Shown piece by piece: positions 1 through 64,000 of a stretch of 64,000 nucleotides of DNA. The stretch is taken from the IMG/VR virus record IMGVR_UViG_3300042691_037929, positions 1 to 64,000 of that record, one strand, 5' to 3'. The first letter of the stretch is position 1; every line of letters starts with the position of its first letter. A program made the translations under genes and the position numbers. Source of the DNA: a virus. The notes under the pieces were generated by a model. It saw only the letters and a program-made list of their open reading frames with translations, made no database searches and was not told where the DNA came from.

Positions 1-9
1 AAAAAATAA

Positions 10-732
10 TTAAAAAATTGTTTTTTTATTGCTTCCGTCACTATAATATATAATAACTAAACCTTTATAATCACTAGTAACTTCTTGACCTAATATGTTT
101 GTTATTAATGTAATTTCTTTTTTGACATCTGTATTATCTATTGATATTGGACCATATTCAGTTTTATATCCATCATAATCAACTTGAACTATTTTATAAT
201 AATTAATAGTTTTACTAAAATCAACATGTCTAACATTGTATTCTGAAATTTCTGATGAATTTCCCTGACCTGGTAGATAAACCATATCAATAAAAGTTTC
301 ACCATCATTACTATAAAATAATACAAAATGTGATGAATTATTTTCTGAAGCAGTTGACCAAGCTATAATATTTTCACCATCAATATCGTTTACAGTAAAA
401 TGAATTAATTCAACTGGTAAAACAACTGAACAAACTACAGAAGTATTACATTGACCTCCTGCATACCAACAAGCTCCATTTGGCATAGTATTAATTAAAC
501 AACTTCCTTGTCCAGGATATATTTGACATGGTTGAACAGTATTTCCACAAGTTGGATTACAAGCATTATTTCCACATTGACCATATGATTGAGCACAACT
601 ATTTATTGAACCACCACAATTTGAAAATAATATACATCTCAAAACTCCAGAACAATCTCTATAAACACATGCACATTGAGAAAATAAATTATAATTTATA
701 AACAATAATAATAACAATAAAAACTTATTCAT
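10..732 (-). CDS. Secreted Cys-rich protein with T9SS-type C-terminal sorting domain
   Basis: A 240-residue protein if started at the ATG 730-732, which lies just after the deformylase stop; an upstream ATG at 750 would overlap that gene. The N-terminus MNKFLLLLLLFINYNLFSQ is a textbook Bacteroidota signal peptide ending in FSQ. About 85 residues with 14 cysteines follow. Then comes a segment starting LPVELIHF and running through WSTASENNSSHF and SNDG, typical of linkers in Bacteroidota secreted proteins. The last 35 residues (NILGQEV, KGLVIIYYSDGS, KKTIF) resemble the type A C-terminal domain that targets proteins to the T9SS for surface attachment or release. Known for the family: cargo crosses the inner membrane by Sec, then the outer membrane by T9SS. 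Inferred: it decorates the infected cell surface or is released. The ligand and role are unknown. It is the last gene of the leftward operon. Confidence 0.8.
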   Translation of the reverse strand: MNKFLLLLLLFINYNLFSQCACVYRDCSGVLRCILFSNCGGSINSCAQSYGQCGNNACNPTCGNTVQPCQIYPGQGSCLINTMPNGACWYAGGQCNTSVVCSVVLPVELIHFTVNDIDGENIIAWSTASENNSSHFVLFYSNDGETFIDMVYLPGQGNSSEISEYNVRHVDFSKTINYYKIVQVDYDGYKTEYGPISIDNTDVKKEITLITNILGQEVTSDYKGLVIIYYSDGSNKKTIF

Positions 733-736
733 TTTT

Positions 737-1315
737 TTAAATATTATCATTTTTTACAAATGTCATTTCGATAATTTTACTTTCAATAAAATTATTTGCA
801 ACAATTACATTTTCACCTTTTTCTTTTCTGTTTAGATATTGATTATATAAATATTTATCTTTCTCTTCAAGTCTATCAATAAATAAAATGCCATTCAAGT
901 GGTCATATTCATGCTGAAAAACAACAGATTGAAATCCTGAAAGTTCCTCTTCTACTTCTTCAAAATTTTCGTTAAAATATTTTACTTTTAAAAAAGAGCT
1001 TCTTTGAGTCATAAAAGAAACATTTGGTATACTAAGACAACCGTCTGGTATTGAAACCTTTAATTCTGAATACTCAATAATTTCTGGATTTACAAAAACT
1101 AAAATATTATCTCTGATATCATTTTTATAATCTCTTGTAACAAATATTTGTAATGATTCATTTATTTGTGGAGCTGCAAGTCCAGCACCATTTGGTATTG
1201 ATAATAATGTATCTTTTAGATTTTGTATAATTTCTTTTGTTTTTTCGTTATTCTCTGCTGGTTTAGATTTTTCTCTTAAAACATCTGTTCCAATTTTTAC
1301 TATTTCTTTAATCAT
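737..1315 (-). CDS. def: Peptide deformylase
   Basis: A 192-residue peptide deformylase, a metalloenzyme that removes the formyl group from the N-terminal methionine of new proteins. All three family motifs are present: GAGLAAPQ (residues 43-50), DGCLSIP (91-97, with Asp in place of the commoner Glu) and HEYDH (135-139). Metal ligands would be C93, H135 and H139, with E136 as catalyst and Q50 in the active site. Length is close to bacterial enzymes, so it looks full and active. Its start overlaps the end of the upstream unknown gene by 8 nt, and it is followed within 4 nt by the secreted protein gene, so it is the fourth gene of a leftward operon. Deformylases are known in other large phages, notably marine ones, where they are thought to support rapid synthesis of phage or host proteins. 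Confidence 0.95.
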   Translation of the reverse strand: MIKEIVKIGTDVLREKSKPAENNEKTKEIIQNLKDTLLSIPNGAGLAAPQINESLQIFVTRDYKNDIRDNILVFVNPEIIEYSELKVSIPDGCLSIPNVSFMTQRSSFLKVKYFNENFEEVEEELSGFQSVVFQHEYDHLNGILFIDRLEEKDKYLYNQYLNRKEKGENVIVANNFIESKIIEMTFVKNDNI

Positions 1316-1586
1316 TTTTATATAATTTTCTAAATTCCTCTGTTACTTTTTTATAATTTATTTCAGTTCTTAAATTTCTAAGTTCAATTTTATTTTTACA
1401 TTTATTTAACTTATGAACAATTATTGTTCTATATCTTTCTGTAAATGTTTTATTTTTATTTAATTCATTAAAAATATTAATTTTTAAATTGTAAAAAGAC
1501 ATTTTTTCAAATGCATCAATAAAAGATTCTTCTCTTTTGATTTTTTTTATTTTTTCAATTATTACAATTCTTTCCAGTATATCCAT
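1308..1586 (-). CDS. Hypothetical small basic protein
   Basis: A 92-residue Lys-rich, probably all-helical protein with no recognised motif. The start ATG shares one base with the stop of the upstream gene (TAATG arrangement) and its end overlaps the deformylase start by 8 nt, so it is translationally coupled in the leftward operon. No cysteines typical of metal sites and no membrane segment are seen. The tight packing supports a real gene. Function unknown. Confidence 0.65.
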   Translation of the reverse strand: MDILERIVIIEKIKKIKREESFIDAFEKMSFYNLKINIFNELNKNKTFTERYRTIIVHKLNKCKNKIELRNLRTEINYKKVTEEFRKLYKND

Positions 1587-1909
1587 TATTCTTTTTTAAT
1601 CATTTTTATTAATTGTTCAAAGCCTTCTATTTTATTATGAATAACAAACTCTAAACAAGTATAAATATTATTATCATGATTTCTTGGCCCCCACACAATA
1701 CCTTTAACTTCATTTATATTAAGAGTATCAACATATCCCATAGGACATCTTTGTTCTAGAGGAGTCCATACTTTTGAATAACCAATAGGAAGCATTCTAT
1801 CATAAAATTTAATATCTTCAAATTCTTCTTCCTTTCTAGAGTCTTCATGGCCATAATGACTTAACCATTCTGATTCTATTTTGGCTAGTTTAAAAATTTT
1901 TTCTATCAT
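1586..1909 (-). CDS. Hypothetical protein
   Basis: A 107-residue acidic soluble protein. It overlaps the upstream DnaB-like gene by 20 nt and the downstream gene by 1 nt, as expected inside an operon. It has an alternating helix/strand appearance, with two Cys (in RCPMGY and YTCLEF) and a WGPRNHDN segment, but I recognise no family. Probably early expressed, from the shared promoter at 2447-2477. Confidence 0.65.
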   Translation of the reverse strand: MIEKIFKLAKIESEWLSHYGHEDSRKEEEFEDIKFYDRMLPIGYSKVWTPLEQRCPMGYVDTLNINEVKGIVWGPRNHDNNIYTCLEFVIHNKIEGFEQLIKMIKKE

Positions 1910-2441
1910 ATATTTCTATTTGTTTGTTTTTTTTAAAATGTATATGTAAGTTAGGTATATAAATAAAATTTTTCTCAAACTTAATTTGATGGTTCATAAT
2001 TTGTTTATAAACAAAAATATTAATATTATATTTTGAGGATAAAAGTTTTAAATCTGTTAATATTATTTTTTGTTCTTGAAAAATGCTTATATTTTTTGGA
2101 AGTTGTTTATTATCTTTTTTTTCTAATAAAATTTTTCTATTATGATTATAATCTTTAGAGCTTTCTAAATGTTCATAACTTTCTATGAACACATAATTTG
2201 GTTTATGATTAATTATAAGTTGTTCTATTTGTTCTATTGTTTTATAAGGATATAATGTTACCTTATCTATTTCTTTGTGATTATAAGAATTGTTGAAATT
2301 AGATGTAAACAATAAAACCTTTTCTTTTTTGTTTGCTAAATAAATATATGTTTCTTCAAAATTTAAAGAATAATAATCTGATGATACAGTAAAAAGTCCT
2401 GATTTAAAATTATTTATATTTATTTCTGTTAAAAAATTCAT
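1890..2441 (-). CDS. Degenerate DnaB/RecA-fold protein lacking a P-loop
   Basis: A 183-residue protein, first gene of the leftward operon. The order of segments follows the RecA-like core of DnaB-type helicases: strand GLFTVSS, a helix, strand KEKVLLFTSN, then NYVFIESYEHLES in the place of the Walker B strand, then ILTDLKLLSSKYNINIFVYKQ in the place of the helix and strand that carry the sensor Gln (LxxLAxxxxxxxxxxSQ), and a final KQIEIYDRKNF. Where GxxxxGKT should stand there is SSDYYSLNFEE, so ATP binding of the usual kind is not expected. This is structural analogy made by eye; it may instead be a diverged KaiC-like protein. The ATG lies only 5 nt past a host-type -7 box. Confidence 0.4.
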   Translation of the reverse strand: MNFLTEININNFKSGLFTVSSDYYSLNFEETYIYLANKKEKVLLFTSNFNNSYNHKEIDKVTLYPYKTIEQIEQLIINHKPNYVFIESYEHLESSKDYNHNRKILLEKKDNKQLPKNISIFQEQKIILTDLKLLSSKYNINIFVYKQIMNHQIKFEKNFIYIPNLHIHFKKNKQIEIYDRKNF

Positions 2442-2446
2442 TTATA

Positions 2447-2477
2447 CAAATTTAAGCAAATACATTGTTTTTTCAAA
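2447..2477 (-). promoter_or_regulatory. Host-type promoter for the leftward operon
   Basis: On the minus strand TTTG (2477-2474), a 19-nt spacer and TAAATTTG (2454-2447) match the Bacteroidota vegetative promoter TTTG-N19/20-TAnnTTTG exactly. The ATG of the first gene begins 5 nt after the -7 box, so the mRNA would be leaderless or nearly so. Confidence 0.65.
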
Positions 2478-2478
2478 C

Positions 2479-2486
2479 TATTTATA
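2479..2486 (+). promoter_or_regulatory. Candidate late promoter motif TATTTATA
   Basis: TATTTATA followed by AA, 15 nt before the start of the first rightward virion gene. One of a set of motifs in gaps before virion genes (see findings). It lies back to back with the leftward host-type promoter. Confidence 0.5.
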
Positions 2487-2501
2487 AATAAAACTTAAAT
2501 A

Positions 2502-2783
2502 ATGATGAATATAAGTGCTAATTACAAAGTTATTCCTTTATCTGGTACTATGGGTCCAGCTGAATTGGGAGATGGTGTTACGGCAAGTACAGTACACAGA
2601 GTTTATTGCATATCTGCAGGTAATGTTACAATAAATGCAGCTGGTGGAGGAACCTTCACTTTCACAGCAAGTGCCGCAAATCAATATGTTGATGTTGTTG
2701 TTGGTTCTTTAACAGTAAATGCTGGTACTTTCATAGGGTTTAAATCTAAATTTATTCCTAGCCAATTTGGACCATTTAATTAA
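2502..2783 (+). CDS. Small beta-rich putative virion protein
   Basis: A 93-residue protein, rich in Gly, Ala, Thr and Val, with alternating patterns (VTINAAGGGTFTFTA, YVDVVVGSLTV) that suggest a small beta sandwich. No signal peptide and no cysteine pair. It is the first gene of the rightward neck/tail block, 14 nt upstream of the gp13-like gene and behind a candidate late promoter. By position and composition it could be a head decoration or minor virion protein; I do not recognise a family. Translation may begin at the first or second of two adjacent ATGs. Confidence 0.6.
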   Translation: MMNISANYKVIPLSGTMGPAELGDGVTASTVHRVYCISAGNVTINAAGGGTFTFTASAANQYVDVVVGSLTVNAGTFIGFKSKFIPSQFGPFN

Positions 2784-2797
2784 TTAAATTTCATAAA

Positions 2798-4024
2798 ATG
2801 AGTTACGGACAATATTGTGAAATAATATCTGAAGATTGTTTGAGCGGAATGACTCAAGAGCAAATTTCTAGAATTTATAGAAGAATTCGAAGAAAGCTTG
2901 GTGAGCCAGTAATGGGTGTTGAGTTAGAAGATGAACAGTTAGAAGAATGTCTTTGTGAAGCCATTGAAGAATATTCTTCTTATATACATCAATGGGCTTT
3001 AGAAAACAGGCTTTCTCAAATGTTAGGTCTTCCAAATGATATTGATTTTACTTTAAAATTCGTTTCTCAAAATTTTGGATTTGAAAGAACTTTTTCGACA
3101 GCTTATGCTGAACAAGTTAATGGATTAGGTGGTGTTAATAGTACAAGAGAACTTAAATTAGATTCTATACCATTGACTGCTGGTACGCAAGATTATGTTA
3201 TTCCAGCAAATAGAGAAATAAATGAAGTACTTTGGTTTACTCCTAACTTTATTAATTTATTTGGATTAGACCCATTTGCAAATTCAAATATTGCTTTTTC
3301 TGAATTTGGCGCTTCTTTTGCTGGTCACACACTTTATCATGTAATGCCAGTCTATGATACTATCCTTACTGCACAAGCTGCAGAATTAAGAAATAAAGTT
3401 AGAGGTTCTGAATATTCTTATAGAATAAGAGGTGGAGCTAATGGGACAAAAGTAATCTCTCTTTATCCAATACCAAGAAATAATACAAATACTGGTCTTG
3501 GTGCTTCTAATATGGGTATTGGTGGTGGTGCAGGAACTCCAGGCACAATGTTTTATTATTATTATGATAAGATTGGTATAGGTGGAAATGATTTGTACAG
3601 CGGTTTTACACAAAATCCTGGTTATACAGGTAGCACAAATCCTGTTGATGGACTCCCAAATCAAGGAAACGGTCTAGTTTCAGGTCCTTCAGATGCTATT
3701 TTATATAATTTAAGATATAATGAATTAAATGACCCAGCTAAAACTTGGGTTAAAAAATATGCTCAAGCATTAGCTAAAGAATTATTAGGGTTAGGTGTTA
3801 GAGGGAAATTTTCAGGTGAATTACCAATTCCAGATGCTACACTTACAATGAATCATGGTGATTTAATATCTAACGGTAGAGAAGACATGTCAAAATTAAA
3901 AGAAGAGTTAAGAGATTTATTAGATAGATTAAATTACAAAGCTCTTCTAGAAAATAATGCACTTATGCAAGAGTATGTTAACAAAACTCTTAGTTATGGT
4001 CCACTTCCTATTTATTTAGGATAA
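2798..4024 (+). CDS. Neck protein, T4 gp13-like (head completion)
   Basis: A 408-residue protein. Residues about 25-70 (RRKLGEPVMGVELEDEQLEE, then CLCEAIEEYSSYIHQW) match the opening of T4 gp13 and its relatives, where LGxPxxxVELTxxQ is followed by a helix with Glu/Tyr. The C-terminal part has the family pattern of a helix in which Ala-Leu-Ala-Lys-Glu precedes Leu-Gly, then LPIPDATLTMNHGDLISNG and a helix ending in DLLDRL. gp13 with gp14 closes the DNA-filled head and makes the site where the tail joins. This copy is about 100 residues longer than T4 gp13, with a Gly-rich insertion near residues 230-300. It is followed 12 nt later by the gp14-like gene, as in T4. Confidence 0.75.
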   Translation: MSYGQYCEIISEDCLSGMTQEQISRIYRRIRRKLGEPVMGVELEDEQLEECLCEAIEEYSSYIHQWALENRLSQMLGLPNDIDFTLKFVSQNFGFERTFSTAYAEQVNGLGGVNSTRELKLDSIPLTAGTQDYVIPANREINEVLWFTPNFINLFGLDPFANSNIAFSEFGASFAGHTLYHVMPVYDTILTAQAAELRNKVRGSEYSYRIRGGANGTKVISLYPIPRNNTNTGLGASNMGIGGGAGTPGTMFYYYYDKIGIGGNDLYSGFTQNPGYTGSTNPVDGLPNQGNGLVSGPSDAILYNLRYNELNDPAKTWVKKYAQALAKELLGLGVRGKFSGELPIPDATLTMNHGDLISNGREDMSKLKEELRDLLDRLNYKALLENNALMQEYVNKTLSYGPLPIYLG

Positions 4025-4036
4025 TAACAATTTTAT

Positions 4037-4603
4037 ATGTCTGACAGAAATATAGGAAATAGCAATAGAGATAGAATGCTCAACAGGAATATGAAAAAGC
4101 CTGCTGAAGCAAAAGAATTGGACAATTCACAAAAGGGTATAAAGTTATTCTTTGGCGAGAAAGAAAGAAGATTTTTTCAAAACGCAGGTAGAGAAATAAC
4201 TGAAGACATATTACAAGAATCTTTCATATTATATAGGATTGACTATAAAAGAACTAGAACTCACGATTTATATGGCGAGTCTAAAAAGAAAGCTTATTTA
4301 GACCCAGTAGAAGTTTTCGGAAGAATTAACGTAGAAGTTCAAGAGCCTCAATATATGACGCCTGGAGGCTTGATTAAAAAGGGCTACGGTAAAATAACCG
4401 CCAGTATGTATGTAACTCACTTGGATGAATTAGGTGTAGAAATTAGAATGGGTGACTTTATGTATCATAAAGGTAATTATTATGAAGTTACTGATGATGG
4501 AAGTTCAAATATAGATAACCAACATTCTTGGGGTGGGGATAAATTGTACTCAATAACAGTTAAAGGCGTCGAAGTTAACTCTGATGTATTTAATGCAAGA
4601 TAA
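4037..4603 (+). CDS. Neck protein, T4 gp14-like (head closure)
   Basis: A 188-residue protein. After a basic, flexible N-terminus the segment LQESFILYRIDYKRTRTHDLYGES fits T4 gp14, where LxESIQxxGxxxYYxxR and a Gly-Glu segment occupy the same place. A later beta-rich part has GVEIRMGDFMYHKGNYYEVTD, matching the gp14 segment EGDLIYFPxxxxLFEI. Known role: with gp13 it forms the neck and prevents DNA leakage before tail docking. It sits directly after the gp13-like gene. The next virion gene (gp15-like) is separated from it by a reversed winged-helix gene. No clear terminator follows. Confidence 0.7.
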   Translation: MSDRNIGNSNRDRMLNRNMKKPAEAKELDNSQKGIKLFFGEKERRFFQNAGREITEDILQESFILYRIDYKRTRTHDLYGESKKKAYLDPVEVFGRINVEVQEPQYMTPGGLIKKGYGKITASMYVTHLDELGVEIRMGDFMYHKGNYYEVTDDGSSNIDNQHSWGGDKLYSITVKGVEVNSDVFNAR

Positions 4604-4689
4604 GCATTAACAAGAATAAACAATATACTTAACGTTATTATATTAATCCGCCGTATGTTGGTAAAATAATCTGAACAGTTAAAAAAATT

Positions 4690-5469
4690 TTATATAACGT
4701 CAATTTTAAAACCAACACTCTTTAAAATTGCAGACTCTTTTTTGCTATAAAAATATTTGCCTTTTTTTAATTGACCATATTCATATAGTTTTTCATATTC
4801 ATTTTGCGTACAATTTTCTAAAACTTTCATATATTTCTTCTCTATTCTAAAAATACCCATCCCAGCCATCTTCTTTAATTGATTATAGCCAGTCATTTTT
4901 GTTTTATTAAACATTTCACCAATACTTTGACAACACAAATAAGATTCAAAGTTTATCCTTTCACTCGCAATTGACCTTTCTAGCCTTGTTTTTAAAACAT
5001 CATTGTTAGCTAGTTTTTTGACTTGGTCTCTTTTCCGCATAAGCGAGTTGGACTTTCCTTTGATAGTATATTTTTGTTTATTGATGTTGTTTATTAAAAC
5101 TTTAGAATATAATCTAGTTTTAATAACTTGTACACTTTCTGAATTATGAAAATATATAGAACCACATTTTTTGTTATGATTTATTCCATATATCTCTGAA
5201 ATTTTTTCTATTGAAGAAAAAGTTATGTTTTTACCACCATCTTTATTTTTAATTATTTTAACAATTCCCATATCATTCATTTTATCTAAATGAAATTTGA
5301 TTGAACTGGGAGATGTTCCTATAAGTTTTGCAGCTTTTCTTACTGAAAAATTATAAATGGTAGAATTTGTATATAGATATTTTAATTTAATAAAGTAAGA
5401 AAATGTTAGAATCTCTTCTTTTTCAATAATTTTTTTAATTAAACTATGAGTGATTCTTACTTTTTTCAA
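4690..5469 (-). CDS. Winged helix-turn-helix DNA-binding protein, reversed within the tail block
   Basis: Lys-rich protein of 259 residues if started at the TTG 5467-5469. The frame stays open to a TTG at 5508, but that codon lies inside the putative promoter. The segment FSVRKAAKLIGTSPSSIKFH then LDKMNDMGIVKI is a helix-turn-helix with recognition helix and wing, as in winged-helix regulators. A second segment (SIGEMFNKTKMTGYNQLKKM then AGMGIFRI) has the same pattern, so there may be two winged helices, as in plasmid replication initiators. A basic stretch joins them. Role unknown: regulator, or initiator-like protein of a former mobile element. It is the only leftward gene between the gp14- and gp15-like genes, consistent with a later insertion. 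Confidence 0.6.
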   Translation of the reverse strand: MKKVRITHSLIKKIIEKEEILTFSYFIKLKYLYTNSTIYNFSVRKAAKLIGTSPSSIKFHLDKMNDMGIVKIIKNKDGGKNITFSSIEKISEIYGINHNKKCGSIYFHNSESVQVIKTRLYSKVLINNINKQKYTIKGKSNSLMRKRDQVKKLANNDVLKTRLERSIASERINFESYLCCQSIGEMFNKTKMTGYNQLKKMAGMGIFRIEKKYMKVLENCTQNEYEKLYEYGQLKKGKYFYSKKESAILKSVGFKIDVI

Positions 5470-5484
5470 ATTGAAAATTTTTTG

Positions 5485-5516
5485 CGAATATATGATTAAT
5501 AAAATCAAAAATCAAA
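5485..5516 (-). promoter_or_regulatory. Possible host-type promoter for the winged-helix gene
   Basis: On the minus strand TTTG (5516-5513), exactly 20 nt, then TATATTCG (5492-5485), one mismatch from TAnnTTTG. It supports the TTG start at 5469, 15 nt downstream. Confidence 0.4.
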
Positions 5517-5537
5517 TACTTATAAAAAAATATTTAA

Positions 5538-5545
5538 TATTTATA
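5538..5545 (+). promoter_or_regulatory. Candidate late promoter motif TATTTATA
   Basis: TATTTATA followed by ATAAA, 24 nt before the gp15-like start. Confidence 0.5.
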
Positions 5546-5569
5546 ATAAAGGATAAATTTTAAATTTAA

Positions 5570-6286
5570 ATGTCTATTCAAAAAAATATCAATAAAAATC
5601 TAGACGACAGTTTTAAAAATACAAATTATTTACCTCAAAAATTACTTCTTGAAGATATTGATAGAGGTATGAGGGATTTTGTTGTTGATATAAATATTAC
5701 AGTTGAAGACGCTGAAGGAAACGACTCAAGAGTACCAGTAATATTTTTAACACAAGAAAGATGGGCCGAATTTAAAATGAACTGGAAATTCTTAAAAGAT
5801 GAAAGTGGAGAAGAAATAACAATGCCATTTATGACTTTAAGAAGAAAGGGCGTAAAAAAAGGAACAGCGCCAGTAAAAAGAACTATTCCAAAGAAATTAA
5901 AATTTACTTATGTAAAAGTTCCAACAACAGATGGTGTTTTGGGCGGTTATGAACTTTTTAAAATTCCTCAACCTACTTGGGTTGATGTTGAATATGAATT
6001 AAGATTTGTAACTCATTATATGCAGGATGTTAATATTTCTTATGAAAAAATGTTGGAAGAAGCATTTTCTGACGGTCAAGGTTATATGAAAATTAATGGA
6101 TATAACATACCAGCTATTTTGGGAGACCCGAGTGAAGATAATACTGTTGATAATATAGATTCAGATAGATATTTTCAATTAGTTTATCCTTTAACTGTGT
6201 ATTCTAGAATAGTAGACCCTAAGAAATTTGAGCGTGTTCAAACGATTACAAAAATTTCTATAGAAATTAGAGAGGATGAATGTTAG
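5570..6286 (+). CDS. Tail terminator / proximal sheath stabiliser, T4 gp15-like
   Basis: A 238-residue protein. The layout matches T4 gp15: an early strand RVPVIFLTQERWAEFKMNWK (gp15 has RVPITYASKEHFMMKLNKW), then MPFMTLRRKGV (gp15: LPRINLHLVDF), then TWVDVEYELRFVTHYMQD (gp15: IKMIYELSIFTRYEDD), a helix EKMLEEAF, and YPLTVYSRIVDP near the end. Known role: a hexamer caps the finished tail tube and sheath and joins the tail to the neck. It is placed just before the sheath gene, in T4 order apart from the missing gp16/gp17, which lie further right. It is 64 nt upstream of the sheath gene and has its own candidate late promoter. Confidence 0.75.
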   Translation: MSIQKNINKNLDDSFKNTNYLPQKLLLEDIDRGMRDFVVDINITVEDAEGNDSRVPVIFLTQERWAEFKMNWKFLKDESGEEITMPFMTLRRKGVKKGTAPVKRTIPKKLKFTYVKVPTTDGVLGGYELFKIPQPTWVDVEYELRFVTHYMQDVNISYEKMLEEAFSDGQGYMKINGYNIPAILGDPSEDNTVDNIDSDRYFQLVYPLTVYSRIVDPKKFERVQTITKISIEIREDEC

Positions 6287-6304
6287 TTTTGATTTTTTTT
6301 ATCC

Positions 6305-6312
6305 TATTTATT
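6305..6312 (+). promoter_or_regulatory. Candidate late promoter motif TATTTATT
   Basis: TATTTATT 38 nt before the sheath start, in the 64-nt gap after the gp15-like gene. Confidence 0.45.
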
Positions 6313-6350
6313 GAAAAACTATAAACAAATTAATAAAAAACAATAATCAG

Positions 6351-8699
6351 ATGGCAACTATATTCGTATCGCCTGGTGTTTACACAAGAGAACAAGATTT
6401 CTCAGTTTTCGCATCAAGAGTAGGTTTAACTAAATTAGGACTTGTAGGTTTAACTGAAAAAGGTCCAGCTTTTGAACCAATCAAAGTAAGAAGTACAGAT
6501 GAATTTCTTTTTAGATTTGGTGGAACAAATACTGAATTACAACTTCCTTATGTGGCAAATGCCTTTTTATCACAATCAAATGAATTAACTGTAACTAGAG
6601 TTCTTGGTAAAGAAGGTTTCGTTGATTCTAACGCTTGGCTAATTAAAGCTGAAGGTTCTGGCGATAAGAATGGGGCTGTAATTGCAGTACTAAGAAGTAA
6701 ATCACCAGATGAAGGAACAAGCTTTTATGCTAACAATGAAACTGACATTCAAATAGGTGTAGTAACTGCTGGAGCTCCTTTGTCTAATTTTGTTTTAAGT
6801 GCAAGTACTGGTTCTTATTTCTCTGCTTATACTTTGAATGTTACATTAGATGAAAGCAAAGAAAGTTATATAGTAAATGTTTTAGGTAAAAACCCTAAGA
6901 AACTAGACGGAGATTATGGTATATATGTTGAATCTATATATCCTCACTTCTTGAGAGAAGCTGTTTCTAGAGGAGAAATTACTGGAATTACTGCTCAATT
7001 AGTTTATTCTAACGGTGACACATCATTTACAGAATATGCTAAAGATACAGAATATACAAATCCTTCAACACCTTGGATTGTTTCTAATGTTGTTGGTGGA
7101 CAAGTAAGAGATTTGTTTAAGTTTCAATCAATTTCTGATGGTAATTCTGCCAACAGAGAAATAAAAATATCAATTACAAATATTGATACTATAACAAAAA
7201 CTTTCGATGTATTAATTAGAGATTTTAACGATACTGATAGTTCTTCTTTCCAAACTGCACTTGAAAGATTTAGAGGCGTGTCAATGGACCCAACTCAAAG
7301 AAATTATATTGCAAGAGTAATTGGTACAACTGATGAAGAATATCCAAGACAATCTTTGTTTGTAACTATTGACATGGCTGAAGGGCATCCTTCAAATGTT
7401 GTTCCTGCTGGTTTTAAAGGATATTCTCAAAGACAGGCTGGATTAAGTGGTGAGACTGCTGCTCCATTCTATTATAAGACTAGTTATTTATCTGGAGATT
7501 CTGTAAATAAAGTTTTCTTAGGAATTTCTGAATTAGCATATACAGGCTTTACTTCAAATCAAGTTAATTACGCAAATACAATAAATACAGTAGAGGCTGA
7601 CATGTTTAAGTATGTTGGTGGACTTGCTAGTGGAATCACAACAATAGATGGTTTCCACCTTGAATCTACTGCTCCTGTTGGCTATATAAAAGGTGATTAT
7701 AATGCACTTAGTGGTTATACTAAAGCTGAAAGAAAATTCACTTTAGCTCCTGCAGGTGGTTTTGATGGATGGAATAAGTTTAGAACTCCAACTTTTACAG
7801 TTAATTCAAGAGATAATTCAAATAGAGAAGCATTTAAAGAAGCTGTTGACATTTATGTAAACCCTGAAGAAGTTGACATTAACTTATTTGCAACTCCTGG
7901 TATAAACTATTCAGAAAATGAGGAAATAGTTAAATATGCACTTGGAATAATAGAAGATAGAGCAGATACTCTTTACATCATTGATTCTCCAAGGCTCACT
8001 ACTGACCAAGCAAAAGGAACTCCTGAAGAAGCAGTATTGAATATGCAAGATACAGGAATAGATTCTAGTTATGCAGCAACATATTGGCCTTGGGTTCAAA
8101 TTGAAGACCAAACAAGTGGCAAATTTGTTTATATTGCTCCAACAGCAGAAGTTGTTAAATCAATTGCTTTAACTGATAATGTAGCATTCCCTTGGTTTGC
8201 GCCTGCAGGTATAAACAGAGGTACTGCTTCTGACATTGTTAGAAAAGCAGATATTAAGTTAAGTCAAGCACAAAGAGATACGTTATACGAAGGAAGAATT
8301 AATCCAATTGCAACATTTGTTCAAAACGGAGTTGTAATATATGGTCAAAAAACTCTTCAAGTTAGACAGTCTGCTCTTGATAGAATTAATGTTAGAAGAT
8401 TACTGTTACAAATTAGAAGAATTGTTGCAGCTACTTCTCAGACATTATTGTTCGAACAAAACGACCAAACTTTAAGAGACCAGTTCTTATCTAAAGTTGA
8501 ACCATTGTTGTTACAAATACAAAACCAAAGAGGTTTAAGTGGATTTAGAGTTGTAATGGATGAGTCTAATAACCCTGCAGAAGTTGTTGACAGAAATACA
8601 TTAGTAGGTAAGATTCAATTGAAACCAACTAGAACTGCTGAATTTATAGACCTTACGTTCCAAGTACTTCCTACTGGTGCTAGGTTTGAGGATTTTTAA
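6351..8699 (+). CDS. Contractile tail sheath protein (gp18-like)
   Basis: A 782-residue sheath protein, longer than T4 gp18 (659). The N-terminus SPGVYTREQD is the classical sheath opening that forms the inter-subunit beta arm. The C-terminal 150 residues hold the conserved polymerising domain: WFAPAGINRG, then NVRRLLLQIRRIVAATSQTL, then LQIQNQRGLSGFRVVMDES, and the closing VGKIQLKPTRTAEFIDLTFQ. Known role: hexameric rings stack around the tube and contract to drive it through the envelope. The extra central length probably forms surface-exposed domains. A strong terminator follows directly (8722-8750), and a candidate late promoter precedes it. Confidence 0.95.
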   Translation: MATIFVSPGVYTREQDFSVFASRVGLTKLGLVGLTEKGPAFEPIKVRSTDEFLFRFGGTNTELQLPYVANAFLSQSNELTVTRVLGKEGFVDSNAWLIKAEGSGDKNGAVIAVLRSKSPDEGTSFYANNETDIQIGVVTAGAPLSNFVLSASTGSYFSAYTLNVTLDESKESYIVNVLGKNPKKLDGDYGIYVESIYPHFLREAVSRGEITGITAQLVYSNGDTSFTEYAKDTEYTNPSTPWIVSNVVGGQVRDLFKFQSISDGNSANREIKISITNIDTITKTFDVLIRDFNDTDSSSFQTALERFRGVSMDPTQRNYIARVIGTTDEEYPRQSLFVTIDMAEGHPSNVVPAGFKGYSQRQAGLSGETAAPFYYKTSYLSGDSVNKVFLGISELAYTGFTSNQVNYANTINTVEADMFKYVGGLASGITTIDGFHLESTAPVGYIKGDYNALSGYTKAERKFTLAPAGGFDGWNKFRTPTFTVNSRDNSNREAFKEAVDIYVNPEEVDINLFATPGINYSENEEIVKYALGIIEDRADTLYIIDSPRLTTDQAKGTPEEAVLNMQDTGIDSSYAATYWPWVQIEDQTSGKFVYIAPTAEVVKSIALTDNVAFPWFAPAGINRGTASDIVRKADIKLSQAQRDTLYEGRINPIATFVQNGVVIYGQKTLQVRQSALDRINVRRLLLQIRRIVAATSQTLLFEQNDQTLRDQFLSKVEPLLLQIQNQRGLSGFRVVMDESNNPAEVVDRNTLVGKIQLKPTRTAEFIDLTFQVLPTGARFEDF

Positions 8700-8721
8700 T
8701 TTCTAATTATCAAATAAAATC

Positions 8722-8750
8722 AAAGGGATACAGAAATGTATCCCTTTTTT
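8722..8750 (+). terminator. Rho-independent terminator after the sheath gene
   Basis: Stem AAAGGGATACA, loop GAAA, TGTATCCCTTT, then a run of T. A perfect hairpin with U tract between the sheath and tube genes. Confidence 0.85.
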
Positions 8751-8808
8751 ATTAAAGATTTATTTTTTAAAAAAAATAAAAAAAACAATAAAAATTTTTT
8801 TTGTTTCA

Positions 8809-8816
8809 TATTTATA
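8809..8816 (+). promoter_or_regulatory. Candidate late promoter motif TATTTATA
   Basis: TATTTATAATAG, 34 nt before the tube gene and just after the sheath terminator, where a new promoter is needed. Confidence 0.6.
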
Positions 8817-8850
8817 ATAGAACATAAGAAACAATTAAAAAAAAATAGAG

Positions 8851-9339
8851 ATGGCTGTAATGTTTAGACCAGTTCCAGTAGAACAGGAACCAAAAAGAAA
8901 AAATAGATTCGTACTTGAATTCCCTTCTGAATTAGGTATTGAATCATTCAATGTACAAACTTCTGGAAAACCTACAATAGAAATCGGTAGTACTGAAATC
9001 CAATATATGAATACTAGCACATTCGTTGCAGGAAGATATAAGTGGAGCACAATTGATATTGAATTTATTGATGTAATAGGACCTTCTACTACTCAAAAGG
9101 TTATGGAGTGGGTTAGACTTCATGCAGAATCTGCAACTGGTAGAATGGGTTATGCTGTTGGTTACAAAAAGAATTTAGTACTTAAGGCTTTAGACCCAGT
9201 TGGTGTTGAAGTTGAAAAGTGGACTTTAATTGGATGCTTTATAACTAACGCTTCATTTGATAGTTATGATTATGGAGCAGATGATGTTTCTAGAGTAAAA
9301 ATTACAGTACAGCCAGATAGATGTTTACTTAACGCATAA
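8851..9339 (+). CDS. Tail tube protein (gp19-like)
   Basis: A 162-residue protein, the same size as T4 gp19 (163). It opens with RKNRFVLEFPSELGIESFNV, the tube-fold start in which the protein describes an arm and first strand. It continues with TIEFIDVIGPSTTQKVMEW-like (here IDIEFIDVIGPSTTQKVMEW) and ends with WTLIGCFITNASFDSYDYGA and VKITVQPDRCLL, the standard tube ending. Known role: hexamers form the inner tube through which DNA passes. It stands alone between two strong terminators with its own candidate late promoter, fitting a protein needed in high copy. Confidence 0.93.
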   Translation: MAVMFRPVPVEQEPKRKNRFVLEFPSELGIESFNVQTSGKPTIEIGSTEIQYMNTSTFVAGRYKWSTIDIEFIDVIGPSTTQKVMEWVRLHAESATGRMGYAVGYKKNLVLKALDPVGVEVEKWTLIGCFITNASFDSYDYGADDVSRVKITVQPDRCLLNA

Positions 9340-9356
9340 AATAATAATAAATATAC

Positions 9357-9396
9357 AAAAAAAGGAGACTAATTTGATGCGGTCTCCTTTTTTTTT
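9357..9396 (+). terminator. Rho-independent terminator after the tube gene
   Basis: A-rich flank with AAAGGAGAC, a 12-nt loop, GTCTCCTTT and a run of T. Nine-pair stem, clear U tract. Confidence 0.85.
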
Positions 9397-9398
9397 AC

Positions 9399-9406
9399 TA
9401 TTTATT
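9399..9406 (+). promoter_or_regulatory. Candidate late promoter motif TATTTATT
   Basis: TATTTATTTTTAG, 24 nt before the ATG at 9431 and directly after a terminator. Confidence 0.5.
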
Positions 9407-9430
9407 TTTAGCTATAAATTTATTTTGCAA

Positions 9431-9787
9431 ATGAGTTATTTAAGGTTATATAGAGATTTTTATTGTATAGAAATTGAAAATTTAAACGAAACATACATTC
9501 CAATAAATGTCTTTGATGTAAGCGCTAATGTTATAATCAGAAATACAAATCAAACAATAGAAAGTCCAAATGTAATTTTTGAAACTTTAGGTAAATATTA
9601 TGTAGATTTAACGGCTGGACTATATAGTATTGATGAAACATATGAAATAAATTGGTTAGTTAAATATACAGCAGAAAGTCCATTAAAAAAATTAATAACA
9701 AGATTTAAATTAGTTCCTATAGTAGTTGGTCAAAATGTCGACATTAGATTAGAAACTAATGAAATAAGATTAGAAATTATAAGTTAA
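9431..9787 (+). CDS. Small beta-rich virion protein
   Basis: A 118-residue protein from the ATG at 9431 (MSYLRLYRDF). The frame is open further upstream to 9374, but that start lies inside the terminator hairpin. The sequence alternates hydrophobic and polar residues (FYVDLTAGLYS-like YYVDLTAGLYSID, ETYEINWLVKYT), suggesting an Ig-like or baseplate upper-protein-like domain. It is 6 nt upstream of a second protein of similar character. Inferred: adaptor or fibre-attachment component. No family recognised with confidence. Confidence 0.6.
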   Translation: MSYLRLYRDFYCIEIENLNETYIPINVFDVSANVIIRNTNQTIESPNVIFETLGKYYVDLTAGLYSIDETYEINWLVKYTAESPLKKLITRFKLVPIVVGQNVDIRLETNEIRLEIIS

Positions 9788-9793
9788 TAAATT

Positions 9794-10153
9794 ATGTCAC
9801 AAGGTCAGAAACCATTTATAATAAAAAGAAATGATACAGCACCTGCTTTAATAGCAACTGTTTATGACAAAGGCTGTTTGGGTAACTGGGAAAGATTTAA
9901 CCTTACTACAGTTACACAAATTAATTTTTCAATGATTGATGATTGTGGTGTATTAATTATTTCTTCTCAATCCGCTCAAACTATATCTGCTACCAGTGGA
10001 ATTATACAATATAATTGGAAAGAAGGAGAAACTTCTATTTCTGGAAATTATGTTGGTGAATTTGAGCTTTTTTTTGCTGATGGAAAAAAAATGTCTTTAC
10101 CAAGAGAGGGTGGTATAAGCATTAAGATAGAAGATGATATAAATGATATGTAA
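9794..10153 (+). CDS. BppU-like small baseplate/fibre adaptor protein
   Basis: A 119-residue protein. FIIKRNDTAPALIATVYDKG near the start, a central GIIQYNWKEGETSISGNYVGEFELFFADG and a final PREGGISIKIEDD resemble the beta-sandwich N-terminal domain of baseplate upper proteins and similar fibre adaptors, in which a strand-rich core is followed by GxYxxxFxxxxxDG and a Pro-Gly strand. Known for the family: joins fibres to the baseplate. The assignment is by pattern only. It lies 6 nt after the previous small protein and 10 nt before the first fibre gene. Confidence 0.5.
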   Translation: MSQGQKPFIIKRNDTAPALIATVYDKGCLGNWERFNLTTVTQINFSMIDDCGVLIISSQSAQTISATSGIIQYNWKEGETSISGNYVGEFELFFADGKKMSLPREGGISIKIEDDINDM

Positions 10154-10163
10154 ATAAATAATT

Positions 10164-10718
10164 GTGTCTGGACAGTATTTTTATAAGATAAATGATAATT
10201 TTTTACCAATTAGCGGTGGCACCGTTACTGGTGATAGCTACTTTAATGCTAGTTTATCTGCTAATACTTTTTACTCTGGTTCTACAAATCTTGAAGATAT
10301 ATTTTTAACTAGCACAGATATTTCTGGAACAACATTAACTGAAGGTAGTAACATTAATTTAGTACAAAATGGATTAAATTATAAAGTTTCAGTTCAAGAT
10401 TCTCCCAGCTTTAATAATGTAAGTTTTTCAGGCGAAGCTTTTGGAGGAAATATATATGCAGATACAATAACTGGTGAAACTTATTATGTAAACAATAAAA
10501 TAGAACCATTAAATGATAATTCGGTTGACATTGGAAGTTCTTCTAAAAGATTTAGAAATATAAACACTGTCAGTGGAGCATCAACATTTTGGACTGCATC
10601 AACTGAGGTTTATACACAAAATTTAAATCTTGGAAATGATTTACTTGGCAATTCAAGAATTATTACAGCAAATAATTCAGTTATTCAAGATGACACATTG
10701 TTTGGAGGAACATATTAA
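10164..10718 (+). CDS. Short tail fibre protein with shared fibre module
   Basis: A 184-residue protein starting with GTG. It contains ISGGTVTGDSYF, a common phage fibre segment, and SANTFYSGSTNLEDIF, a version of the module repeated in the following fibre genes. A later EPLNDNSVDIGSSSKRFRNI is the standard fibre motif of the type NxxxDIGSxxxRFxxI that precedes chaperone domains or shafts. The protein ends in FGGTY, as does the next fibre (DGGTY). Inferred: a short trimeric fibre or fibre-base protein. No intramolecular chaperone is seen. Confidence 0.7.
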   Translation: MSGQYFYKINDNFLPISGGTVTGDSYFNASLSANTFYSGSTNLEDIFLTSTDISGTTLTEGSNINLVQNGLNYKVSVQDSPSFNNVSFSGEAFGGNIYADTITGETYYVNNKIEPLNDNSVDIGSSSKRFRNINTVSGASTFWTASTEVYTQNLNLGNDLLGNSRIITANNSVIQDDTLFGGTY

Positions 10719-10740
10719 ATTCAAATAAAAAAAAAATATA

Positions 10741-10748
10741 TATTTATT
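10741..10748 (+). promoter_or_regulatory. Candidate late promoter motif TATTTATT
   Basis: TATTTATTAATAG, 35 nt before the 553-residue fibre gene. Confidence 0.5.
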
Positions 10749-10783
10749 AATAGTGATAAAAAATAAAAAATAAACAATAAAAA

Positions 10784-12445
10784 ATGGCAACTAGAAGCAC
10801 TACTCATGTATTAAAGAACTCGGATATAGTAAATAGACCGTTACCATCAGTCCTTATAAAAGGTGAACCTATTGTAAATACTGCAGATGGTATTGTTTTT
10901 TTCTCTGGTTTTACAACTTCAACATCTGAATGGACTGCAGCAGGAACTGGTTCTACAGCAAACTTTTTTGAAGTAGGTTCAAATCTTTATGATTTAAGAT
11001 TAAGAAATCAAATAATCGAATATCAAGGTCAAAATGGTGGAGCATTAGTTGGTAAGTTCTTAAGTGGTACAACAAGTGGATTTGTTTTAGGTAATATTTC
11101 GGAAATACAAGGAGTTACAACAAGAGTTCAGCCTGGAGTAAATATATATACTGGAGGAACTGCTGATAACCCAACAGTTAATCTTACAGCATCTCCTTCA
11201 ATTGATAACCTTACTTTTTCAGGTACTGCAACTGGTGGAAATGTTTTTGCAACAAACGTAAGTGGTGGAACTATTTATTCTGGTTCAACAAACTTATATG
11301 ATATATTTGTTGACTCTGTAAATGCTGGTTCAAACACTACAATAGGAGGAACGGCTTCTAATCCAATAGTAAATTTAGTTGCATCACCTTCATTTAATAA
11401 TATCACTTATTCAGGAGTTTCAACTGGTGGAAGTTCAATAGCGACAAATGTATCTGCAACAACAGCATTTTACTCAGCAGGAACGTCTCTTGAGACTATA
11501 ATATATAACATTGCCAATTCTACAGAAAGTATTACAAGTGTACAGCCTGGAACAAATATAACAACTGGAGGTACTGCTACAAATCCAATTATAAATCTTA
11601 CAGCATCACCTTCAGTTAACAATCTTACTTTTTCAGGTACTGCAACTGGTGGTAATATTTTTGCAACAAACGTAAGTGGTGGAACTATTTATTCTGGTTC
11701 AACAAACTTATATGACATATTTGTTGACTCTGTAAATGCTGGTTCAAATATTACAATAGGAGGAACGGCTTCTAATCCAATAGTTAACGTTTCTTCTTCG
11801 CCTACATTCTCTGGACTTGTATCTGCTACAGGATTTACAGATTCAAGTTTAACTCAAGGAAGAGTTGTTTATGTTGGAACAAGTGGTAGACTTGTTGATG
11901 AATCTGGATTTGAATACAATGATTCAACAAACTTATTAACAGTTGGAAATATAAATGTAACAAATGCTTCTGGAACAACTGCAACAATTGGACAAGGAGG
12001 TTTAGTTATTGGTAGTGGAGGCTCAATATCAACTCCAGGAATAGGAAATTTAGTTGTTCATGGTGATTTAACTGTTTTCGGTACGGCTACTACAGTTGCT
12101 ACAAGTGAGCTTTACGTTGAAGACCCTCAAATTACATTAAATTATAATCCTACAGGTAGTAGCATTGTAACATCAGTAGCTTCTGGTATAAGAATTCAAG
12201 ATGGTAGTGGATTGGTTGCATCTTCAGCAGTAACAAACACTGACGTTTATTTGACTGTTGCTCAAATGAATACATTCACTGGTGGTGATGCTTCTGAATA
12301 TACTGGTTCTACTGGATATGTAAATAGAGCTTTCTTGACACAGTTAAATGATATAGTTATAAGAAATACTAATTTTAATAATGGTGCCCCAGATGGCGTT
12401 AGAGTTTTAGCTGAGTTTGATGTTTTAGACGGAGGAACTTATTAA
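10784..12445 (+). CDS. Repeat-containing tail fibre protein
   Basis: A 553-residue, Thr/Ser/Gly/Asn-rich protein with no membrane segments. It begins with an attachment-like region (residues 1-55), then carries two nearly identical module copies (SGGTIYSGSTNLYDIF at about 160 and 298), spaced by the connector type GTNITTGGTATNPIINL. Towards the end the segments GNLVVHGDLTVFGTATTV and LYVEDPQITLNYN are typical of T4-like fibre tips and structural fibres. It ends in DGGTY. Role: probable receptor-binding or structural tail fibre. A strong terminator follows. The two DNA copies of the module are 414 bp apart and almost identical, so recombination within the gene is likely. Confidence 0.8.
   Translation: MATRSTTHVLKNSDIVNRPLPSVLIKGEPIVNTADGIVFFSGFTTSTSEWTAAGTGSTANFFEVGSNLYDLRLRNQIIEYQGQNGGALVGKFLSGTTSGFVLGNISEIQGVTTRVQPGVNIYTGGTADNPTVNLTASPSIDNLTFSGTATGGNVFATNVSGGTIYSGSTNLYDIFVDSVNAGSNTTIGGTASNPIVNLVASPSFNNITYSGVSTGGSSIATNVSATTAFYSAGTSLETIIYNIANSTESITSVQPGTNITTGGTATNPIINLTASPSVNNLTFSGTATGGNIFATNVSGGTIYSGSTNLYDIFVDSVNAGSNITIGGTASNPIVNVSSSPTFSGLVSATGFTDSSLTQGRVVYVGTSGRLVDESGFEYNDSTNLLTVGNINVTNASGTTATIGQGGLVIGSGGSISTPGIGNLVVHGDLTVFGTATTVATSELYVEDPQITLNYNPTGSSIVTSVASGIRIQDGSGLVASSAVTNTDVYLTVAQMNTFTGGDASEYTGSTGYVNRAFLTQLNDIVIRNTNFNNGAPDGVRVLAEFDVLDGGTY
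11207..11785 (+). repeat. Internal near-identical 165-bp direct repeat in fibre gene
   Basis: About 165 bp starting near 11207 recurs near 11621 with an offset of 414 bp and only a few substitutions. The two copies encode the same fibre module (TFSGTATGGN, SGGTIYSGSTNLYDIF, VDSVNAGSN, IGGTASNPIVN). Confidence 0.75.
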
Positions 12446-12464
12446 TATATTTAAATTTTATTTT

Positions 12465-12495
12465 AAAAAAAGGACGAAAATACGTCCTTTTTTTT
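12465..12495 (+). terminator. Rho-independent terminator after the 553-residue fibre gene
   Basis: AAAAAAGGACG, short loop, CGTCC then a run of T. Compact stem with A and T flanks; it could work in both directions. Confidence 0.75.
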
Positions 12496-12558
12496 ATTAA
12501 ATCATAAATAATGTTATAAAAAGACTAATAAGATTATTTACATTTTATTATTTTATAA

Positions 12559-12566
12559 TATTTATC
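12559..12566 (+). promoter_or_regulatory. Candidate late promoter motif TATTTATC
   Basis: TATTTATCAAA, 51 nt before the next fibre gene. The 12-bp palindrome GACTATATAGTC follows at 12573-12584, a possible operator. Confidence 0.4.
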
Positions 12567-12617
12567 AAATAGGACTATATAGTCTTTTATATAAACAAAT
12601 TATTATAAGTCATAAAT

Positions 12618-14135
12618 ATGACAAATAGAAATACTACATTCCTAGTAAAAAGGTCAAATGTACCTGGAAAGATACCGTCTCCTGGCGACTTAAAGCTTGG
12701 AGAATTGGCTTTAAATACAGCTGATGCAATATTATATGCATCTGGAACTACTGCAAACGATATTTTACCAATAGGATGGGATAGAATCAATAGAACTGGA
12801 GATACAGTTAATGGTGATTTTGTCTTTAATGGTAGTATAGATGTCAATTCTTTATCTGCATCTACAATCTATTCTGGTTCTACGAACCTTTATGACATAT
12901 TTTTAACTTCTGGAGACTTATCTGGAACATCGGTATCAGCTGGCTCAAATATTATAGTTCAACAATCAGGTAATGACTATAAGGTTTCAGTTTCTGGCTC
13001 ACCAATCTTTAATCAACTTACAACTTCGGGTCTTACAACTATAAATTCAAATTTTATAGTAACAGGAAATACAAATCTTGAGGCAATGTCTGCGTCAACA
13101 GTTTATGTTGAAGACTATATTCAATTTAATACTGGATATACACCAGGTGTTAGTACGGAAGGTAAGATGTATTGGGATGAACCAAATGGAACCATAAGTC
13201 TTGGTATGCATGGCTCTCAAGTATCGCAACAAATTGGTTTAGAATATTATTACTACGTAAAAAATCAAAGTGGAGCAACAATTGAAAATGGTCGTGTTGT
13301 AAGAGCAGCTGGAACGTTGGGGGCTTCTGGTAGAATTTTAGGTAAGTATATGATTGCAAATGGTACTATACCTGCTAAGTATACACTAGGTGTTGCCACT
13401 GAAGACATAATAAATGGAGATGATGGTTATGTAACTGAATTTGGATTAGTTAGAGGGATTGATACAACAGGTACTCCTTATGGTGAAACATGGAGTGAAG
13501 GTGATGTATTGTGGGTGTCTCCGACATTTGAGGGTGGATTAACCAATGTTGAGCCAAATTTCCCTAACTTGAAGATAGAAATGGCTATAGTAATTAGAGC
13601 TAATGCCAATGGTTCTATTTTCGTAAGACCACACAGATACCCGTCTACAAATGAAATTCAGGACATAATTTCTTCAGGTAGAACAAATAATTCCATTCTT
13701 CAGTATAATGCTTCGATTAGTGGATATACAAATACGACAACTCCGACTCTGACTTCAGTTAGCGCAACAACAATATCAGGAGGAACAATATACTCAGGCT
13801 CAACTGATTTATCGGCTATTTTTCAGCCGATAAACAAAAGTCCTTATAATACATTTATTTTAACAGCAGGAACAAGTTATAGTTTTTCGGGCACAGTAAA
13901 TACTTTGTCGATAAATAAAACAGCTGGGTCAGCCACGCAAGTAAATTTACCTTCAAATCCTAATACAAATGACTTCTTTGTAGTTAAAGATAGAGCAGGT
14001 GTTTCATTTACGTATCCGATAACGATGTCAGGAGGAACAAAGACAATTGATGGAAACACATCATATGTTATAAAACTTAGAAATAATCCATCACTCACCT
14101 TCCTATATGACGGTGAAGAATATATAGTAATTTAA
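12618..14135 (+). CDS. Tail fibre protein with widespread phage fibre domain
   Basis: A 505-residue protein. The N-terminal 40 residues (NTTFLVKRSNVPGKIPSPGD, then LKLGELALNTADA) are a fibre attachment motif seen in many phages. Module copies are at about 80 (SASTIYSGSTNLYDIF) and 390 (SGGTIYSGSTDLSAIF). Between them lies a domain common in phage fibres: YYYYVKNQSGATIENGRVVR, then a GVATEDIINGDDGYVTEFG segment, then EGDVLWVSPTFEGGLTN. The last 80 residues form another beta domain. Known for such domains: structural parts of receptor-binding appendages. It is placed between a terminator and a second appendage gene 18 nt downstream. Confidence 0.8.
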   Translation: MTNRNTTFLVKRSNVPGKIPSPGDLKLGELALNTADAILYASGTTANDILPIGWDRINRTGDTVNGDFVFNGSIDVNSLSASTIYSGSTNLYDIFLTSGDLSGTSVSAGSNIIVQQSGNDYKVSVSGSPIFNQLTTSGLTTINSNFIVTGNTNLEAMSASTVYVEDYIQFNTGYTPGVSTEGKMYWDEPNGTISLGMHGSQVSQQIGLEYYYYVKNQSGATIENGRVVRAAGTLGASGRILGKYMIANGTIPAKYTLGVATEDIINGDDGYVTEFGLVRGIDTTGTPYGETWSEGDVLWVSPTFEGGLTNVEPNFPNLKIEMAIVIRANANGSIFVRPHRYPSTNEIQDIISSGRTNNSILQYNASISGYTNTTTPTLTSVSATTISGGTIYSGSTDLSAIFQPINKSPYNTFILTAGTSYSFSGTVNTLSINKTAGSATQVNLPSNPNTNDFFVVKDRAGVSFTYPITMSGGTKTIDGNTSYVIKLRNNPSLTFLYDGEEYIVI

Positions 14136-14153
14136 TTTGAAATATTTATTAAT

Positions 14154-15407
14154 ATGAGCTTTACACTTAATAATGAAATAAGTTTTTCTGACAGTCCAAA
14201 TATAGATGCATTTGGTAGGTTGAGAACTAGTAATCCACAAGCTTTATTTTCATTCAATCAAACGCTTACAAGTGGTGCTACTATTATGGAAACATATACA
14301 AGTGGTGGTACTGTAACTTTTAATTCAGGTGCATCTGAAACCCAATTCAACGTAACTGCAAATGGGCATAGAGTACTAAGGGAACAACATGGTTATAATA
14401 TTTATCAGCCAGGCAAGTCTCAGTTAATATTTTTAACTGGAGTCTTTGGAACGCCGACAGCAAACGTTACAAAGAGAATGGGATATTACAATGACGAAAA
14501 TGGTTTATTCTTTTCTCAAACTGGTGGTACTAACACTTTTGGCGTTGTCTTAAGGTCTGATACAAGCGGTTCGATAGTTGATACATTCATACCACAAAGT
14601 CAATGGAATTTAGACACATTAGATACTGGAAACACTTTAAACCCAAGCGGAATTCATTTGGATGTCACTAAGACAAATATTTTCTTAATAAATTTTCAAT
14701 GGCTAGGAGTTGGTAGAGTTATTTTTGGTTTAGATATAGATGGAGTTATAATTCCTGTACATCAAATTTTAAATGCCAACAATAAAACTTCGGTTTATAT
14801 GAGAACCCCAAATCTACCAGTTAGATATGAAGTAACTTCTCAAGGCGGAACTGATAATACATTTAAGCAAATATGCTCATCTGTTATTTCAGAGGGAGGA
14901 CAAGAACAGTTTGGTTTTACAACAGCAGTTTCTAATGGATTAAATACAAGAACATTTGCTTCTGAACAAGCAGTTATATCTGTTAGGTTGTCTCAACTTT
15001 TTAAAGGTAGAACAAATAGAATTTCAATCATACCATTATCTATTGATTTGTTAACAACTACAACAACTGTAACGGCAGAATGGAAGCTGATATTACAAAG
15101 GGGTTTTGCTGGAGAAAATAATCTAGGTGGCTCTCCAACATGGAATGCTTGGACTGCGACGACTGAAGGAACTCTGTTAGAATATTCAACAAATGGTACA
15201 ATTGTAACTGGAGGAACTGTTTTAGATAGTGGCTATGTATTCACAACAAATCAAGTTGGGTCTAAATCTACCAATTCAATAGTTAGGAGTAAAGATTTCT
15301 TATCATTAGACTTTTCAGGAACAACTTCAGATTGGTTACATTTAGTTGTAAGTCCAAGTGTAAGCTCATCTTGGTCAGGTAAAATTTCATTATTAGCACA
15401 ATATTAA
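14154..15407 (+). CDS. Virion appendage protein, family with DAFGRLR N-terminus
   Basis: A 417-residue protein. DAFGRLRTSNPQALFS near residue 18, HGYNIYQPGKSQLIFLTGVF, KRMGYYNDENGLFFSQ, SQWNLDTLDTG, LINFQWLGVGRVIFGL and MRTPNLPVRYEV mark a protein family that recurs in the structural regions of many large phages and marine viruses. Its function is usually listed only as virion structural protein. Unlike its neighbours it does not carry the SGSTNLY module. The position within the fibre block suggests a fibre or baseplate-periphery component. A TATTTATT at 14143-14150 ends 3 nt before the start and may be chance. Confidence 0.75.
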   Translation: MSFTLNNEISFSDSPNIDAFGRLRTSNPQALFSFNQTLTSGATIMETYTSGGTVTFNSGASETQFNVTANGHRVLREQHGYNIYQPGKSQLIFLTGVFGTPTANVTKRMGYYNDENGLFFSQTGGTNTFGVVLRSDTSGSIVDTFIPQSQWNLDTLDTGNTLNPSGIHLDVTKTNIFLINFQWLGVGRVIFGLDIDGVIIPVHQILNANNKTSVYMRTPNLPVRYEVTSQGGTDNTFKQICSSVISEGGQEQFGFTTAVSNGLNTRTFASEQAVISVRLSQLFKGRTNRISIIPLSIDLLTTTTTVTAEWKLILQRGFAGENNLGGSPTWNAWTATTEGTLLEYSTNGTIVTGGTVLDSGYVFTTNQVGSKSTNSIVRSKDFLSLDFSGTTSDWLHLVVSPSVSSSWSGKISLLAQY

Positions 15408-15416
15408 TAAACAAAA

Positions 15417-18400
15417 ATGGCTTTTAATTATTCATACAATAAACAAGTAGTTCCGAGTGATTTATTTAATTCGGTAGTTGATGGATTGTCAATTACACCA
15501 ATGTATATTGACTATAATGCTCAAACATTTAATATAGATATTTGGTTTGAACAAGCATTAACTGCACCAGAAGAATCTATCTTAAATGATATTGTTGCAA
15601 ATATAATATTTGTAGACAAATCTAATTATGCAACATTTGAAAATGTAACCTCTACAGAGGGTGACATTACTTCGTTAACAGCAAATACTATTGAAAGTAG
15701 TTTTTCGAACATTGGAGATTTAAGTGCGTCCACGATTTATTCGGGCAGCACTAACTTATATGATATTTTCCTAACATCAAGTGATGGAAATGATATAACA
15801 AGAGTTCAGCCAGGGACAAATATAACAACAGGTGGAACTGCAAATAATCCTACAATAAATCTTGTAGATTCTCCATCAGTAAATAATATTGCATTTTCAG
15901 GAACAGCAACAGGAGGTAATATTTTTGCAACTCAATTAAGTGGTGGAACTATTTATTCGGGAAGTACAAATTTATATTCGATATTTGCACCAATTGGTTC
16001 TTCGGAGGGTGTACAAAATGTTTTGCCTGGCTCAAATATAACAACAGGAGGAACGGCTACAAGCCCAACAATAAATCTTTCAGAATCACCATCAGTCAAC
16101 AATCTTACTTTTTCAGGAACAGCAACGGGAGGTAATGCGTTTGCAACTCAATTAAGTGGTGGAACTATTTATTCTGGTTCAACAAATTTATATGATATAT
16201 TTGTTGATTCAGTAAAATCGGGTTCAAACGTTACGATAGGCGGAACAAGTTCTAATCCGATAGTCAACATTACTGCATCACCTTCATTTAATAATTTGAC
16301 ATTATCAGGAACAGCAACAGGCGGTAATGTGTTTGCAACTCAATTAAGTGGTGGAACTATTTATTCAGGAAGCACTGATTTATATAATATTTTTCTAGGA
16401 TTAAATGATGATTATGTTAAAAATGTTGTAAATGTTGGAAAAGGCGGGAATGTAGAATTTTCATCAATAAAAGATGCCGTCGATTCAATTACCGCAGCAA
16501 CAACATCAAATCCATACGTGGTTAAGGTTGGTCCAGGCATGTACATTGAAGATACTATTACAATGAAAACAGGTATCTCGATTGTAGCAAATTCACTTGG
16601 AAGTGTTTTAGTTATACCGACAGTAAATACAAACACTATATTTGTTGGTGCAGATGCGTCATCAATTGTTAACTTAGTTTTGACAAACGCTAGCGGTTCA
16701 GGAGGAAAAGCTGTTTACCATAATGGAACTGGCGGAACTGGGTTTTTAATTAAAGATTGTAATTTTAACGATAATGAAACTCAAGTTCATTGTTATGCCA
16801 CTTCGGCTTCTTCAATAGTCTATATAGATAGGTGTAGTGTAACTGGAAATAACGCTTATGGGTTTAAGATAGAGAATACTGGCACAACTTTATCTCAGGT
16901 GATATTCACTAATGGTACATACAAAGATACAACATTGCCTGTAACAACCGATTTCTTTACAGTATCAGGAACTGGTTCAACATGTACTATTACAAATTCT
17001 ACATTTAGAATTGCTCAATCAACAGGTTCAACATTTTTAAAAGCTCAAGATAGTGCTGACGTTAGAATCATTGGTTCAGTTATTAGAGGTTTTGAGAATG
17101 GATTATATTCTTTATCAGGAAATGGTGCACCAAACATCATTTGTGATTCCTTAGGAATATCAGAATGTACAAATGATATTTTAATAGAGCATCCTGGAAC
17201 GACAGGTTATTTTAATGGTATCTCAGAGTTTTCTAAAATCTCGATAAATAATGACGCTCCATTTTATTTAACAAATAATGATACTAAAATTATTAAAGTC
17301 GCCAAAAAAGGAGAAGACTTTACATCTATTGCAGATGCTGTTAATTTTATTACAGACGCATCAAGTACTAATAGATATTTAATTAGTGTTGGGGCTGGAA
17401 TTTTTTATGAGGATGAAATAGATTTAACAAATAAGCCGTTCATTAGTGTCGTCGGTGCAAGCATTCAATCGACTTTAGTAATTCCAAATACAGGTACTCA
17501 GCACTTGTTTAAGATGGGTAATAATTGTGAGATTTCATTTATGTCACTTAGTGGCGTCGGCAATGGTTATTCAGCTGTATATGTATATGACATTGGAGAT
17601 TTTGCACAAGCTCACAAAATCTCTATTATAGATTGTGATACAAATGTTCACGTAGAGTCTGTAACTCAAGATACAATATTCTATGGGGAATATATGGATT
17701 TTAATGGTAATTATAGTTATGGAGCAAAAGCAGTTGCAAACAATAATTATCAAGCTTTCATTAATTTAGAAAACTACTATATTTTCCCTTCTGGTGACGG
17801 AGTTCAAGTTGGTAACTTTGCGACAGGAAGTGGTGCAACTTTCAATATCCTATCTTCTTCTATGGCAGGAATGGGAAACACAGGAGAAACTGCTATTCAT
17901 ATAGAGGATGGAGCTTCATTAGATTGTACTTCTGTTGATATAGACTCATTCTATTATGGAATTAGAAATGCGAATGTAGGAAGTGATTGCTCATTTGACT
18001 TAGATGCTATTAGTATTACAAATTCTGGTCTTTATGATATTTCTATTGAAAATTCAACAACTACTGGAACTATACTTGGTTCAGCATCACATACTCAAAT
18101 TTTTAACGCTAGTAATTCTGTTTCTTGGCTTATATTAGATAGTACTGATGGAGAGTTAGATATCACCAATCAATTATCTGTAACATTTACAGATGGTACA
18201 CATACAGACTTATCAACAATATTGATAAAGGGTGCTACTATGGGGATTATCGAAGGTGGTGTTATAACAGAAGTGAGTGGATTAACTATTAATATAAGCA
18301 CAGGTTTTGGGTATTTAGAAAAAGCTCCTAATACTAAGATATTGAAAAGAATTGATTGGGACTCTCAGGATTTGGTCTTACCAAGCAATTCTAATCTTTA

Positions 18401-21044
18401 CATTTATTTCAATGAAAACGGAGTTTTATCTACATCTGGTTCTAGACCGAATTCGATAAATAATATAATTTTAGGCAGAGTTGTAACAAATTCATCTATT
18501 GAGATTATTGATTTGTCTCCATTGAATGCAGAACATACTTCAAATAGATATTCTGATTTATTTACAGAAGCTATCGGACCTATATATGCAGATGGTTCTA
18601 TCGTTACAGAAAACACGACGCCTTTCCACCTAGATGCATCATCGGGTAAATATTACTATTCAACAAACGAGTTTAAGCCTACAGGAGGTACTGATATAAC
18701 TTTTGTTCAATATAACAGAACTGGATTAACTGGTTGGACATCTTCAGCAACTACTGTTGTTACGAATTCACTATATGATAATAATGGTTCGCTATCTGCC
18801 TTATCATCATCTTATTATACAAAACACACATTTTATTTGATTGGAGATAGTATTTATGAGCAATATTTATTAGTTTTAGGTCAAAATCAATATGCAACAC
18901 TTCTTGAAACAGAGGATGCGTTATTACCTACTCCACCAACCTATTTTTCAGATTCATTAGTGCAGATTGCGAATATATATGTTCAAGAGGGTGCTACTGG
19001 AATTACGCAAGTTGAAGATATTAGACCTATTATCGGATTTAAAGCGGGAGGCGTAAATGCTTCCTCAACACATGGTAACTTACTTGGTCTATCTGCTGAC
19101 GACCATACTCAATACTTGCTTGTTGATGGTGGTAGAGCTATGTCTGGAAATCTAGATATGGACTCAAACAACATAGTGAATGCAGGTACAATAAATGGTG
19201 TTTCAGCTCAAACACACTCTACAAGACACTTACCTAATGGAGCAGACCCTTTAAATACAGCAGCGCCTATAAGTATTTCAGATTCAAACTCAGAAGGTAT
19301 TGCAAATTCATTTGCTAGGTCAGACCACCAACATGCTCATGGAGTTCATAGTGGCGGAACAACCCACTCAGTTGCAGATTCTACAACGGCAGGATTTATG
19401 TCTTCTACTGACAAGAACTACTTGGATTCATTACCAAGTCAGTTGAATACTAAATCTAGCTTGTCAGGAGCTACATTTACAGGGGCAGTTAATGCAACAT
19501 CACTAAGCGCTACAACACTAAGTGGCGGAACTATACTTTCGGGCTCAACTAATCTTTATTCAATATTTGCGCCTATTGGCACTATTGGGAGTGGTGGTGT
19601 GCAAAGTGTGCGACCAGGCTCGAATATAACGACTGGTGGAACTGCAGAAAGTCCGATAATAAATATTGTAGATTCACCTTCATTTAATGGTTTAAATGCT
19701 TCTGGGAATACAATTTTAAACGCAACAACAGCAATAACTCAATATGTAGAAAGCTATTTAAATATAGGAAATGCGAACCCTGAAACTACAGCAACATTGC
19801 ATGTGACTTCTTTATCTGCTCAAAATCAAACTACTGATTTTGAACAATTCGGGTTTGGTTCTAATTTTAGGATTAGAAGAACGAATGGTAGCCCTTCTTC
19901 TAAGTCAACATTGTTGAGTGGTGACGTAATAGGTAATTTAAATTTTGCTGGTTATGATGGGGTTTCAAATTCAGCCTCTCAGTCACGCATAAGAGTTTTA
20001 ACAACTGAAGATTGGTCTCCTACAAATCGTGGGACAAAAATGGAGTTTTCAGTAACTCCAATTGGTTCTATAGATAATACAACTTGTTTAATTTTAAATT
20101 CTGATTGTAGTGCTGTTTTTTCAGATGGTTTATCTGCTAAGACAATTTCTGCAACAACAATATTTTCAGGCTCAACAAATTTATATTCAATATTTGCTCC
20201 TATTGGTACTATTGGTGGAGGTGGCGTTAAGAGTGTTCGACCAGGTTCAAATATAACAACAGGAGGGACTGCGGAGAACCCAATAATAAATCTTGTAGAT
20301 TCACCTTCGGTTAATAATTTGAATATTTCTGGGCTAACGACTTCAACAGATGGAGCAACATTTGTATCCCTTTCAGGAACAAATATATTTTCAGGAAGTA
20401 CAAATTTAAATGTTTATTTTGATAGCATTAATGCAAGGCTTGAAACAGAGGCTAATTTATCTGGCGCAACATTTACAGGAACAGTTAATGCTCCAACATT
20501 AAGTGCGACTACATTCAGCGCCTCAAGTGCTACAGTTTTAAGTTCATTAAGATTCCCTGTATCACCTGTTTCTGGGTATATTTTAACATCAGATGCAAAT
20601 GGTAATGCAGCTTGGCAGGCAAGTCCTGTTGGAACAGGTGCAACGAAGGTAGATTTACAAGGTGTGTCAACTGGTTCAACCGCAACAGCGACATCGGCAT
20701 TTGTAGACGTTCCAGGCATGACGTTTACAACAAAAAACCTTGGTAGTTCGGCAACAACATATGTAGCAAGATTTAATGCTCAAATAAGTAATAATAACAA
20801 TGCAGGTTCTTCTACATTTGCTATATTAAGAAATAATGTTGTACAACCAAGCTCAGTAAGGACAGTATCAAATTCTGGTGCTGCCATGACCAACTCAAAC
20901 AGAAGTATATCAACATCTGCAACTATTACAGGTGTCACAAATGGTGATGTAATTAAAGTGCAGTTTAGTGCAGCAACTGGTACTGTAACTGTTACAAACA
21001 GAGGTTTTGATATTTTTGGAATTTTAAATGTTAATTTAGTTTAA
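15417..21044 (+). CDS. Giant tail fibre/spike with duplicated beta-helix region
   Basis: An 1875-residue protein, the largest fibre. Residues 1-90 form an attachment-like domain related in pattern to the start of the next gene (21047). Four module copies follow (residues about 100-330), then two homologous right-handed beta-helix blocks, each opening with a pectate-lyase-like start: VGKGGNVEFSSIKDAVDSI near 343 and VAKKGEDFTSIADAVNFI near 626. A phage-fibre segment DHTQYLLVDGGRAMSGNLDM and HSTRHLPNGADPL lie near 1230-1280, followed by three more module copies. The last 140 residues look like a jelly-roll tip (VPGMTFTTKN, ISTSATITGVTNGDVIKVQF). Likely role: adhesin or polysaccharide depolymerase. 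Catalytic residues cannot be assigned by eye. No S74-type chaperone is seen. Confidence 0.85.
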   Translation: MAFNYSYNKQVVPSDLFNSVVDGLSITPMYIDYNAQTFNIDIWFEQALTAPEESILNDIVANIIFVDKSNYATFENVTSTEGDITSLTANTIESSFSNIGDLSASTIYSGSTNLYDIFLTSSDGNDITRVQPGTNITTGGTANNPTINLVDSPSVNNIAFSGTATGGNIFATQLSGGTIYSGSTNLYSIFAPIGSSEGVQNVLPGSNITTGGTATSPTINLSESPSVNNLTFSGTATGGNAFATQLSGGTIYSGSTNLYDIFVDSVKSGSNVTIGGTSSNPIVNITASPSFNNLTLSGTATGGNVFATQLSGGTIYSGSTDLYNIFLGLNDDYVKNVVNVGKGGNVEFSSIKDAVDSITAATTSNPYVVKVGPGMYIEDTITMKTGISIVANSLGSVLVIPTVNTNTIFVGADASSIVNLVLTNASGSGGKAVYHNGTGGTGFLIKDCNFNDNETQVHCYATSASSIVYIDRCSVTGNNAYGFKIENTGTTLSQVIFTNGTYKDTTLPVTTDFFTVSGTGSTCTITNSTFRIAQSTGSTFLKAQDSADVRIIGSVIRGFENGLYSLSGNGAPNIICDSLGISECTNDILIEHPGTTGYFNGISEFSKISINNDAPFYLTNNDTKIIKVAKKGEDFTSIADAVNFITDASSTNRYLISVGAGIFYEDEIDLTNKPFISVVGASIQSTLVIPNTGTQHLFKMGNNCEISFMSLSGVGNGYSAVYVYDIGDFAQAHKISIIDCDTNVHVESVTQDTIFYGEYMDFNGNYSYGAKAVANNNYQAFINLENYYIFPSGDGVQVGNFATGSGATFNILSSSMAGMGNTGETAIHIEDGASLDCTSVDIDSFYYGIRNANVGSDCSFDLDAISITNSGLYDISIENSTTTGTILGSASHTQIFNASNSVSWLILDSTDGELDITNQLSVTFTDGTHTDLSTILIKGATMGIIEGGVITEVSGLTINISTGFGYLEKAPNTKILKRIDWDSQDLVLPSNSNLYIYFNENGVLSTSGSRPNSINNIILGRVVTNSSIEIIDLSPLNAEHTSNRYSDLFTEAIGPIYADGSIVTENTTPFHLDASSGKYYYSTNEFKPTGGTDITFVQYNRTGLTGWTSSATTVVTNSLYDNNGSLSALSSSYYTKHTFYLIGDSIYEQYLLVLGQNQYATLLETEDALLPTPPTYFSDSLVQIANIYVQEGATGITQVEDIRPIIGFKAGGVNASSTHGNLLGLSADDHTQYLLVDGGRAMSGNLDMDSNNIVNAGTINGVSAQTHSTRHLPNGADPLNTAAPISISDSNSEGIANSFARSDHQHAHGVHSGGTTHSVADSTTAGFMSSTDKNYLDSLPSQLNTKSSLSGATFTGAVNATSLSATTLSGGTILSGSTNLYSIFAPIGTIGSGGVQSVRPGSNITTGGTAESPIINIVDSPSFNGLNASGNTILNATTAITQYVESYLNIGNANPETTATLHVTSLSAQNQTTDFEQFGFGSNFRIRRTNGSPSSKSTLLSGDVIGNLNFAGYDGVSNSASQSRIRVLTTEDWSPTNRGTKMEFSVTPIGSIDNTTCLILNSDCSAVFSDGLSAKTISATTIFSGSTNLYSIFAPIGTIGGGGVKSVRPGSNITTGGTAENPIINLVDSPSVNNLNISGLTTSTDGATFVSLSGTNIFSGSTNLNVYFDSINARLETEANLSGATFTGTVNAPTLSATTFSASSATVLSSLRFPVSPVSGYILTSDANGNAAWQASPVGTGATKVDLQGVSTGSTATATSAFVDVPGMTFTTKNLGSSATTYVARFNAQISNNNNAGSSTFAILRNNVVQPSSVRTVSNSGAAMTNSNRSISTSATITGVTNGDVIKVQFSAATGTVTVTNRGFDIFGILNVNLV

Positions 21045-21046
21045 TT

Positions 21047-21817
21047 ATGAATACTTACAATTATATTATAAATCAATATAACACAGAACAGATACTTGAT
21101 GAGGTAAAATCTTTATTAGGAAAGAAACTTTATGCTTCTTATGATGGAGAGGTTGTTGATGGTGGAATAAGTGTTAATGATAAAGATGTATCATTAATAT
21201 TTTTTAGTCCATTAAACGCTCAACAAGAGCAAGAATTAAATAATTATATTGCAAACTATAATTATAATTCAAATTATAATAATCTTTTACATTTCAAAAT
21301 TAATGATTCTTTTGATTCTCCTGCAAATTTAGATTATGATATATATGGATTACACAAAAAGAGAACTATTACTTTCGGTGAATTAAGAAGAACGGATTAT
21401 TATAGGAACTATAATACAAATTCTCAAGTTTATTCAGATTTAGTTGTTGAAGAACTTAGAGATTATACAAGAGATGTAAATGGATTAGTTCAGTTTAGAA
21501 CTCAAACAACAAATTGGTTTTTGAAGAATGGAGATGTCGGAGCAACAAAAGTAACAACAAAATATTACACACTCCCAGAGGCTATTCATGAAGGCGTTGA
21601 AAGAAGGAGTAATGTTATTGCACAAGCAAAAGCATATACTCTTGCTAATATAGGACAGCTATATTCATTTGATTTACTTACAGGTATAAAAAATGAGATA
21701 CAATTATTTTTAGATGGATATACTCAACCTCTTAGAGATGCTGTTAGCGCAAACACAAAACCATATTTAACTACGCAAGTAAAAGAAGGAATAATTGAAA
21801 ATTTAAGAATGAGTTAA
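21047..21817 (+). CDS. Fibre-associated protein, unknown
   Basis: A 256-residue soluble protein, 2 nt after the giant fibre. Its first 80 residues share a pattern with the N-terminus of that fibre: an Ile/Leu-rich helix, then ASYDGEVVDGGISVNDKDVS, a strand, and FSPLNAQQEQELNNYIANY, matching ...TPMYIDYNAQTFNIDIWFEQALTAPEE. The rest is Tyr-, Asn- and charged-residue rich, with KRTITFGELRRTDYYRNY. Inferred: it attaches to the same baseplate site, or helps to assemble the fibre. No chaperone family recognised. Confidence 0.6.
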   Translation: MNTYNYIINQYNTEQILDEVKSLLGKKLYASYDGEVVDGGISVNDKDVSLIFFSPLNAQQEQELNNYIANYNYNSNYNNLLHFKINDSFDSPANLDYDIYGLHKKRTITFGELRRTDYYRNYNTNSQVYSDLVVEELRDYTRDVNGLVQFRTQTTNWFLKNGDVGATKVTTKYYTLPEAIHEGVERRSNVIAQAKAYTLANIGQLYSFDLLTGIKNEIQLFLDGYTQPLRDAVSANTKPYLTTQVKEGIIENLRMS

Positions 21818-21818
21818 T

Positions 21819-22211
21819 ATGTATACGAAAGAAGAACAAAATGCTGTAAATGAAATAAAAACAATATTGGAAAATTATGAAAAATTTCAAGGTAAAGTTT
21901 CATATCTTATAGAAGATAGTGAGAGAAAGATTTTATTTTGTAATAAATCATTTTGCAATATGATAGGATTTGATGGTGAACCTGAAAATCTTATTGGTTA
22001 TAACTGTGAAAAAGCAGCGGAAGACAACAAGAGCTTGTATATAAATTCTGAAAAGTTTGTGGAAGACATAAATGATATTTTTAAAGATAAAACAAAAAAA
22101 CAAACTCACTTAATTGAAATGGTGAACGGTAAAAAATACAAAAGAGATTATGTTCCACTTTTTTTTCAAGATAATTATATAGGACACTCGTGGCAATATT
22201 ATGAAATTTAA
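21819..22211 (+). CDS. Free-standing PAS domain protein
   Basis: A 130-residue protein that is nothing but one PAS domain after a short N-terminal helix. Diagnostic segments: YLIEDSERKILFCNKSFCNM then IGFDGEPENLIGYNCE (the PAS strand A/B and N-x-x-F-x-x-x-x-G core), a helix EKFVEDINDIF, and the final strands NGKKYKRDYVPLFFQDNYIG then HSWQYYEI, close to the PAS ending that reads WxYRDIT in histidine kinases. PAS domains bind small ligands or haem, or mediate protein contact. Here no kinase, cyclase or DNA-binding domain is attached. It sits 1 nt after a fibre-associated gene. Inferred: host-derived sensor or protein-interaction module; role unknown. Confidence 0.75.
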   Translation: MYTKEEQNAVNEIKTILENYEKFQGKVSYLIEDSERKILFCNKSFCNMIGFDGEPENLIGYNCEKAAEDNKSLYINSEKFVEDINDIFKDKTKKQTHLIEMVNGKKYKRDYVPLFFQDNYIGHSWQYYEI

Positions 22212-22222
22212 ATGTTAAAATT

Positions 22223-22711
22223 ATGAAAGAATTACTTCAAGGATTATGGGCTTTTATGTGGGCTGTTTTAGTAAGTTTTTTAATGTTTACTATAGGAACT
22301 CTTTATTCTATTTTGTATGCTTTTTATTTGATGGTTACACTAAAGAGGTGGTATGCACCATTTCAGTTTGCTTGGAAATTGATTGATGGTGCTTGTTTGG
22401 CAATTGGTCACATTCTTTTTGAGGCGGCCTATGGATTAGATATGGGCTGGAATGTGAATGGTGAAATATTAGAGGATATGGTAACTGTTAAAGAAAATAC
22501 GACGTTTTCAGAAAGAGACTTATCTGTTTCTGCAAGTGTTGGAAAATTAGAAATTGATGGAGATTTAAATGCGTTTGGCAAGAAGTTTAGTAAGCTTTTA
22601 AATTTCTTTTTTGGACAAAAACAACACGCTATTGATGCTTGGAATTATACACAAGCCAGAAAAGAGCTGAGAGAGAAGTATTTTGAAAAAGTAAAGAGAA
22701 TAAAAAAATAA
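22223..22711 (+). CDS. Membrane protein, unknown
   Basis: A 162-residue protein with a long hydrophobic region at residues 4-40 (LWAFMWAVLVSFLMFTIGTL and onward), probably one or two membrane helices. A weaker hydrophobic stretch near 48-68 (FAWKLIDGACLAIGHILFEA) follows. The C-terminal 90 residues are soluble, ending in a Lys/Arg-rich helix. It is 11 nt after the PAS gene. It could be an inner-membrane protein acting during infection or a virion-associated protein. No holin signature. Confidence 0.6.
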   Translation: MKELLQGLWAFMWAVLVSFLMFTIGTLYSILYAFYLMVTLKRWYAPFQFAWKLIDGACLAIGHILFEAAYGLDMGWNVNGEILEDMVTVKENTTFSERDLSVSASVGKLEIDGDLNAFGKKFSKLLNFFFGQKQHAIDAWNYTQARKELREKYFEKVKRIKK

Positions 22712-22722
22712 AATTGTAAGAA

Positions 22723-23028
22723 ATGAATATAAAAACAGGTCAAACAGTATATGAATTAGTTAGGTCATTTGATATAAATACTAATTCCCCAGTGGTCCCA
22801 GCAAACTTTACTAATACAATATATACAGATGGTTTGATTAATACTGGAGTGACAATAAATGTTGTTTTGTCTAATTCAAACCAAGGAATTTATACAATGT
22901 ATTGGTCAGCCTCTACTTTTGGAATATATCAACTACATGTAGAAAATAATACAACAGAAGTAATATATATATCAGATATATACAATGTAACATCAAATGT
23001 AACAACGACTGTTTATGTTGGTATATAA
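22723..23028 (+). CDS. Small Ig-like/beta-sandwich virion protein
   Basis: A 101-residue Thr/Asn-rich protein with alternating strands (GQTVYELVRSFDINT, TGVTINVVLSNSNQGIYTMY, GIYQLHVENNTTEVIYIS). The pattern resembles the small beta proteins at 9431 and 9794, including the GxY turn. Inferred: an Ig-like appendage or fibre adaptor. It closes the fibre block. Confidence 0.5.
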   Translation: MNIKTGQTVYELVRSFDINTNSPVVPANFTNTIYTDGLINTGVTINVVLSNSNQGIYTMYWSASTFGIYQLHVENNTTEVIYISDIYNVTSNVTTTVYVGI

Positions 23029-23069
23029 AGATATGTTTACTTTTTTAAGCTATAATTTATATTTATTTT

Positions 23070-23594
23070 ATGAATTTAAATTTTCTTCCAAATAGAAGTG
23101 AAGTCTTTAGGAAAAGAAAGTTTTTATCTGAAAAATTAGATAAAAATGCAGATTCTATGTGGGAAGGGTTTTTTATTCTGGACTTTAAACCTTATTCAAA
23201 GAAAAATAAAACAGAACTTTTGGTATCATCAATAAACAATTCTTTTCCAATAGACTTGTTGAATTGGGGTGATAAAGAATATTGTTCTTTTGAAATTAAG
23301 ATAATAGACAATGTTGGTGAAACAAATGGAAAAGAGTTTATAGAATGGATAGAATCTTTTTATGATTACAAAAACAAGTATTACAGATTTAATATTTATG
23401 ATTTAGACGCAAAAGATTTGGACTTATATGTAATAAATAAAAAGATGGAAAAATTAGTAAAGTTTAATTTAACATCTACAGTAATAAAGTCTCCAATATT
23501 TTTTGAATCAAAAAAATCTGATTATTATAATCCTCAAATTATATTGACTCTTTGTACAAAACAATCTGTTGTTGTAAATAAAATACAGTTTTAA
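23070..23594 (+). CDS. Hypothetical virion protein, possibly tube-fold
   Basis: A 174-residue Lys/Phe-rich protein. The central part FEIKIIDNVGETNGKEFIEW then IESFYDYKNKYYRFNIYDLD resembles the tail tube pattern of a strand, a Gly turn, a helix with Trp and another strand (compare the tube gene: IEFIDVIGPSTTQKVMEWV). This is suggestive only. It is paired with the next gene and sits before the terminase. It may be a baseplate or tail-tip tube-like protein. Not recognised with confidence. Confidence 0.5.
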   Translation: MNLNFLPNRSEVFRKRKFLSEKLDKNADSMWEGFFILDFKPYSKKNKTELLVSSINNSFPIDLLNWGDKEYCSFEIKIIDNVGETNGKEFIEWIESFYDYKNKYYRFNIYDLDAKDLDLYVINKKMEKLVKFNLTSTVIKSPIFFESKKSDYYNPQIILTLCTKQSVVVNKIQF

Positions 23595-23642
23595 ATATTG
23601 TTTTTATTAATTAAAAGTTTTATTTTTGATTAAAACAATATT

Positions 23643-24149
23643 ATGTCACCTTGTTCTCTTCCAATTTTTACATTAGAAAAATCTAAAAGAATAGAAAGTA
23701 AAAAGTTTTTAAAAAAAGTATTAATTGAAAAAAAAAATAATTTTTTTTATGAAGACTTTTCTTTTTTTAAAACGGAAAATTTTGAATCAATTTGTTTTTT
23801 AGATGAAATGCCATCGCTTGAGCTTGATTATGAAGCCATTTATGGCAATAGAATGGTTGGAAGAACAAAGTGTAGGGATATAACTTTATACTTTCATAAC
23901 TCAAATAAAAATAATTTTTATATTACAAATATAGTTAATGGTGTGATTGACAACTATATGTTTAATCATAAATTTAATTTTAAAATAGATTGCTATTCAA
24001 AACAATTTAAAATAAGTTCTATAAAAATTTATGGAGCTTTAATTAATAGTTATTCAATTGGCGATTTTTCTATAAATAATAAAAACTTTGACGAAGAAAT
24101 GCTGCAAGCAAGTTTTTCTATTGATTCATTTACTATAGATTTTTCATAA
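23643..24149 (+). CDS. Hypothetical virion protein, possibly tube-fold
   Basis: A 168-residue protein. LELDYEAIYGNRMVGRTKCR, then DITLYFH, a helix around NGVIDNYMFN, and IKIYGALINSYSIGDFSINN followed by MLQASFSIDSFTI fit the order of strands in tail tube proteins, where GxFIxxxxxxDxxxxDxxxVxVxF closes the fold. The agreement is by eye. The next gene is TerL after a 49-nt gap with a candidate late promoter. Alternative: an unrelated beta-rich minor tail protein. Confidence 0.45.
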   Translation: MSPCSLPIFTLEKSKRIESKKFLKKVLIEKKNNFFYEDFSFFKTENFESICFLDEMPSLELDYEAIYGNRMVGRTKCRDITLYFHNSNKNNFYITNIVNGVIDNYMFNHKFNFKIDCYSKQFKISSIKIYGALINSYSIGDFSINNKNFDEEMLQASFSIDSFTIDFS

Positions 24150-24171
24150 TCCTTTTTTTTAATTTTAATCA

Positions 24172-24179
24172 TATTTATA
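24172..24179 (+). promoter_or_regulatory. Candidate late promoter motif TATTTATA
   Basis: TATTTATAAAGAT, 19 nt before the TerL start. Confidence 0.55.
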
Positions 24180-24198
24180 AAGATACAATGTTATCTTT

Positions 24199-25866
24199 AT
24201 GAATAACGATTTAATTCAAGAATATATAAATTGCGCACAAGACCCAGTTTATTTTGCTAATAACTATGGATATGTTTTTGATATGAAAAAACAACAAGTA
24301 TCAAAAATGAGTTGTTTTCCTTATCAAGAAGATTGTTTAAGAACTTTTAATGATAATCAAAATTCTATAGTATTAAAATCAAGACAAATGGGTTTATCAG
24401 TCATTTCTGCAATGTATGTTGCTTGGAGGCTTGTTTTTTGTTTTGATGAAAGAATTTTAGTTGTTGCCGATAATGGAAATGGAGCTGTAAGATTCTTAAA
24501 TACTGTAAGGCAAGTTTTGGATAAATTGCCAGATTGGATGTTGCCAGATGAAAGACTTATAAATAATACAAAACAAATTTCTTTTTCTAATGGTTCTTGG
24601 GTAAAGGCTGTTGCAAGTAGCAAACAGGCAGGTCGTGGAGAATCTTTGACTTGCTTAATACTTGATGAGACTGCATTTATTGAACATGCACAAGATATTT
24701 GGATGGGTGCTGGATTAGCTTTGGCCGCAACTCAAGGTAAATGTATTATGATTTCAACACCAAAAGGTACTGGTAATTTATATCACCAGACATGGGTTCA
24801 AGCAAGTAAGGGTCACGGAAGTTTTGTGCCAATAAAATTACACTGGTCTATACATCCAATTTTATCTGAAGGATTAGAACATAGAAAAGATGTAGATGGA
24901 AAAGAATATCCTTGGAGTCCTTGGTATGGTAAGGAATGTGATAGATTACACCACGATAAAGTTAAAATATCTCAAGAATTAGACTTATCTTTTGAAGGCT
25001 CTAGTGCTGTTGTTATTGATAATTCAATAATAATGAAATACAGAAGGGATATTGGCGATAAAAAACCAATATGTTATTTTGACTTTAAAAAAGATGGTGG
25101 AAGTTTTGTTGATTATGAAACAACTTTTCATATATGGCAAATGCCAAAAGAAGATGGAAACTACATAATAGGAGGAGACGTTGGTCGTGGAGATAGTAAA
25201 GACTACTCTACATTACAAATAATTGATGCAGACTCTTTAGAACAAGTTGGGGAATATCAAGGAAAAATAGTTCCAGATACATTTGCTGAACTTATATATA
25301 TAATCGGATTAAAATATAATACTGCATTTTTAGCTATAGAATGTAACAGCTTTGGTTTAGCTACTACATTAATGTTAAAAAATCAATTAAAATATCCTAA
25401 TGATAGGATGTATATTTCTAAGTCTGCAGTAAAACTTTTCAATAGGTCTCATAATTATGTAGTAGAAAAAGACACAGATGTGCCAGGATTTCAGACAACA
25501 GTTAAAACTAGACCGCTTTTAGTTAGTGCTATAGTTAAATATATGCGTGATATGCAGATTAAAATTAATTCTGACAGATTACTTATGGAGTTTGAAACAT
25601 TTATTTACAATGGCGACAAAGTAGAGCATGCACCAGGATTTAATGATGACCTTATTTTTGCATTTGCAATCGCTCTTTTGATTAGAGATACTGAATTTGA
25701 ATCTGTATTTTGGAATAAACAAAAAACTATGCAAATGTTAGATTTGATTAGTCATAGTAAAAATGACATTAATTCATTAGGTTTAGATGGCAAAGACAAA
25801 GAATCTTGGGAAGATGATGATGACTGGAATGATACTAATTGGTTATTTGGTCCAATAAAAGGATAA
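24199..25866 (+). CDS. Terminase large subunit (gp17-like)
   Basis: A 555-residue packaging ATPase/nuclease. The ATPase has KSRQMGLS (60-67), a terminase P-loop with its Lys at the start rather than before Ser, then the Walker B strand LILDETAF (153-160, D156 and E157) and the coupling motif ISTPKGTGN. The RNase H-like nuclease begins at GGDVGRGDSKDYS with D327 as first acid, continues with AIECNSFG, and ends at FNDDLIFAF. Known role: docks on the portal, pumps DNA into the head and cuts concatemers. It is slightly shorter than T4 gp17 (610). It is followed by a shorter paralogue and then the portal. Confidence 0.95.
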   Translation: MNNDLIQEYINCAQDPVYFANNYGYVFDMKKQQVSKMSCFPYQEDCLRTFNDNQNSIVLKSRQMGLSVISAMYVAWRLVFCFDERILVVADNGNGAVRFLNTVRQVLDKLPDWMLPDERLINNTKQISFSNGSWVKAVASSKQAGRGESLTCLILDETAFIEHAQDIWMGAGLALAATQGKCIMISTPKGTGNLYHQTWVQASKGHGSFVPIKLHWSIHPILSEGLEHRKDVDGKEYPWSPWYGKECDRLHHDKVKISQELDLSFEGSSAVVIDNSIIMKYRRDIGDKKPICYFDFKKDGGSFVDYETTFHIWQMPKEDGNYIIGGDVGRGDSKDYSTLQIIDADSLEQVGEYQGKIVPDTFAELIYIIGLKYNTAFLAIECNSFGLATTLMLKNQLKYPNDRMYISKSAVKLFNRSHNYVVEKDTDVPGFQTTVKTRPLLVSAIVKYMRDMQIKINSDRLLMEFETFIYNGDKVEHAPGFNDDLIFAFAIALLIRDTEFESVFWNKQKTMQMLDLISHSKNDINSLGLDGKDKESWEDDDDWNDTNWLFGPIKG

Positions 25867-25905
25867 TCTATTTACTTTTTTTTAAAAAAAACTATAATAT
25901 GGTTT

Positions 25906-26556
25906 ATGGAGAACCTGTATGAAACATATTATAAAAATAATTTTTATCTTCCTGTTCTAAATTATTTGCCATTAGAAAAAGAAATTTCGAAGATTAGAGA
26001 TTATCAATTAGATTTATTGAGAATTTTTCATAAATATAATAATGTTTCTGTTGTAAAGACAAGACAAATAGGTGCATCAACTATTTTAGCTTACTATATT
26101 TCTTGTTTGATTTTATTAAATGATAGTTGTGAATATAAAAAAATTGTAATATTTACTCCAAACAAAGAGCTTTTTATGAATAAACTTTCTTATTTTTTGA
26201 GAAATAAAGAAGTTGAAGCCGCATATTATAACAAACACCGTTTAATTTATAATAATGTTGAAGTACATATAGTTAATCATATAGACCAACTTAGAGGTAA
26301 TAACCCAGATATTTTTATAGCAGAAGAAATTACAGGTTTAGAAGAGGATAAATGTAACTTAATTCTTAGATGTTCACTATTTTTTAAAAAAAGCATAATT
26401 GTTTCTTCTCTTGGCGGAAAAAGTGATAAAATCTTTAAAAAATGGCATTCAAATATAGTGAGCAAAACAAAAACATTTAAAAAAAGAATAATTTTAGAAA
26501 AAAAGAACAACATACTAAATGATGATTATATGTATTTTAATGCTTCATTTAATTAA
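25906..26556 (+). CDS. Terminase-like ATPase domain protein without nuclease
   Basis: A 216-residue protein that covers only the ATPase half of a large terminase. Seen: adenine-side RDYQLDLLR, P-loop KTRQIGAST (51-59), strand KIVIFTPN, a HIVNHIDQLRGNNPDIFIAEE run in which IFIAEE (136-141) is Walker B, and IIVSSLGGKSDKIFKKWH in the place of the coupling motif. The protein ends where the nuclease should begin, with an ordinary stop. It lies 39 nt after the full TerL. Identity to TerL is low, so it is an old duplication or a separate acquisition rather than recent decay. It may modulate packaging, or be a remnant kept by selection. Confidence 0.75.
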   Translation: MENLYETYYKNNFYLPVLNYLPLEKEISKIRDYQLDLLRIFHKYNNVSVVKTRQIGASTILAYYISCLILLNDSCEYKKIVIFTPNKELFMNKLSYFLRNKEVEAAYYNKHRLIYNNVEVHIVNHIDQLRGNNPDIFIAEEITGLEEDKCNLILRCSLFFKKSIIVSSLGGKSDKIFKKWHSNIVSKTKTFKKRIILEKKNNILNDDYMYFNASFN

Positions 26557-26577
26557 AAAAAGCTCTTATGGGCTTTA
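26557..26577 (+). terminator. Weak hairpin before the portal gene
   Basis: AAAAGCTC, TTAT, GGGCTTT with one G-T pair. It is followed by an A-rich, not T-rich, stretch, so it is a doubtful terminator. Confidence 0.3.
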
Positions 26578-26594
26578 GAAAAAGAAAATTTATA

Positions 26595-26602
26595 TATTTA
26601 TT
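26595..26602 (+). promoter_or_regulatory. Candidate late promoter motif TATTTATT
   Basis: TATTTATTAAAA, 12 nt before the portal start. Confidence 0.45.
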
Positions 26603-26614
26603 AAAAAAGAAAAT

Positions 26615-28498
26615 ATGTCAGAAGAAAGTGTATTTATATCATTATTAGATAGATTAAAAAGAGGAAGGACTTCCAGAACATTACCAAGTGAAAGAGGTGT
26701 TTTAACAGGAAATGTTGCAGCACCAACATCTAATACTATGCAGCAAAAGCAACAAGACTTTTTAGATGTTCAATCTCAAAAAATAGCTCAAGATATATAC
26801 TCAAGAAGTAATTATTATGACACTGATAGGCTTGGTGCATATAACGATTTTAGAGCCATGGATATGTCGCCAGAAGTTTCTGCTGCACTTGATATTATTA
26901 CTGATGAGTGTGTCACAAGAAATGAGAGAGGAGAAATACTTTCTATATACTCTGATAATCAAAGAATAAAAACTGTTTTAAAAGACCTTTTTAAAAACAG
27001 GTTAAATATGGAATATAATTTAACTTTTTTAATTAGGGAAATGATAAAGTTTGGTGATACTTTCTGGAAACTTGAAATAGACCAAAATGAAGGAATCTAT
27101 GATTCTAGAGCTTTACCAGTTGCAGAGATTCACAGAGAAGAAGCGTTTGATGGAAATGTAAATTCATCAAGATTTAAGTGGGACGTAAACGGTATGTATT
27201 TTGAAGAATTTCAAATTGCACATTTTAGATTAGTTTCTGATGGAACTAAATTGCCTTATGGTAGAAGTGTTTTAGACCCAGCAAGAAAGCTTTGGAAGCA
27301 ATTACAGTTAGCAGAAGATGCTATGCTTGTTTATAGAATAATAAGAGCTCCTGAAAGAAGAGTTCATTATATAGAAGTAGGAAATCTTGAAGCTGGCGAT
27401 GTTCATCAATATGTTGAGAGAATAAAAAGAGAATTAAAGAAGTCTTCTATTGTTGACCAAAAAAGTGGTCAAATGAATTTGAAATATAATCCAATGACAA
27501 TGGAAGAAGATTATTTCATTCCTATTAGGGGTGATAAGTCTTCAAGAATAGAAACACTTCCTGGCGCTTCTAACCTTGGAGAAATTCAAGATGTCGAGTA
27601 TTTGCAAAATAAATTATTTGCTGCATTAAAGGTTCCTAAACCATATTTGAATTATGCAGAATCAATGCCAGGAGGTTCAGCTTTATCTCAAGCAGATTTA
27701 AGATTTAGTAGAACCATAAATAGAATTCAAGAAAATGTAGTTATAGAATTGAGAAGAATTGCCAACATTCATCTTTTCCTTTTAGGATTTGAGGATGATA
27801 TGGACAATTTTGACTTAAAATTAACCAATCCTTCTACTCAGCAAGAATTGTTAAAGCTGGAAACAATGAAGGCAAGACTTGAGGTTTTTAAGGAAATTTA
27901 TACTGGCGAAGCAACTTCTCCAGTTTCTTATACTTGGGCCATGGAATATATTATGGGATTCTCAAAGTCTGAAATTAAACAAATATTAAGACAGAAAAAA
28001 GTTGAAAAGAAAATGTTTTCTGAAATTGATATGGCTGCTGAAGAATATATGGAGACTGGTTTATTTGCTGATATTGATAGCAAATTTAAAGTTTCTTCAG
28101 GTCCAGCTGGAGAAGTTCAGGCTGGAGAAGCTATGCCTGGTGCATCTCCAGAAGCTGCTGCAGGAGGTCTTCCTGGCGCAGAAGACTTTGGTGGTGGAGC
28201 TGAAATGGGTGGAGGGCTAGAAGAGCCAGCTGCTGCTCCTGAAGCTGGAGGAGGAGAACCTACAGAATTAGCAGAATCAATTCTTTTTGAAGAAGTTAAT
28301 GTAAATAAAAAAGATAATTTAATAATTAAAGAACAAAGTGATGAAGAGCTTTTTGATAAAATTGAATTGAAAAACAAAAATTTAAATACAAAAACAAAAA
28401 GAATAATAGATGTAATAACAGATAGATTGAATAAAATAAATGAAGAAACTGGTTTGGATGAAAACGGTAATGATTTATTAAATAATGGAACAAATTAA
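26615..28498 (+). CDS. Portal protein (gp20-like)
   Basis: A 627-residue portal. DTDRLGAYNDFRAMDMSPEV then AALDIITDEC is the family opening of T4 gp20 relatives. The stem and wing are covered by FEEFQIAHFRLVSDG, LPYGRSVLDPARKLWKQLQL then AEDAMLVYRIIRAPERRVHY, and KSSRIETLPGASNLGEIQDV then EYLQNKLFAALKVPKPYL. Known role: the dodecameric ring at the head vertex through which DNA enters and leaves; docking site for terminase and neck. Residues about 495-554 are an unusual Gly/Ala/Pro/Glu-rich linker, clearly richer in G+C than its surroundings, leading to a charged C-terminal extension that T4 gp20 lacks. Confidence 0.92.
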   Translation: MSEESVFISLLDRLKRGRTSRTLPSERGVLTGNVAAPTSNTMQQKQQDFLDVQSQKIAQDIYSRSNYYDTDRLGAYNDFRAMDMSPEVSAALDIITDECVTRNERGEILSIYSDNQRIKTVLKDLFKNRLNMEYNLTFLIREMIKFGDTFWKLEIDQNEGIYDSRALPVAEIHREEAFDGNVNSSRFKWDVNGMYFEEFQIAHFRLVSDGTKLPYGRSVLDPARKLWKQLQLAEDAMLVYRIIRAPERRVHYIEVGNLEAGDVHQYVERIKRELKKSSIVDQKSGQMNLKYNPMTMEEDYFIPIRGDKSSRIETLPGASNLGEIQDVEYLQNKLFAALKVPKPYLNYAESMPGGSALSQADLRFSRTINRIQENVVIELRRIANIHLFLLGFEDDMDNFDLKLTNPSTQQELLKLETMKARLEVFKEIYTGEATSPVSYTWAMEYIMGFSKSEIKQILRQKKVEKKMFSEIDMAAEEYMETGLFADIDSKFKVSSGPAGEVQAGEAMPGASPEAAAGGLPGAEDFGGGAEMGGGLEEPAAAPEAGGGEPTELAESILFEEVNVNKKDNLIIKEQSDEELFDKIELKNKNLNTKTKRIIDVITDRLNKINEETGLDENGNDLLNNGTN

Positions 28499-28508
28499 TA
28501 TTTAAAAT

Positions 28509-28793
28509 ATGAGTTACGAAAATTTAAGAAAACAAATAACAGAAAAAAGATTAGGCAAATCTAAAATAGAACAAAACAATATAGAAGAAGATGAACACGG
28601 TATAGATGAGAAGTGGCAAAAAATTAAGCGACTTATAGATAAGACTGAGCCTAGATTGTATAAATTTATGTTTAAAGAAACTCATGACGCTTCTATTGAT
28701 GCAAGAAATAATTTAAATGAAATAAGAAAGCTTTGCGTAGAGCTTAGAGATAGTATATTAAAGCAAAGACAAGATAATGAAAGCAAATATTAA
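28509..28793 (+). CDS. Small helical protein downstream of portal
   Basis: A 94-residue, highly charged, probably all-helical protein starting 10 nt after the portal stop. No motif recognised. In T4 the gene after the portal encodes a small prohead core protein (gp67), so a head-assembly role is possible by position only. Its stop abuts the stop of the next, leftward gene at 28793/28794. Confidence 0.55.
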   Translation: MSYENLRKQITEKRLGKSKIEQNNIEEDEHGIDEKWQKIKRLIDKTEPRLYKFMFKETHDASIDARNNLNEIRKLCVELRDSILKQRQDNESKY

Positions 28794-29444
28794 TTAAACA
28801 TTTTTAAATTGCTCTGATATAATATTTCTAATTGTTTTTCTTAATTTTTGTTCTTGTAAATTAAAAAACTTTTCCTTTTGTTTTTCATAATAAGATAGTG
28901 CTGGCTTTGAAAAATTTTCAAGTTGTTCTTTAGTAAAATCGTTTGCGCCATTTGAAAAAATAACAGTATCTATTAAATTTTTTAAATTTTGTAGTTTTAA
29001 ATATTTAATTTCATGTGGATACATATCAGAAGTTTTAATCAACTTTTTATTGGCATAATATCTTTTTTCATCATCAGAAAGTTTATCAAACCTATCTTTA
29101 TTTAAAAAGTACCCAGATAAAACATTTACAGCCATCAAAACGTTTTTCCTCCATTCTTTATCCATGGAATCAAACAGCTCTTGTGTAAACCAACTCCTGT
29201 TCATGTTATAGCTATACAATTCTTTTTGAGTTTCATCAGATTGTTTCCATTCTTCTGGTGTTATCCAAGCTAGCTTTTGAAATCTTTTGTTTGTATATTT
29301 TTCAAGCTGTTTTTTATTAAGAAATTGAACTTCTTTTCTTGATAAATTTATATCAAAATTAATTAATTTATCTAAAAGCTCTTCTCTTTCTTTTTTTGAA
29401 AGAGAATCAATTTCATTTCTTTTATGTAATAGAGTTATATCCAT
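28794..29444 (-). CDS. Hypothetical helical protein, leftward singleton
   Basis: A 216-residue protein from the ATG at 29442-29444. An upstream in-frame ATG at 29468 would overlap a TATTTATA motif, so the inner start is preferred. The protein is charged and helical, with no membrane segment or cysteine motif. Its last residues LRKTIRNIISEQF resemble the short basic-amphipathic IRxIIRE segments found at protein ends in T4-like phages, and a related segment opens the protein at 42471. Function unknown. It converges exactly with the portal operon and diverges from dnaE. Confidence 0.6.
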   Translation of the reverse strand: MDITLLHKRNEIDSLSKKEREELLDKLINFDINLSRKEVQFLNKKQLEKYTNKRFQKLAWITPEEWKQSDETQKELYSYNMNRSWFTQELFDSMDKEWRKNVLMAVNVLSGYFLNKDRFDKLSDDEKRYYANKKLIKTSDMYPHEIKYLKLQNLKNLIDTVIFSNGANDFTKEQLENFSKPALSYYEKQKEKFFNLQEQKLRKTIRNIISEQFKNV

Positions 29445-29455
29445 ATTTAATATAT

Positions 29456-29463
29456 TATAAATA
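29456..29463 (-). promoter_or_regulatory. Candidate late promoter motif TATTTATA, minus strand
   Basis: Minus-strand TATTTATAATATA, 11 nt before the ATG at 29444 of the leftward gene. Confidence 0.45.
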
Positions 29464-29472
29464 TTCATTAAT

Positions 29473-29504
29473 TTTGATTATTTGTTGCTTTTTGCTTATA
29501 TTTG
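29473..29504 (+). promoter_or_regulatory. Host-type promoter for the DNA polymerase gene
   Basis: TTTG (29473-29476), 20 nt, TATATTTG (29497-29504). Exact match to the Bacteroidota vegetative consensus, with a leader of about 20 nt to the dnaE ATG. Confidence 0.65.
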
Positions 29505-29525
29505 TAAATTGAAATAAAAAAAAAT

Positions 29526-32500
29526 ATGTTTATAGTATTTGATACAGAAACTACAGGCCTACCAGAAGATTTTAGCGCACCAATAACTGACTTTGATAAT
29601 TGGCCAAGAATAGTTCAATTAGCATGGAAAGTTTATGATGTAAATGGAAATGTTATAAGTACTTACAATAGAATTGTTAAGCCAGAAGGCTTTACCATAC
29701 CGCCAGAGTCAATAAAGGTTCACAGAATTACAAATGAAAGGGCAAACTCAGAAGGATTACCTTTACTTGAAGTGTTAAACGAGTTTGTTCAATGTATTAA
29801 AGAATCAAAATTTTTAGTGGCTCACAATATTAGTTTTGATAATAAAATTACTGGTTGTGAGTTTTTGCGAATGGGAATGCATAATTATATGAATGATATA
29901 ATTCATGTTTGTACTATGAATTCAACAATTGATTATTGCAGAATACAAGGAGGTATGGGCTTAAAGCCGCCAACCTTAACAGAACTTCATAGTAAACTTT
30001 TCGGAAAAGGATTTGAAGATGCTCACGATGCATTAATTGACGTAGAGGCATTGGCTAAATGTTTTTTTAAATTAAAAGAAATAGGTGTTTTAGGTTTTGA
30101 CGAAAATTGTATTCAATATTTAGATTCAAAATTTAGTGAGAAAAATATTTATGATAAATGGTCACAAAAAAATGGAGAACCAATAAGTCCAGTTAAATTG
30201 GTAAACTTTGGGGTTCATACATATAACTCTATATTAGAAGGTGCCGCATCGGCTAGTGATTACATAAAAAAAGCAAAAGAATTTAATCATGATACTATCG
30301 TTTTAACAGATAAAGGAAATATGTCTGGCTCTTTTGCTTTTTATCAAAAGTGTAAAAATGAAAAGATAAAACCAGTAATTGGTTGCGAGTTTTATTTGAA
30401 TGATAGCATAGGAGGTGAATATGAAGAAAAAATACAAGACACAAATGTATTACAGAAAATAATAGTAAAAAACAAAGATGGATATGTAAATATTAACAGA
30501 TTAAATTACCTATCTTTTACAGAAGGTTATTATAGAGTTCCAAGAATCAAAACTGATTGGGTTTCAGAAAATAAAGAAGGTTTAATTTTAACAACATCCT
30601 CTAAAGGTGGAATGGTTTCAAAATATGTTCAAAGAGGAAAATATGATTTGGCTGAAAATTACATAAAAAAAATGATTGAAATTTTCGGAAAACAATCATA
30701 TATAGCTGAAATATCATTAGAAGACAATCAAATACAGAGACAATATAACAAGTTTATTATCAACATGGCATCAAAATATGGAATGGCATTAATTGTTGCC
30801 AATGATGTATATTATGCCAAAGAAGAAGATTCTGTTCTTCAAGATGTTTTGAGTTCTATCGACCAAAAGAAGTCTATAAAAAAATCTAGAACAAAAGAAA
30901 ATAGAAATATGAATTATGTTTCTGAGGACATTTTGTTAAACATGAATAAAGAGTTTGGCTACAATTATGATGAAAACTTTTTGAAAATGTGCATGATTAC
31001 ATCTAATAGAGTAGCTTCTATTTGTGATTTTGAATTTGAAGTTGATATAGAAAAATACCCAGAATATAAACCTACTCAAGATGTAATTGAATATTTTGGA
31101 ACAGATGATACTGAAGAAATAATAAAAAAATTATCTCATGCTAAATTAAATCAAAAATTAAAAATTTACGAAAAACAAGGTCCAATAGCAATAGATGAAG
31201 AAAAAGTAAAAGAGTATAGAAATAGACTTGATTATGAGATAGAAGTAATTAAGGAGAAGAAAATGGTTGATTACTTTTTAGTTGTATGGGAGCTTATTAG
31301 ATATTGTGGAGAAAATAATATCGAAGTTGGTCCTGGGAGAGGTTCTGCGGCTGGCTCTTTATTATCTTGGTGTTTAGATATAACAAAAATAGACCCATTA
31401 AGGTTTAAGTTGTATTTTGAAAGATTTTTGAACCCGACAAGAAAGGGTCCACCAGATATTGATATTGACTTTGAAACTGGTTCAGACGTTAAAACAGATG
31501 AGTTTCTTTATAAAAAATATGGCAAAGAATGCGTATTCCCAGTTATTACATTTTCAACTTTTAACGAAAAAGGATGTTTAAAAGATGTTTCTAAGGCTTT
31601 TGGTCAAGATGGAGGCTTTGAATCTGATGTTTTTGCTGTTACGAAAGAAATGCCTAAAATGTTCATGAAATATGACGGCGGACTGAAAGAGTGGATTGAG
31701 GACTGGAAATATAATCAAGAAGCTTCTGAAAGAGTTAAAGACTGGTTAAATGACTCTAAAAATAAAAAAATTATAGATACAACTTTAACTCTACAAGGTC
31801 AAATAAGGAATTTAGGTAAACATGCTGCTGGAATAGTTATTACTCCTGGTCCAGTTTGGGACTATATGCCAATTAATGTAGTTAAGGGAGTTAGAGTATC
31901 TGGCTTTCAAGAATCTGGTAGTGGAAAGGATTTATCAACATTAGGAATTCTTAAATTAGATAGACTTAATTTAACAACATTAAACATATTAAAAGAATCT
32001 ATAAGACTTGTAAAAGAGAGAAAAGGTATTGACATTACTGAACAGGTAAAATATGTTGATTTAGATAATAAAGAATTGTTTGAAGAATTAAGACTAGGAA
32101 ACAATCAAGGTATATTTCAGTTTGAATCTGATGGTATGTCTAAATTAATTAAAGACATGCACATAGAAAGTTTTGAAGAAATGGTTGCCGCAAATGCATT
32201 ATATAGACCAGGGCCAATGGGTGTTGGGGCTCACGAAGAATATATAAGAAATAAAAAAGACCCAGAATCCATAAATCCAGTACACCCATCTCTTGAGCCT
32301 TTATTGAGAGAAACAAATGGTGTTCTTATTTTTCAAGAGCAACTTATGTTTATAGCTCATGAATTGGCAGGAATGAGCTTAGGTGAAGGTGACAATTTGA
32401 GAAAAGTTATGGATAAGGCTTCTAAAATAATTAAAAAAAGTTTATCAGGGGAAGAATTAGAAGATAAAGAAATAAATGACAAAAGTTACAAAGAATATTC

Positions 32501-33509
32501 AAAGCTTTGGCAACAATTTAAGGAGGGTTGTAAAAAGAATGGCTTAGATGAAAATGCCATAAAGGATATAGAGGAATGGTTAATTAAGTATTTGGGATAT
32601 TCTTTTAATAGAAGTCACAGTGTTAGTTATTCGTATGTTGCCATGCAAACTCTTTTTATGAAGAAATATTATCCTGCTGAATTTTATACTGCTTTATTGA
32701 ATCACGCAAAAGATGACGAACAGTGGTTATCAGCAGCTATAATGGCTGCTTTTACAAAAGGCATAAAGATATTGCCACCAAGTAGAAAATCTAAGTGGGA
32801 ATGGACAATGTTAGACAATGAAAATATTTTAATGGGATTTTCTAGTATTAATGGTATGGGAGAAATTGCTTATAATGAACTTCAGGAAGCCGATATAGAA
32901 AATATTAAAAAAGACGAATTTTTTATGCGTCAATTTTCCAAATTTAATAAAGCAAATTTTGAAGCGTGTTTGTGTGCTGGCGTTTTCGATGATTGGTCTG
33001 AATCAAGAGAGGAACTTCTTGAATTTAGAAAATTTAAAATTAAAAGAAACACTATGCAAATGGATTTATTTGGACAAAATAATTTTGATATAATGGAAGA
33101 AAGTTTGTATGGTAAGTTTGAGCCTACTCCAAAAGAAGAAAAATATAAACAATTTATTAAAGTTTGTAGTATTGATTTAGATATTTTTCATAAAATATCA
33201 CAATTAAAAGAGAACTTTAGAAATCAATATAATATAAGTGTTCATTCTGTTATAGAATTCGACAATCCAGACAAATATTATTATTTTGTTTTAAGAGATT
33301 TTGTGCCAAAAATTTCAAAAAATGGAAAAAAGTTTTGGACTTTAGAGTTGAGTGATGGCGGAGCATCTGTTAAAGTTATCTTATGGGAAGATGGTTATGA
33401 TAGAGTAAAGGATTTATTAGAAAAAGGAGGAATTTATTTAACGAAATTTTCAAAAGATAAAAATTGGTTAAATTTTCAGGACGGATGTCAGTTTAGAAGG
33501 GTTTTTTAA
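29526..33509 (+). CDS. dnaE: DNA polymerase III alpha subunit fused to DnaQ-type 3'-5' exonuclease
   Basis: A 1327-residue family C replicative polymerase. Residues 1-200 are a DnaQ-like proofreading exonuclease: DTETTG (6-11), HRITNE, VAHNISFDNK and HDALIDVEAL hold the acidic and His residues. A PHP domain follows (VNFGVHTYNSILEGAA, IVLTDKGNMSGSFAFY, KPVIGCEFYL), but two usual metal ligands are replaced (HLH is NFG; TDHGN is TDKGN), so PHP activity is probably lost. The palm has VGPGRGSAAGSLLSWCLDI and PPDIDIDFET (about 642-651), then GKHAAGIVITPG. The C-terminus has an OB fold (FWTLELSDGGASVKVILWED). Known role: chromosomal-type DNA synthesis. The exonuclease fusion replaces separate epsilon. 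Confidence 0.93.
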   Translation: MFIVFDTETTGLPEDFSAPITDFDNWPRIVQLAWKVYDVNGNVISTYNRIVKPEGFTIPPESIKVHRITNERANSEGLPLLEVLNEFVQCIKESKFLVAHNISFDNKITGCEFLRMGMHNYMNDIIHVCTMNSTIDYCRIQGGMGLKPPTLTELHSKLFGKGFEDAHDALIDVEALAKCFFKLKEIGVLGFDENCIQYLDSKFSEKNIYDKWSQKNGEPISPVKLVNFGVHTYNSILEGAASASDYIKKAKEFNHDTIVLTDKGNMSGSFAFYQKCKNEKIKPVIGCEFYLNDSIGGEYEEKIQDTNVLQKIIVKNKDGYVNINRLNYLSFTEGYYRVPRIKTDWVSENKEGLILTTSSKGGMVSKYVQRGKYDLAENYIKKMIEIFGKQSYIAEISLEDNQIQRQYNKFIINMASKYGMALIVANDVYYAKEEDSVLQDVLSSIDQKKSIKKSRTKENRNMNYVSEDILLNMNKEFGYNYDENFLKMCMITSNRVASICDFEFEVDIEKYPEYKPTQDVIEYFGTDDTEEIIKKLSHAKLNQKLKIYEKQGPIAIDEEKVKEYRNRLDYEIEVIKEKKMVDYFLVVWELIRYCGENNIEVGPGRGSAAGSLLSWCLDITKIDPLRFKLYFERFLNPTRKGPPDIDIDFETGSDVKTDEFLYKKYGKECVFPVITFSTFNEKGCLKDVSKAFGQDGGFESDVFAVTKEMPKMFMKYDGGLKEWIEDWKYNQEASERVKDWLNDSKNKKIIDTTLTLQGQIRNLGKHAAGIVITPGPVWDYMPINVVKGVRVSGFQESGSGKDLSTLGILKLDRLNLTTLNILKESIRLVKERKGIDITEQVKYVDLDNKELFEELRLGNNQGIFQFESDGMSKLIKDMHIESFEEMVAANALYRPGPMGVGAHEEYIRNKKDPESINPVHPSLEPLLRETNGVLIFQEQLMFIAHELAGMSLGEGDNLRKVMDKASKIIKKSLSGEELEDKEINDKSYKEYSKLWQQFKEGCKKNGLDENAIKDIEEWLIKYLGYSFNRSHSVSYSYVAMQTLFMKKYYPAEFYTALLNHAKDDEQWLSAAIMAAFTKGIKILPPSRKSKWEWTMLDNENILMGFSSINGMGEIAYNELQEADIENIKKDEFFMRQFSKFNKANFEACLCAGVFDDWSESREELLEFRKFKIKRNTMQMDLFGQNNFDIMEESLYGKFEPTPKEEKYKQFIKVCSIDLDIFHKISQLKENFRNQYNISVHSVIEFDNPDKYYYFVLRDFVPKISKNGKKFWTLELSDGGASVKVILWEDGYDRVKDLLEKGGIYLTKFSKDKNWLNFQDGCQFRRVF

Positions 33510-33985
33510 TCCTTTTTGTTTAACTTTTCTTTTATCTTGTCTTTTATGTCATAAAGAAGACCTTTTGGAAGATATCCTAATTGAGCAAGATTTTCGTATA
33601 TTGACACTATTAATGTACCAATAAGTCCACCATATACCATGCCTGGAAGCCATACGAATAAAGAAGAGTATATTGCAGCATTCCAACTAATAGCTAACAT
33701 TAAAACGTATATTGTTGATATAACAAATATTCTTGGCAATCTACTACTACTAAAAGTTTTATATACATAAGCTTTCCAGATTCCAGTTAAAGCGTCAATT
33801 CCAATTAAAAACAGCATAAAATAAACGGCTTGAACATCATTCCAAATATAATGTGTTATAAATGAAGTGAACATTGTTACTAAGGCTACTGTACCGTTAA
33901 ATACCAAACTTTTGATTCCTACTAGGCATTCAAAGAATTCTCTTAAACTACTAAAACCTAATATTAATTTATTTTCTTGTATCAC
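33506..33985 (-). CDS. Holin, phage holin family 4-like
   Basis: A 159-residue membrane protein starting with GTG. Four hydrophobic segments: about 30-50, 53-70, 83-110 and 114-130. The segment LFLIGIDALTGIWKAY, then SSSRLPRIF, and the last helix with IVSIYENLAQLGYLPKG match the holin family in which D-x-L-T-G-x-x-K-A is followed by a Ser-rich loop and an EN near the end. Known role: forms lesions in the inner membrane to time lysis. Here it converges with dnaE with a 4-bp stop overlap and has a candidate late promoter 31 nt upstream on its own strand, as expected for lysis. No adjacent endolysin. Confidence 0.75.
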   Translation of the reverse strand: MIQENKLILGFSSLREFFECLVGIKSLVFNGTVALVTMFTSFITHYIWNDVQAVYFMLFLIGIDALTGIWKAYVYKTFSSSRLPRIFVISTIYVLMLAISWNAAIYSSLFVWLPGMVYGGLIGTLIVSIYENLAQLGYLPKGLLYDIKDKIKEKLNKKD

Positions 33986-33999
33986 AATCTTTTTTTTTG

Positions 34000-34007
34000 T
34001 ATATTTG
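34000..34007 (+). promoter_or_regulatory. Host-type -7 box for the 34042-38900 operon
   Basis: TATATTTG matches TAnnTTTG. CTTG at 33976-33979 lies 20 nt upstream, one mismatch from TTTG. The leader to the ATG at 34042 is about 30 nt. Confidence 0.5.
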
Positions 34008-34016
34008 CTGTTTAGA

Positions 34017-34024
34017 AATAAATA
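34017..34024 (-). promoter_or_regulatory. Candidate late promoter motif TATTTATT for the holin
   Basis: Minus-strand TATTTATTTC, 31 nt before the holin GTG. It interleaves with the rightward host-type promoter. Confidence 0.5.
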
Positions 34025-34041
34025 TTAAATAATATATTAAA

Positions 34042-34386
34042 ATGGCCGAATTTATTAAGAAAATAACATTTAAATATAAGAAAAAAGATGGTGAGGAAAC
34101 TGTAAGAAACATTCTTGCACCAAAATTTTTAAAAGAATCTTTTAATTCTTTTAAAGAATTAGAAAAAGAACAGGTAAATTATATCTCTGGATATGAAATA
34201 GAATCAGAAGGTATGGATGAAGATGAAATAAAAGAATATGAAGAATCAATTTGTGATTATTTTACTTTAGCATTACCTACAATGGAAGAGTATTTAAAGG
34301 ATTTAGGATTAAATCCAGACAAAGTAAAACAGAAATCTTTTAAAAAAGATGGAGTTTTAAATTATAAAATAATAAAAGATGAGTGA
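34042..34386 (+). CDS. Hypothetical acidic protein
   Basis: A 114-residue soluble protein, basic at the start and acidic in the middle (EGMDEDEIKEYEESICDYF). First gene of a rightward operon that ends with RecD2. No motif recognised. The end overlaps the next gene's start by 8 nt, so the pair is coupled. Confidence 0.6.
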   Translation: MAEFIKKITFKYKKKDGEETVRNILAPKFLKESFNSFKELEKEQVNYISGYEIESEGMDEDEIKEYEESICDYFTLALPTMEEYLKDLGLNPDKVKQKSFKKDGVLNYKIIKDE

Positions 34387-34720
34387 CAAAAAAGAAAATA
34401 AGGTTGAAGATAGCTTTTGGGATTTAAAAGGCAAAAAAAATGTCAACACATTTTTTGGTGATGAAAATGCTTTTGGTGGAAAAAGGTTTTTAATTTTAGA
34501 AAAGATGAATTGCTCTAGATATGAAGTAATTAAAAAGTCTATGATTATAGGTAATTTATCAAAAAAAATAAAGTTTATATCAGAAAAAATTTCAGAAGCT
34601 GGTAGACAGCCTTCAGCCAATTATTTTATTGTTGGTAGTAATTTCTTATTAAATAAAGTTGAAGAGTCCGAAAACGGCTCAATAGATAATTTGGATTTTT
34701 TAGATGATTTATACAATTAA
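34379..34720 (+). CDS. Hypothetical protein
   Basis: A 113-residue soluble protein. KRFLILEKMNCSRYEVIKKS, then KKIKFISEKISEAGRQPSAN and YFIVGSNFLL could form a small alpha/beta domain; the last 20 residues are acidic. No family recognised. Coupled to the upstream gene by overlap and followed 1 nt later by the next gene. Position in a head/replication operon only. Confidence 0.6.
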   Translation: MSDKKENKVEDSFWDLKGKKNVNTFFGDENAFGGKRFLILEKMNCSRYEVIKKSMIIGNLSKKIKFISEKISEAGRQPSANYFIVGSNFLLNKVEESENGSIDNLDFLDDLYN

Positions 34721-34721
34721 T

Positions 34722-35807
34722 ATGGGTATTAAATTAAAGATAAAATCTATTAAAGATAGAGTAGAAAATGGAAACTTGTTAATTTATGTTCCTTTTGATA
34801 TTGATTTAAAAAAAAATATTAATAATTATCTGTTTTTTGATTGGATTAAAAGTTGGGGTTTTAGATACAAGTACAACAACAAATTAAATGAAACTCATTT
34901 TATAATTCCTAAGAACTTTGATTTAAAAGAAGTTTTTTATAAAAGAGAACAATTTGAGTATTGTTTAGGGTTCAACAAAACAAGAGGTAAAAGCATGAGT
35001 GAAAGTGATTTTTTAGAGTTTGTTTATATGAAGTTTTTAAAGTCTATGGGTATTACAAAAAAAACAACATCTTTTGCAAGAGGTATTCAAGGTCACAAAA
35101 AAACAAAACTAACTGAAATGATGTATTATCATTTTGTGTGCAATAAATATGATAATAAAATAGATGACATTTTATATTTAGATGAAATTGATTTAAATGA
35201 AAAGTCTTATCAATATTTGAAAAATTCATTACTAAAAACAGCAGACAATAAAGCTCTTATTTTATATAAAAATAGAGAAGAATTGCCAGACTTGGATAAT
35301 TTAAAATCTTATTTGAGGTTAAAAAAGATTAATAATTTACAAGTTAAATCCTCTAAAGGAGATAAAATAAAAGATTTTATGATTGGCTTTGAGGATAAAT
35401 TTTCCAATCACAAAATGGCATATAATGCACTTTTTGGAATAATGTTTTCAAATGAGTCTGGTTCAATAAAAATAGATTTTTCAAATAAAGAAGACTTTGA
35501 AAAATCAAATGGTGTTTATTTAACAAATACTCTAACTAAACTTAAAGAACTTGGAATTTTATTTGAAAGAACTGAAGATTTTCATTCAAACTTATTACAA
35601 TTTTATTATATTAAATCATTTCAAACAACTAATCCTTATTTTTTACTTAATGCACTTGTAGAGCATTGTAAAAAAATAAACGAAATATATGATAATAAAG
35701 ATTATGATTTATTAAAAGATGATAATGTAAAAATATTTTTGACAAGTATGATGGAAGATTTAATTTTGGGTATGAAAAGTCTTGGATTATTTTTGGTCGA
35801 AGAATAA
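34722..35807 (+). CDS. Hypothetical protein
   Basis: A 361-residue protein from the ATG at 34722, which lies just after the upstream stop; the frame is open to an ATG at 34704. Lys-rich, mixed alpha/beta, without cysteine clusters or membrane segments. A basic stretch near residues 100-130 (GKSMSESDFLEFVYMKFLKS, then GITKKTTSFARGIQGHKKTK) could contact nucleic acid. I do not recognise a family. It precedes the mini-gp23 gene by 8 nt. Confidence 0.6.
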   Translation: MGIKLKIKSIKDRVENGNLLIYVPFDIDLKKNINNYLFFDWIKSWGFRYKYNNKLNETHFIIPKNFDLKEVFYKREQFEYCLGFNKTRGKSMSESDFLEFVYMKFLKSMGITKKTTSFARGIQGHKKTKLTEMMYYHFVCNKYDNKIDDILYLDEIDLNEKSYQYLKNSLLKTADNKALILYKNREELPDLDNLKSYLRLKKINNLQVKSSKGDKIKDFMIGFEDKFSNHKMAYNALFGIMFSNESGSIKIDFSNKEDFEKSNGVYLTNTLTKLKELGILFERTEDFHSNLLQFYYIKSFQTTNPYFLLNALVEHCKKINEIYDNKDYDLLKDDNVKIFLTSMMEDLILGMKSLGLFLVEE

Positions 35808-35815
35808 AATAATAA

Positions 35816-36586
35816 ATGATAAGTTTTAGAAAAGAAATATTGTTAGAGAAAAGAAATTTTAATTTTTCAAAATATGAAGAATTATATAATTTATTAATTC
35901 TTTTACCTAGTTTTTTAGAAAGATTTTCACCTTTTCAATATGAAGAGTCAATTTTACCTTCTTCAAAAATTAATTTTAGTTTTTACACTAGAACTAAATT
36001 AAGTACTGATTTTATACAAGACTTGTGCGGCTCTAATTTTAATGTTGAAATGGAGTTGGCAAGCATTGTTTCTGAGAGCATTTGTTCAGAAAGTGTTGTT
36101 AATTTTTTAAATTGTAACTATTATAATATAAAAAAAAGTATTATTATAGAAAAAAGAATTAGTTCAGATAAAAATAAGATAAAGAATTTTTTTAAAATTA
36201 TGAATCTTATTTATAAAGACTATAATAAATATAATGATTTAATTGTTATTTCTAATGAATTTTATGAAGTTTTACTTTGTAATAAAGAAAAGACAGAGCT
36301 TGAACATATCCTTAAACTCAATGATGATTTAGATAATTATGCAATGGGGATGGCAATCGTTTTTTTATATAAAAAAAATGTTCCAATTTATATGAACAAT
36401 TATGTTAAAAATGATAGTCTTTTTTTTGTAAAAAATATCAAAAAAGTAAAATTTAATTTAGAATTTATCTGTAATAAAAATTTTAAACCAAATTATGACC
36501 CTAATACATTTGCTCCTTTTTTTGGTTTATTTAAGGTTAATGTTTTATATCCAAAAAATCTAATTACTTCACATTATAAAATATAA
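35816..36586 (+). CDS. Short gp23-like (HK97-fold) capsid protein homologue
   Basis: A 256-residue protein that follows the core of T4 gp23 in order but in half the length (gp23 has 521). INFSFYTRTKLSTDFIQDL then FNVEMELASIVSESI and VVNFLN align with gp23 VEAKSRKLKAAYTLELAQDL, INADNEIISILSNEILAEIN and VVDWIN. DLIVISNEFYEVLL matches NFIIASRNVVNVLA. NVPIYMNNYVKNDSLFFVKN matches YRVYIDQYAKQDYFTVGYKG. YDPNTFAPFFGLFKVNVLYP matches SDPKNFQPVMGFKTRYGIGI. The N-terminal arm and insertion domain are absent. It lies in an operon with an early-type promoter, beside RecD2, so a role as ordinary capsid subunit is uncertain. It might be a vertex, minor or regulatory capsid paralogue. Confidence 0.6.
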   Translation: MISFRKEILLEKRNFNFSKYEELYNLLILLPSFLERFSPFQYEESILPSSKINFSFYTRTKLSTDFIQDLCGSNFNVEMELASIVSESICSESVVNFLNCNYYNIKKSIIIEKRISSDKNKIKNFFKIMNLIYKDYNKYNDLIVISNEFYEVLLCNKEKTELEHILKLNDDLDNYAMGMAIVFLYKKNVPIYMNNYVKNDSLFFVKNIKKVKFNLEFICNKNFKPNYDPNTFAPFFGLFKVNVLYPKNLITSHYKI

Positions 36587-36590
36587 AAAT

Positions 36591-38900
36591 ATGGAAAATA
36601 AAGAAAGCAAAACAGTTATAACTGGAGTAATTAAAAGAGTTAAATTCCACAATCCAGCCAATGGATATGGAATTTTAAGTGTTGAGTTAATTGAAAATCA
36701 AGATGTAAAAGACAACGTTACAGTTACTGTTAATCAACCAAAATTATACGAAGGTGTTACTATGAGTTTTACTGGAGATTGGATAAAACATCCTAAGTTC
36801 GGTAAACAATTTCAGGCAGAATCTTGCTATGAATTGCCGCCAGCCACAAAAGAGGCTGTAGTAAGATATTTAAGTTCTGGATTCTTTCCTGGTATTGGTC
36901 CAGCAACAGCCAGAAAAATTGTTAGTTATTTTGGCGATGATGCACTGGAGGTTTTCAGAAAAAATATTGATAGACTTTCTGAAGTTAAAGGTATCAACAA
37001 AAAGAAACTTGATAGTTTAAAGGAGAATTGGAGACAAAATCAAGAAATGAATAATATTATGCTTTTTTTGCAAGAGCATATGGTTAACACTATTTTTTCT
37101 GTAAAAATCTATAAAGAATACGGTATAAACTCTATCCCAGTAATAAAAAAGAATCCTTATAAATTATCAACAGATATTCATGGTGTAGGCTTTGCTATGT
37201 CAGATAAATTGGCAATGAGTTTAGGCTTTGATGAAAGAGGTGAAGAAAGAATAAATGCCGCTATACATCACATTTTAAGTCATAACCAAACTGACGGTCA
37301 TTGTTATTTAACTGAAAGACAAATTAAGGGAAGAGTTAAAAGTCTTTTAGGTATAGATGTTTCAGGGCAAATTGAAGAAATACTGGAGAAGCAACAATTA
37401 GAAGAGAAAATAGTATGTATAAATTTCTCTAAAGATAACGGAAGAGAAGAAAGAAGATATTATTCAAGAGATATATATTATGACGAAAGATATGTTGCAG
37501 AAAAGGTTATAAGGCTTGCCAAAAAGAAATATGTAAGCGATACAAGAGAGTTAAGGAATAGGCTTGTAGATATGCTTAGTAAATCTGAAATTAAATTAAG
37601 TGATGAACAGTTTGATGCTTGTATAGGCGTACTTTCAAACGGTCTTTCAGTTTTAACTGGAGGTCCTGGTGTTGGTAAGTCAACAACTGTAAAGTTTATT
37701 TATGAAATATTGAGAAGCATCAATAAAGATGTTGTTTTGGCTGCACCAACTGGACGAGCCGCTCAAAGATTGATGGATATAATTGGAGAGGAAGCTAAAA
37801 CAATACATAGACTTTTGAAGTGGGATGTTGCAAATAATAGGTTTAGAAAGTGTGAAAAGGATTTGCTGGAAGCTGATTTTATCATATTAGATGAATCTTC
37901 TATGATTGATATTAGATTGGCCGCATCTTTTTTGAGAGCAATATCTCCAGGGACTCAAGTGTTGATAGTTGGCGATAAAGACCAGTTACCTTCTGTTGGG
38001 CCTGGGAATCTTATGGCTGATTTTATTAAGAGCGAATGTATACCAATTTATAGCTTAACTAAAGTTTTCAGACAGGCTGAGCAATCGAAGATAATTAGTT
38101 ATGCCCACACAATGAATAAAGGAGTCACACCAGATGTACAAACTCCTTTTGAAAAGCCAGAAATATGGCAAAATGGTACTGATTGTATGTTTATAGACAC
38201 ATCAATGAATCCAGAAAAAATCACAGAACCTTTTAGCACTTTAAAGTATGGAATGGATGCTCTGGATACTATTGTTAAATTGTACAAAGAAATAATACCT
38301 AAATATATGGGTAAAGAAACTGAAATACAGATTTTAGCTCCAATGAACAAAGGTTCTATAGGAACTAAAGAAATTAACAAAAGAGTACAAGAAGCAATAA
38401 ATCCTAAGGCAGAAGGCAAAAATGAGTTAATAATAGGAGAAAGAGTTTTTAGAGAAGGAGATAGAGTTATACAAACTGCAAACAATTACGACCTAAACGT
38501 TTTTAACGGAGATATTGGTTATATTAGGAGAATTAATACAGGAGACTCTAGTTTTATTGTAGACTATGGAAATAGCAAATTTTCTAAATTGATTCATTAT
38601 GAAAGGTCTAATTTAATTGAAATAGAATTAGCTTATGCAATCACAATACATAAGTCTCAAGGTAGTGAATTTAAATGTGTTATTATACCAATTTTAAATC
38701 AACATTATATAATGCTTTATAGAAATTTGATTTATACTGGATTGACTAGAGCTAAAGCTATGGGAATACTTCTTGGGGAAAGAGAAGCATTTGAAAGGTC
38801 AATAAAAAATATTGACCCTAATATTAGACAAACTTCTTTGAAAAGATTTTTAAGAGAACACTATGAACAAATAGAAGCAGAATTAGAATTTTTAAATTGA
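36591..38900 (+). CDS. recD2: RecD2-like SF1 DNA helicase
   Basis: A 769-residue helicase. An N-terminal OB-like domain (TGVIKRVKFHNPANGYGILS, then FTGDWIKHPKFGKQFQAE) and helix-hairpin-helix repeats (FFPGIGPATARKIVSYFGDD, VKGINKKKL, then VGFAMSDKLAM) are the hallmark of RecD2. The motor has GGPGVGKST (about 357-365), ILDESSMID, VGDKDQLPSVGPGN and a late IHKSQGSEF with YTGLTRA. Known role: 5'-3' DNA unwinding in replication and repair. Some T4-like phages use the related Dda for replication start. Last gene of its operon, overlapping the convergent endonuclease gene by 9 bp. Confidence 0.92.
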   Translation: MENKESKTVITGVIKRVKFHNPANGYGILSVELIENQDVKDNVTVTVNQPKLYEGVTMSFTGDWIKHPKFGKQFQAESCYELPPATKEAVVRYLSSGFFPGIGPATARKIVSYFGDDALEVFRKNIDRLSEVKGINKKKLDSLKENWRQNQEMNNIMLFLQEHMVNTIFSVKIYKEYGINSIPVIKKNPYKLSTDIHGVGFAMSDKLAMSLGFDERGEERINAAIHHILSHNQTDGHCYLTERQIKGRVKSLLGIDVSGQIEEILEKQQLEEKIVCINFSKDNGREERRYYSRDIYYDERYVAEKVIRLAKKKYVSDTRELRNRLVDMLSKSEIKLSDEQFDACIGVLSNGLSVLTGGPGVGKSTTVKFIYEILRSINKDVVLAAPTGRAAQRLMDIIGEEAKTIHRLLKWDVANNRFRKCEKDLLEADFIILDESSMIDIRLAASFLRAISPGTQVLIVGDKDQLPSVGPGNLMADFIKSECIPIYSLTKVFRQAEQSKIISYAHTMNKGVTPDVQTPFEKPEIWQNGTDCMFIDTSMNPEKITEPFSTLKYGMDALDTIVKLYKEIIPKYMGKETEIQILAPMNKGSIGTKEINKRVQEAINPKAEGKNELIIGERVFREGDRVIQTANNYDLNVFNGDIGYIRRINTGDSSFIVDYGNSKFSKLIHYERSNLIEIELAYAITIHKSQGSEFKCVIIPILNQHYIMLYRNLIYTGLTRAKAMGILLGEREAFERSIKNIDPNIRQTSLKRFLREHYEQIEAELEFLN

Positions 38901-39347
38901 TAGAATTTCTTTTTTAATTCTTTCTATAACTGCGTTTCTATCTTTTTTTAGTTCTGATTCCCATACACGAAAGATATTGTAGCCCATTCCTTTTGCTATA
39001 ATATCTTTCCATTTATCGTTTTTTACACTTCTTTTCTGCATTTCATTTAATGTGGTATATTTTTCTGGGTTTGCATGAAAATAATCGCCATCTACTTCAC
39101 AAATAGTCTTTGTTGAGGGAATATAATAATCAAATATTTTTCCTTTTAATATTTTTTGAGATTCATATTCAATATTAAGTTCTTTTAATATTGATTCAAA
39201 TTCTCTTTCTGGCCAAGTTTTATTTTTGTCCATTTTATAGGACTGTGCATTCAAATATTTAATTTTCTTTATTGGATTATTTGTTAAAGATTTTTTTTGT
39301 CTTCTCAGTATACTAGCTACTTTTTTCTTTTTTTCATATTCATTCAT
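38892..39347 (-). CDS. PD-(D/E)XK endonuclease, Vsr/DUF559-like
   Basis: A 151-residue basic protein. TWPEREFESILKELNIEYES, then KIFDYYIPSTKTICEVDGDY, FHANP, then a helix with KNDKWKDIIAKGMGYNIFRV and WE matches Vsr-like and DUF559 nucleases: early Glu, Asp in FDYYIP, ExD in CEVDGD, a His, and a final RVWE. Known family roles: mismatch nicking, or homing endonucleases in T4-like phages. It is a leftward singleton whose end overlaps recD2 by 9 bp, as expected of a mobile free-standing nuclease. A minus-strand TATTTATA at 39352-39359 is only 4 nt from the start. Confidence 0.75.
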   Translation of the reverse strand: MNEYEKKKKVASILRRQKKSLTNNPIKKIKYLNAQSYKMDKNKTWPEREFESILKELNIEYESQKILKGKIFDYYIPSTKTICEVDGDYFHANPEKYTTLNEMQKRSVKNDKWKDIIAKGMGYNIFRVWESELKKDRNAVIERIKKEILSI

Positions 39348-39411
39348 AATATATAAATAATGCTTTACTTTTAAAAACTAAATATTATAATTATAAAAAA
39401 TTAGAAGCAAC

Positions 39412-39419
39412 TATTTATA
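39412..39419 (+). promoter_or_regulatory. Candidate late promoter motif TATTTATA
   Basis: TATTTATAATTAA, 20 nt before the first gp26-like gene. Confidence 0.55.
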
Positions 39420-39439
39420 ATTAAATAAAATATTAAAAT

Positions 39440-40324
39440 ATGTCAGAAGAAATTAATTTAGGAGGAACAAGACCTCAACAACAAGCAAGCAGCAATCCTT
39501 TAGAGCCTCAAGTTACTACAAGAAATCAAGAAATCGCTCAAAAACATGATATACCAGAGCAGTTCATAGATACTGAATTTATGGTTCCTACTGATTTTGT
39601 TGATTTACCTTCAAAGGGAATATTTTATGCAAATAAAAAGAGTTCAGTAGAAGTTAAATATTTGACTGCAGAAGATGAAAACATTCTTACTAGTGGTGAT
39701 TTAATTAAGAGTGGAAAAGTTTTAGACGTTTTATTGGATAATGCAATAGTTGATAGAGAAATAAATTCTGAAGATTTATTGACTGGAGACAGAAATGCAA
39801 TACTAATAAACCTTAGAATTACTGGTTATGGTGATGAATATGAAACAAAAACTAATTGCCCTAGTTGTGGACATACAAATAAGAGAGAAATACTTCTTTC
39901 AAGTTTAAGCTCAAAAGAAGTTCCATTTAAGCCAGATTCTGATGGAATGTTTACTGTTCAGCTACCTAAATGTAAAGCTAATATTAGATTTAGACTTTTA
40001 ACTGGGAGGGATGAGCAAAGACTTAGAAAAGTTGCTGAACTTGGCAAGAAAACAATAGGTAAAAATGTAAAAGTTGAAACTATATTGACAGAAAAGTATC
40101 TTTTGCAAATTATGGATGTAAATGGTAATACTGACAAAACCTATATTAAAAAATTCATATCAGTAATGCCTATTGCAGACAGCTTATTTTTTAGAGAATA
40201 TTTGTCACAAGTTGAACCAGGAATAGATTTAAATCATGATTTCGAATGTGAAAATTGTGGTAAAAATTATGAACAAGAAGTTCCAATTACTGCAAAATTA
40301 TTTTGGCCAAACGCTAATGTATAA
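39440..40324 (+). CDS. Baseplate hub assembly protein, T4 gp26-like, zinc-site
   Basis: A 294-residue protein of the T4 base plate (gp26-like) family. After a Gln-rich start come DLPSKGIFYANKK, VEVKYLTAEDENILTS and DLLTGDRNAILINLRITGYG DEY, the family core. Two CxxC pairs (C140/C143 in CPSCGHT and C270/C273 in CENCGKN) would bind zinc. The region SVMPIADSLFFREYLSQVEP GID is shared with the next gene. Known role: assembly of the central baseplate hub. It is followed by a paralogue whose ATG overlaps its stop by one base. Confidence 0.75.
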   Translation: MSEEINLGGTRPQQQASSNPLEPQVTTRNQEIAQKHDIPEQFIDTEFMVPTDFVDLPSKGIFYANKKSSVEVKYLTAEDENILTSGDLIKSGKVLDVLLDNAIVDREINSEDLLTGDRNAILINLRITGYGDEYETKTNCPSCGHTNKREILLSSLSSKEVPFKPDSDGMFTVQLPKCKANIRFRLLTGRDEQRLRKVAELGKKTIGKNVKVETILTEKYLLQIMDVNGNTDKTYIKKFISVMPIADSLFFREYLSQVEPGIDLNHDFECENCGKNYEQEVPITAKLFWPNANV

Positions 40325-41307
40325 TGTCTTATAGAGATATAGTCATAAATAATAATGTGCCCTTTGATGAGATTTTGATTCCATCTAAGGGCATTTTTTA
40401 TGAAAACAAAAAAGATAGTTTTCTTGTTAAATATTTAACTGGGAAAGAGGAAAATATCTTGACATCACCTACATTAATTGATTCAGGAAAAGCTGTTGAA
40501 ATGGTAATGAGCTCATGTATATTAGATTGGGAGGGTGATGTTAAGGATGTTTTGGTTGGAGACATAAATGCTGTAATCATATATTTACGTTCAACGTCTT
40601 ATGGGGATAATATAAAATATGAACACCAATGCCCAAAATGTAAAACAAATTCAGAAAATACTTTAACTCTTTCTTCTTTAGAAATGAAAGATGTTACAGA
40701 ACTCCCAGATGAAAATGGTTTATTTACTTTTGTTTTACCAAAGATGAAAATAAAAGGAGAAAATGTTGTTATAAAATTTAAGCCCAAAACTTTAGGTGAT
40801 GAAATTAAAATACTTAAAGAAATTGAAGTAAACAAAAAAGTTTTAGGAGATGTTATATTTGACAAAAAAGTAGAGATAACTTACAGAAATCAAATAGTTA
40901 GCATAAATGATATAGACGATGACTCTTTTAAGTTAAAAATAATTAAAAGTATGCCTTTGGGAGATTCTTTAAAATTTAGAGAATTTATTGATAGTGTTGA
41001 ACCTGGAATTGACAATACAATTAATAGCGAATGCTATTCTTGTGGATTTGTTCAAAAAAATAAAATTCCAATTGATTATAATTTTATAAGATTAGGAACA
41101 GAATATAGGGAAAATATGATGGAAGAAATATTTCTTATTTCATATTACGGAAAAGGTGGATTTACCAGAAATGATGTTTTTAATATACCTGTAAATGAAA
41201 GAAGGTGGATTTTACAGAGAATACAAGAAGAGGTTGACAAAAGGAATCAAGCAGAAAGAGAAGCTGTAAATAAAGCAAAAAGTCAATCAAACTCAAGAAG
41301 ACTATAA
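40324..41307 (+). CDS. Second gp26-like baseplate protein, tandem paralogue
   Basis: A 327-residue paralogue of the preceding gene: ILIPSKGIFYENKK, FLVKYLTGKEENILTS, DVLVGDINAVIIYLRSTSYG, C103/C106 (CPKCKT), C237/C240 (CYSCGF), and IIKSMPLGDSLKFREFIDSV then EPGID. It carries an extra C-terminal helical tail of about 70 residues (GGFTRNDVFNIPVNERRWIL and a polar end), which recalls the ending of T4-like gp51/gp26 relatives. The pair probably forms a heteromeric hub-assembly unit. It is translated with the first gene through TAATG. Confidence 0.75.
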   Translation: MSYRDIVINNNVPFDEILIPSKGIFYENKKDSFLVKYLTGKEENILTSPTLIDSGKAVEMVMSSCILDWEGDVKDVLVGDINAVIIYLRSTSYGDNIKYEHQCPKCKTNSENTLTLSSLEMKDVTELPDENGLFTFVLPKMKIKGENVVIKFKPKTLGDEIKILKEIEVNKKVLGDVIFDKKVEITYRNQIVSINDIDDDSFKLKIIKSMPLGDSLKFREFIDSVEPGIDNTINSECYSCGFVQKNKIPIDYNFIRLGTEYRENMMEEIFLISYYGKGGFTRNDVFNIPVNERRWILQRIQEEVDKRNQAEREAVNKAKSQSNSRRL

Positions 41308-41440
41308 GTAATATTGCAAAAACAATTTTTATTTCTTATTATTGCATAAACTAAAAAAAATTAGTAAAAAGTAGCGTTATTAACCATAATTTGGCATATT
41401 GCGTTACGAAAAACAAAAAAAACATTTAAAAAATAAAAAT

Positions 41441-41818
41441 ATGAAAAATTTAAAATTAGAAAAAACAGATTTAATAGTATTGTGGACTAAAAATTGTAAA
41501 AATACAAGAGATGTTAATTCTTTTTTAATACAAGGCTCAGAAGAAAGTCCATATTATTTGCTTGAAGTAAATGATAAAGTTTCTTTATATATTTCCGCAA
41601 ATAATACAAACAAAGGTGACAATGGATATTCTTATAAAATAGGTGTTATATTTGAAAAATTTGTTGAATATATAAATTTTGATATTGACAAATCTGAATT
41701 TGATTCTTTGGTTAATTTGTTTATAGAACAAAAAGAAAAATCTATGAATGAAATGGTAAAAGACATAATTTTTAAAGGTGAAAATATTCTTAAGACTATG
41801 ATTAATGATATTGAATAA
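41441..41818 (+). CDS. Hypothetical protein
   Basis: A 125-residue soluble protein from the ATG at 41441; a TTG at 41399 is in frame but less likely. The first half is strand-rich (TDLIVLWTKN, PYYLLEVNDKVSLYISA), the second half a Lys/Glu helix. No family recognised. The 133-bp gap before it has no clear promoter of either class. It lies 2 nt before the next gene and inside the baseplate/tail block, so a tail assembly role is possible. Confidence 0.55.
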   Translation: MKNLKLEKTDLIVLWTKNCKNTRDVNSFLIQGSEESPYYLLEVNDKVSLYISANNTNKGDNGYSYKIGVIFEKFVEYINFDIDKSEFDSLVNLFIEQKEKSMNEMVKDIIFKGENILKTMINDIE

Positions 41819-41820
41819 TA

Positions 41821-42429
41821 ATGTATTGGAATACGTTTAAAGAGTTTGAGGAATATCTTTTCGATAAAGGTCTAGGTCCTTTTGATGAAAATATTCCTCC
41901 TTATAGCACAGATATTGATATTGAAAATTCATTTTTAATTAATAGCTATTATAGCTTATATTTGAAAATGAAGAATGAATTTAAATTTCAACAAACACAA
42001 ATAAATCAAAAGACGATTAAGGAATATGTTGAAATTGTATTGCCTCAAGTTAATGAATTAATTAAAAACAATTCTTATTTTTATACTTTCGCCAGAACTC
42101 CAGCAAGTTCTTTTTCTTATATTGAAGATAATATAATTTATAATAAAGCATTTGCAGTTAGTGCTTATAGAACTTATTATGATTATAAAACAATGTCTAC
42201 AAATAGAAGAAAAATATTATCCGAATCTATAAAATTAAATTATGACAATTTTGCATTTAATACTATATTATCAAAAAGAGACTTAAAAAAAGCAAGTAGT
42301 TTAAATAGCGACATTTTACTTATCCCTTATTGTTTAGACGCTCAATATTTAGACAAAATTAATAATGTATTTTTTTTTAATTTAAGAATTTCAAAAATTT
42401 TAATCTCTAAAGATGTTAAATTGCTTTAG
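41821..42429 (+). CDS. Hypothetical protein in baseplate block
   Basis: A 202-residue soluble protein rich in Tyr, Asn and Phe. WNTFKEFEEYLFDKGLGPFD at the start and a run of aromatic helices. No motif recognised. It begins 2 nt after the previous gene and is probably cotranscribed with it. Placement between hub-assembly and tape measure genes suggests a tail role. Nothing more can be said. Confidence 0.55.
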   Translation: MYWNTFKEFEEYLFDKGLGPFDENIPPYSTDIDIENSFLINSYYSLYLKMKNEFKFQQTQINQKTIKEYVEIVLPQVNELIKNNSYFYTFARTPASSFSYIEDNIIYNKAFAVSAYRTYYDYKTMSTNRRKILSESIKLNYDNFAFNTILSKRDLKKASSLNSDILLIPYCLDAQYLDKINNVFFFNLRISKILISKDVKLL

Positions 42430-42447
42430 TAAATATAAAAAATACAC

Positions 42448-42455
42448 TATTTATT
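42448..42455 (+). promoter_or_regulatory. Candidate late promoter motif TATTTATT
   Basis: TATTTATTATTAG, 15 nt before the gene at 42471. Confidence 0.5.
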
Positions 42456-42470
42456 ATTAGTATATTTTTT

Positions 42471-42938
42471 ATGAAAGATTTAAATTTTATAAGACAAATT
42501 ATTAGAGAAGCTTTATCCGAAAGGGTTGAGTCTGGCAAAACTGGTATTCAAAGACTTAAGCAACAAGGATATTTGGGTGATGAAGAAAATATGCCAATAG
42601 AGTCTTCTGATTATTATGTAAAGCTTAAGGGACATCCTTTGTTTTCGTTTTCATTTAATGATTTGGAAAATAAAAGAAGTTTTATTTCAAATAAAATAAA
42701 AGGAAAAATTGGCGTTTCTGGCAATGTATACGAAGCATTTAAAATTTTAGATAAAAAATTTGAAAAAATTGCATCAAATATTAAATCGGCCTTTTCTAAA
42801 AAAGTAAATCCAGCTACTCCAGATATTAAAGACTTTTCCAACGTTTCAATGGAAATAAAAGAATTTTTAAAAAACAATTCTTCTTCATTGTTAAATGATA
42901 AAGATATTATATCTTGGTACAGATTAGATTCTATATAA
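42471..42938 (+). CDS. Hypothetical protein with IRxIIRE N-terminus
   Basis: A 155-residue Lys-rich protein. The start FIRQIIREALSE is an amphipathic helix of the kind seen at the ends of many phage structural and assembly proteins. The rest is mixed helix and strand with FSFSFNDLENKR. No catalytic motif. It is 4 nt upstream of the 501-residue protein and shares its candidate late promoter. Probable virion or assembly protein. Confidence 0.55.
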   Translation: MKDLNFIRQIIREALSERVESGKTGIQRLKQQGYLGDEENMPIESSDYYVKLKGHPLFSFSFNDLENKRSFISNKIKGKIGVSGNVYEAFKILDKKFEKIASNIKSAFSKKVNPATPDIKDFSNVSMEIKEFLKNNSSSLLNDKDIISWYRLDSI

Positions 42939-42942
42939 TAAA

Positions 42943-44448
42943 ATGGACTACGAAAAGAAAATAAAAGAATTAGAAATTCAAACTGAAAGCATACTTGGCG
43001 GACTAGGAAGAGCGTTGAGAGGATTGGGTATGGGAATAAGAGGAGAGCGTTTTACTGATTCTGATGTTGAAGTTCAAAAAAAAGGTAAAAAAGCTCAATA
43101 TTCTGATGCGGTTAGGATGTCAGACCCAAATTATGACCCAGTTGGTGAGGCTGAATTATACTTAATAGGAGATGGTTCTGCAGAAGTGGTAGACAAAGAA
43201 ATATCTTCCATCTTATTTTTTGAATATAATCCAATTGAAAGTAAAATAAGAGGCTCTTTTGTTAAAGTGGCCAATAAAGAAAAAGCTTTAAAGTATAATC
43301 CGCAATTAGAATGGTTATTTAAAGGTAATTATGAAGCTACTGAAATCGGATTAACTAAACTTCCGTTTACTAGTTCTGGTGGAGTTAAGGGAAAAACTGT
43401 AAGGTTTGAAGGTATTTGGCATAGTGGAACATTTAGCGGAGTAATGAGGGGCGACTCAGAAATAAATGGCGGACAAATTATAGATGGACATTACATATCT
43501 GGTGCTGAAGGATTTAAGATAGACCCTTGGGATTTAAAAAGTGGTGGATACTCTGTTTCGCAAGGTTTTGTTTTTGGAAAATATAGATTGGCTAAAGAAA
43601 ATACAAAATATAAAAGACTTTCTATAACACAAGCTCCAGTAGACACAGTAATAAAAATTGTTGACAATAACGATGAGGAGTTTATTTTAAAAGTAGAAAA
43701 AGGAATAGATTTTTCTTCTTTGGACATGAAAATAAATGGTCAGGTTGTTTCTTGGGATAATTTTAATAGAAATGCTGCTAATTTTGAAAATACTTTTATA
43801 AATGTTGGAAAACCTTTCTCTATACCAGGTTTAATAGAAATTAATAAAGGAGTACAATCAATAGAAGTTAAGTCTAAAGAATATGTAGGACAAGCAACAG
43901 ATTCAAATAATCAACAAGCCACAGCTCAATCATCAACAGTTAATGCAGATAAATTTGATATTAAAACAAAAAGACCTGGTTGGACACCTCCTAGCGGTTA
44001 CTATTTATTTGATATAGATTTAAATGACTCTAATTTAATTGATGAAATAAGTAAGTTTAAAAACGATATAAATTCAGGTAAATTTTTTAAATATATAGAA
44101 ATCTTTAGGCAACTTGTTGATGAAGGAAGAATTGATGGATATGGAAAGTATCCTAATTTAGCATTTATATATCCTAAAAACATAGGCGCTTCATATAAAT
44201 CTGAAGATTCAAAAAGAGATGCTCTGATGAAATATTTTTCTGATTTTAGAGAATATGTAATAGATAATTTTAAATCTGATAATGTTTCTAAATATTATTT
44301 AAATAAATTAAAAAAAGAGATATTATCTGTAACGCCAACTAAAACAACAACAAAGGCAACACAAACTTCCAGAAGAGCAAAACCTCTAAAAGAGGGTGAT
44401 AATAGCCTTTCAATATTGAGTATATTAAAAAATACTATTAAGTTGTAA
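42943..44448 (+). CDS. Hypothetical structural protein
   Basis: A 501-residue protein. The first 40 residues have a Gly-rich helix (ILGGLGRALRGLGMGIRGER). Residues 130-210 contain a repetitive beta segment (VRFEGIWHSGTFSGVMRGDS, then INGGQIIDGHYISGAEG) that looks like a short beta-helix or MORN-like ladder. A Gln/Thr-rich linker near 320 leads to a helical C-terminal domain with a basic tail. No family recognised. Between baseplate and tape measure genes; possibly a large baseplate or tail protein. Confidence 0.6.
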   Translation: MDYEKKIKELEIQTESILGGLGRALRGLGMGIRGERFTDSDVEVQKKGKKAQYSDAVRMSDPNYDPVGEAELYLIGDGSAEVVDKEISSILFFEYNPIESKIRGSFVKVANKEKALKYNPQLEWLFKGNYEATEIGLTKLPFTSSGGVKGKTVRFEGIWHSGTFSGVMRGDSEINGGQIIDGHYISGAEGFKIDPWDLKSGGYSVSQGFVFGKYRLAKENTKYKRLSITQAPVDTVIKIVDNNDEEFILKVEKGIDFSSLDMKINGQVVSWDNFNRNAANFENTFINVGKPFSIPGLIEINKGVQSIEVKSKEYVGQATDSNNQQATAQSSTVNADKFDIKTKRPGWTPPSGYYLFDIDLNDSNLIDEISKFKNDINSGKFFKYIEIFRQLVDEGRIDGYGKYPNLAFIYPKNIGASYKSEDSKRDALMKYFSDFREYVIDNFKSDNVSKYYLNKLKKEILSVTPTKTTTKATQTSRRAKPLKEGDNSLSILSILKNTIKL

Positions 44449-44456
44449 TATTTATT
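44449..44456 (+). promoter_or_regulatory. Candidate late promoter motif TATTTATT
   Basis: TATTTATTTCTT, 40 nt before the gene at 44497. It overlaps the last base of the previous gene region. Confidence 0.4.
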
Positions 44457-44496
44457 TCTTTTGTTCGTTATATCATTATAACATAAAAATTTAATT

Positions 44497-45096
44497 ATGT
44501 CAAAAGAATTTGAAAAAAGATATGGAAGACCAATGGCTGGCTCTAAATCAGTTCAACAAGTAAGTGTAGAAGAAAATAGTGCTCTTGTTAAAGTTCTATT
44601 ATTTCCACTAAAAGCTTTATTGTATGTGTTTAGAATTTTTGTGATTGGCCCAAAACCACATAATTTCATTAAATGGGGTGCAAGTGTTAATCCTGAAACT
44701 TTATTATCTGGATTTGCCATGACATTTACAAGCTTGTTTATGTTTCTTTATCTAAGCGATATAGGTAAATTTCTAGAACAAAGTGAATTTTTTGGTGAAT
44801 TTTTAGGTATTGCAAAAGGTATAATCATTATTTATTTGCTTATACAATTTGTTAGAGGAATAGCTTTCTTGGGTGGAACAGACATTATACCATTGCATGG
44901 AACTATAGGTTCACAAGTTAAATTTCATGATGGAATTTATAGAGGAAACGAATATGGTCCTGATGTTGAAGGTGCATTTAAAGGCACTAGAAAAAGTAAC
45001 ATGGAAGATTTTATGGGTTACATGGACTCAAAAATGTCTTGGATGAGCAACCCTCAAAAAGAAAAATATTTCAAAGATATGTTCGGCGGTAAATAA
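44497..45096 (+). CDS. Membrane protein upstream of tape measure gene
   Basis: A 199-residue protein with hydrophobic segments near 30-52 (LVKVLLFPLKALLYVFRIFV), 72-90 (LLSGFAMTFTSLFMFLYLSD) and 103-122 (IAKGIIIIYLLIQFVRGIAF). The C-terminal 70 residues are polar with GTRKSNMEDFMGYMDSKMSW. It is a single-gene unit with its own candidate promoter and a strong terminator. Adjacent to the tape measure gene; it may act with it in tail assembly or in membrane passage of DNA. No family recognised. Confidence 0.6.
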   Translation: MSKEFEKRYGRPMAGSKSVQQVSVEENSALVKVLLFPLKALLYVFRIFVIGPKPHNFIKWGASVNPETLLSGFAMTFTSLFMFLYLSDIGKFLEQSEFFGEFLGIAKGIIIIYLLIQFVRGIAFLGGTDIIPLHGTIGSQVKFHDGIYRGNEYGPDVEGAFKGTRKSNMEDFMGYMDSKMSWMSNPQKEKYFKDMFGGK

Positions 45097-45116
45097 AATA
45101 AATAACACTTTAAATT

Positions 45117-45144
45117 AAAAGAGGCTTATGGCCTCTTTTTTTTT
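45117..45144 (+). terminator. Rho-independent terminator
   Basis: AAAAGAGGC, short loop, GCCTCTTTTTTTT. Isolates the membrane protein gene from the tape measure gene. Confidence 0.8.
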
Positions 45145-45183
45145 GTTTACTTTAAAAAAAAAATCAATAAAATTATTGTAAGA

Positions 45184-45191
45184 TATTTATT
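45184..45191 (+). promoter_or_regulatory. Candidate late promoter motif TATTTATT
   Basis: TATTTATTAATAA, 19 nt before the tape measure start. Confidence 0.55.
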
Positions 45192-45210
45192 AATAAATTA
45201 CATTAATTTT

Positions 45211-48200
45211 ATGGATACTAGAGGACTTAGTGGAGAAGCATTAAAAAGAGCTCAAGCTTATAATGTTGCCATGGAAAAAGCTGAAAAAGCTTTAGAGAGA
45301 CAGCAGGGTTTGGCCGATAAGTTGTCTGGTACTGTATTTGGAATTTCTGGCTCTGAATGGTTTAGAAGTTTGACTGCTGGAGAAATGAATGCAAGAATGC
45401 AAGAGTTGACCAAAGAACAAGAAAAACTACAGGAAAGAGTTGAACAAACAAGTAATGTATTAAATGATAATTTTTCAGAAATTGCTAAAGGTTTAAAATT
45501 CTCTAAAACTAACGTTTCTGAAATACAAGAAAAACTTGGAATAAGTAGCGAAAGCGCAAAGTTGATTGCAGACTCATTTGATGATACTGGAAAATTTGTT
45601 GGAAACATGGCTTCAATAATGGCAAAGATGGGTCCAGAAGCAGATAAGTTAGTTAAAAATTTAGAAAAAAATAAAGATATAAGTAAGGATTTTTTAAAAA
45701 ACTTTAAAGATTCTAAAAATGAACTGGAAGTTTTAGGTGTAGATGCTGAAGAACTTGAAAGTCAAATGAGAAATGTAAATGAAAGAGTTTTTGATTTAAA
45801 GAAAGGATTTCAAGCTGTAGGTCAAACAATACAAAAAAGTCTTCTTACTGGATTGTTAGATTTTGACAAACAAATAAAGGCAGCACAGATAAGTACTGGT
45901 ATTAATTTTACAGAGAATACTACTCAAATGGCCATGTTAACTTCTGAAACCGCAAAAGTTGGTCTTGGGGTACAAGAAACAACTGAGTTAATGGGTGCAT
46001 TAGGAAGTGAATTGCGTACAACAAATTTTGATGTATTATCTAAAGGCGCACAAGATTTGGCTGCTATGCAAAAAGCTACAGGATTAGCAGCAGCTGATAC
46101 TGCAAAATTAGCGAAAGAATTTGCTATGTTTGGTAGAAGTACTGAAGATACTGCTAAGTTTGCAGAAGAAACAATGAGACAAGCTTCTCTTTATGGTGTT
46201 AATGGTAAAGAGATTATGGAGGACATGGCAAAAAACATGTCAAAAATGCGTCAAATGGGATTCACTGGTGGAGAACAATCTTTAAGAAAAATGGCTCTTG
46301 AAGCCAAAAGGTTGGGTATGAATGTTGATGAAATATTCGATACAGCCAAAAAAGCCAGAAGTATAGAGGGCGCAATGGAAATGGCTGCTGAATTACAATT
46401 GGCTGGAGGTTCTTTTGCCGCAATTGACCCTATGCAATTACTTTCTGCAGCAAGAAAAGGTCCAGAAGAACTTCAGCAAATATTAGGTAAGATGGGTTCA
46501 GATATAGGGTCATGGAATGAAAAGACAGGAGAGTTTCAGTTTGACCCAGTTGATGTTGACCGTTTACAAATGGTTGCAGATACTACTGGACAATCTTTAG
46601 ATAGTTTGCAAAACATGATTGCAAAAAATGCTGAAGATGTTAAAAAGGCAGATTTGTTTGGAGGGATTGGCGCAAGTATAGACGGATTATCAGATGAAGA
46701 AAAAGCATTCATTATGAATGCAACTAAAATTGGCAAAGATGGAAAACTTGAATTATCATCTGAACTGGAAGGTATAGACGATTTGAGTCAAGTGAACCAA
46801 GACACAATAAAGGCAGCAATGGAAGCTGAAGCTAAAAAGAAAGAAAGTCTTGAACAGCAAGCTCAACAAAATATGGGCCTTACGGAATCCTTTGAAGCTT
46901 TAAAGAATTCATTCATAAATGCTTTTGCAGTCTTTCAGCCAGTATTAGAATGGTTAGGAGATGCTGTTCAGGCCCTTAACAATTCTATGGGTGGATTTGG
47001 TAAAATATTAACTGTTGGTATATTTGCTTTAGGTGGAGCTATGTTTAGTGCTGCCAAGTGGTTCATGCAAGGTATTGCTTTATCTAAAGGATTTACTGCA
47101 GGAGTTCAAGGCGGAGGATTTTTCTCAAAAATAAAAGGAGCTGCTGGAGCTTTGTTTAGTAAAGGTGGAGGTGCAGGAACAGAAGCTTTAACTCAAACTG
47201 CTGCAGATGGAGGAAAAGCTGGTGGGGCTTCGGCTGGAGCTGGAGTTGGTTTGAAAGGATTGGCTCAAGGGTTAAAGTCTATGGGTGATGCAAAAGTTTT
47301 TAAAGGAATACTTGCAATGGCCTTGTTAGGTCCTGCCTTAATTGTATTCTTGCCAGCTATACCAGGACTTATTGCTATAACACTTTTAGGCGCAGCAGCA
47401 CCTCTTTTGATTGCAGGATTTCAAGCGTTGGCACAAGGTTTTGGTATGTTAGGTAAACAATTTAGTCAAATTATGAAAGGCTCTCTTGCTATGGCTGTTA
47501 TGGGAATCGCTTTAATCCCGTTTGCATTTGCGGCACAAATGATGTCAGAAGTTGATTGGTTAAACGTACTAGCTGGAGTTGGTATAATGGCCTTAGTTGT
47601 ATTAGGACTAATAGGCTTAGGTATGTTATTAACTGTTGCATTACCTTTTTTATTAATTGGAGCAGGAGGTCTTATAATAGCAGCTGGTTCTATGTTAATA
47701 GCAGGATTAATGTTAGGTTTAGCAGGAGACCAATTAACTAAGCTAATAGAACCTTTACAGGCCATATCAAATATGGATTGGAGTGGTTTATTTGTGTTTT
47801 CTGGAGCTATTGCTATGTTTGGTATAGCTTTATTAGCCTCTTCTATTGGACTTGTAGTTGGAGCTGCAGCATTGTATTTGGCAGTCCCTATGTTATCTGC
47901 AATAGTGCAACCATTTTTAGCTATAGCACAACAAGACTGGAGTGGATTAGCAACATTTGCAACGTCATTATTTGCTCTTGGACCAGCAATGTTAGCATTT
48001 GCTTTGTCTGGATTAATGATGTTTAATCCTGCAATGCTTTTAGGTATGACAATGATGTTAGGTTCAATAACAGTTTTAACTAGTTTAATGTCAACATTAG
48101 GACCAAACCTTCAAATGGGAGCTGATGGAATTGAAAGAATGGCAGAAGGAGTTGTGAAACTTGAAGAAGCTGTAAGTAAATTGAATATGGAAAAATTAGA

Positions 48201-48381
48201 ACAGCTTAAAAATATAATGGCTGAAGGTGGTAAAGGAATGGGTGAATTTATAGCAGCAATTAATCAAGGAGGCGGCGGAAAAGGCGGCGGAGGCGGAGAA
48301 ACAAGACATGTAGTAGAACTTCAATTAAATGGTAGAAAACTTCAAGAAATTATAATTAAAGACAATAAACATACTACTTAA
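45211..48381 (+). CDS. Tape measure protein
   Basis: A 1056-residue protein. Residues 1-560 are charged, helical and coiled-coil rich. Within them, FDKQIKAAQISTGINFTENT, ETAKVGLGVQETTELMGALG and a long Ala/Met-rich helical region are typical of tape measure proteins. Residues about 590-1000 contain hydrophobic, membrane-like helices (for example ALLGPALIVFLPAIPGLIAI, LNVLAGVGIMALVVLGLIGL). A Gly-rich hinge and TRHVVELQLNGRKLQEIII close the protein. Known role: sets tail length and is ejected into the membrane. At about 0.15 nm per helical residue this would predict a tail near 150 nm (inference). Confidence 0.88.
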   Translation: MDTRGLSGEALKRAQAYNVAMEKAEKALERQQGLADKLSGTVFGISGSEWFRSLTAGEMNARMQELTKEQEKLQERVEQTSNVLNDNFSEIAKGLKFSKTNVSEIQEKLGISSESAKLIADSFDDTGKFVGNMASIMAKMGPEADKLVKNLEKNKDISKDFLKNFKDSKNELEVLGVDAEELESQMRNVNERVFDLKKGFQAVGQTIQKSLLTGLLDFDKQIKAAQISTGINFTENTTQMAMLTSETAKVGLGVQETTELMGALGSELRTTNFDVLSKGAQDLAAMQKATGLAAADTAKLAKEFAMFGRSTEDTAKFAEETMRQASLYGVNGKEIMEDMAKNMSKMRQMGFTGGEQSLRKMALEAKRLGMNVDEIFDTAKKARSIEGAMEMAAELQLAGGSFAAIDPMQLLSAARKGPEELQQILGKMGSDIGSWNEKTGEFQFDPVDVDRLQMVADTTGQSLDSLQNMIAKNAEDVKKADLFGGIGASIDGLSDEEKAFIMNATKIGKDGKLELSSELEGIDDLSQVNQDTIKAAMEAEAKKKESLEQQAQQNMGLTESFEALKNSFINAFAVFQPVLEWLGDAVQALNNSMGGFGKILTVGIFALGGAMFSAAKWFMQGIALSKGFTAGVQGGGFFSKIKGAAGALFSKGGGAGTEALTQTAADGGKAGGASAGAGVGLKGLAQGLKSMGDAKVFKGILAMALLGPALIVFLPAIPGLIAITLLGAAAPLLIAGFQALAQGFGMLGKQFSQIMKGSLAMAVMGIALIPFAFAAQMMSEVDWLNVLAGVGIMALVVLGLIGLGMLLTVALPFLLIGAGGLIIAAGSMLIAGLMLGLAGDQLTKLIEPLQAISNMDWSGLFVFSGAIAMFGIALLASSIGLVVGAAALYLAVPMLSAIVQPFLAIAQQDWSGLATFATSLFALGPAMLAFALSGLMMFNPAMLLGMTMMLGSITVLTSLMSTLGPNLQMGADGIERMAEGVVKLEEAVSKLNMEKLEQLKNIMAEGGKGMGEFIAAINQGGGGKGGGGGETRHVVELQLNGRKLQEIIIKDNKHTT

Positions 48382-48395
48382 TTATTATTTACAAA

Positions 48396-48403
48396 TATTT
48401 ATT
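48396..48403 (+). promoter_or_regulatory. Candidate late promoter motif TATTTATT
   Basis: TATTTATTAAAAC, 20 nt before the 1293-residue repeat protein. Confidence 0.55.
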
Positions 48404-48423
48404 AAAACAATATTATCTTATAT

Positions 48424-51400
48424 ATGGAAGCTCCTTACGATGAAACATTTGAAGAATTTGAAAGAAGAACAGGTCTTGACAATTTCTTTGGCAATTATTC
48501 AACAGAAATAAGGGGTAAATTATTGACAAAAAATTTAGAAAAGCCAACAGATGTTTATGATGTTCTTTATCCTAGAACAAGACAAGATTTGATGGCTAAA
48601 AATGTTCCAATTAAAACAGATTTAGATAAAGCTTCTCAAGAAATAAGGGATTCTCTTTTAGCAAAATTTATTGATAATCAAATAAGTTTAGAAGAATCTG
48701 GTAATGTTACTAGAAATCAGTTATTAGCAAAAAATAAACTAGTTTCTTCTGCTGTAAGTTTAGAAGATTTAGGTGAGGAATCAAGAAAAAAAGCTATCTC
48801 TAGAAATATAGCAATTCAACAAAGCTTAGATTTAATATCAGACGTAGCTAGAAAACAAAATTTATCAAACAATACTTCTAAAGATAATGATTTATTAGAT
48901 TTTTCAAAAGAAGATAGAAATTCTGCTTTAGCAAAAAATATAGTTAAAGATAATGACCCATTTAATAAAGCCAGAAGTGTAAATGACGACATTTATTTAC
49001 GAGATAATTTAGCTAAAAATAAAAGTAAAAATATTAATTTAGAAGATTATTCTAATGTTTTCAGAAGTGAAAATGAGTCAAAAAATTTAAGCTCAGATAG
49101 TGACTTGATTTTAGATTCAGAATCACAAAGAAATGGATTGATTCACAAAAATGAACCAAAAAATTCAGATTTAGAATTAGATTCTAAAAAATATAGATTA
49201 CAAAGTCAAACAAAAAATGAAACAAATCCAAAAGATATAGACGACTTTGCACAATCAGCAAGAGAAGAAAATGTTAAAAAAAATATAGAAAAAGATTCTG
49301 ATTTAGACTTGTCTTCAAATCAGTTTAGAGGAGATAATTTAAATAAAAATAATTCTAATTTACAAAATCTAGATGAATTAAGTGTTGAATCTAGAAATTA
49401 TAATTTAATTAAAAATGATGGCAAAGTTAATGATTTAGAAGAATTAGCTAAAAATTATAGAAATGAATCTTTAAGTAAAAATAATTCTAACTTAAACAGC
49501 TTAGAATCAGATTCTTCAATATACAGAGCTGATGCATTGTCCAAAAATAAAAACACACAAGAAATTTTGGATGATAAATCTGATTCTTATAGAGAAAACA
49601 GTTTATCTAAAAATATTAAAACAGTTACTAATTTAGATGAAATTTCTTCTGATTTTAGACAAGATGATTTAAAGAATAATAGTCCTAAAAATACAGATTT
49701 AGAAAATTTATCAACTCCTTTTAGAGAAGATGATTTGTCTAATAACAATCCTATAATAACTGATTTAGAAAGTATATCTGGTGTCTTTAGACAAGATGAC
49801 CTATCTTTTAATACTCCTATATTTTCTAATTTAGAGACTGATTCACAACCGTATTTAAGTAATAATTTATCTAATAATCAACCGAACACTTCTGATTTAG
49901 AAAGTGACTCACAATCTTTTTTAAGTAACAATTTATCTAGTAACATTGATATTGATTCTGATTTACAGTTTGATTCTGTTCAAATAAGAAATAATAATCT
50001 TTCAAGTAATGTTCCTACAAATTCTGATTTAGAAACAGATTCTATTCCAATAAGAAACAATAATCTATCAAATAATGAAGATATAAATTCTGATTTAGCA
50101 ATTGATAGCTTACCTTATTTAGGAACAAATATAAATGCTAATGTTCCAAATTATACAAATTTGGAGGTTGATAGTTTGCCTTATTTAGGCATAAATATAA
50201 ATGCTAATGTTTCAAATCCTTTTGATTTGGGAGCAGAATCAATATTATTTAGAAATAATAACTTAAATTCTAATGTTTTAAATTCAACAGATTTGTTCGA
50301 TTTATCTCAAGGAGAAAGAAATGAACAAATATCTTACAACGTTTCAAATAGTAGTGATTTAGGTAATCTATCTAATATATTTAGAAATGAACAATTATCA
50401 AAGAATGAAAGTAGGTTTACTTTAGGTGCAAATGTTATTTTGGCTGGAACTAGTACATTTATAGGAGTGTCCAACTTAGAAATACAAGGTGCAGTATTTA
50501 GAGAGGCAAATAAGATTTTAAATAGAGATAAAGACGGCTTAGAATCTGTATTTGATGACCAAGAATCTATTAATTTCTTTAATGAAATAGCAGCTAATGC
50601 AACTATACCTGGTGGTTTTGACTTATTAATGGCTAGAAACTCTCCAAATAGTCTTCCTACAATAGAAGGAATTGGAAATATAGTTGATGTTTATGGTGTA
50701 AGGTTAAGTGATAATACTATTGGAACAGACGATGGTTTAAAAGAATTTTCAAGTCCAAGTAGCGTTGGTTATATAACAAATTTAATATCATTACATAACA
50801 TACAACAAAACACATTCCAGTCTAGACCTGGTTTAACTTTTGAGCCAGGAGCTCAAAATGCAATAGAAGATTTACGTTCTTTTGGTTCTCCTTCTTTTCA
50901 GGAATTAATAAGTAAAACTGGAATACAAAAAAGATTACAGAGAAGAACTAATAGCACTCCAGAAAACGTAATTGATTCAAACAATGGTACTTATTTATCT
51001 GATTCTGCAGAAAAGATAATTAGAACAATACAGCCAGACGAAGAGTTGGGAACTGGAGTTTCTATGGCCTCTCAAACAGACACATCAGATTCTATTGGTA
51101 TAGATTTTGAAAAGAACGGTAAAAGAAGTAGAGGAGTTAGACACGTAATAGATACAATAAAAGAAGATAAAAGAATATCTTTTGCACAGAACTTTAACGT
51201 TCAAGGCGAAAAAGATTCTTCTAGTGTTTTTATAATAGGAAAAGATAGTGATGGTAAATATAAAAAATCCTATAATAGATTTAGCATAAAAAATCCATAT
51301 GCACCAGAAGGTGCTCAGCATTTAAAGTTTACTCTTACTAACTATTCAATGAAAGGTGCCAGTAGAGTAATGGCTTTTCCTGCTTATATAAAGAGTTTTC

Positions 51401-52305
51401 AAAATAGTGATAGTGCTTCTTGGAATTCAACTACTTTTCTTGGAAGACCAGAACCTATTTATACTTATGGAAACTCAAGTAGAGAAGGCTCTGTTTCATT
51501 TTATGTTTTGACAGATTTTGCATCAACTGTAGACATTGGATATTCTTTCAATCCAGATACAGGTGAAGTTTTAAAAATGCCAGAAGATTTTACTGGAGTT
51601 AGTTTTGCTCAAAGAAAAGCAGTTTCTTCAGATAAATCAAAAGATTTAAGTGCTGAAATTAAAGCTGTAGAAGACAGACTTCAATCAGAAGATTTAACAG
51701 AAGAAGAAACTTTAGCTGTTAGACAGGAACTTGATAAGTTAAGACAACAATCTGAAAATTCAAAAAAATCTACTTTAAGTAACTTGCAAAATGAATATTA
51801 TGAAGAAAATGATTCTCAAGGAGTTAATGTTTATAAGATTTCAGAAGGATATCAAGAAAATGTTATAGAAGAAGGTTATTACGAATCAAAAGCTGAAGAT
51901 ACAGCAAAAAAATTGGCAGAAATGAAAAGTAGATTGTTGTTTCAGCCAAGTTATTTTTCTGGAAGTAAGGCAGATTTTCTTCAAAGGATGGAGTTTATAG
52001 CAAAATTAACAAGACCAGCAAGAAATAGTGTGTCAGAAAAAATTGGTTCTGGATTTTCTTTTTCAAAAGCACCAGTTTGTCATTTACATCTTGGTGATTG
52101 GTTTAATCATGATATTATAATTAATTCAGTATCTTATGATTACTCTGACTCTCCTTGGACTTTAGACGGCGGTAAACAACAACCTATGTGGTGTAATGTT
52201 ACAATTAGCTTTAATATAATAGGAAGCTTTGGTGCATTAGGTGGAGAGGATGCTCCATTATCTACTGACAGAGGAGGATTCTTTAGCTGGAGAACCAGTA
52301 AATAA
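48424..52305 (+). CDS. Tail protein with 22-residue repeat array and tube-cap-like C-terminus
   Basis: A 1293-residue protein in two halves. Residues about 28-663 are some 29 tandem copies of a 22-residue unit with consensus aromatic-Arg-x-x-x-Leu-Ser-x-Asn, four variable residues, Ser-Asp-Leu-Glu, x-Asp-Ser. The C-terminal 600 residues end with RMEFIAKLTRPARNS, APVCHLHLGDWFNHDIIINS, then SPWTLDGGKQQPMWCNVTIS, a pattern like T4-type gp48/gp54, the baseplate proteins that start tube growth. If so, the repeats are an N-terminal extension that T4 lacks (gp48 and gp54 have about 320-365 residues). Location between tape measure and wedge genes supports this. Function of the repeats unknown. Confidence 0.55.
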   Translation: MEAPYDETFEEFERRTGLDNFFGNYSTEIRGKLLTKNLEKPTDVYDVLYPRTRQDLMAKNVPIKTDLDKASQEIRDSLLAKFIDNQISLEESGNVTRNQLLAKNKLVSSAVSLEDLGEESRKKAISRNIAIQQSLDLISDVARKQNLSNNTSKDNDLLDFSKEDRNSALAKNIVKDNDPFNKARSVNDDIYLRDNLAKNKSKNINLEDYSNVFRSENESKNLSSDSDLILDSESQRNGLIHKNEPKNSDLELDSKKYRLQSQTKNETNPKDIDDFAQSAREENVKKNIEKDSDLDLSSNQFRGDNLNKNNSNLQNLDELSVESRNYNLIKNDGKVNDLEELAKNYRNESLSKNNSNLNSLESDSSIYRADALSKNKNTQEILDDKSDSYRENSLSKNIKTVTNLDEISSDFRQDDLKNNSPKNTDLENLSTPFREDDLSNNNPIITDLESISGVFRQDDLSFNTPIFSNLETDSQPYLSNNLSNNQPNTSDLESDSQSFLSNNLSSNIDIDSDLQFDSVQIRNNNLSSNVPTNSDLETDSIPIRNNNLSNNEDINSDLAIDSLPYLGTNINANVPNYTNLEVDSLPYLGININANVSNPFDLGAESILFRNNNLNSNVLNSTDLFDLSQGERNEQISYNVSNSSDLGNLSNIFRNEQLSKNESRFTLGANVILAGTSTFIGVSNLEIQGAVFREANKILNRDKDGLESVFDDQESINFFNEIAANATIPGGFDLLMARNSPNSLPTIEGIGNIVDVYGVRLSDNTIGTDDGLKEFSSPSSVGYITNLISLHNIQQNTFQSRPGLTFEPGAQNAIEDLRSFGSPSFQELISKTGIQKRLQRRTNSTPENVIDSNNGTYLSDSAEKIIRTIQPDEELGTGVSMASQTDTSDSIGIDFEKNGKRSRGVRHVIDTIKEDKRISFAQNFNVQGEKDSSSVFIIGKDSDGKYKKSYNRFSIKNPYAPEGAQHLKFTLTNYSMKGASRVMAFPAYIKSFQNSDSASWNSTTFLGRPEPIYTYGNSSREGSVSFYVLTDFASTVDIGYSFNPDTGEVLKMPEDFTGVSFAQRKAVSSDKSKDLSAEIKAVEDRLQSEDLTEEETLAVRQELDKLRQQSENSKKSTLSNLQNEYYEENDSQGVNVYKISEGYQENVIEEGYYESKAEDTAKKLAEMKSRLLFQPSYFSGSKADFLQRMEFIAKLTRPARNSVSEKIGSGFSFSKAPVCHLHLGDWFNHDIIINSVSYDYSDSPWTLDGGKQQPMWCNVTISFNIIGSFGALGGEDAPLSTDRGGFFSWRTSK
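48505..50415 (+). repeat. Tandem 66-bp (22-residue) coding repeats, about 29 copies
   Basis: The protein repeat is clear, while the DNA copies are diverged. Later copies (49600-50400) are the most regular; examples are FRQDDLSFNTPIFSNLETDS and IRNNNLSSNVPTNSDLETDS. Confidence 0.9.
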
Positions 52306-52357
52306 AATGTTTACTTTTATTCTTTTTAATTTATATTAAATAAAAAATACCCATTAA

Positions 52358-52365
52358 TATTTATT
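52358..52365 (+). promoter_or_regulatory. Candidate late promoter motif TATTTATT
   Basis: TATTTATTAATAA, 11 nt before the gp53-like gene. Confidence 0.45.
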
Positions 52366-52376
52366 AATAAAAAGTT

Positions 52377-52688
52377 ATGGGAACAGATAGATATAAATAT
52401 TTAAGAAACTCTAATAATTCTGGAATAAAAATTATGCCATATATAAAAATAGACAAAAGGTCAACTGATGTTTATAGGCTTTATAATTCAGAAAAAACAA
52501 GATTAGATAGAATATCTTACGAAGTTTATGAAGATGACACTTATGGATGGTTGATTTTATTAGCCAATCCAGAATATGCAATGGAGTTTGATATACCTAG
52601 AAATACGGTTTTGAGAATACCATTTCCACTAAGAGAGGTTATAACAGAATTCGAAGGCAAATTAATAAAAAACAGAGACATAAAGTAA
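52377..52688 (+). CDS. LysM-type baseplate wedge protein, gp53-like
   Basis: A 103-residue protein. STDVYRLYNSEKTRLDRISY, then EVYEDDTYGWLILLANPEYA and FDIPRNTVLRIPFP give the LysM-like pattern found in T4 gp53 and in P2 gpX-type tail proteins: a first strand, a helix with D-x-I-S/A, Y-x-D-x-x-x-W and a final L-x-I-P. In T4 gp53 joins neighbouring baseplate wedges. Here it is half the length, i.e. the LysM core only. It is 3 nt upstream of the hub gene. Confidence 0.7.
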   Translation: MGTDRYKYLRNSNNSGIKIMPYIKIDKRSTDVYRLYNSEKTRLDRISYEVYEDDTYGWLILLANPEYAMEFDIPRNTVLRIPFPLREVITEFEGKLIKNRDIK

Positions 52689-52691
52689 ATC

Positions 52692-55600
52692 ATGCCAATA
52701 ATACCAAATAATATTTCAGAATTACAGTTTAATGAAAGAGATTTATATCTTGACGTTAGACTTACAACTATACCGCTAGGGGCAAATGTTAACGTTGACA
52801 GAAATACTGGTGCAATAACTAATTTAGCAAACTTTGGAGATTTTACTGGTAAACCTACTTTTGTAGCAAGATTCTTTAGAGAGTCTACTGGATTTGGAAT
52901 TACAAACATAAAAGTAGAAACAAACGCATCTTTACAGCCAATAATAGATATAGAATTTAAAGACTTATATGGTAAGACAGTTTTTGGTGAATTAGACAAT
53001 TCTGATACTGGAGGAGTTGATTATTCCGCTCTTTTCCAATGGCCACCTCCAAAATTTGTTTTTACATTTAAAGGTTATTTAGGAGCTCCAGTTACTTGGT
53101 TATTAAATATGAAAACTACATCAACTCAGTATAATTCTGATGATGGAAGTTATACAATAAAAGCATCTTTCGTCCCAAATCAATGGGGATTTTTTTCTGA
53201 TATACCTTTTTTATATTTATATGCAGCAAAAAAATTAAGAGCTGATAGTTCTGGCATTAAAAAAGAAGATAATCCAACTGCTTTTCAGAAAGCTACTGAA
53301 AGTATAATAGATTTAATGTATACTGGTAAAAAGGTTCAAAAAAAGACTCAAAAAGTAACAAAAGAGTACGATGGCATAAAGGATAAGTTGGAACTTTTAA
53401 AGTCTGACCCAATAACTGGTTTAATTAATGGAACTTTTTCTTTTGAAGAGCCAGACAATAAAATAACTAGCGAAGTGCCAGGTAGAGGACCGCTGGCTGA
53501 CTTTAAGGATATCACAATAAAAAAGCCAATATCTAATAAAAAATCTGTATACGATATTCCAGATGATTATATTTCTGGTTTTAAAAATTTAAATGCTAAT
53601 CAAAGGCGTGATGAAAATTTAAAAATAAAAGCAGCAGCTTTTGGTGGAGTTAATGTATCCAATTTAAATTTTGGAGAAGATTTAGGTTCATCTAGGGTAG
53701 CAATAGAAAGTGCTGCAAAAAAACTAACTTCCAGAATTAAAGAAAATATTGATGTTATAGACAATGCTATTAAAGCTGGTATATATCAAGAAAATAAGAC
53801 AGAACTTGAAAAATTAACTATTTCTGAAGTTTTTTCTAGAATTGCTAGAGATGCAGCATTTATAATGGGTTATATACTTGATGCTGGAGAGCAAGGGTAT
53901 TTAAATAATATAGACGAAAGAGAAGATGCTCTTAAAAAAAATACAATAGGAAGATACTATCCTATGAAGTTTGAGCCTACAAATTCTAATTCTGAAAATG
54001 GAGATTTAAGTAAACAAGTTCCAGTTGACGGTTTAGGGGTTGATGATTTTGAGAAAAAATTCGTAAGAGAATTTATAACCGCAATAAGTTCAGGTATTGC
54101 TGAAAATAAGGCTTTACAGGCACAAGTTGGTGAAGATTCAAAAAATATTAAACACAGAATTAATAATTTAGAAGTAATATCAGAGAATCCTTTTGCTGAG
54201 ATATTAGATTGGAAAGTTATAGCTTCAATAATAATGAAACGTGCTTCTATAGTTGGATTTTTAACTGGGAGTTATGACCCAAATCTTCCAGGTAATATGG
54301 AAGATGACGGAGAAACAACTACAGTATTAATAGATAATTATAAAAAAATTGATGCAGAAGATATCAGAAAAATGGCTGATAATGATTTGCAAAATATAGA
54401 TGATGCAGTTTTAAATAATTTAGATAAACAAGATTTAGAAGAATTAAAAAAGTTTTGTATTTTTTGGTCTTCAGTTATACAAGACCCAGATGGTTTTTAT
54501 CATATATTAAATGATGATTCAGAAGAAGAGTTTCTTACACAAGTTTATTGGGAAGGCTCTAAAGGCGGTTCTATACCAAGTAATAATATAGCAAAAAAAG
54601 TAGTTGTGATAACTCCAGGAATACCAAGCTTGGCACAGGGTACAGCTAAAAGTATAATTGAAACAATTAGAGGTATTTGGGATAAGGACAAAAGGGTATT
54701 TGATATGTCAAAAAATGATATAATATTAAATGCGTTTAAAAAAGGTGGTTTATATAATTCGGCAAAAAACACAATAAATTACAATAGTTCTATTGGGTCA
54801 GAATTAAAAAGAGCAGGCTTTGAAGCTTATACTATTGAACAATATTTAGAAAAATTCATTGGCCCAAATTATTTTTTCTATGGTAGAAGTAGAAGTCAGG
54901 CTTTAGATGGTGAAGAAGCTATAAAGCCAAGCTTAAGTGCAAGTTACAGTTTCTGGAGTACTGATGCATATTATTCTAATTATAATGGAATAACTTTTAT
55001 GCATATAGCACACAATTTACAAGCAAGTTTAAATTCTTCCTTAAATCAGTCTATTCTTGACCAAACAAGAACTGATGTAAGTATGGATAATTTATCTGAA
55101 TATGTAATATTTAATGAAGCAAAAGATGTTGAAGCCATAGGAGAATCAATAAGTCCAGCTTCAGCACAAACTGATACTGCAACAAATGATGATGAAGCAA
55201 CACAAAGTCAATCAGAAGAAGTGGACGAAGAAATAGCTGGTATACATATACTTTCATCAGGTGATGTAAAGGAAGACCCAGAAGACCCAGCTTCTGCCGA
55301 CAAAACAAATGAACATCTTAAATTTCTAAATGAAAAAGTAATAAAAAGTAAAAGAGCTATAAATTATAGTTGGGTAAAAAGTCAAACAGGATTTCCAGGA
55401 AGAACAAGAGGGATAAATACAAATTTATCTCAAGTACAAGATGCTGGCGGTAAAAATGTTTTAAATGTTTTTCCTGAATTTTTAGATTTTTCAGGTGCAT
55501 TATTTACTGAAAGTTTAGGACCAGGAGTAGATGGAGAATATGCAAATCCAGATATTAATGTTAACAATCAACCTATAGCTTTTAGTGCATATGGTCAAGC

Positions 55601-57536
55601 TGGTGATGGTGGCTCGTATTTTTTTGATTATCCATTATGTGGCTCTTTATTTACTAGTATTAGTTTAGGCAATGAAAAAACTGAAGAATATTATTTGGCT
55701 GCTGCAGCAAGAGCGTTTTTAAGGCAATTCGCTAAACAATTACTTGGTAAAATAGAAAAGGTACAAGAAGAAACAAGTAAAATATTCGGTCAAATATTAG
55801 GTAGAGCAGGTGAACATGAAGACTTAATCTATCAACAAATGCACACTTTGTATCATCAATGGCAAATATTAGGAGGTAAATTTGGTGGCGAAAGAATAAA
55901 TGAACCAAGTAATCCTGCAACACTTACTCCTAATATTGCAAAAGTTTTAGAAGAAGTCTACGGAACAACTCTAAGAGGAGATGGCACTCCAAGTGCAAGT
56001 GAAAGAAATGATGGTTCTGTCGCTGGAGGAGGATTTAGGTATGACTATCCATTACAAGCAATTGGTGCAAATGATATAAATGTAGCAGACGCATTAATTA
56101 ATATAGACCCTTTATATGAAGCAAAAGCAAATACAACAGTTTTAAATGTATTGCAACAATTGTGTTCAAAAAATAATTTTACTTTTATTCCTATAGCTGG
56201 AAATGCTAGATATAATAAAATTGAAGATATATTTAGTCCACAAGATTTTTTTGAACCTAAAATAGGAAATTTTTTCCAAGTAATGTTCATGCCTACTCCT
56301 GAAAGTAGGAATTTAGCAGATAAATCAAACAATTCATTAAGTTCATCAAAAGATTTAGAAAACTTTAAAGTAGAGGCATTCCCAGTATCATTTGGAGACC
56401 CAACAAATAAAATTATAAAGAATGTAACTGTTGGAACTGATGAAAACAAAGTAACTGCTGAAAGTATTGTTAATTTACAAAGAATAGTTGATAATGAAAA
56501 CAAAAATAGAACAGTAACAACAGACTGTAGTTTATTGTCGGTATTTGAAGGAAGAAGTTATAAGGCAAATTTGGAAACTTTAGGAAATGCACAAATATCT
56601 CCTATGCAGTTTTTCTATTTAAGAAACCATACTATTTTTACTGGTCTTTATCAAATAATAAAAGTGTCTCATAATATTACGCCAAATGATATGACCACTA
56701 ATTTTGAAGGAATAAAAATGAGATATGGCGGTAATACATATGGAGGTATACCACCTATTACATTAGATGATTATAGAGAAGCAGCTAAAGCTTCTAAAGA
56801 TGCACCATTAGAGGAAACTTCAGGAGGTCAAGTACAGTCAAGCGCAAACTCTTCTGGATTTACAACTCAAGCAGTTGGAAGTCAAAGCGCTAATTTAGTT
56901 AGTGATTCGGAAGTTGTTTCTGATTCTGTTCCAGTTGGAGAGCAGGTTTCAACAACTAAAATAGAAATACCTAAAGAAGTAGCAGGTTATTTTGTTAGTA
57001 CAAGCAAGTTTGCTCCAACAATTCCTACAAAAAATCAATTACCTCCAAGTACACTCGTTAAACATATGAATGAGTTTTTGGTTGATAGATGGAGAAATTT
57101 TGCAATATTCTTAGACAAAAACTATCCTCAATGGAAGAAAAAAATAACTATAAACTCAACAATTAGGCCTGGTACAGGTGGTTCTCAACACAATAGAGGA
57201 GAAGCTGTAGATTTTGGTTTCTCTGGAGATAAACTTAAAAAATTAAATGATACATATGAGTTGTTTAACGCATTAATGCAGTTTTTAAGAATTAATAATT
57301 ATGAATGGGACCAAATATTGTTTGAAACAAGAGACCCTCAATCTGTTTGGATACATTGGTCTTATTCTAGAGGACATAGATTGGGTATTCATCAAAATAT
57401 ATTAAGATTCCATAATGATGTTACAGTTGTCGGAGTACCAATGAACAATAATAGAAACAAGAAAAGTGTTGAATCTGCTGCAAAAAGTTATACAAAATCA
57501 GAGGTAGGAGCAAACTCTTTTAATGGTAGGTCTTAA
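52692..57536 (+). CDS. Giant baseplate hub protein with C-terminal M15 peptidase
   Basis: A 1614-residue protein. The first 200 residues (VDYSALFQWPPPKFVFTFKG, then NSDDGSYTIKASFVPNQW) look like a gp27-type hub with ring-forming beta domains. The middle is long, with acidic linkers near 810-860. Around 1130-1390 is a second hub-like part (NVLQQLCSKNNFTFIPIAGN; SPMQFFYLRNHTIFTGLYQI). Residues about 1455-1590 are an M15 (D,D-carboxypeptidase-type) domain: STIRPGTGGSQHNRGEAVDF with H1500 and D1507 as zinc ligands and H1555 in WIHWSY as the third. Known role of M15: cuts peptidoglycan peptides. This would replace the gp5 lysozyme of T4 at the tail tip. The last 40 residues are flexible. Confidence 0.75.
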   Translation: MPIIPNNISELQFNERDLYLDVRLTTIPLGANVNVDRNTGAITNLANFGDFTGKPTFVARFFRESTGFGITNIKVETNASLQPIIDIEFKDLYGKTVFGELDNSDTGGVDYSALFQWPPPKFVFTFKGYLGAPVTWLLNMKTTSTQYNSDDGSYTIKASFVPNQWGFFSDIPFLYLYAAKKLRADSSGIKKEDNPTAFQKATESIIDLMYTGKKVQKKTQKVTKEYDGIKDKLELLKSDPITGLINGTFSFEEPDNKITSEVPGRGPLADFKDITIKKPISNKKSVYDIPDDYISGFKNLNANQRRDENLKIKAAAFGGVNVSNLNFGEDLGSSRVAIESAAKKLTSRIKENIDVIDNAIKAGIYQENKTELEKLTISEVFSRIARDAAFIMGYILDAGEQGYLNNIDEREDALKKNTIGRYYPMKFEPTNSNSENGDLSKQVPVDGLGVDDFEKKFVREFITAISSGIAENKALQAQVGEDSKNIKHRINNLEVISENPFAEILDWKVIASIIMKRASIVGFLTGSYDPNLPGNMEDDGETTTVLIDNYKKIDAEDIRKMADNDLQNIDDAVLNNLDKQDLEELKKFCIFWSSVIQDPDGFYHILNDDSEEEFLTQVYWEGSKGGSIPSNNIAKKVVVITPGIPSLAQGTAKSIIETIRGIWDKDKRVFDMSKNDIILNAFKKGGLYNSAKNTINYNSSIGSELKRAGFEAYTIEQYLEKFIGPNYFFYGRSRSQALDGEEAIKPSLSASYSFWSTDAYYSNYNGITFMHIAHNLQASLNSSLNQSILDQTRTDVSMDNLSEYVIFNEAKDVEAIGESISPASAQTDTATNDDEATQSQSEEVDEEIAGIHILSSGDVKEDPEDPASADKTNEHLKFLNEKVIKSKRAINYSWVKSQTGFPGRTRGINTNLSQVQDAGGKNVLNVFPEFLDFSGALFTESLGPGVDGEYANPDINVNNQPIAFSAYGQAGDGGSYFFDYPLCGSLFTSISLGNEKTEEYYLAAAARAFLRQFAKQLLGKIEKVQEETSKIFGQILGRAGEHEDLIYQQMHTLYHQWQILGGKFGGERINEPSNPATLTPNIAKVLEEVYGTTLRGDGTPSASERNDGSVAGGGFRYDYPLQAIGANDINVADALINIDPLYEAKANTTVLNVLQQLCSKNNFTFIPIAGNARYNKIEDIFSPQDFFEPKIGNFFQVMFMPTPESRNLADKSNNSLSSSKDLENFKVEAFPVSFGDPTNKIIKNVTVGTDENKVTAESIVNLQRIVDNENKNRTVTTDCSLLSVFEGRSYKANLETLGNAQISPMQFFYLRNHTIFTGLYQIIKVSHNITPNDMTTNFEGIKMRYGGNTYGGIPPITLDDYREAAKASKDAPLEETSGGQVQSSANSSGFTTQAVGSQSANLVSDSEVVSDSVPVGEQVSTTKIEIPKEVAGYFVSTSKFAPTIPTKNQLPPSTLVKHMNEFLVDRWRNFAIFLDKNYPQWKKKITINSTIRPGTGGSQHNRGEAVDFGFSGDKLKKLNDTYELFNALMQFLRINNYEWDQILFETRDPQSVWIHWSYSRGHRLGIHQNILRFHNDVTVVGVPMNNNRNKKSVESAAKSYTKSEVGANSFNGRS

Positions 57537-57538
57537 AA

Positions 57539-57570
57539 TTTGTTTTATTTAACTTTTTGATTTACATTTG
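57539..57570 (+). promoter_or_regulatory. Host-type promoter for the family A polymerase gene
   Basis: TTTG (57539-57542), 20 nt, TACATTTG (57563-57570). Exact consensus. The ATG at 57575 begins 4 nt after the box, so the transcript should be leaderless. Confidence 0.65.
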
Positions 57571-57574
57571 CAAT

Positions 57575-59203
57575 ATGCTTAATAGTCTAATTAAGATTTG
57601 CAAAATAGTTCCATATACTTCTGAAGATTTAGAGTATATTAATTCTAATTATAGAGACTTTTCTGTAGATATAATTTTAAAAGAAGATTTTAAAGATGAA
57701 ATAAATATTCCAACTTTAATTGTTGGATGGAATTATGTTAAAGAAAAGTTTCCCAATCAAAACATTTCCAGTTCAAAAATAGATGATAACTTGTTTTGGA
57801 CATATAGCATAACTGAAAACAAGGAAAAAAGTCAAAATGATATAAAATCTTTTTTTGAATATTCTATAAAAAAATTTTTCAATAAAAATATAATTTCTTA
57901 CGATTTTATATTGGATGGTGAATTTAAGGATTTTTTATCGAAAAGCATAGATAGAACACAAAGGTCTTTTATTTATTTTCATAAAAATGTTTGTTATCTT
58001 TATAATAACAAAAATACTTATGCAATAAGTTTGCCTAGTTTAGAGTTTGTTGAAAAGGATGTTAAATTTTTAATGACAGAAATAATTAATAGACTTGAAT
58101 GTACAATATTTAGTTATTACAATTTATCTAAATATACAAATTTAGAAAACATAAGAGATGTTATGACCATAGAAAACATATTTTGGTCTAAGTACAATAT
58201 TTATATAGAACCTAAAGATTTTAATTCTATTTTTTTAAATAAAGATATGCATAAGCATATACCTTTGTTAATGAAAATAATATCAGAAAACAATCAGATA
58301 ACAAAAGATGAATTAAACTCATGTAAAAGACAAGCAAAAAAGGATAAAATAACTTCTTGGCTTTCTGAAAACAAAATATTTTTTGATAAAAGTTTTAATG
58401 CTTCAGAAAAAATAAGTTTTACATGGGAAGGAGACAGGAAATATTTGAAGCTTAGATATTCTGATAAAAGAACAATTACAGGCCGTATAAATTGTACAGA
58501 TTCATTTAACCCTCAAATGATTCCAAAAGAAAGCTCTATAAGAAAATCAATAGTTTCCAGATATAAAGATGGAAAAATAGCGTTATTTGATTACAAATCT
58601 TTTGAAACAAGGCTTTCAATGTATCTAACAAGAAATGAAGAATTTATAATAAAAAATATGAATTCTGATTTACACTACAATACAGCAAAGGCAATTTTTA
58701 AAACAGATTCCATAACAAATGAACAAAGAAACATTGCTAAAAATATAAATCACACAATATTATATGGTGGAGGTGATAAATTAATATCTGAAATATTGTC
58801 AAAAGATAAATCAATAAATGTAGAAGAGGCTATAAAAGATGTAAAAGCTTTTTTGAATCCAATATTAAACACTTCTGAATATATAAATAGTGTTTATAAA
58901 GAGTTGGGATATATAATAAATCCTTTTGGCATTTTAATTAAACCTAATAAATCTTATGCGGCTTTTAATAATTACGTTCAATCAACTGCTGCCGATATAG
59001 TTGTGGACAAAATTAATGAGATAAAAGAATGGTTAAAAAATAAAAAATCATCTTTTATGTTTCAAGTTCACGATTCTTTTGTTTTAGATATTTCTCCAGA
59101 AGATGAAGGGGCTGTTGAAGAAATAAAAAATATATTATCAAGATATAATGATATGATATTTGATGTTGAAGTTTCTTGTGGTAAAAATTATTCAGAATGT
59201 TAA
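57575..59203 (+). CDS. polA: Family A DNA polymerase (PolA-like), no recognisable exonuclease domain
   Basis: A 542-residue protein from the ATG at 57575. An upstream in-frame ATG at 57557 lies inside the promoter and is rejected. The last 300 residues contain the family A motifs: TGRINCTDSFNPQMIP, motif A LFDYKSFETRLSMYL, motif B RNIAKNINHTILYGGG and motif C FQVHDSFVLDI. The first 230 residues do not show the acidic motifs of a 3'-5' exonuclease or a 5' nuclease. The 5' nuclease is supplied by a separate gene at 61511. Role inferred: repair, primer removal or a second replicative polymerase beside DnaE. It is shorter than E. coli Pol I (928). Confidence 0.88.
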   Translation: MLNSLIKICKIVPYTSEDLEYINSNYRDFSVDIILKEDFKDEINIPTLIVGWNYVKEKFPNQNISSSKIDDNLFWTYSITENKEKSQNDIKSFFEYSIKKFFNKNIISYDFILDGEFKDFLSKSIDRTQRSFIYFHKNVCYLYNNKNTYAISLPSLEFVEKDVKFLMTEIINRLECTIFSYYNLSKYTNLENIRDVMTIENIFWSKYNIYIEPKDFNSIFLNKDMHKHIPLLMKIISENNQITKDELNSCKRQAKKDKITSWLSENKIFFDKSFNASEKISFTWEGDRKYLKLRYSDKRTITGRINCTDSFNPQMIPKESSIRKSIVSRYKDGKIALFDYKSFETRLSMYLTRNEEFIIKNMNSDLHYNTAKAIFKTDSITNEQRNIAKNINHTILYGGGDKLISEILSKDKSINVEEAIKDVKAFLNPILNTSEYINSVYKELGYIINPFGILIKPNKSYAAFNNYVQSTAADIVVDKINEIKEWLKNKKSSFMFQVHDSFVLDISPEDEGAVEEIKNILSRYNDMIFDVEVSCGKNYSEC

Positions 59204-59568
59204 GAGAATTCGAAAAAGTTTATGTAAAAATTCCTGAAAAAAAATTTTTTTTAGAAGGAATTTATTTGTTTAATTATAAACATGATAAAGATTATTATTT
59301 TATTCTTTATAATAATAATGATGAATGGTTTATATCTGTTATAAATAAAAAATATATATTAAATTATAGTGGTAAATTTTTATTTATAGAAAAGAAAGAA
59401 GGGTTAAATTTAAATGGTTATATATTTAGTAAAAAAACATTAAAAGATTTATTATACATTTATAGTGCTAGTCAATATATATCTTTTTTATTATACAAAC
59501 TTGAGCCTACTAAAAAAGAAAAGATAAAATATTTTTTTAAAAAAATCATAAAACAACTTGCATTTTAG
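59197..59568 (+). CDS. Hypothetical protein overlapping polA
   Basis: A 123-residue Lys/Tyr/Phe-rich protein whose start overlaps the polA stop by 7 nt. The first 70 residues alternate (KVYVKIPEKKFFLEGIYLFN, DYYFILYNNNDEWFISVINK) as in a small beta barrel; the end is a basic helix. No family recognised. Coupled to polA, so possibly early expressed and linked to DNA replication. Confidence 0.55.
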   Translation: MLREFEKVYVKIPEKKFFLEGIYLFNYKHDKDYYFILYNNNDEWFISVINKKYILNYSGKFLFIEKKEGLNLNGYIFSKKTLKDLLYIYSASQYISFLLYKLEPTKKEKIKYFFKKIIKQLAF

Positions 59569-59612
59569 GTATTTTTTTCTTTGATTTGTATTAAGAAATT
59601 AAAATTAATTTC

Positions 59613-59620
59613 TATTTATA
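59613..59620 (+). promoter_or_regulatory. Candidate late promoter motif TATTTATA before ssb
   Basis: TATTTATAATAAAG, 87 nt before the SSB start. The long leader differs from the other cases. Confidence 0.4.
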
Positions 59621-59655
59621 ATAAAGACTCTGTTGAGGGTTTATTATACGGTCAT

Positions 59656-59682
59656 ATGGCTTTTTATAGCTGGTTAGACTGA
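59656..59682 (+). other. Eight-codon open frame in the ssb leader
   Basis: ATG at 59656 followed by seven codons and TGA (MAFYSWLD), 25 nt before the SSB start. It could be a leader peptide or chance. The leader is the longest before any gene with a candidate promoter here. T4 gp32 is known to control its own mRNA leader. Confidence 0.2.
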
Positions 59683-59707
59683 TTAAAACAAATTAAAAGA
59701 GAAAAAA

Positions 59708-60481
59708 ATGAATGAAGGAGAAATGAGCATTTCCCCACAGTTTGGTGGTGGAATGGGTTCATCTCAACAAACTCAAAGTTCTTCTACTGGAATGGACATC
59801 AATGAGTTTTTGAGTGACGTAGAAAAAGCAAACCAAGAAGGTTTCAAAAACAACAAAAAGAAAGTAGACTTAAAAGAAGCTACTTACAATCCAAAACCTG
59901 GAAAAGTTCCCCAAGGAGAAGAAATTAGAGTTGTACCACCAATTTTAGGTAAGGCCTATCAGAAAATGGATTTCCATTGGAATATTGGTGCATCTAAAAT
60001 GGTAGTTTGTCCTACTCAGTATGGACGACCATGTCCTATTTGTGAGCATTTAAATACTCAACCAGATAGTGATGACAAAAAGAAGAAAGAGTCAAAAACA
60101 AGACACTTTTTACCTATTATTGTAAGAGGTAAAGAACATGAAGGTGTAAGATGGTGGGGTTTTCCAAAAACAGTTTTAAATGTAATAGCTGGTCTTGCAA
60201 AAAATAAATATTATGGAGATATAGCTGATATTTATCAAGGAAATGATTTGCAAGTAGAATTTCCTTCTGATGCTGACAGCGTTTCAATTATGCCAGCCCC
60301 AATGAAAACGCCTTTAATTTCTTTAAGTAATGGACAGCCTGATGAAGAAAAAATAAGTATTTTAAGAAATTCAGTTAATCAATTAAATGAAGTTTTTATA
60401 GAATTACCTTATGATGCTATAAAGAAAATTTTAAATAAATCATTAGGAATTGTTGATGAAAATCCAAATCAAAACGCTTAA
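59708..60481 (+). CDS. ssb: Single-stranded DNA-binding protein, gp32-like
   Basis: A 257-residue protein. After a Gly/Ser/Gln-rich start and a basic segment, HWNIG with H90 is followed by CPTQYGRPCPICEHL with C101, C109 and C112: the His-Cys3 zinc site of T4 gp32 and its relatives. HFLPIIVRGKEHEGVRWWGF and QVEFPSDADSVSIMPAPMKT continue the OB core. Known role: coats single-stranded DNA during replication, recombination and repair. It is somewhat shorter than T4 gp32 (301), with a less acidic tail. It precedes the recombinase gene by 28 nt. Confidence 0.88.
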   Translation: MNEGEMSISPQFGGGMGSSQQTQSSSTGMDINEFLSDVEKANQEGFKNNKKKVDLKEATYNPKPGKVPQGEEIRVVPPILGKAYQKMDFHWNIGASKMVVCPTQYGRPCPICEHLNTQPDSDDKKKKESKTRHFLPIIVRGKEHEGVRWWGFPKTVLNVIAGLAKNKYYGDIADIYQGNDLQVEFPSDADSVSIMPAPMKTPLISLSNGQPDEEKISILRNSVNQLNEVFIELPYDAIKKILNKSLGIVDENPNQNA

Positions 60482-60509
60482 GGCGAAAAAACAATTAATA
60501 TTTTAAAAA

Positions 60510-61511
60510 ATGGCTAGAACAAAAAAAGAAGAAAGTGAAGTTGAAAACTTAGAAGCTTCAAAGGTAAAAACACCAAAAATTAAAGAAAAGAAAGTTTTTT
60601 CAATAAATGATTATAGAAAAAATTTAGATTTGGAAGAAGTCATTTACAAAGAAGATGAATGGATTCCGATGAGCAGAGCTTTTCAAGATACCACTCAGTT
60701 GCCTGGCGTACCAATGTATGGTATAACAATGGTTTATGGACATCCAGATTCAGGTAAATCAACATTTGCTTTAGAAGCCGCAAAGGGCGCTATAGAAAAT
60801 GATATATTACCAATTTTCATTAATACTGAAAAGAAGTTTAATTGGTCACATGCTCTTGAAATGGGAATATCTCAAGAAGATATGTTATATATTGATTCAA
60901 TTGAAGAAGTTGAGGATATAATGAAATTTGTTCGAGAAAGACTAAAGGACCAAAGAGAAGGTAATTTACCAACCGATATTTTAGTTATTGTAGATTCAAT
61001 TGGTAACGTTGTGAGTAAGGCAGAAAGAGCAGCTATTGAAAAAGATGAAGATGGCGCAATTATGAAAACTGCAAAAGTTCTTACTCAACAAATACATAGG
61101 GTTATAGAAAAACAAATTTCAGCTACAAAAAGAGCAGACTTTCCTTATAGTGCTACAATGCTTATCGTTAATCACGCATATGAGGGTACAAACGCAAACA
61201 TGTTAATACCTTATGGTGGTAAAGGAATTTCAAAGGCTGCCAGTCTTGTTGTAAGAATGGGAGGTATAATTTCTAACTCAACAAAAGTGTATGCAACAAA
61301 AGATGGTATTGATGTGGCATTCGCAATCAAAACTGCTATTGTAGTAGAAAAAAATCACATAACAAATATATCTGTTAAAGGTAAGATTTTGTGTACTGCT
61401 CACGGGTTTGTTAAAGATACTACTGCCGATTTAAATAATTACAAGAAAGAGCACAGAGGAGATTGGGAGTTGAGATATGATGACGATTGGAGTAAATATA
61501 GTGGTAAGTAA
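60510..61511 (+). CDS. uvsX: RecA/UvsX-type recombinase
   Basis: A 333-residue recombinase. Residues 77-85 GHPDSGKST form the P-loop, followed by LPIFINTEKKFN, a Walker B strand DILVIVDSIGNV, and AERAAIEKDEDGAIMKTAKV in the place of loop 1. TMLIVNHAYE is the strand that normally ends in the sensor Gln, here Asn-His. IPYGGKGISKAASLVVRM is the RecA-like GG turn and helix. Known role: filament on single-stranded DNA for strand exchange, with SSB and a loader. The N-terminal 30 residues are charged and basic. Its stop shares a base with the next ATG. Confidence 0.88.
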   Translation: MARTKKEESEVENLEASKVKTPKIKEKKVFSINDYRKNLDLEEVIYKEDEWIPMSRAFQDTTQLPGVPMYGITMVYGHPDSGKSTFALEAAKGAIENDILPIFINTEKKFNWSHALEMGISQEDMLYIDSIEEVEDIMKFVRERLKDQREGNLPTDILVIVDSIGNVVSKAERAAIEKDEDGAIMKTAKVLTQQIHRVIEKQISATKRADFPYSATMLIVNHAYEGTNANMLIPYGGKGISKAASLVVRMGGIISNSTKVYATKDGIDVAFAIKTAIVVEKNHITNISVKGKILCTAHGFVKDTTADLNNYKKEHRGDWELRYDDDWSKYSGK

Positions 61512-62551
61512 TGAAAGAACTTTTAATTGACGGAGAGTGGAATCTCAAACGAAACTTTATGAAAAGGCAAGACCTTTTTTCTAAAGGAGAACATTGTGGA
61601 GGTTCATATGGCTTTTTGGATAGTTTACGTTCTATAGTTGATAAAACAATGCCAGACAGAGTTGTCGTTTTTTGGGACGGCATTATGTCTGGCGTTTTTA
61701 GAAAAGAAATCTATCCAATGTATAAAGGCAATAGAGAAAATAAATCATGGGATGAAGAATCTTATTATTTTACAGAAGAAGAGATTGATGAAGAAAAGGC
61801 CAGAAAATACAGTAGATTAAAACAAAAAATAAAAGTTAAAAACTATCTTGAAGAACTTTGCATTAGGCAAGTTGAAGTGGAATATGTTGAGGCTGATGAC
61901 TTATTGGGTTTATATGTAAAAAATAGAAGCAAAGACTCCCAGATTCTAATTTATAGTAGTGATAAAGATTTTCATCAATTAATAGACGAAAACGTTTCAG
62001 TTATAAGACCTTCTGACGGTAAGTTGATAACTATACAAAATTTTAAAGATGTATTTGGCTATACTCATAAAAATGCATTATTTTTCAAATGTTTTGAAGG
62101 TGATGATTCTGATAATATCGATGGAGTAAAAGGTGTTGGTCTTAAAAATTTAAAAACATATTTTCCAAGATTTTTTGACGAAAAATATAATTTAGATATG
62201 CTTATCAAAGAAGCAGAAGAGAAGAAAAAAGAAAAGAATCTAAAAATATATGATAAAATAATAGAAGGTAGAAGGGTTCTGGAACTAAACAGAGAATTGA
62301 TGAATTTAAAAAAGCCTATGGTAAACCAAAAGGCAATCGATGAAATAGATGAAATATTAAGCTGTATGATAATTATGCCAGATGCAGAACAAGACAGAGG
62401 CATACAAAATGCTATGAGAATGGTTGCGCAAGACGGTTTTAATATGCACATGTTCAATCATGATATATCATTATTTTTTAGACCTTTTTACAGGCTAATT
62501 TCTAAAGAAAAAGAATATTCTTCAAAAGTTTTAGAAAAAGTAAAAAGATAA
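61511..62551 (+). CDS. FEN-type 5'-3' exonuclease / flap endonuclease
   Basis: A 346-residue nuclease of the FEN/5'-nuclease family (T4 RNase H, T5 D15, PolA N-terminal domain). LLIDGEWNLKR near the start has the first metal ligand (D7). DRVVVFWDGIMSGVFRKEIY PMYKGNR, EADDLLGLYV and SSDKDFHQLI hold the further acids. GDDSDNIDGVKGVGLK is the helix-3-turn-helix DNA clamp. Known role: removes RNA primers and flaps on the lagging strand. It supplies the function missing from the phage family A polymerase. Longer than T4 RNase H (305), with a Lys/Glu helical insert near 230. Coupled to uvsX through TAATG. Confidence 0.88.
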   Translation: MKELLIDGEWNLKRNFMKRQDLFSKGEHCGGSYGFLDSLRSIVDKTMPDRVVVFWDGIMSGVFRKEIYPMYKGNRENKSWDEESYYFTEEEIDEEKARKYSRLKQKIKVKNYLEELCIRQVEVEYVEADDLLGLYVKNRSKDSQILIYSSDKDFHQLIDENVSVIRPSDGKLITIQNFKDVFGYTHKNALFFKCFEGDDSDNIDGVKGVGLKNLKTYFPRFFDEKYNLDMLIKEAEEKKKEKNLKIYDKIIEGRRVLELNRELMNLKKPMVNQKAIDEIDEILSCMIIMPDAEQDRGIQNAMRMVAQDGFNMHMFNHDISLFFRPFYRLISKEKEYSSKVLEKVKR

Positions 62552-62622
62552 CTTTTTCACAAAAAAAACGACCTGCTGACCTTGTGGAAGTTATGGTTAA
62601 AAAGTACACAAAAGTTAAATGG

Positions 62623-62641
62623 GCTTTATTCAAAATAAAGC
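62623..62641 (+). terminator. Perfect hairpin downstream of the FEN gene
   Basis: GCTTTATT, CAA, AATAAAGC: an 8-pair stem followed by TTATTTATT, a weak U tract. Possible terminator of the ssb-uvsX-FEN operon, or a processing site. A 20-codon frame (62593-62652) overlaps it and is probably chance. Confidence 0.4.
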
Positions 62642-62717
62642 TTATTTATTAAAACCCTGTAAAAAAAAAATATTAAAAAAATAGGTTATAATTTTTTATT
62701 AAAACTTAATTTATAAC

Positions 62718-62725
62718 TATATTTG
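62718..62725 (+). promoter_or_regulatory. Host-type -7 box for nrdB
   Basis: TATATTTG matches TAnnTTTG. TTTT lies 20 nt upstream in the -33 place, one mismatch. Leader about 25 nt. Confidence 0.5.
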
Positions 62726-62754
62726 CAGACAATTAAAATTAAAGAATAATAATT

Positions 62755-63756
62755 ATGAATAACAATTTAGAAAACAAAACATTTATTGAACCAATTTTAA
62801 AGACTAATCCAAATAGATTTGTTATTTTTCCAATACAATATGCAGATATATGGGATTTTTACAAAAAAGCAGAAGCTAGTTTTTGGACTGCAGAAGAAAT
62901 AGATTTACAGCAAGATTTAACTGATTGGGAAAAGCTTAACGATAATGAAAAATATTTTATTAAAAATATTTTAGCTTTTTTTGCTGCATCAGATGGAATT
63001 GTTAATGAAAATTTGGCTGAAAATTTTGTTAGTGAAGTTCAATATCCAGAAGCAAAGTTTTTTTATGGCTTTCAAATAGCAATGGAAAATATTCATTCTG
63101 AAACTTATTCATTACTTATTGATACATATGTTAAAAATAAAGAAGAAAAAGATAAGTTGTTCAATGCTTTAGAGACAATACCAGCCGTACAGAAGAAAGC
63201 AGAATGGGCTCTAAAATGGATTGAATCAGAAAGTTTTGCTGAAAGATTGATAGCTTTTGCAGCAGTAGAAGGCATTTTCTTTTCTGGTTCTTTTTGCTCT
63301 ATTTTTTGGCTTAAAAGCAGAGGTCTTATGCCTGGATTAAGCTTTTCAAACGAATTAATTTCAAGAGATGAAGGTTTGCATTGTGATTTTGCAATTCATC
63401 TACATAATAAACATTTAATTAACAAAGTTTCAGAAGAAAGAATCAGAGAAATTTTAAGTTCTGCTCTTGAAATTGAGAAAGAATTTATAACAGAGTCATT
63501 ACCTGTTAGTTTGATTGGTATGAATGCTGAGTTAATGAAAAAATATTTAGAATATGTTACAGACAATTTATTGATTGATTTGGGTTGTAAACCTATGTAC
63601 AATTCTAAGAACCCTTTTGATTTCATGGCAAATATTGCTCTTGAAAATAAAACTAATTTCTTCGAAAAAAGAGTTGCCGATTACGCAAAGTCTGGAGTTG
63701 GCGTAAAGGTTGAGGAAAACGTAATTAGTTTTGATGGAAATGATGATGATTTTTAA
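62755..63756 (+). CDS. nrdB: Ribonucleotide reductase class I small subunit (R2)
   Basis: A 333-residue R2 subunit of the form close to eukaryotic and NrdB-type class Ia proteins. Iron ligands are visible in [34 protein letters not shown] and [11 protein letters not shown]. The radical tyrosine is in [14 protein letters not shown], the same context as Tyr177 of mouse R2. The acidic end FDGNDDDF should bind R1. Known role: generates the radical for reduction of ribonucleotides to deoxyribonucleotides. Followed 20 nt later by nrdA. Order nrdB-nrdA is the reverse of E. coli. Likely early expressed. Confidence 0.95.
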
Positions 63757-63776
63757 TATAATAATACAAAAATAAA

Positions 63777-64000
63777 ATGAGAATAATAAAAAGAGACGGT
63801 ACAGAAGAAACAGTAAAATTTGATAAAATTTCTTCAAGAATTAAAAAACAAACTTATGATTTAGACTCTGAGTATGTTGACTATTTAGAGGTAGCACAAA
63901 AAGTTATTTCAGGAGTTTATGATGGTGTAACTTCAAAAGAGTTGGATAAACTTGCAGCGGAAACTGCGGCAGCAATGACAAGAATACATCCAGACTATTC
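63777..64000 (+). CDS. nrdA: Ribonucleotide reductase large subunit (R1), N-terminal part
   Basis: Partial gene cut by the window edge; 74 codons are visible from the ATG at 63777. The translation begins MRIIKRDGTEETVKFDKISS, continues with ARIKK-like RIKKQTYDLDSEYVDY, VAQKVISGVYDGVTSKELDK and reaches AAETAAAMTRIHPDYS. This is the ATP-cone and first helix of class I R1 proteins (RDG-E-VxFDKI, GVTTxELDxLAAExAA, HPDY). The ATP cone senses ATP/dATP to set overall activity. The catalytic domain is outside the window. Confidence 0.9.
   Translation, partial: MRIIKRDGTEETVKFDKISSRIKKQTYDLDSEYVDYLEVAQKVISGVYDGVTSKELDKLAAETAAAMTRIHPDY

Follow-up and report, generated by a model that had tools for sequence, protein, structure and literature searches.

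The window, by which we mean the whole 64,000-base stretch that was analysed (bases 1-64000 of a viral record 69,898 bases long), carries at its left end a leftward gene for a 240-aa protein predicted to combine a signal peptide, a cysteine-rich domain, a fibronectin type III (FN3)-like linker and a short tail of the type IX secretion system (T9SS) type (Table 1). It is the last of a five-gene leftward run and directly follows the gene for peptide deformylase, which the first-pass annotation had named and which matches PF01327. The name "early-type operon" is plausible for these five leftward genes, which are set apart from the structural genes and may be expressed early. As for the promoter-like match ahead of the run, the pattern occurs 11 times in the window against 5.5 expected by chance, and promoter scans of the window gave nothing convincing. 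The family of proteins sharing the linker and the tail has a single copy, this gene, across the 69.9-kb record. An in-frame ATG also lies upstream, at 750, and the start at 732 (MNKFL) is preferred because the signal peptide begins there; the G+C content at the three codon positions (36/37/7%) fits a coding gene of an AT-rich phage.

Table 1. Features of the 240-aa protein gene and of the leftward run to which it belongs (window coordinates).
Feature	Position	Strand	Basis
Gene for the 240-aa secreted protein: signal peptide, Cys-rich domain, FN3-like linker, short T9SS-type C-terminal tail	10..732	-	ORF
Sec-type signal peptide, residues 1-18, predicted cut between LFS and Q	679..732	-	inspection
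Cys-rich cargo, residues 19-104, 14 cysteines	421..678	-	no relative found
FN3-like linker, residues 105-200 (LPVEL...SIDN)	133..420	-	structure prediction, Foldseek, distribution
Short C-terminal tail, residues 201-240, predicted strands 207-211, 225-230, 235-239	13..132	-
Motif B-like NILGQEV, residues 212-218	79..99	-	alignment; G kept in 57/58 tails
Motif D-like GLVIIYY, residues 224-230	43..63	-	alignment; G kept in 57/58 tails
Motif E-like DGSNKKTIF, residues 232-240	13..39	-	K/R kept in 56/58 tails
Peptide deformylase, next gene upstream, same leftward run	737..1315	-	PF01327 E 2e-44
Three more genes of the leftward run (92, 107, 183 aa), no assigned function	1308..2441	-	ORFs
Bacteroidota-type promoter-like match TTTG-N19-TAAATTTG before the leftward run	2447..2477	-	weak

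The stop codon lies 9 bases from the contig start, and a host gene misjoined to phage sequence would fit both this position within 10 bases of the end and the presence of bacterial genes among the closest relatives in architecture. Such an artefact is extremely improbable and is largely refuted by a separately assembled viral contig (L002, IMGVR_UViG_3300005528_002525), possibly from a related sample, which is 100% identical to the phage contig over 8732 bases including the gene. This contig reaches 565 bases past window base 1, through a terminator-like hairpin and on into tRNA-Glu and tRNA-Gln genes on the same strand as the gene; the gene is therefore complete and free of an assembly edge effect. 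Moreover, the linker and tail family is found on more than 200 viral contigs, and the nearest neighbours of the protein in the tree are viral.

By inspection, the signal peptide is MNKFLLLLLLFINYNLFS, cut before Q, and agrees with the ending in FSQ that had been noted from the sequence. Of the 50 non-redundant relatives whose 5' end is closed, 48 begin with a signal-peptide-like stretch; a hydrophobicity score identified 43 of them and inspection by eye the other 5, some of which start with a codon other than ATG. Lipoprotein sorting was considered for the 240-aa protein and rejected, as there is no lipobox and Gln precedes Cys20. The count of 14 cysteines in about 85 residues made at first pass holds for residues 20-104. 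No relative of this Cys-rich domain was found except in the identical contig, and structure prediction gave no confident fold for it.

The linker described at first pass as LPVEL...WSTASENN is present, with LPVEL at residue 105 and WSTASENN following. AlphaFold2 predicts for it a fold of seven strands with pLDDT above 90 over most of its length (six DSSP stretches, one of them long), and the model of linker and tail together has a mean pLDDT of 94 from 55 aligned sequences. Foldseek returned FN3-type matches for the predicted linker and tail structure; its top PDB matches list FN3 domains and no T9SS CTD, and a profile sequence search of the PDB gave chance-level matches only. Immunoglobulin-like and FN3 domains are common on phage structural proteins, and with an FN3-like fold predicted here the protein could be a tail fibre or decoration protein of the virion whose FN3-like domain binds the particle or a carbohydrate. 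This is very unlikely given the cleavable signal peptide of nearly all relatives, the location of the gene in the peptide deformylase run next to tRNA genes and away from the structural genes, and the fact that the linker tracks the T9SS in bacteria. Indeed, in a phylum sample made of the centre genome and an even set of 392 other genomes of Bacteroidota, the linker occurs in 184 of the 392, and PorV was found in 184/185 linker genomes versus 136/208 genomes without the linker (Fisher p 5e-22). PorV was also present in all 12 short-tailed bacterial genomes examined. The linker is thus a hallmark of T9SS cargo in Bacteroidota, as its co-occurrence with PorV shows. None of 31 viral records had PorV, so the phage would depend on the machine of its host.

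The tail consists of the 40 residues past SIDN, and the ILGQEV and KKTIF ending reported earlier is confirmed by NILGQEV and KGLVIIYYSDGSNKKTIF, both of which are present. The consensus of the tails reads [IV][IV]K..N.LGQEV-5-G..I..Y.DG[ST]..K. The spacing between motifs B and D is 5 in the 240-aa protein and in 49 of 58 tails; after the G of motif D the residues are mostly hydrophobic, with I/F/L at the fourth place and Tyr at the third in 7/58 tails only. Motifs A and C are absent, and AlphaFold2 predicts three strands (tail pLDDT about 92-96) and no seven-strand Ig-like sandwich. Between close phage pairs the dN/dS of the tail is about 0.1-0.25, with few substitutions.

Neither TIGR04183 nor PF18962 matched the 240-aa protein at E<=10, nor did any model of Pfam, NCBIfam or PHROGs. 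The same two sorting-domain models gave no match with 48 relatives (E<=1 / 0.1), and the models for T9SS type B (CHU_C / TIGR04131) and type C (NF033708) matched neither the protein nor its relatives. As a control, long-tailed proteins with the same linker matched both TIGR04183 and PF18962 in 16 of 16 cases. The first-pass annotation had proposed a search with these two models as its check, and had held that the lack of both a match and a signal peptide would speak against it; the match is absent and the signal peptide is present, and T9SS targeting is supported by the linker and the short tail, though not by way of the named models. The negative search is probably a failing of the models and not of the T9SS idea, the tail being most likely a short-form CTD that they do not see. 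When long and short CTD profiles are aligned by hhalign, the short tail falls on the C-terminal portion of the type A CTD; the similarity is weak, with P 8e-4 or 0.01 according to the direction of the comparison. With a long-CTD HMM, 36% of short tails scored above the 95th percentile of shuffles, and the tail of the 240-aa protein scored below it.

Relatives with linker and tail were found in 214 confirmed viral stretches (IMG/VR) and in at least 560 bacterial ones. Past the linker, bacterial proteins usually have a further 84-107 residues, in which YPNP and other type A CTD hallmarks are often seen, and viral proteins have 51-59 residues, like the 240-aa protein; the short tail thus occupies exactly the site of the standard type A CTD after the bacterial linker. 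A second viral scan was seeded only with linkers of long-tailed bacterial proteins, which removes the bias of a short-tailed query. Among its hits with closed 3' ends, 74 of 79 had the short tail and 5 the standard CTD; near-copies are common, and the 74 short-tailed proteins represent 55 distinct tails. Since a query made of long-tailed linkers still gives a short-tailed majority, query bias was discarded as the source of the viral excess. The pre-linker regions are similar across tail types, both between a bacterial short-tailed protein and a long-tailed one (L195 versus L154, 45% identity over 319 aa, E 8e-82) and between a viral short-tailed protein and a bacterial long-tailed one (L230 versus L163, 38% over 173 aa, E 9e-28), so that short and long tails look like alternative endings of similar proteins.

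In bacteria, none of the matches listed from the 392 genomes of the phylum sample, where up to 10 candidates were scored in each genome, reaches the end of the short-tail profile. In the order of a Fluviicola MAG (G003), the linker occurs in 156 of 199 genomes and short tails in at least 33 of the 199, as judged from the listed matches that extend to profile position 130 or beyond. G003 itself carries tandem short-tailed genes beside ordinary metabolic genes on the chromosome; these form an array of large short-tailed secreted proteins (contig C58, L277 3247-19876), which might be a bacterial origin of the short tail or a system in which to test it. In a further genome (G008), two short-tailed genes lie beside a gene with, by eye, a type B CTD-like C-terminus. 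Misbinned phage sequence was ruled out at the two bacterial loci that were read, those of G003 and G008, which have ordinary chromosomal neighbours. In the tree, viral and bacterial members interleave, and the 240-aa protein stands beside a viral one with modest support (88/92). A terminase match was found in 18 of 36 viral records tested, this phage included, and many of the records are fragments, so that the rest may still be viral. No cultured phage in the searched collection has the family. Four huge uncultured phages have the linker, with the short tail in LR745206 and LR756502. In one huge phage sequence of 462 kb (LR756500.1, L003), a protein combines the same linker with a signal peptide and a complete C-terminal region of YPNP type; the phage is unannotated, and this protein would be a T9SS cargo of standard appearance. 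The cargo of the short-tailed relatives includes GEVED, CUB, GBD_T9SS_assoc (galactose-binding-like) and MAM-like domains and one thermolysin-like protease; it varies between phages and the tail is kept.

Type A CTDs have been divided into motifs A-E; in P. gingivalis, GFP could be secreted by means of the last 22 residues (motifs D and E), and models place motifs B, D and E in contact with PorV (PMC10202324, PMC4804311). Interchange of CTDs between species does not always work (PMC11285876). The type A sorting domain (TIGR04183 / PF18962) and the phage tail are alike in the C-terminal position, the N-terminal signal peptide, the linker, the B/D/E-like motifs and the genomes with PorV. However, the former has about 70-80 residues, a seven-strand sandwich and YPNP, whereas the latter has 40 residues, three strands and no YPNP. 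Short CTDs of about 40-55 residues with motifs B, D and E only and a B-D spacing of 1-6 were described in P. intermedia, stated to be the sole species in which they had been observed (Ye et al. 2025, PMC11969387). They are predicted to form a single sheet whose three strands correspond to strands 3, 6 and 7 of long CTDs, cleavage and glycosylation were found for several of them, and they were modelled on PorV like long CTDs (PMC11969387). Compared by description, the phage tail resembles them in length, in having only B, D and E, in its three strands, in the spacing and in its basic motif E. The P. intermedia tails are bacterial; the tail described here follows an FN3-like linker and is found in phages as well as in a different order of bacteria. 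Their motif D is usually GxY (or GxN) followed by Ile, while the phage tail lacks a strict GxY and has N.LGQEV as motif B. Finally, several of the bacterial tails are cleaved and glycosylated, and the phage tail is known from its sequence and predicted structure.

These data bear on whether the tail is a signal at all. The protein might be exported by Sec and stay in the periplasm, to be freed by lysis or to act on the envelope, with a tail that is a remnant of a host gene and carries no T9SS signal. The clear signal peptide, the lack of a T9SS model match, the shortness of the tail and its weak likeness to long CTDs would all suit this explanation, which we nevertheless consider unlikely. A remnant would decay, whereas the tail has a low dN/dS, is shared by nearly all of the viral linker proteins in the scan above and keeps its G, G, DG and K almost invariant; moreover, P. 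intermedia does process short CTDs of a comparable kind (PMC11969387).

The 240-aa protein is therefore probably a phage-borne cargo exported by the T9SS of the host. Sec would take it by its signal peptide to the periplasm, where the cysteines would form disulfides; the host translocon and the PorV shuttle would then recognise the 40-residue tail, with motifs B, D and E only in one three-stranded sheet. The proposals of Sec export, disulfides and tail recognition are based on the sequence and its distribution, on the predicted structure and on the experiments published for equivalent short CTDs, and the later steps we infer. The protein would pass the outer membrane, the tail would probably be cut in the flexible junction past SIDN, and the mature protein may then be attached to surface polysaccharide or set free. 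At the cell surface, its compact Cys-rich domain might alter what the infected cell binds; for instance, receptors used by other phages might be masked or blocked, or adhesion changed. Masking or exclusion of other phages, in line with the roles first imagined for the protein (superinfection exclusion, receptor masking or protecting the infected cell), is a tentative idea on the unlikely side. For this last step only, the T9SS cargo could have another role, as an adhesin-like or aggregation factor or as a released factor that alters the contacts which the infected cell, or debris from it, makes with particles, surfaces or neighbours, and this has a fair chance that falls short of even. It would agree with the varied adhesion-type domains borne by relatives with the same tail (together with one protease) and with a cargo that changes from phage to phage behind a constant tail, although the Cys-rich cargo of this phage is unlike those domains and has no relative.

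Phage genes for T9SS-secreted cargo have been reported in Cryophage, where they were called a unique occurrence (Bellas et al. 2020, PMC7468147). That case resembles ours in the genes for cargo of the host T9SS, in a cargo that varies between phages and in superinfection exclusion among the suggested roles; it differs in its ordinary type A domains (endoglucanase, GH39, PA14), against the short unannotated tail and Cys-rich cargo found here. In crAss-BACON cluster 2, too, phage proteins lie close to T9SS sorting domains or are fused with them, but these have BACON repeats and a standard sorting domain, and their function was left open there (PMC6949934). Within the open-licence PubMed Central literature, two points appear to be new: the form most common in phages is a short tail missed by current models, and short CTD-like tails are present beyond P. 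intermedia. We think it slightly more probable than the opposite that a minimal B/D/E T9SS signal is the usual export tag of Bacteroidota phages, which on about 200 uncultivated contigs would direct a range of cargo to the surface of infected cells or beyond it. If so, surface remodelling through the host T9SS would be a common phage strategy and not a single reported case. Since the short tail is invisible to standard annotation, phage use of the host T9SS is probably under-counted. A working tail would be a natural minimal secretion signal, informative on what the T9SS and PorV must recognise, and would offer a handle on phage-driven surface change of infected Bacteroidota cells. The linker plus a C-terminal N.LGQEV...G..I..Y.DG...K can serve as a detection rule for finding more such proteins.

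The rest of the genome is that of a contractile-tailed phage (tail sheath match to phrog_23, E 7.5e-77). Two contigs with the linker and tail family (L017 and L032) also have relatives of its tail sheath or tube, and synteny between this phage and other phages is minimal. A second, short terminase-like ATPase gene lies right after the large terminase gene (window 25906-26556, phrog_2 E 2.5e-7), and ATPase-only matches of about 250 aa were seen in about ten other phage records. Across four fibre-like genes (window 10164-21044) there are some 12 copies of a motif like IYSGSTNLYDIF, which suggests repeated modules swapped among tail-fibre genes. A small PAS-domain protein is encoded amid the structural genes (window 21819-22211; PF13426, E 4.8e-7, over the cut-off), and a 272-aa gene on the opposite strand lies within the head-tail genes (window 4690-5508), with a weak helix-turn-helix match to PF01022 below the cut-off. 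Also on the opposite strand, a DUF559-type endonuclease-like gene (window 38892-39347; PF04480, E 4.4e-9) is possibly a mobile endonuclease. Finally, the phage seems to encode two DNA polymerases, one in a 1327-aa protein that by eye looks like a fusion of exonuclease and DnaE (window 29526-33509) and the other of family A (window 57557-59203; PF00476, E 9.5e-29).
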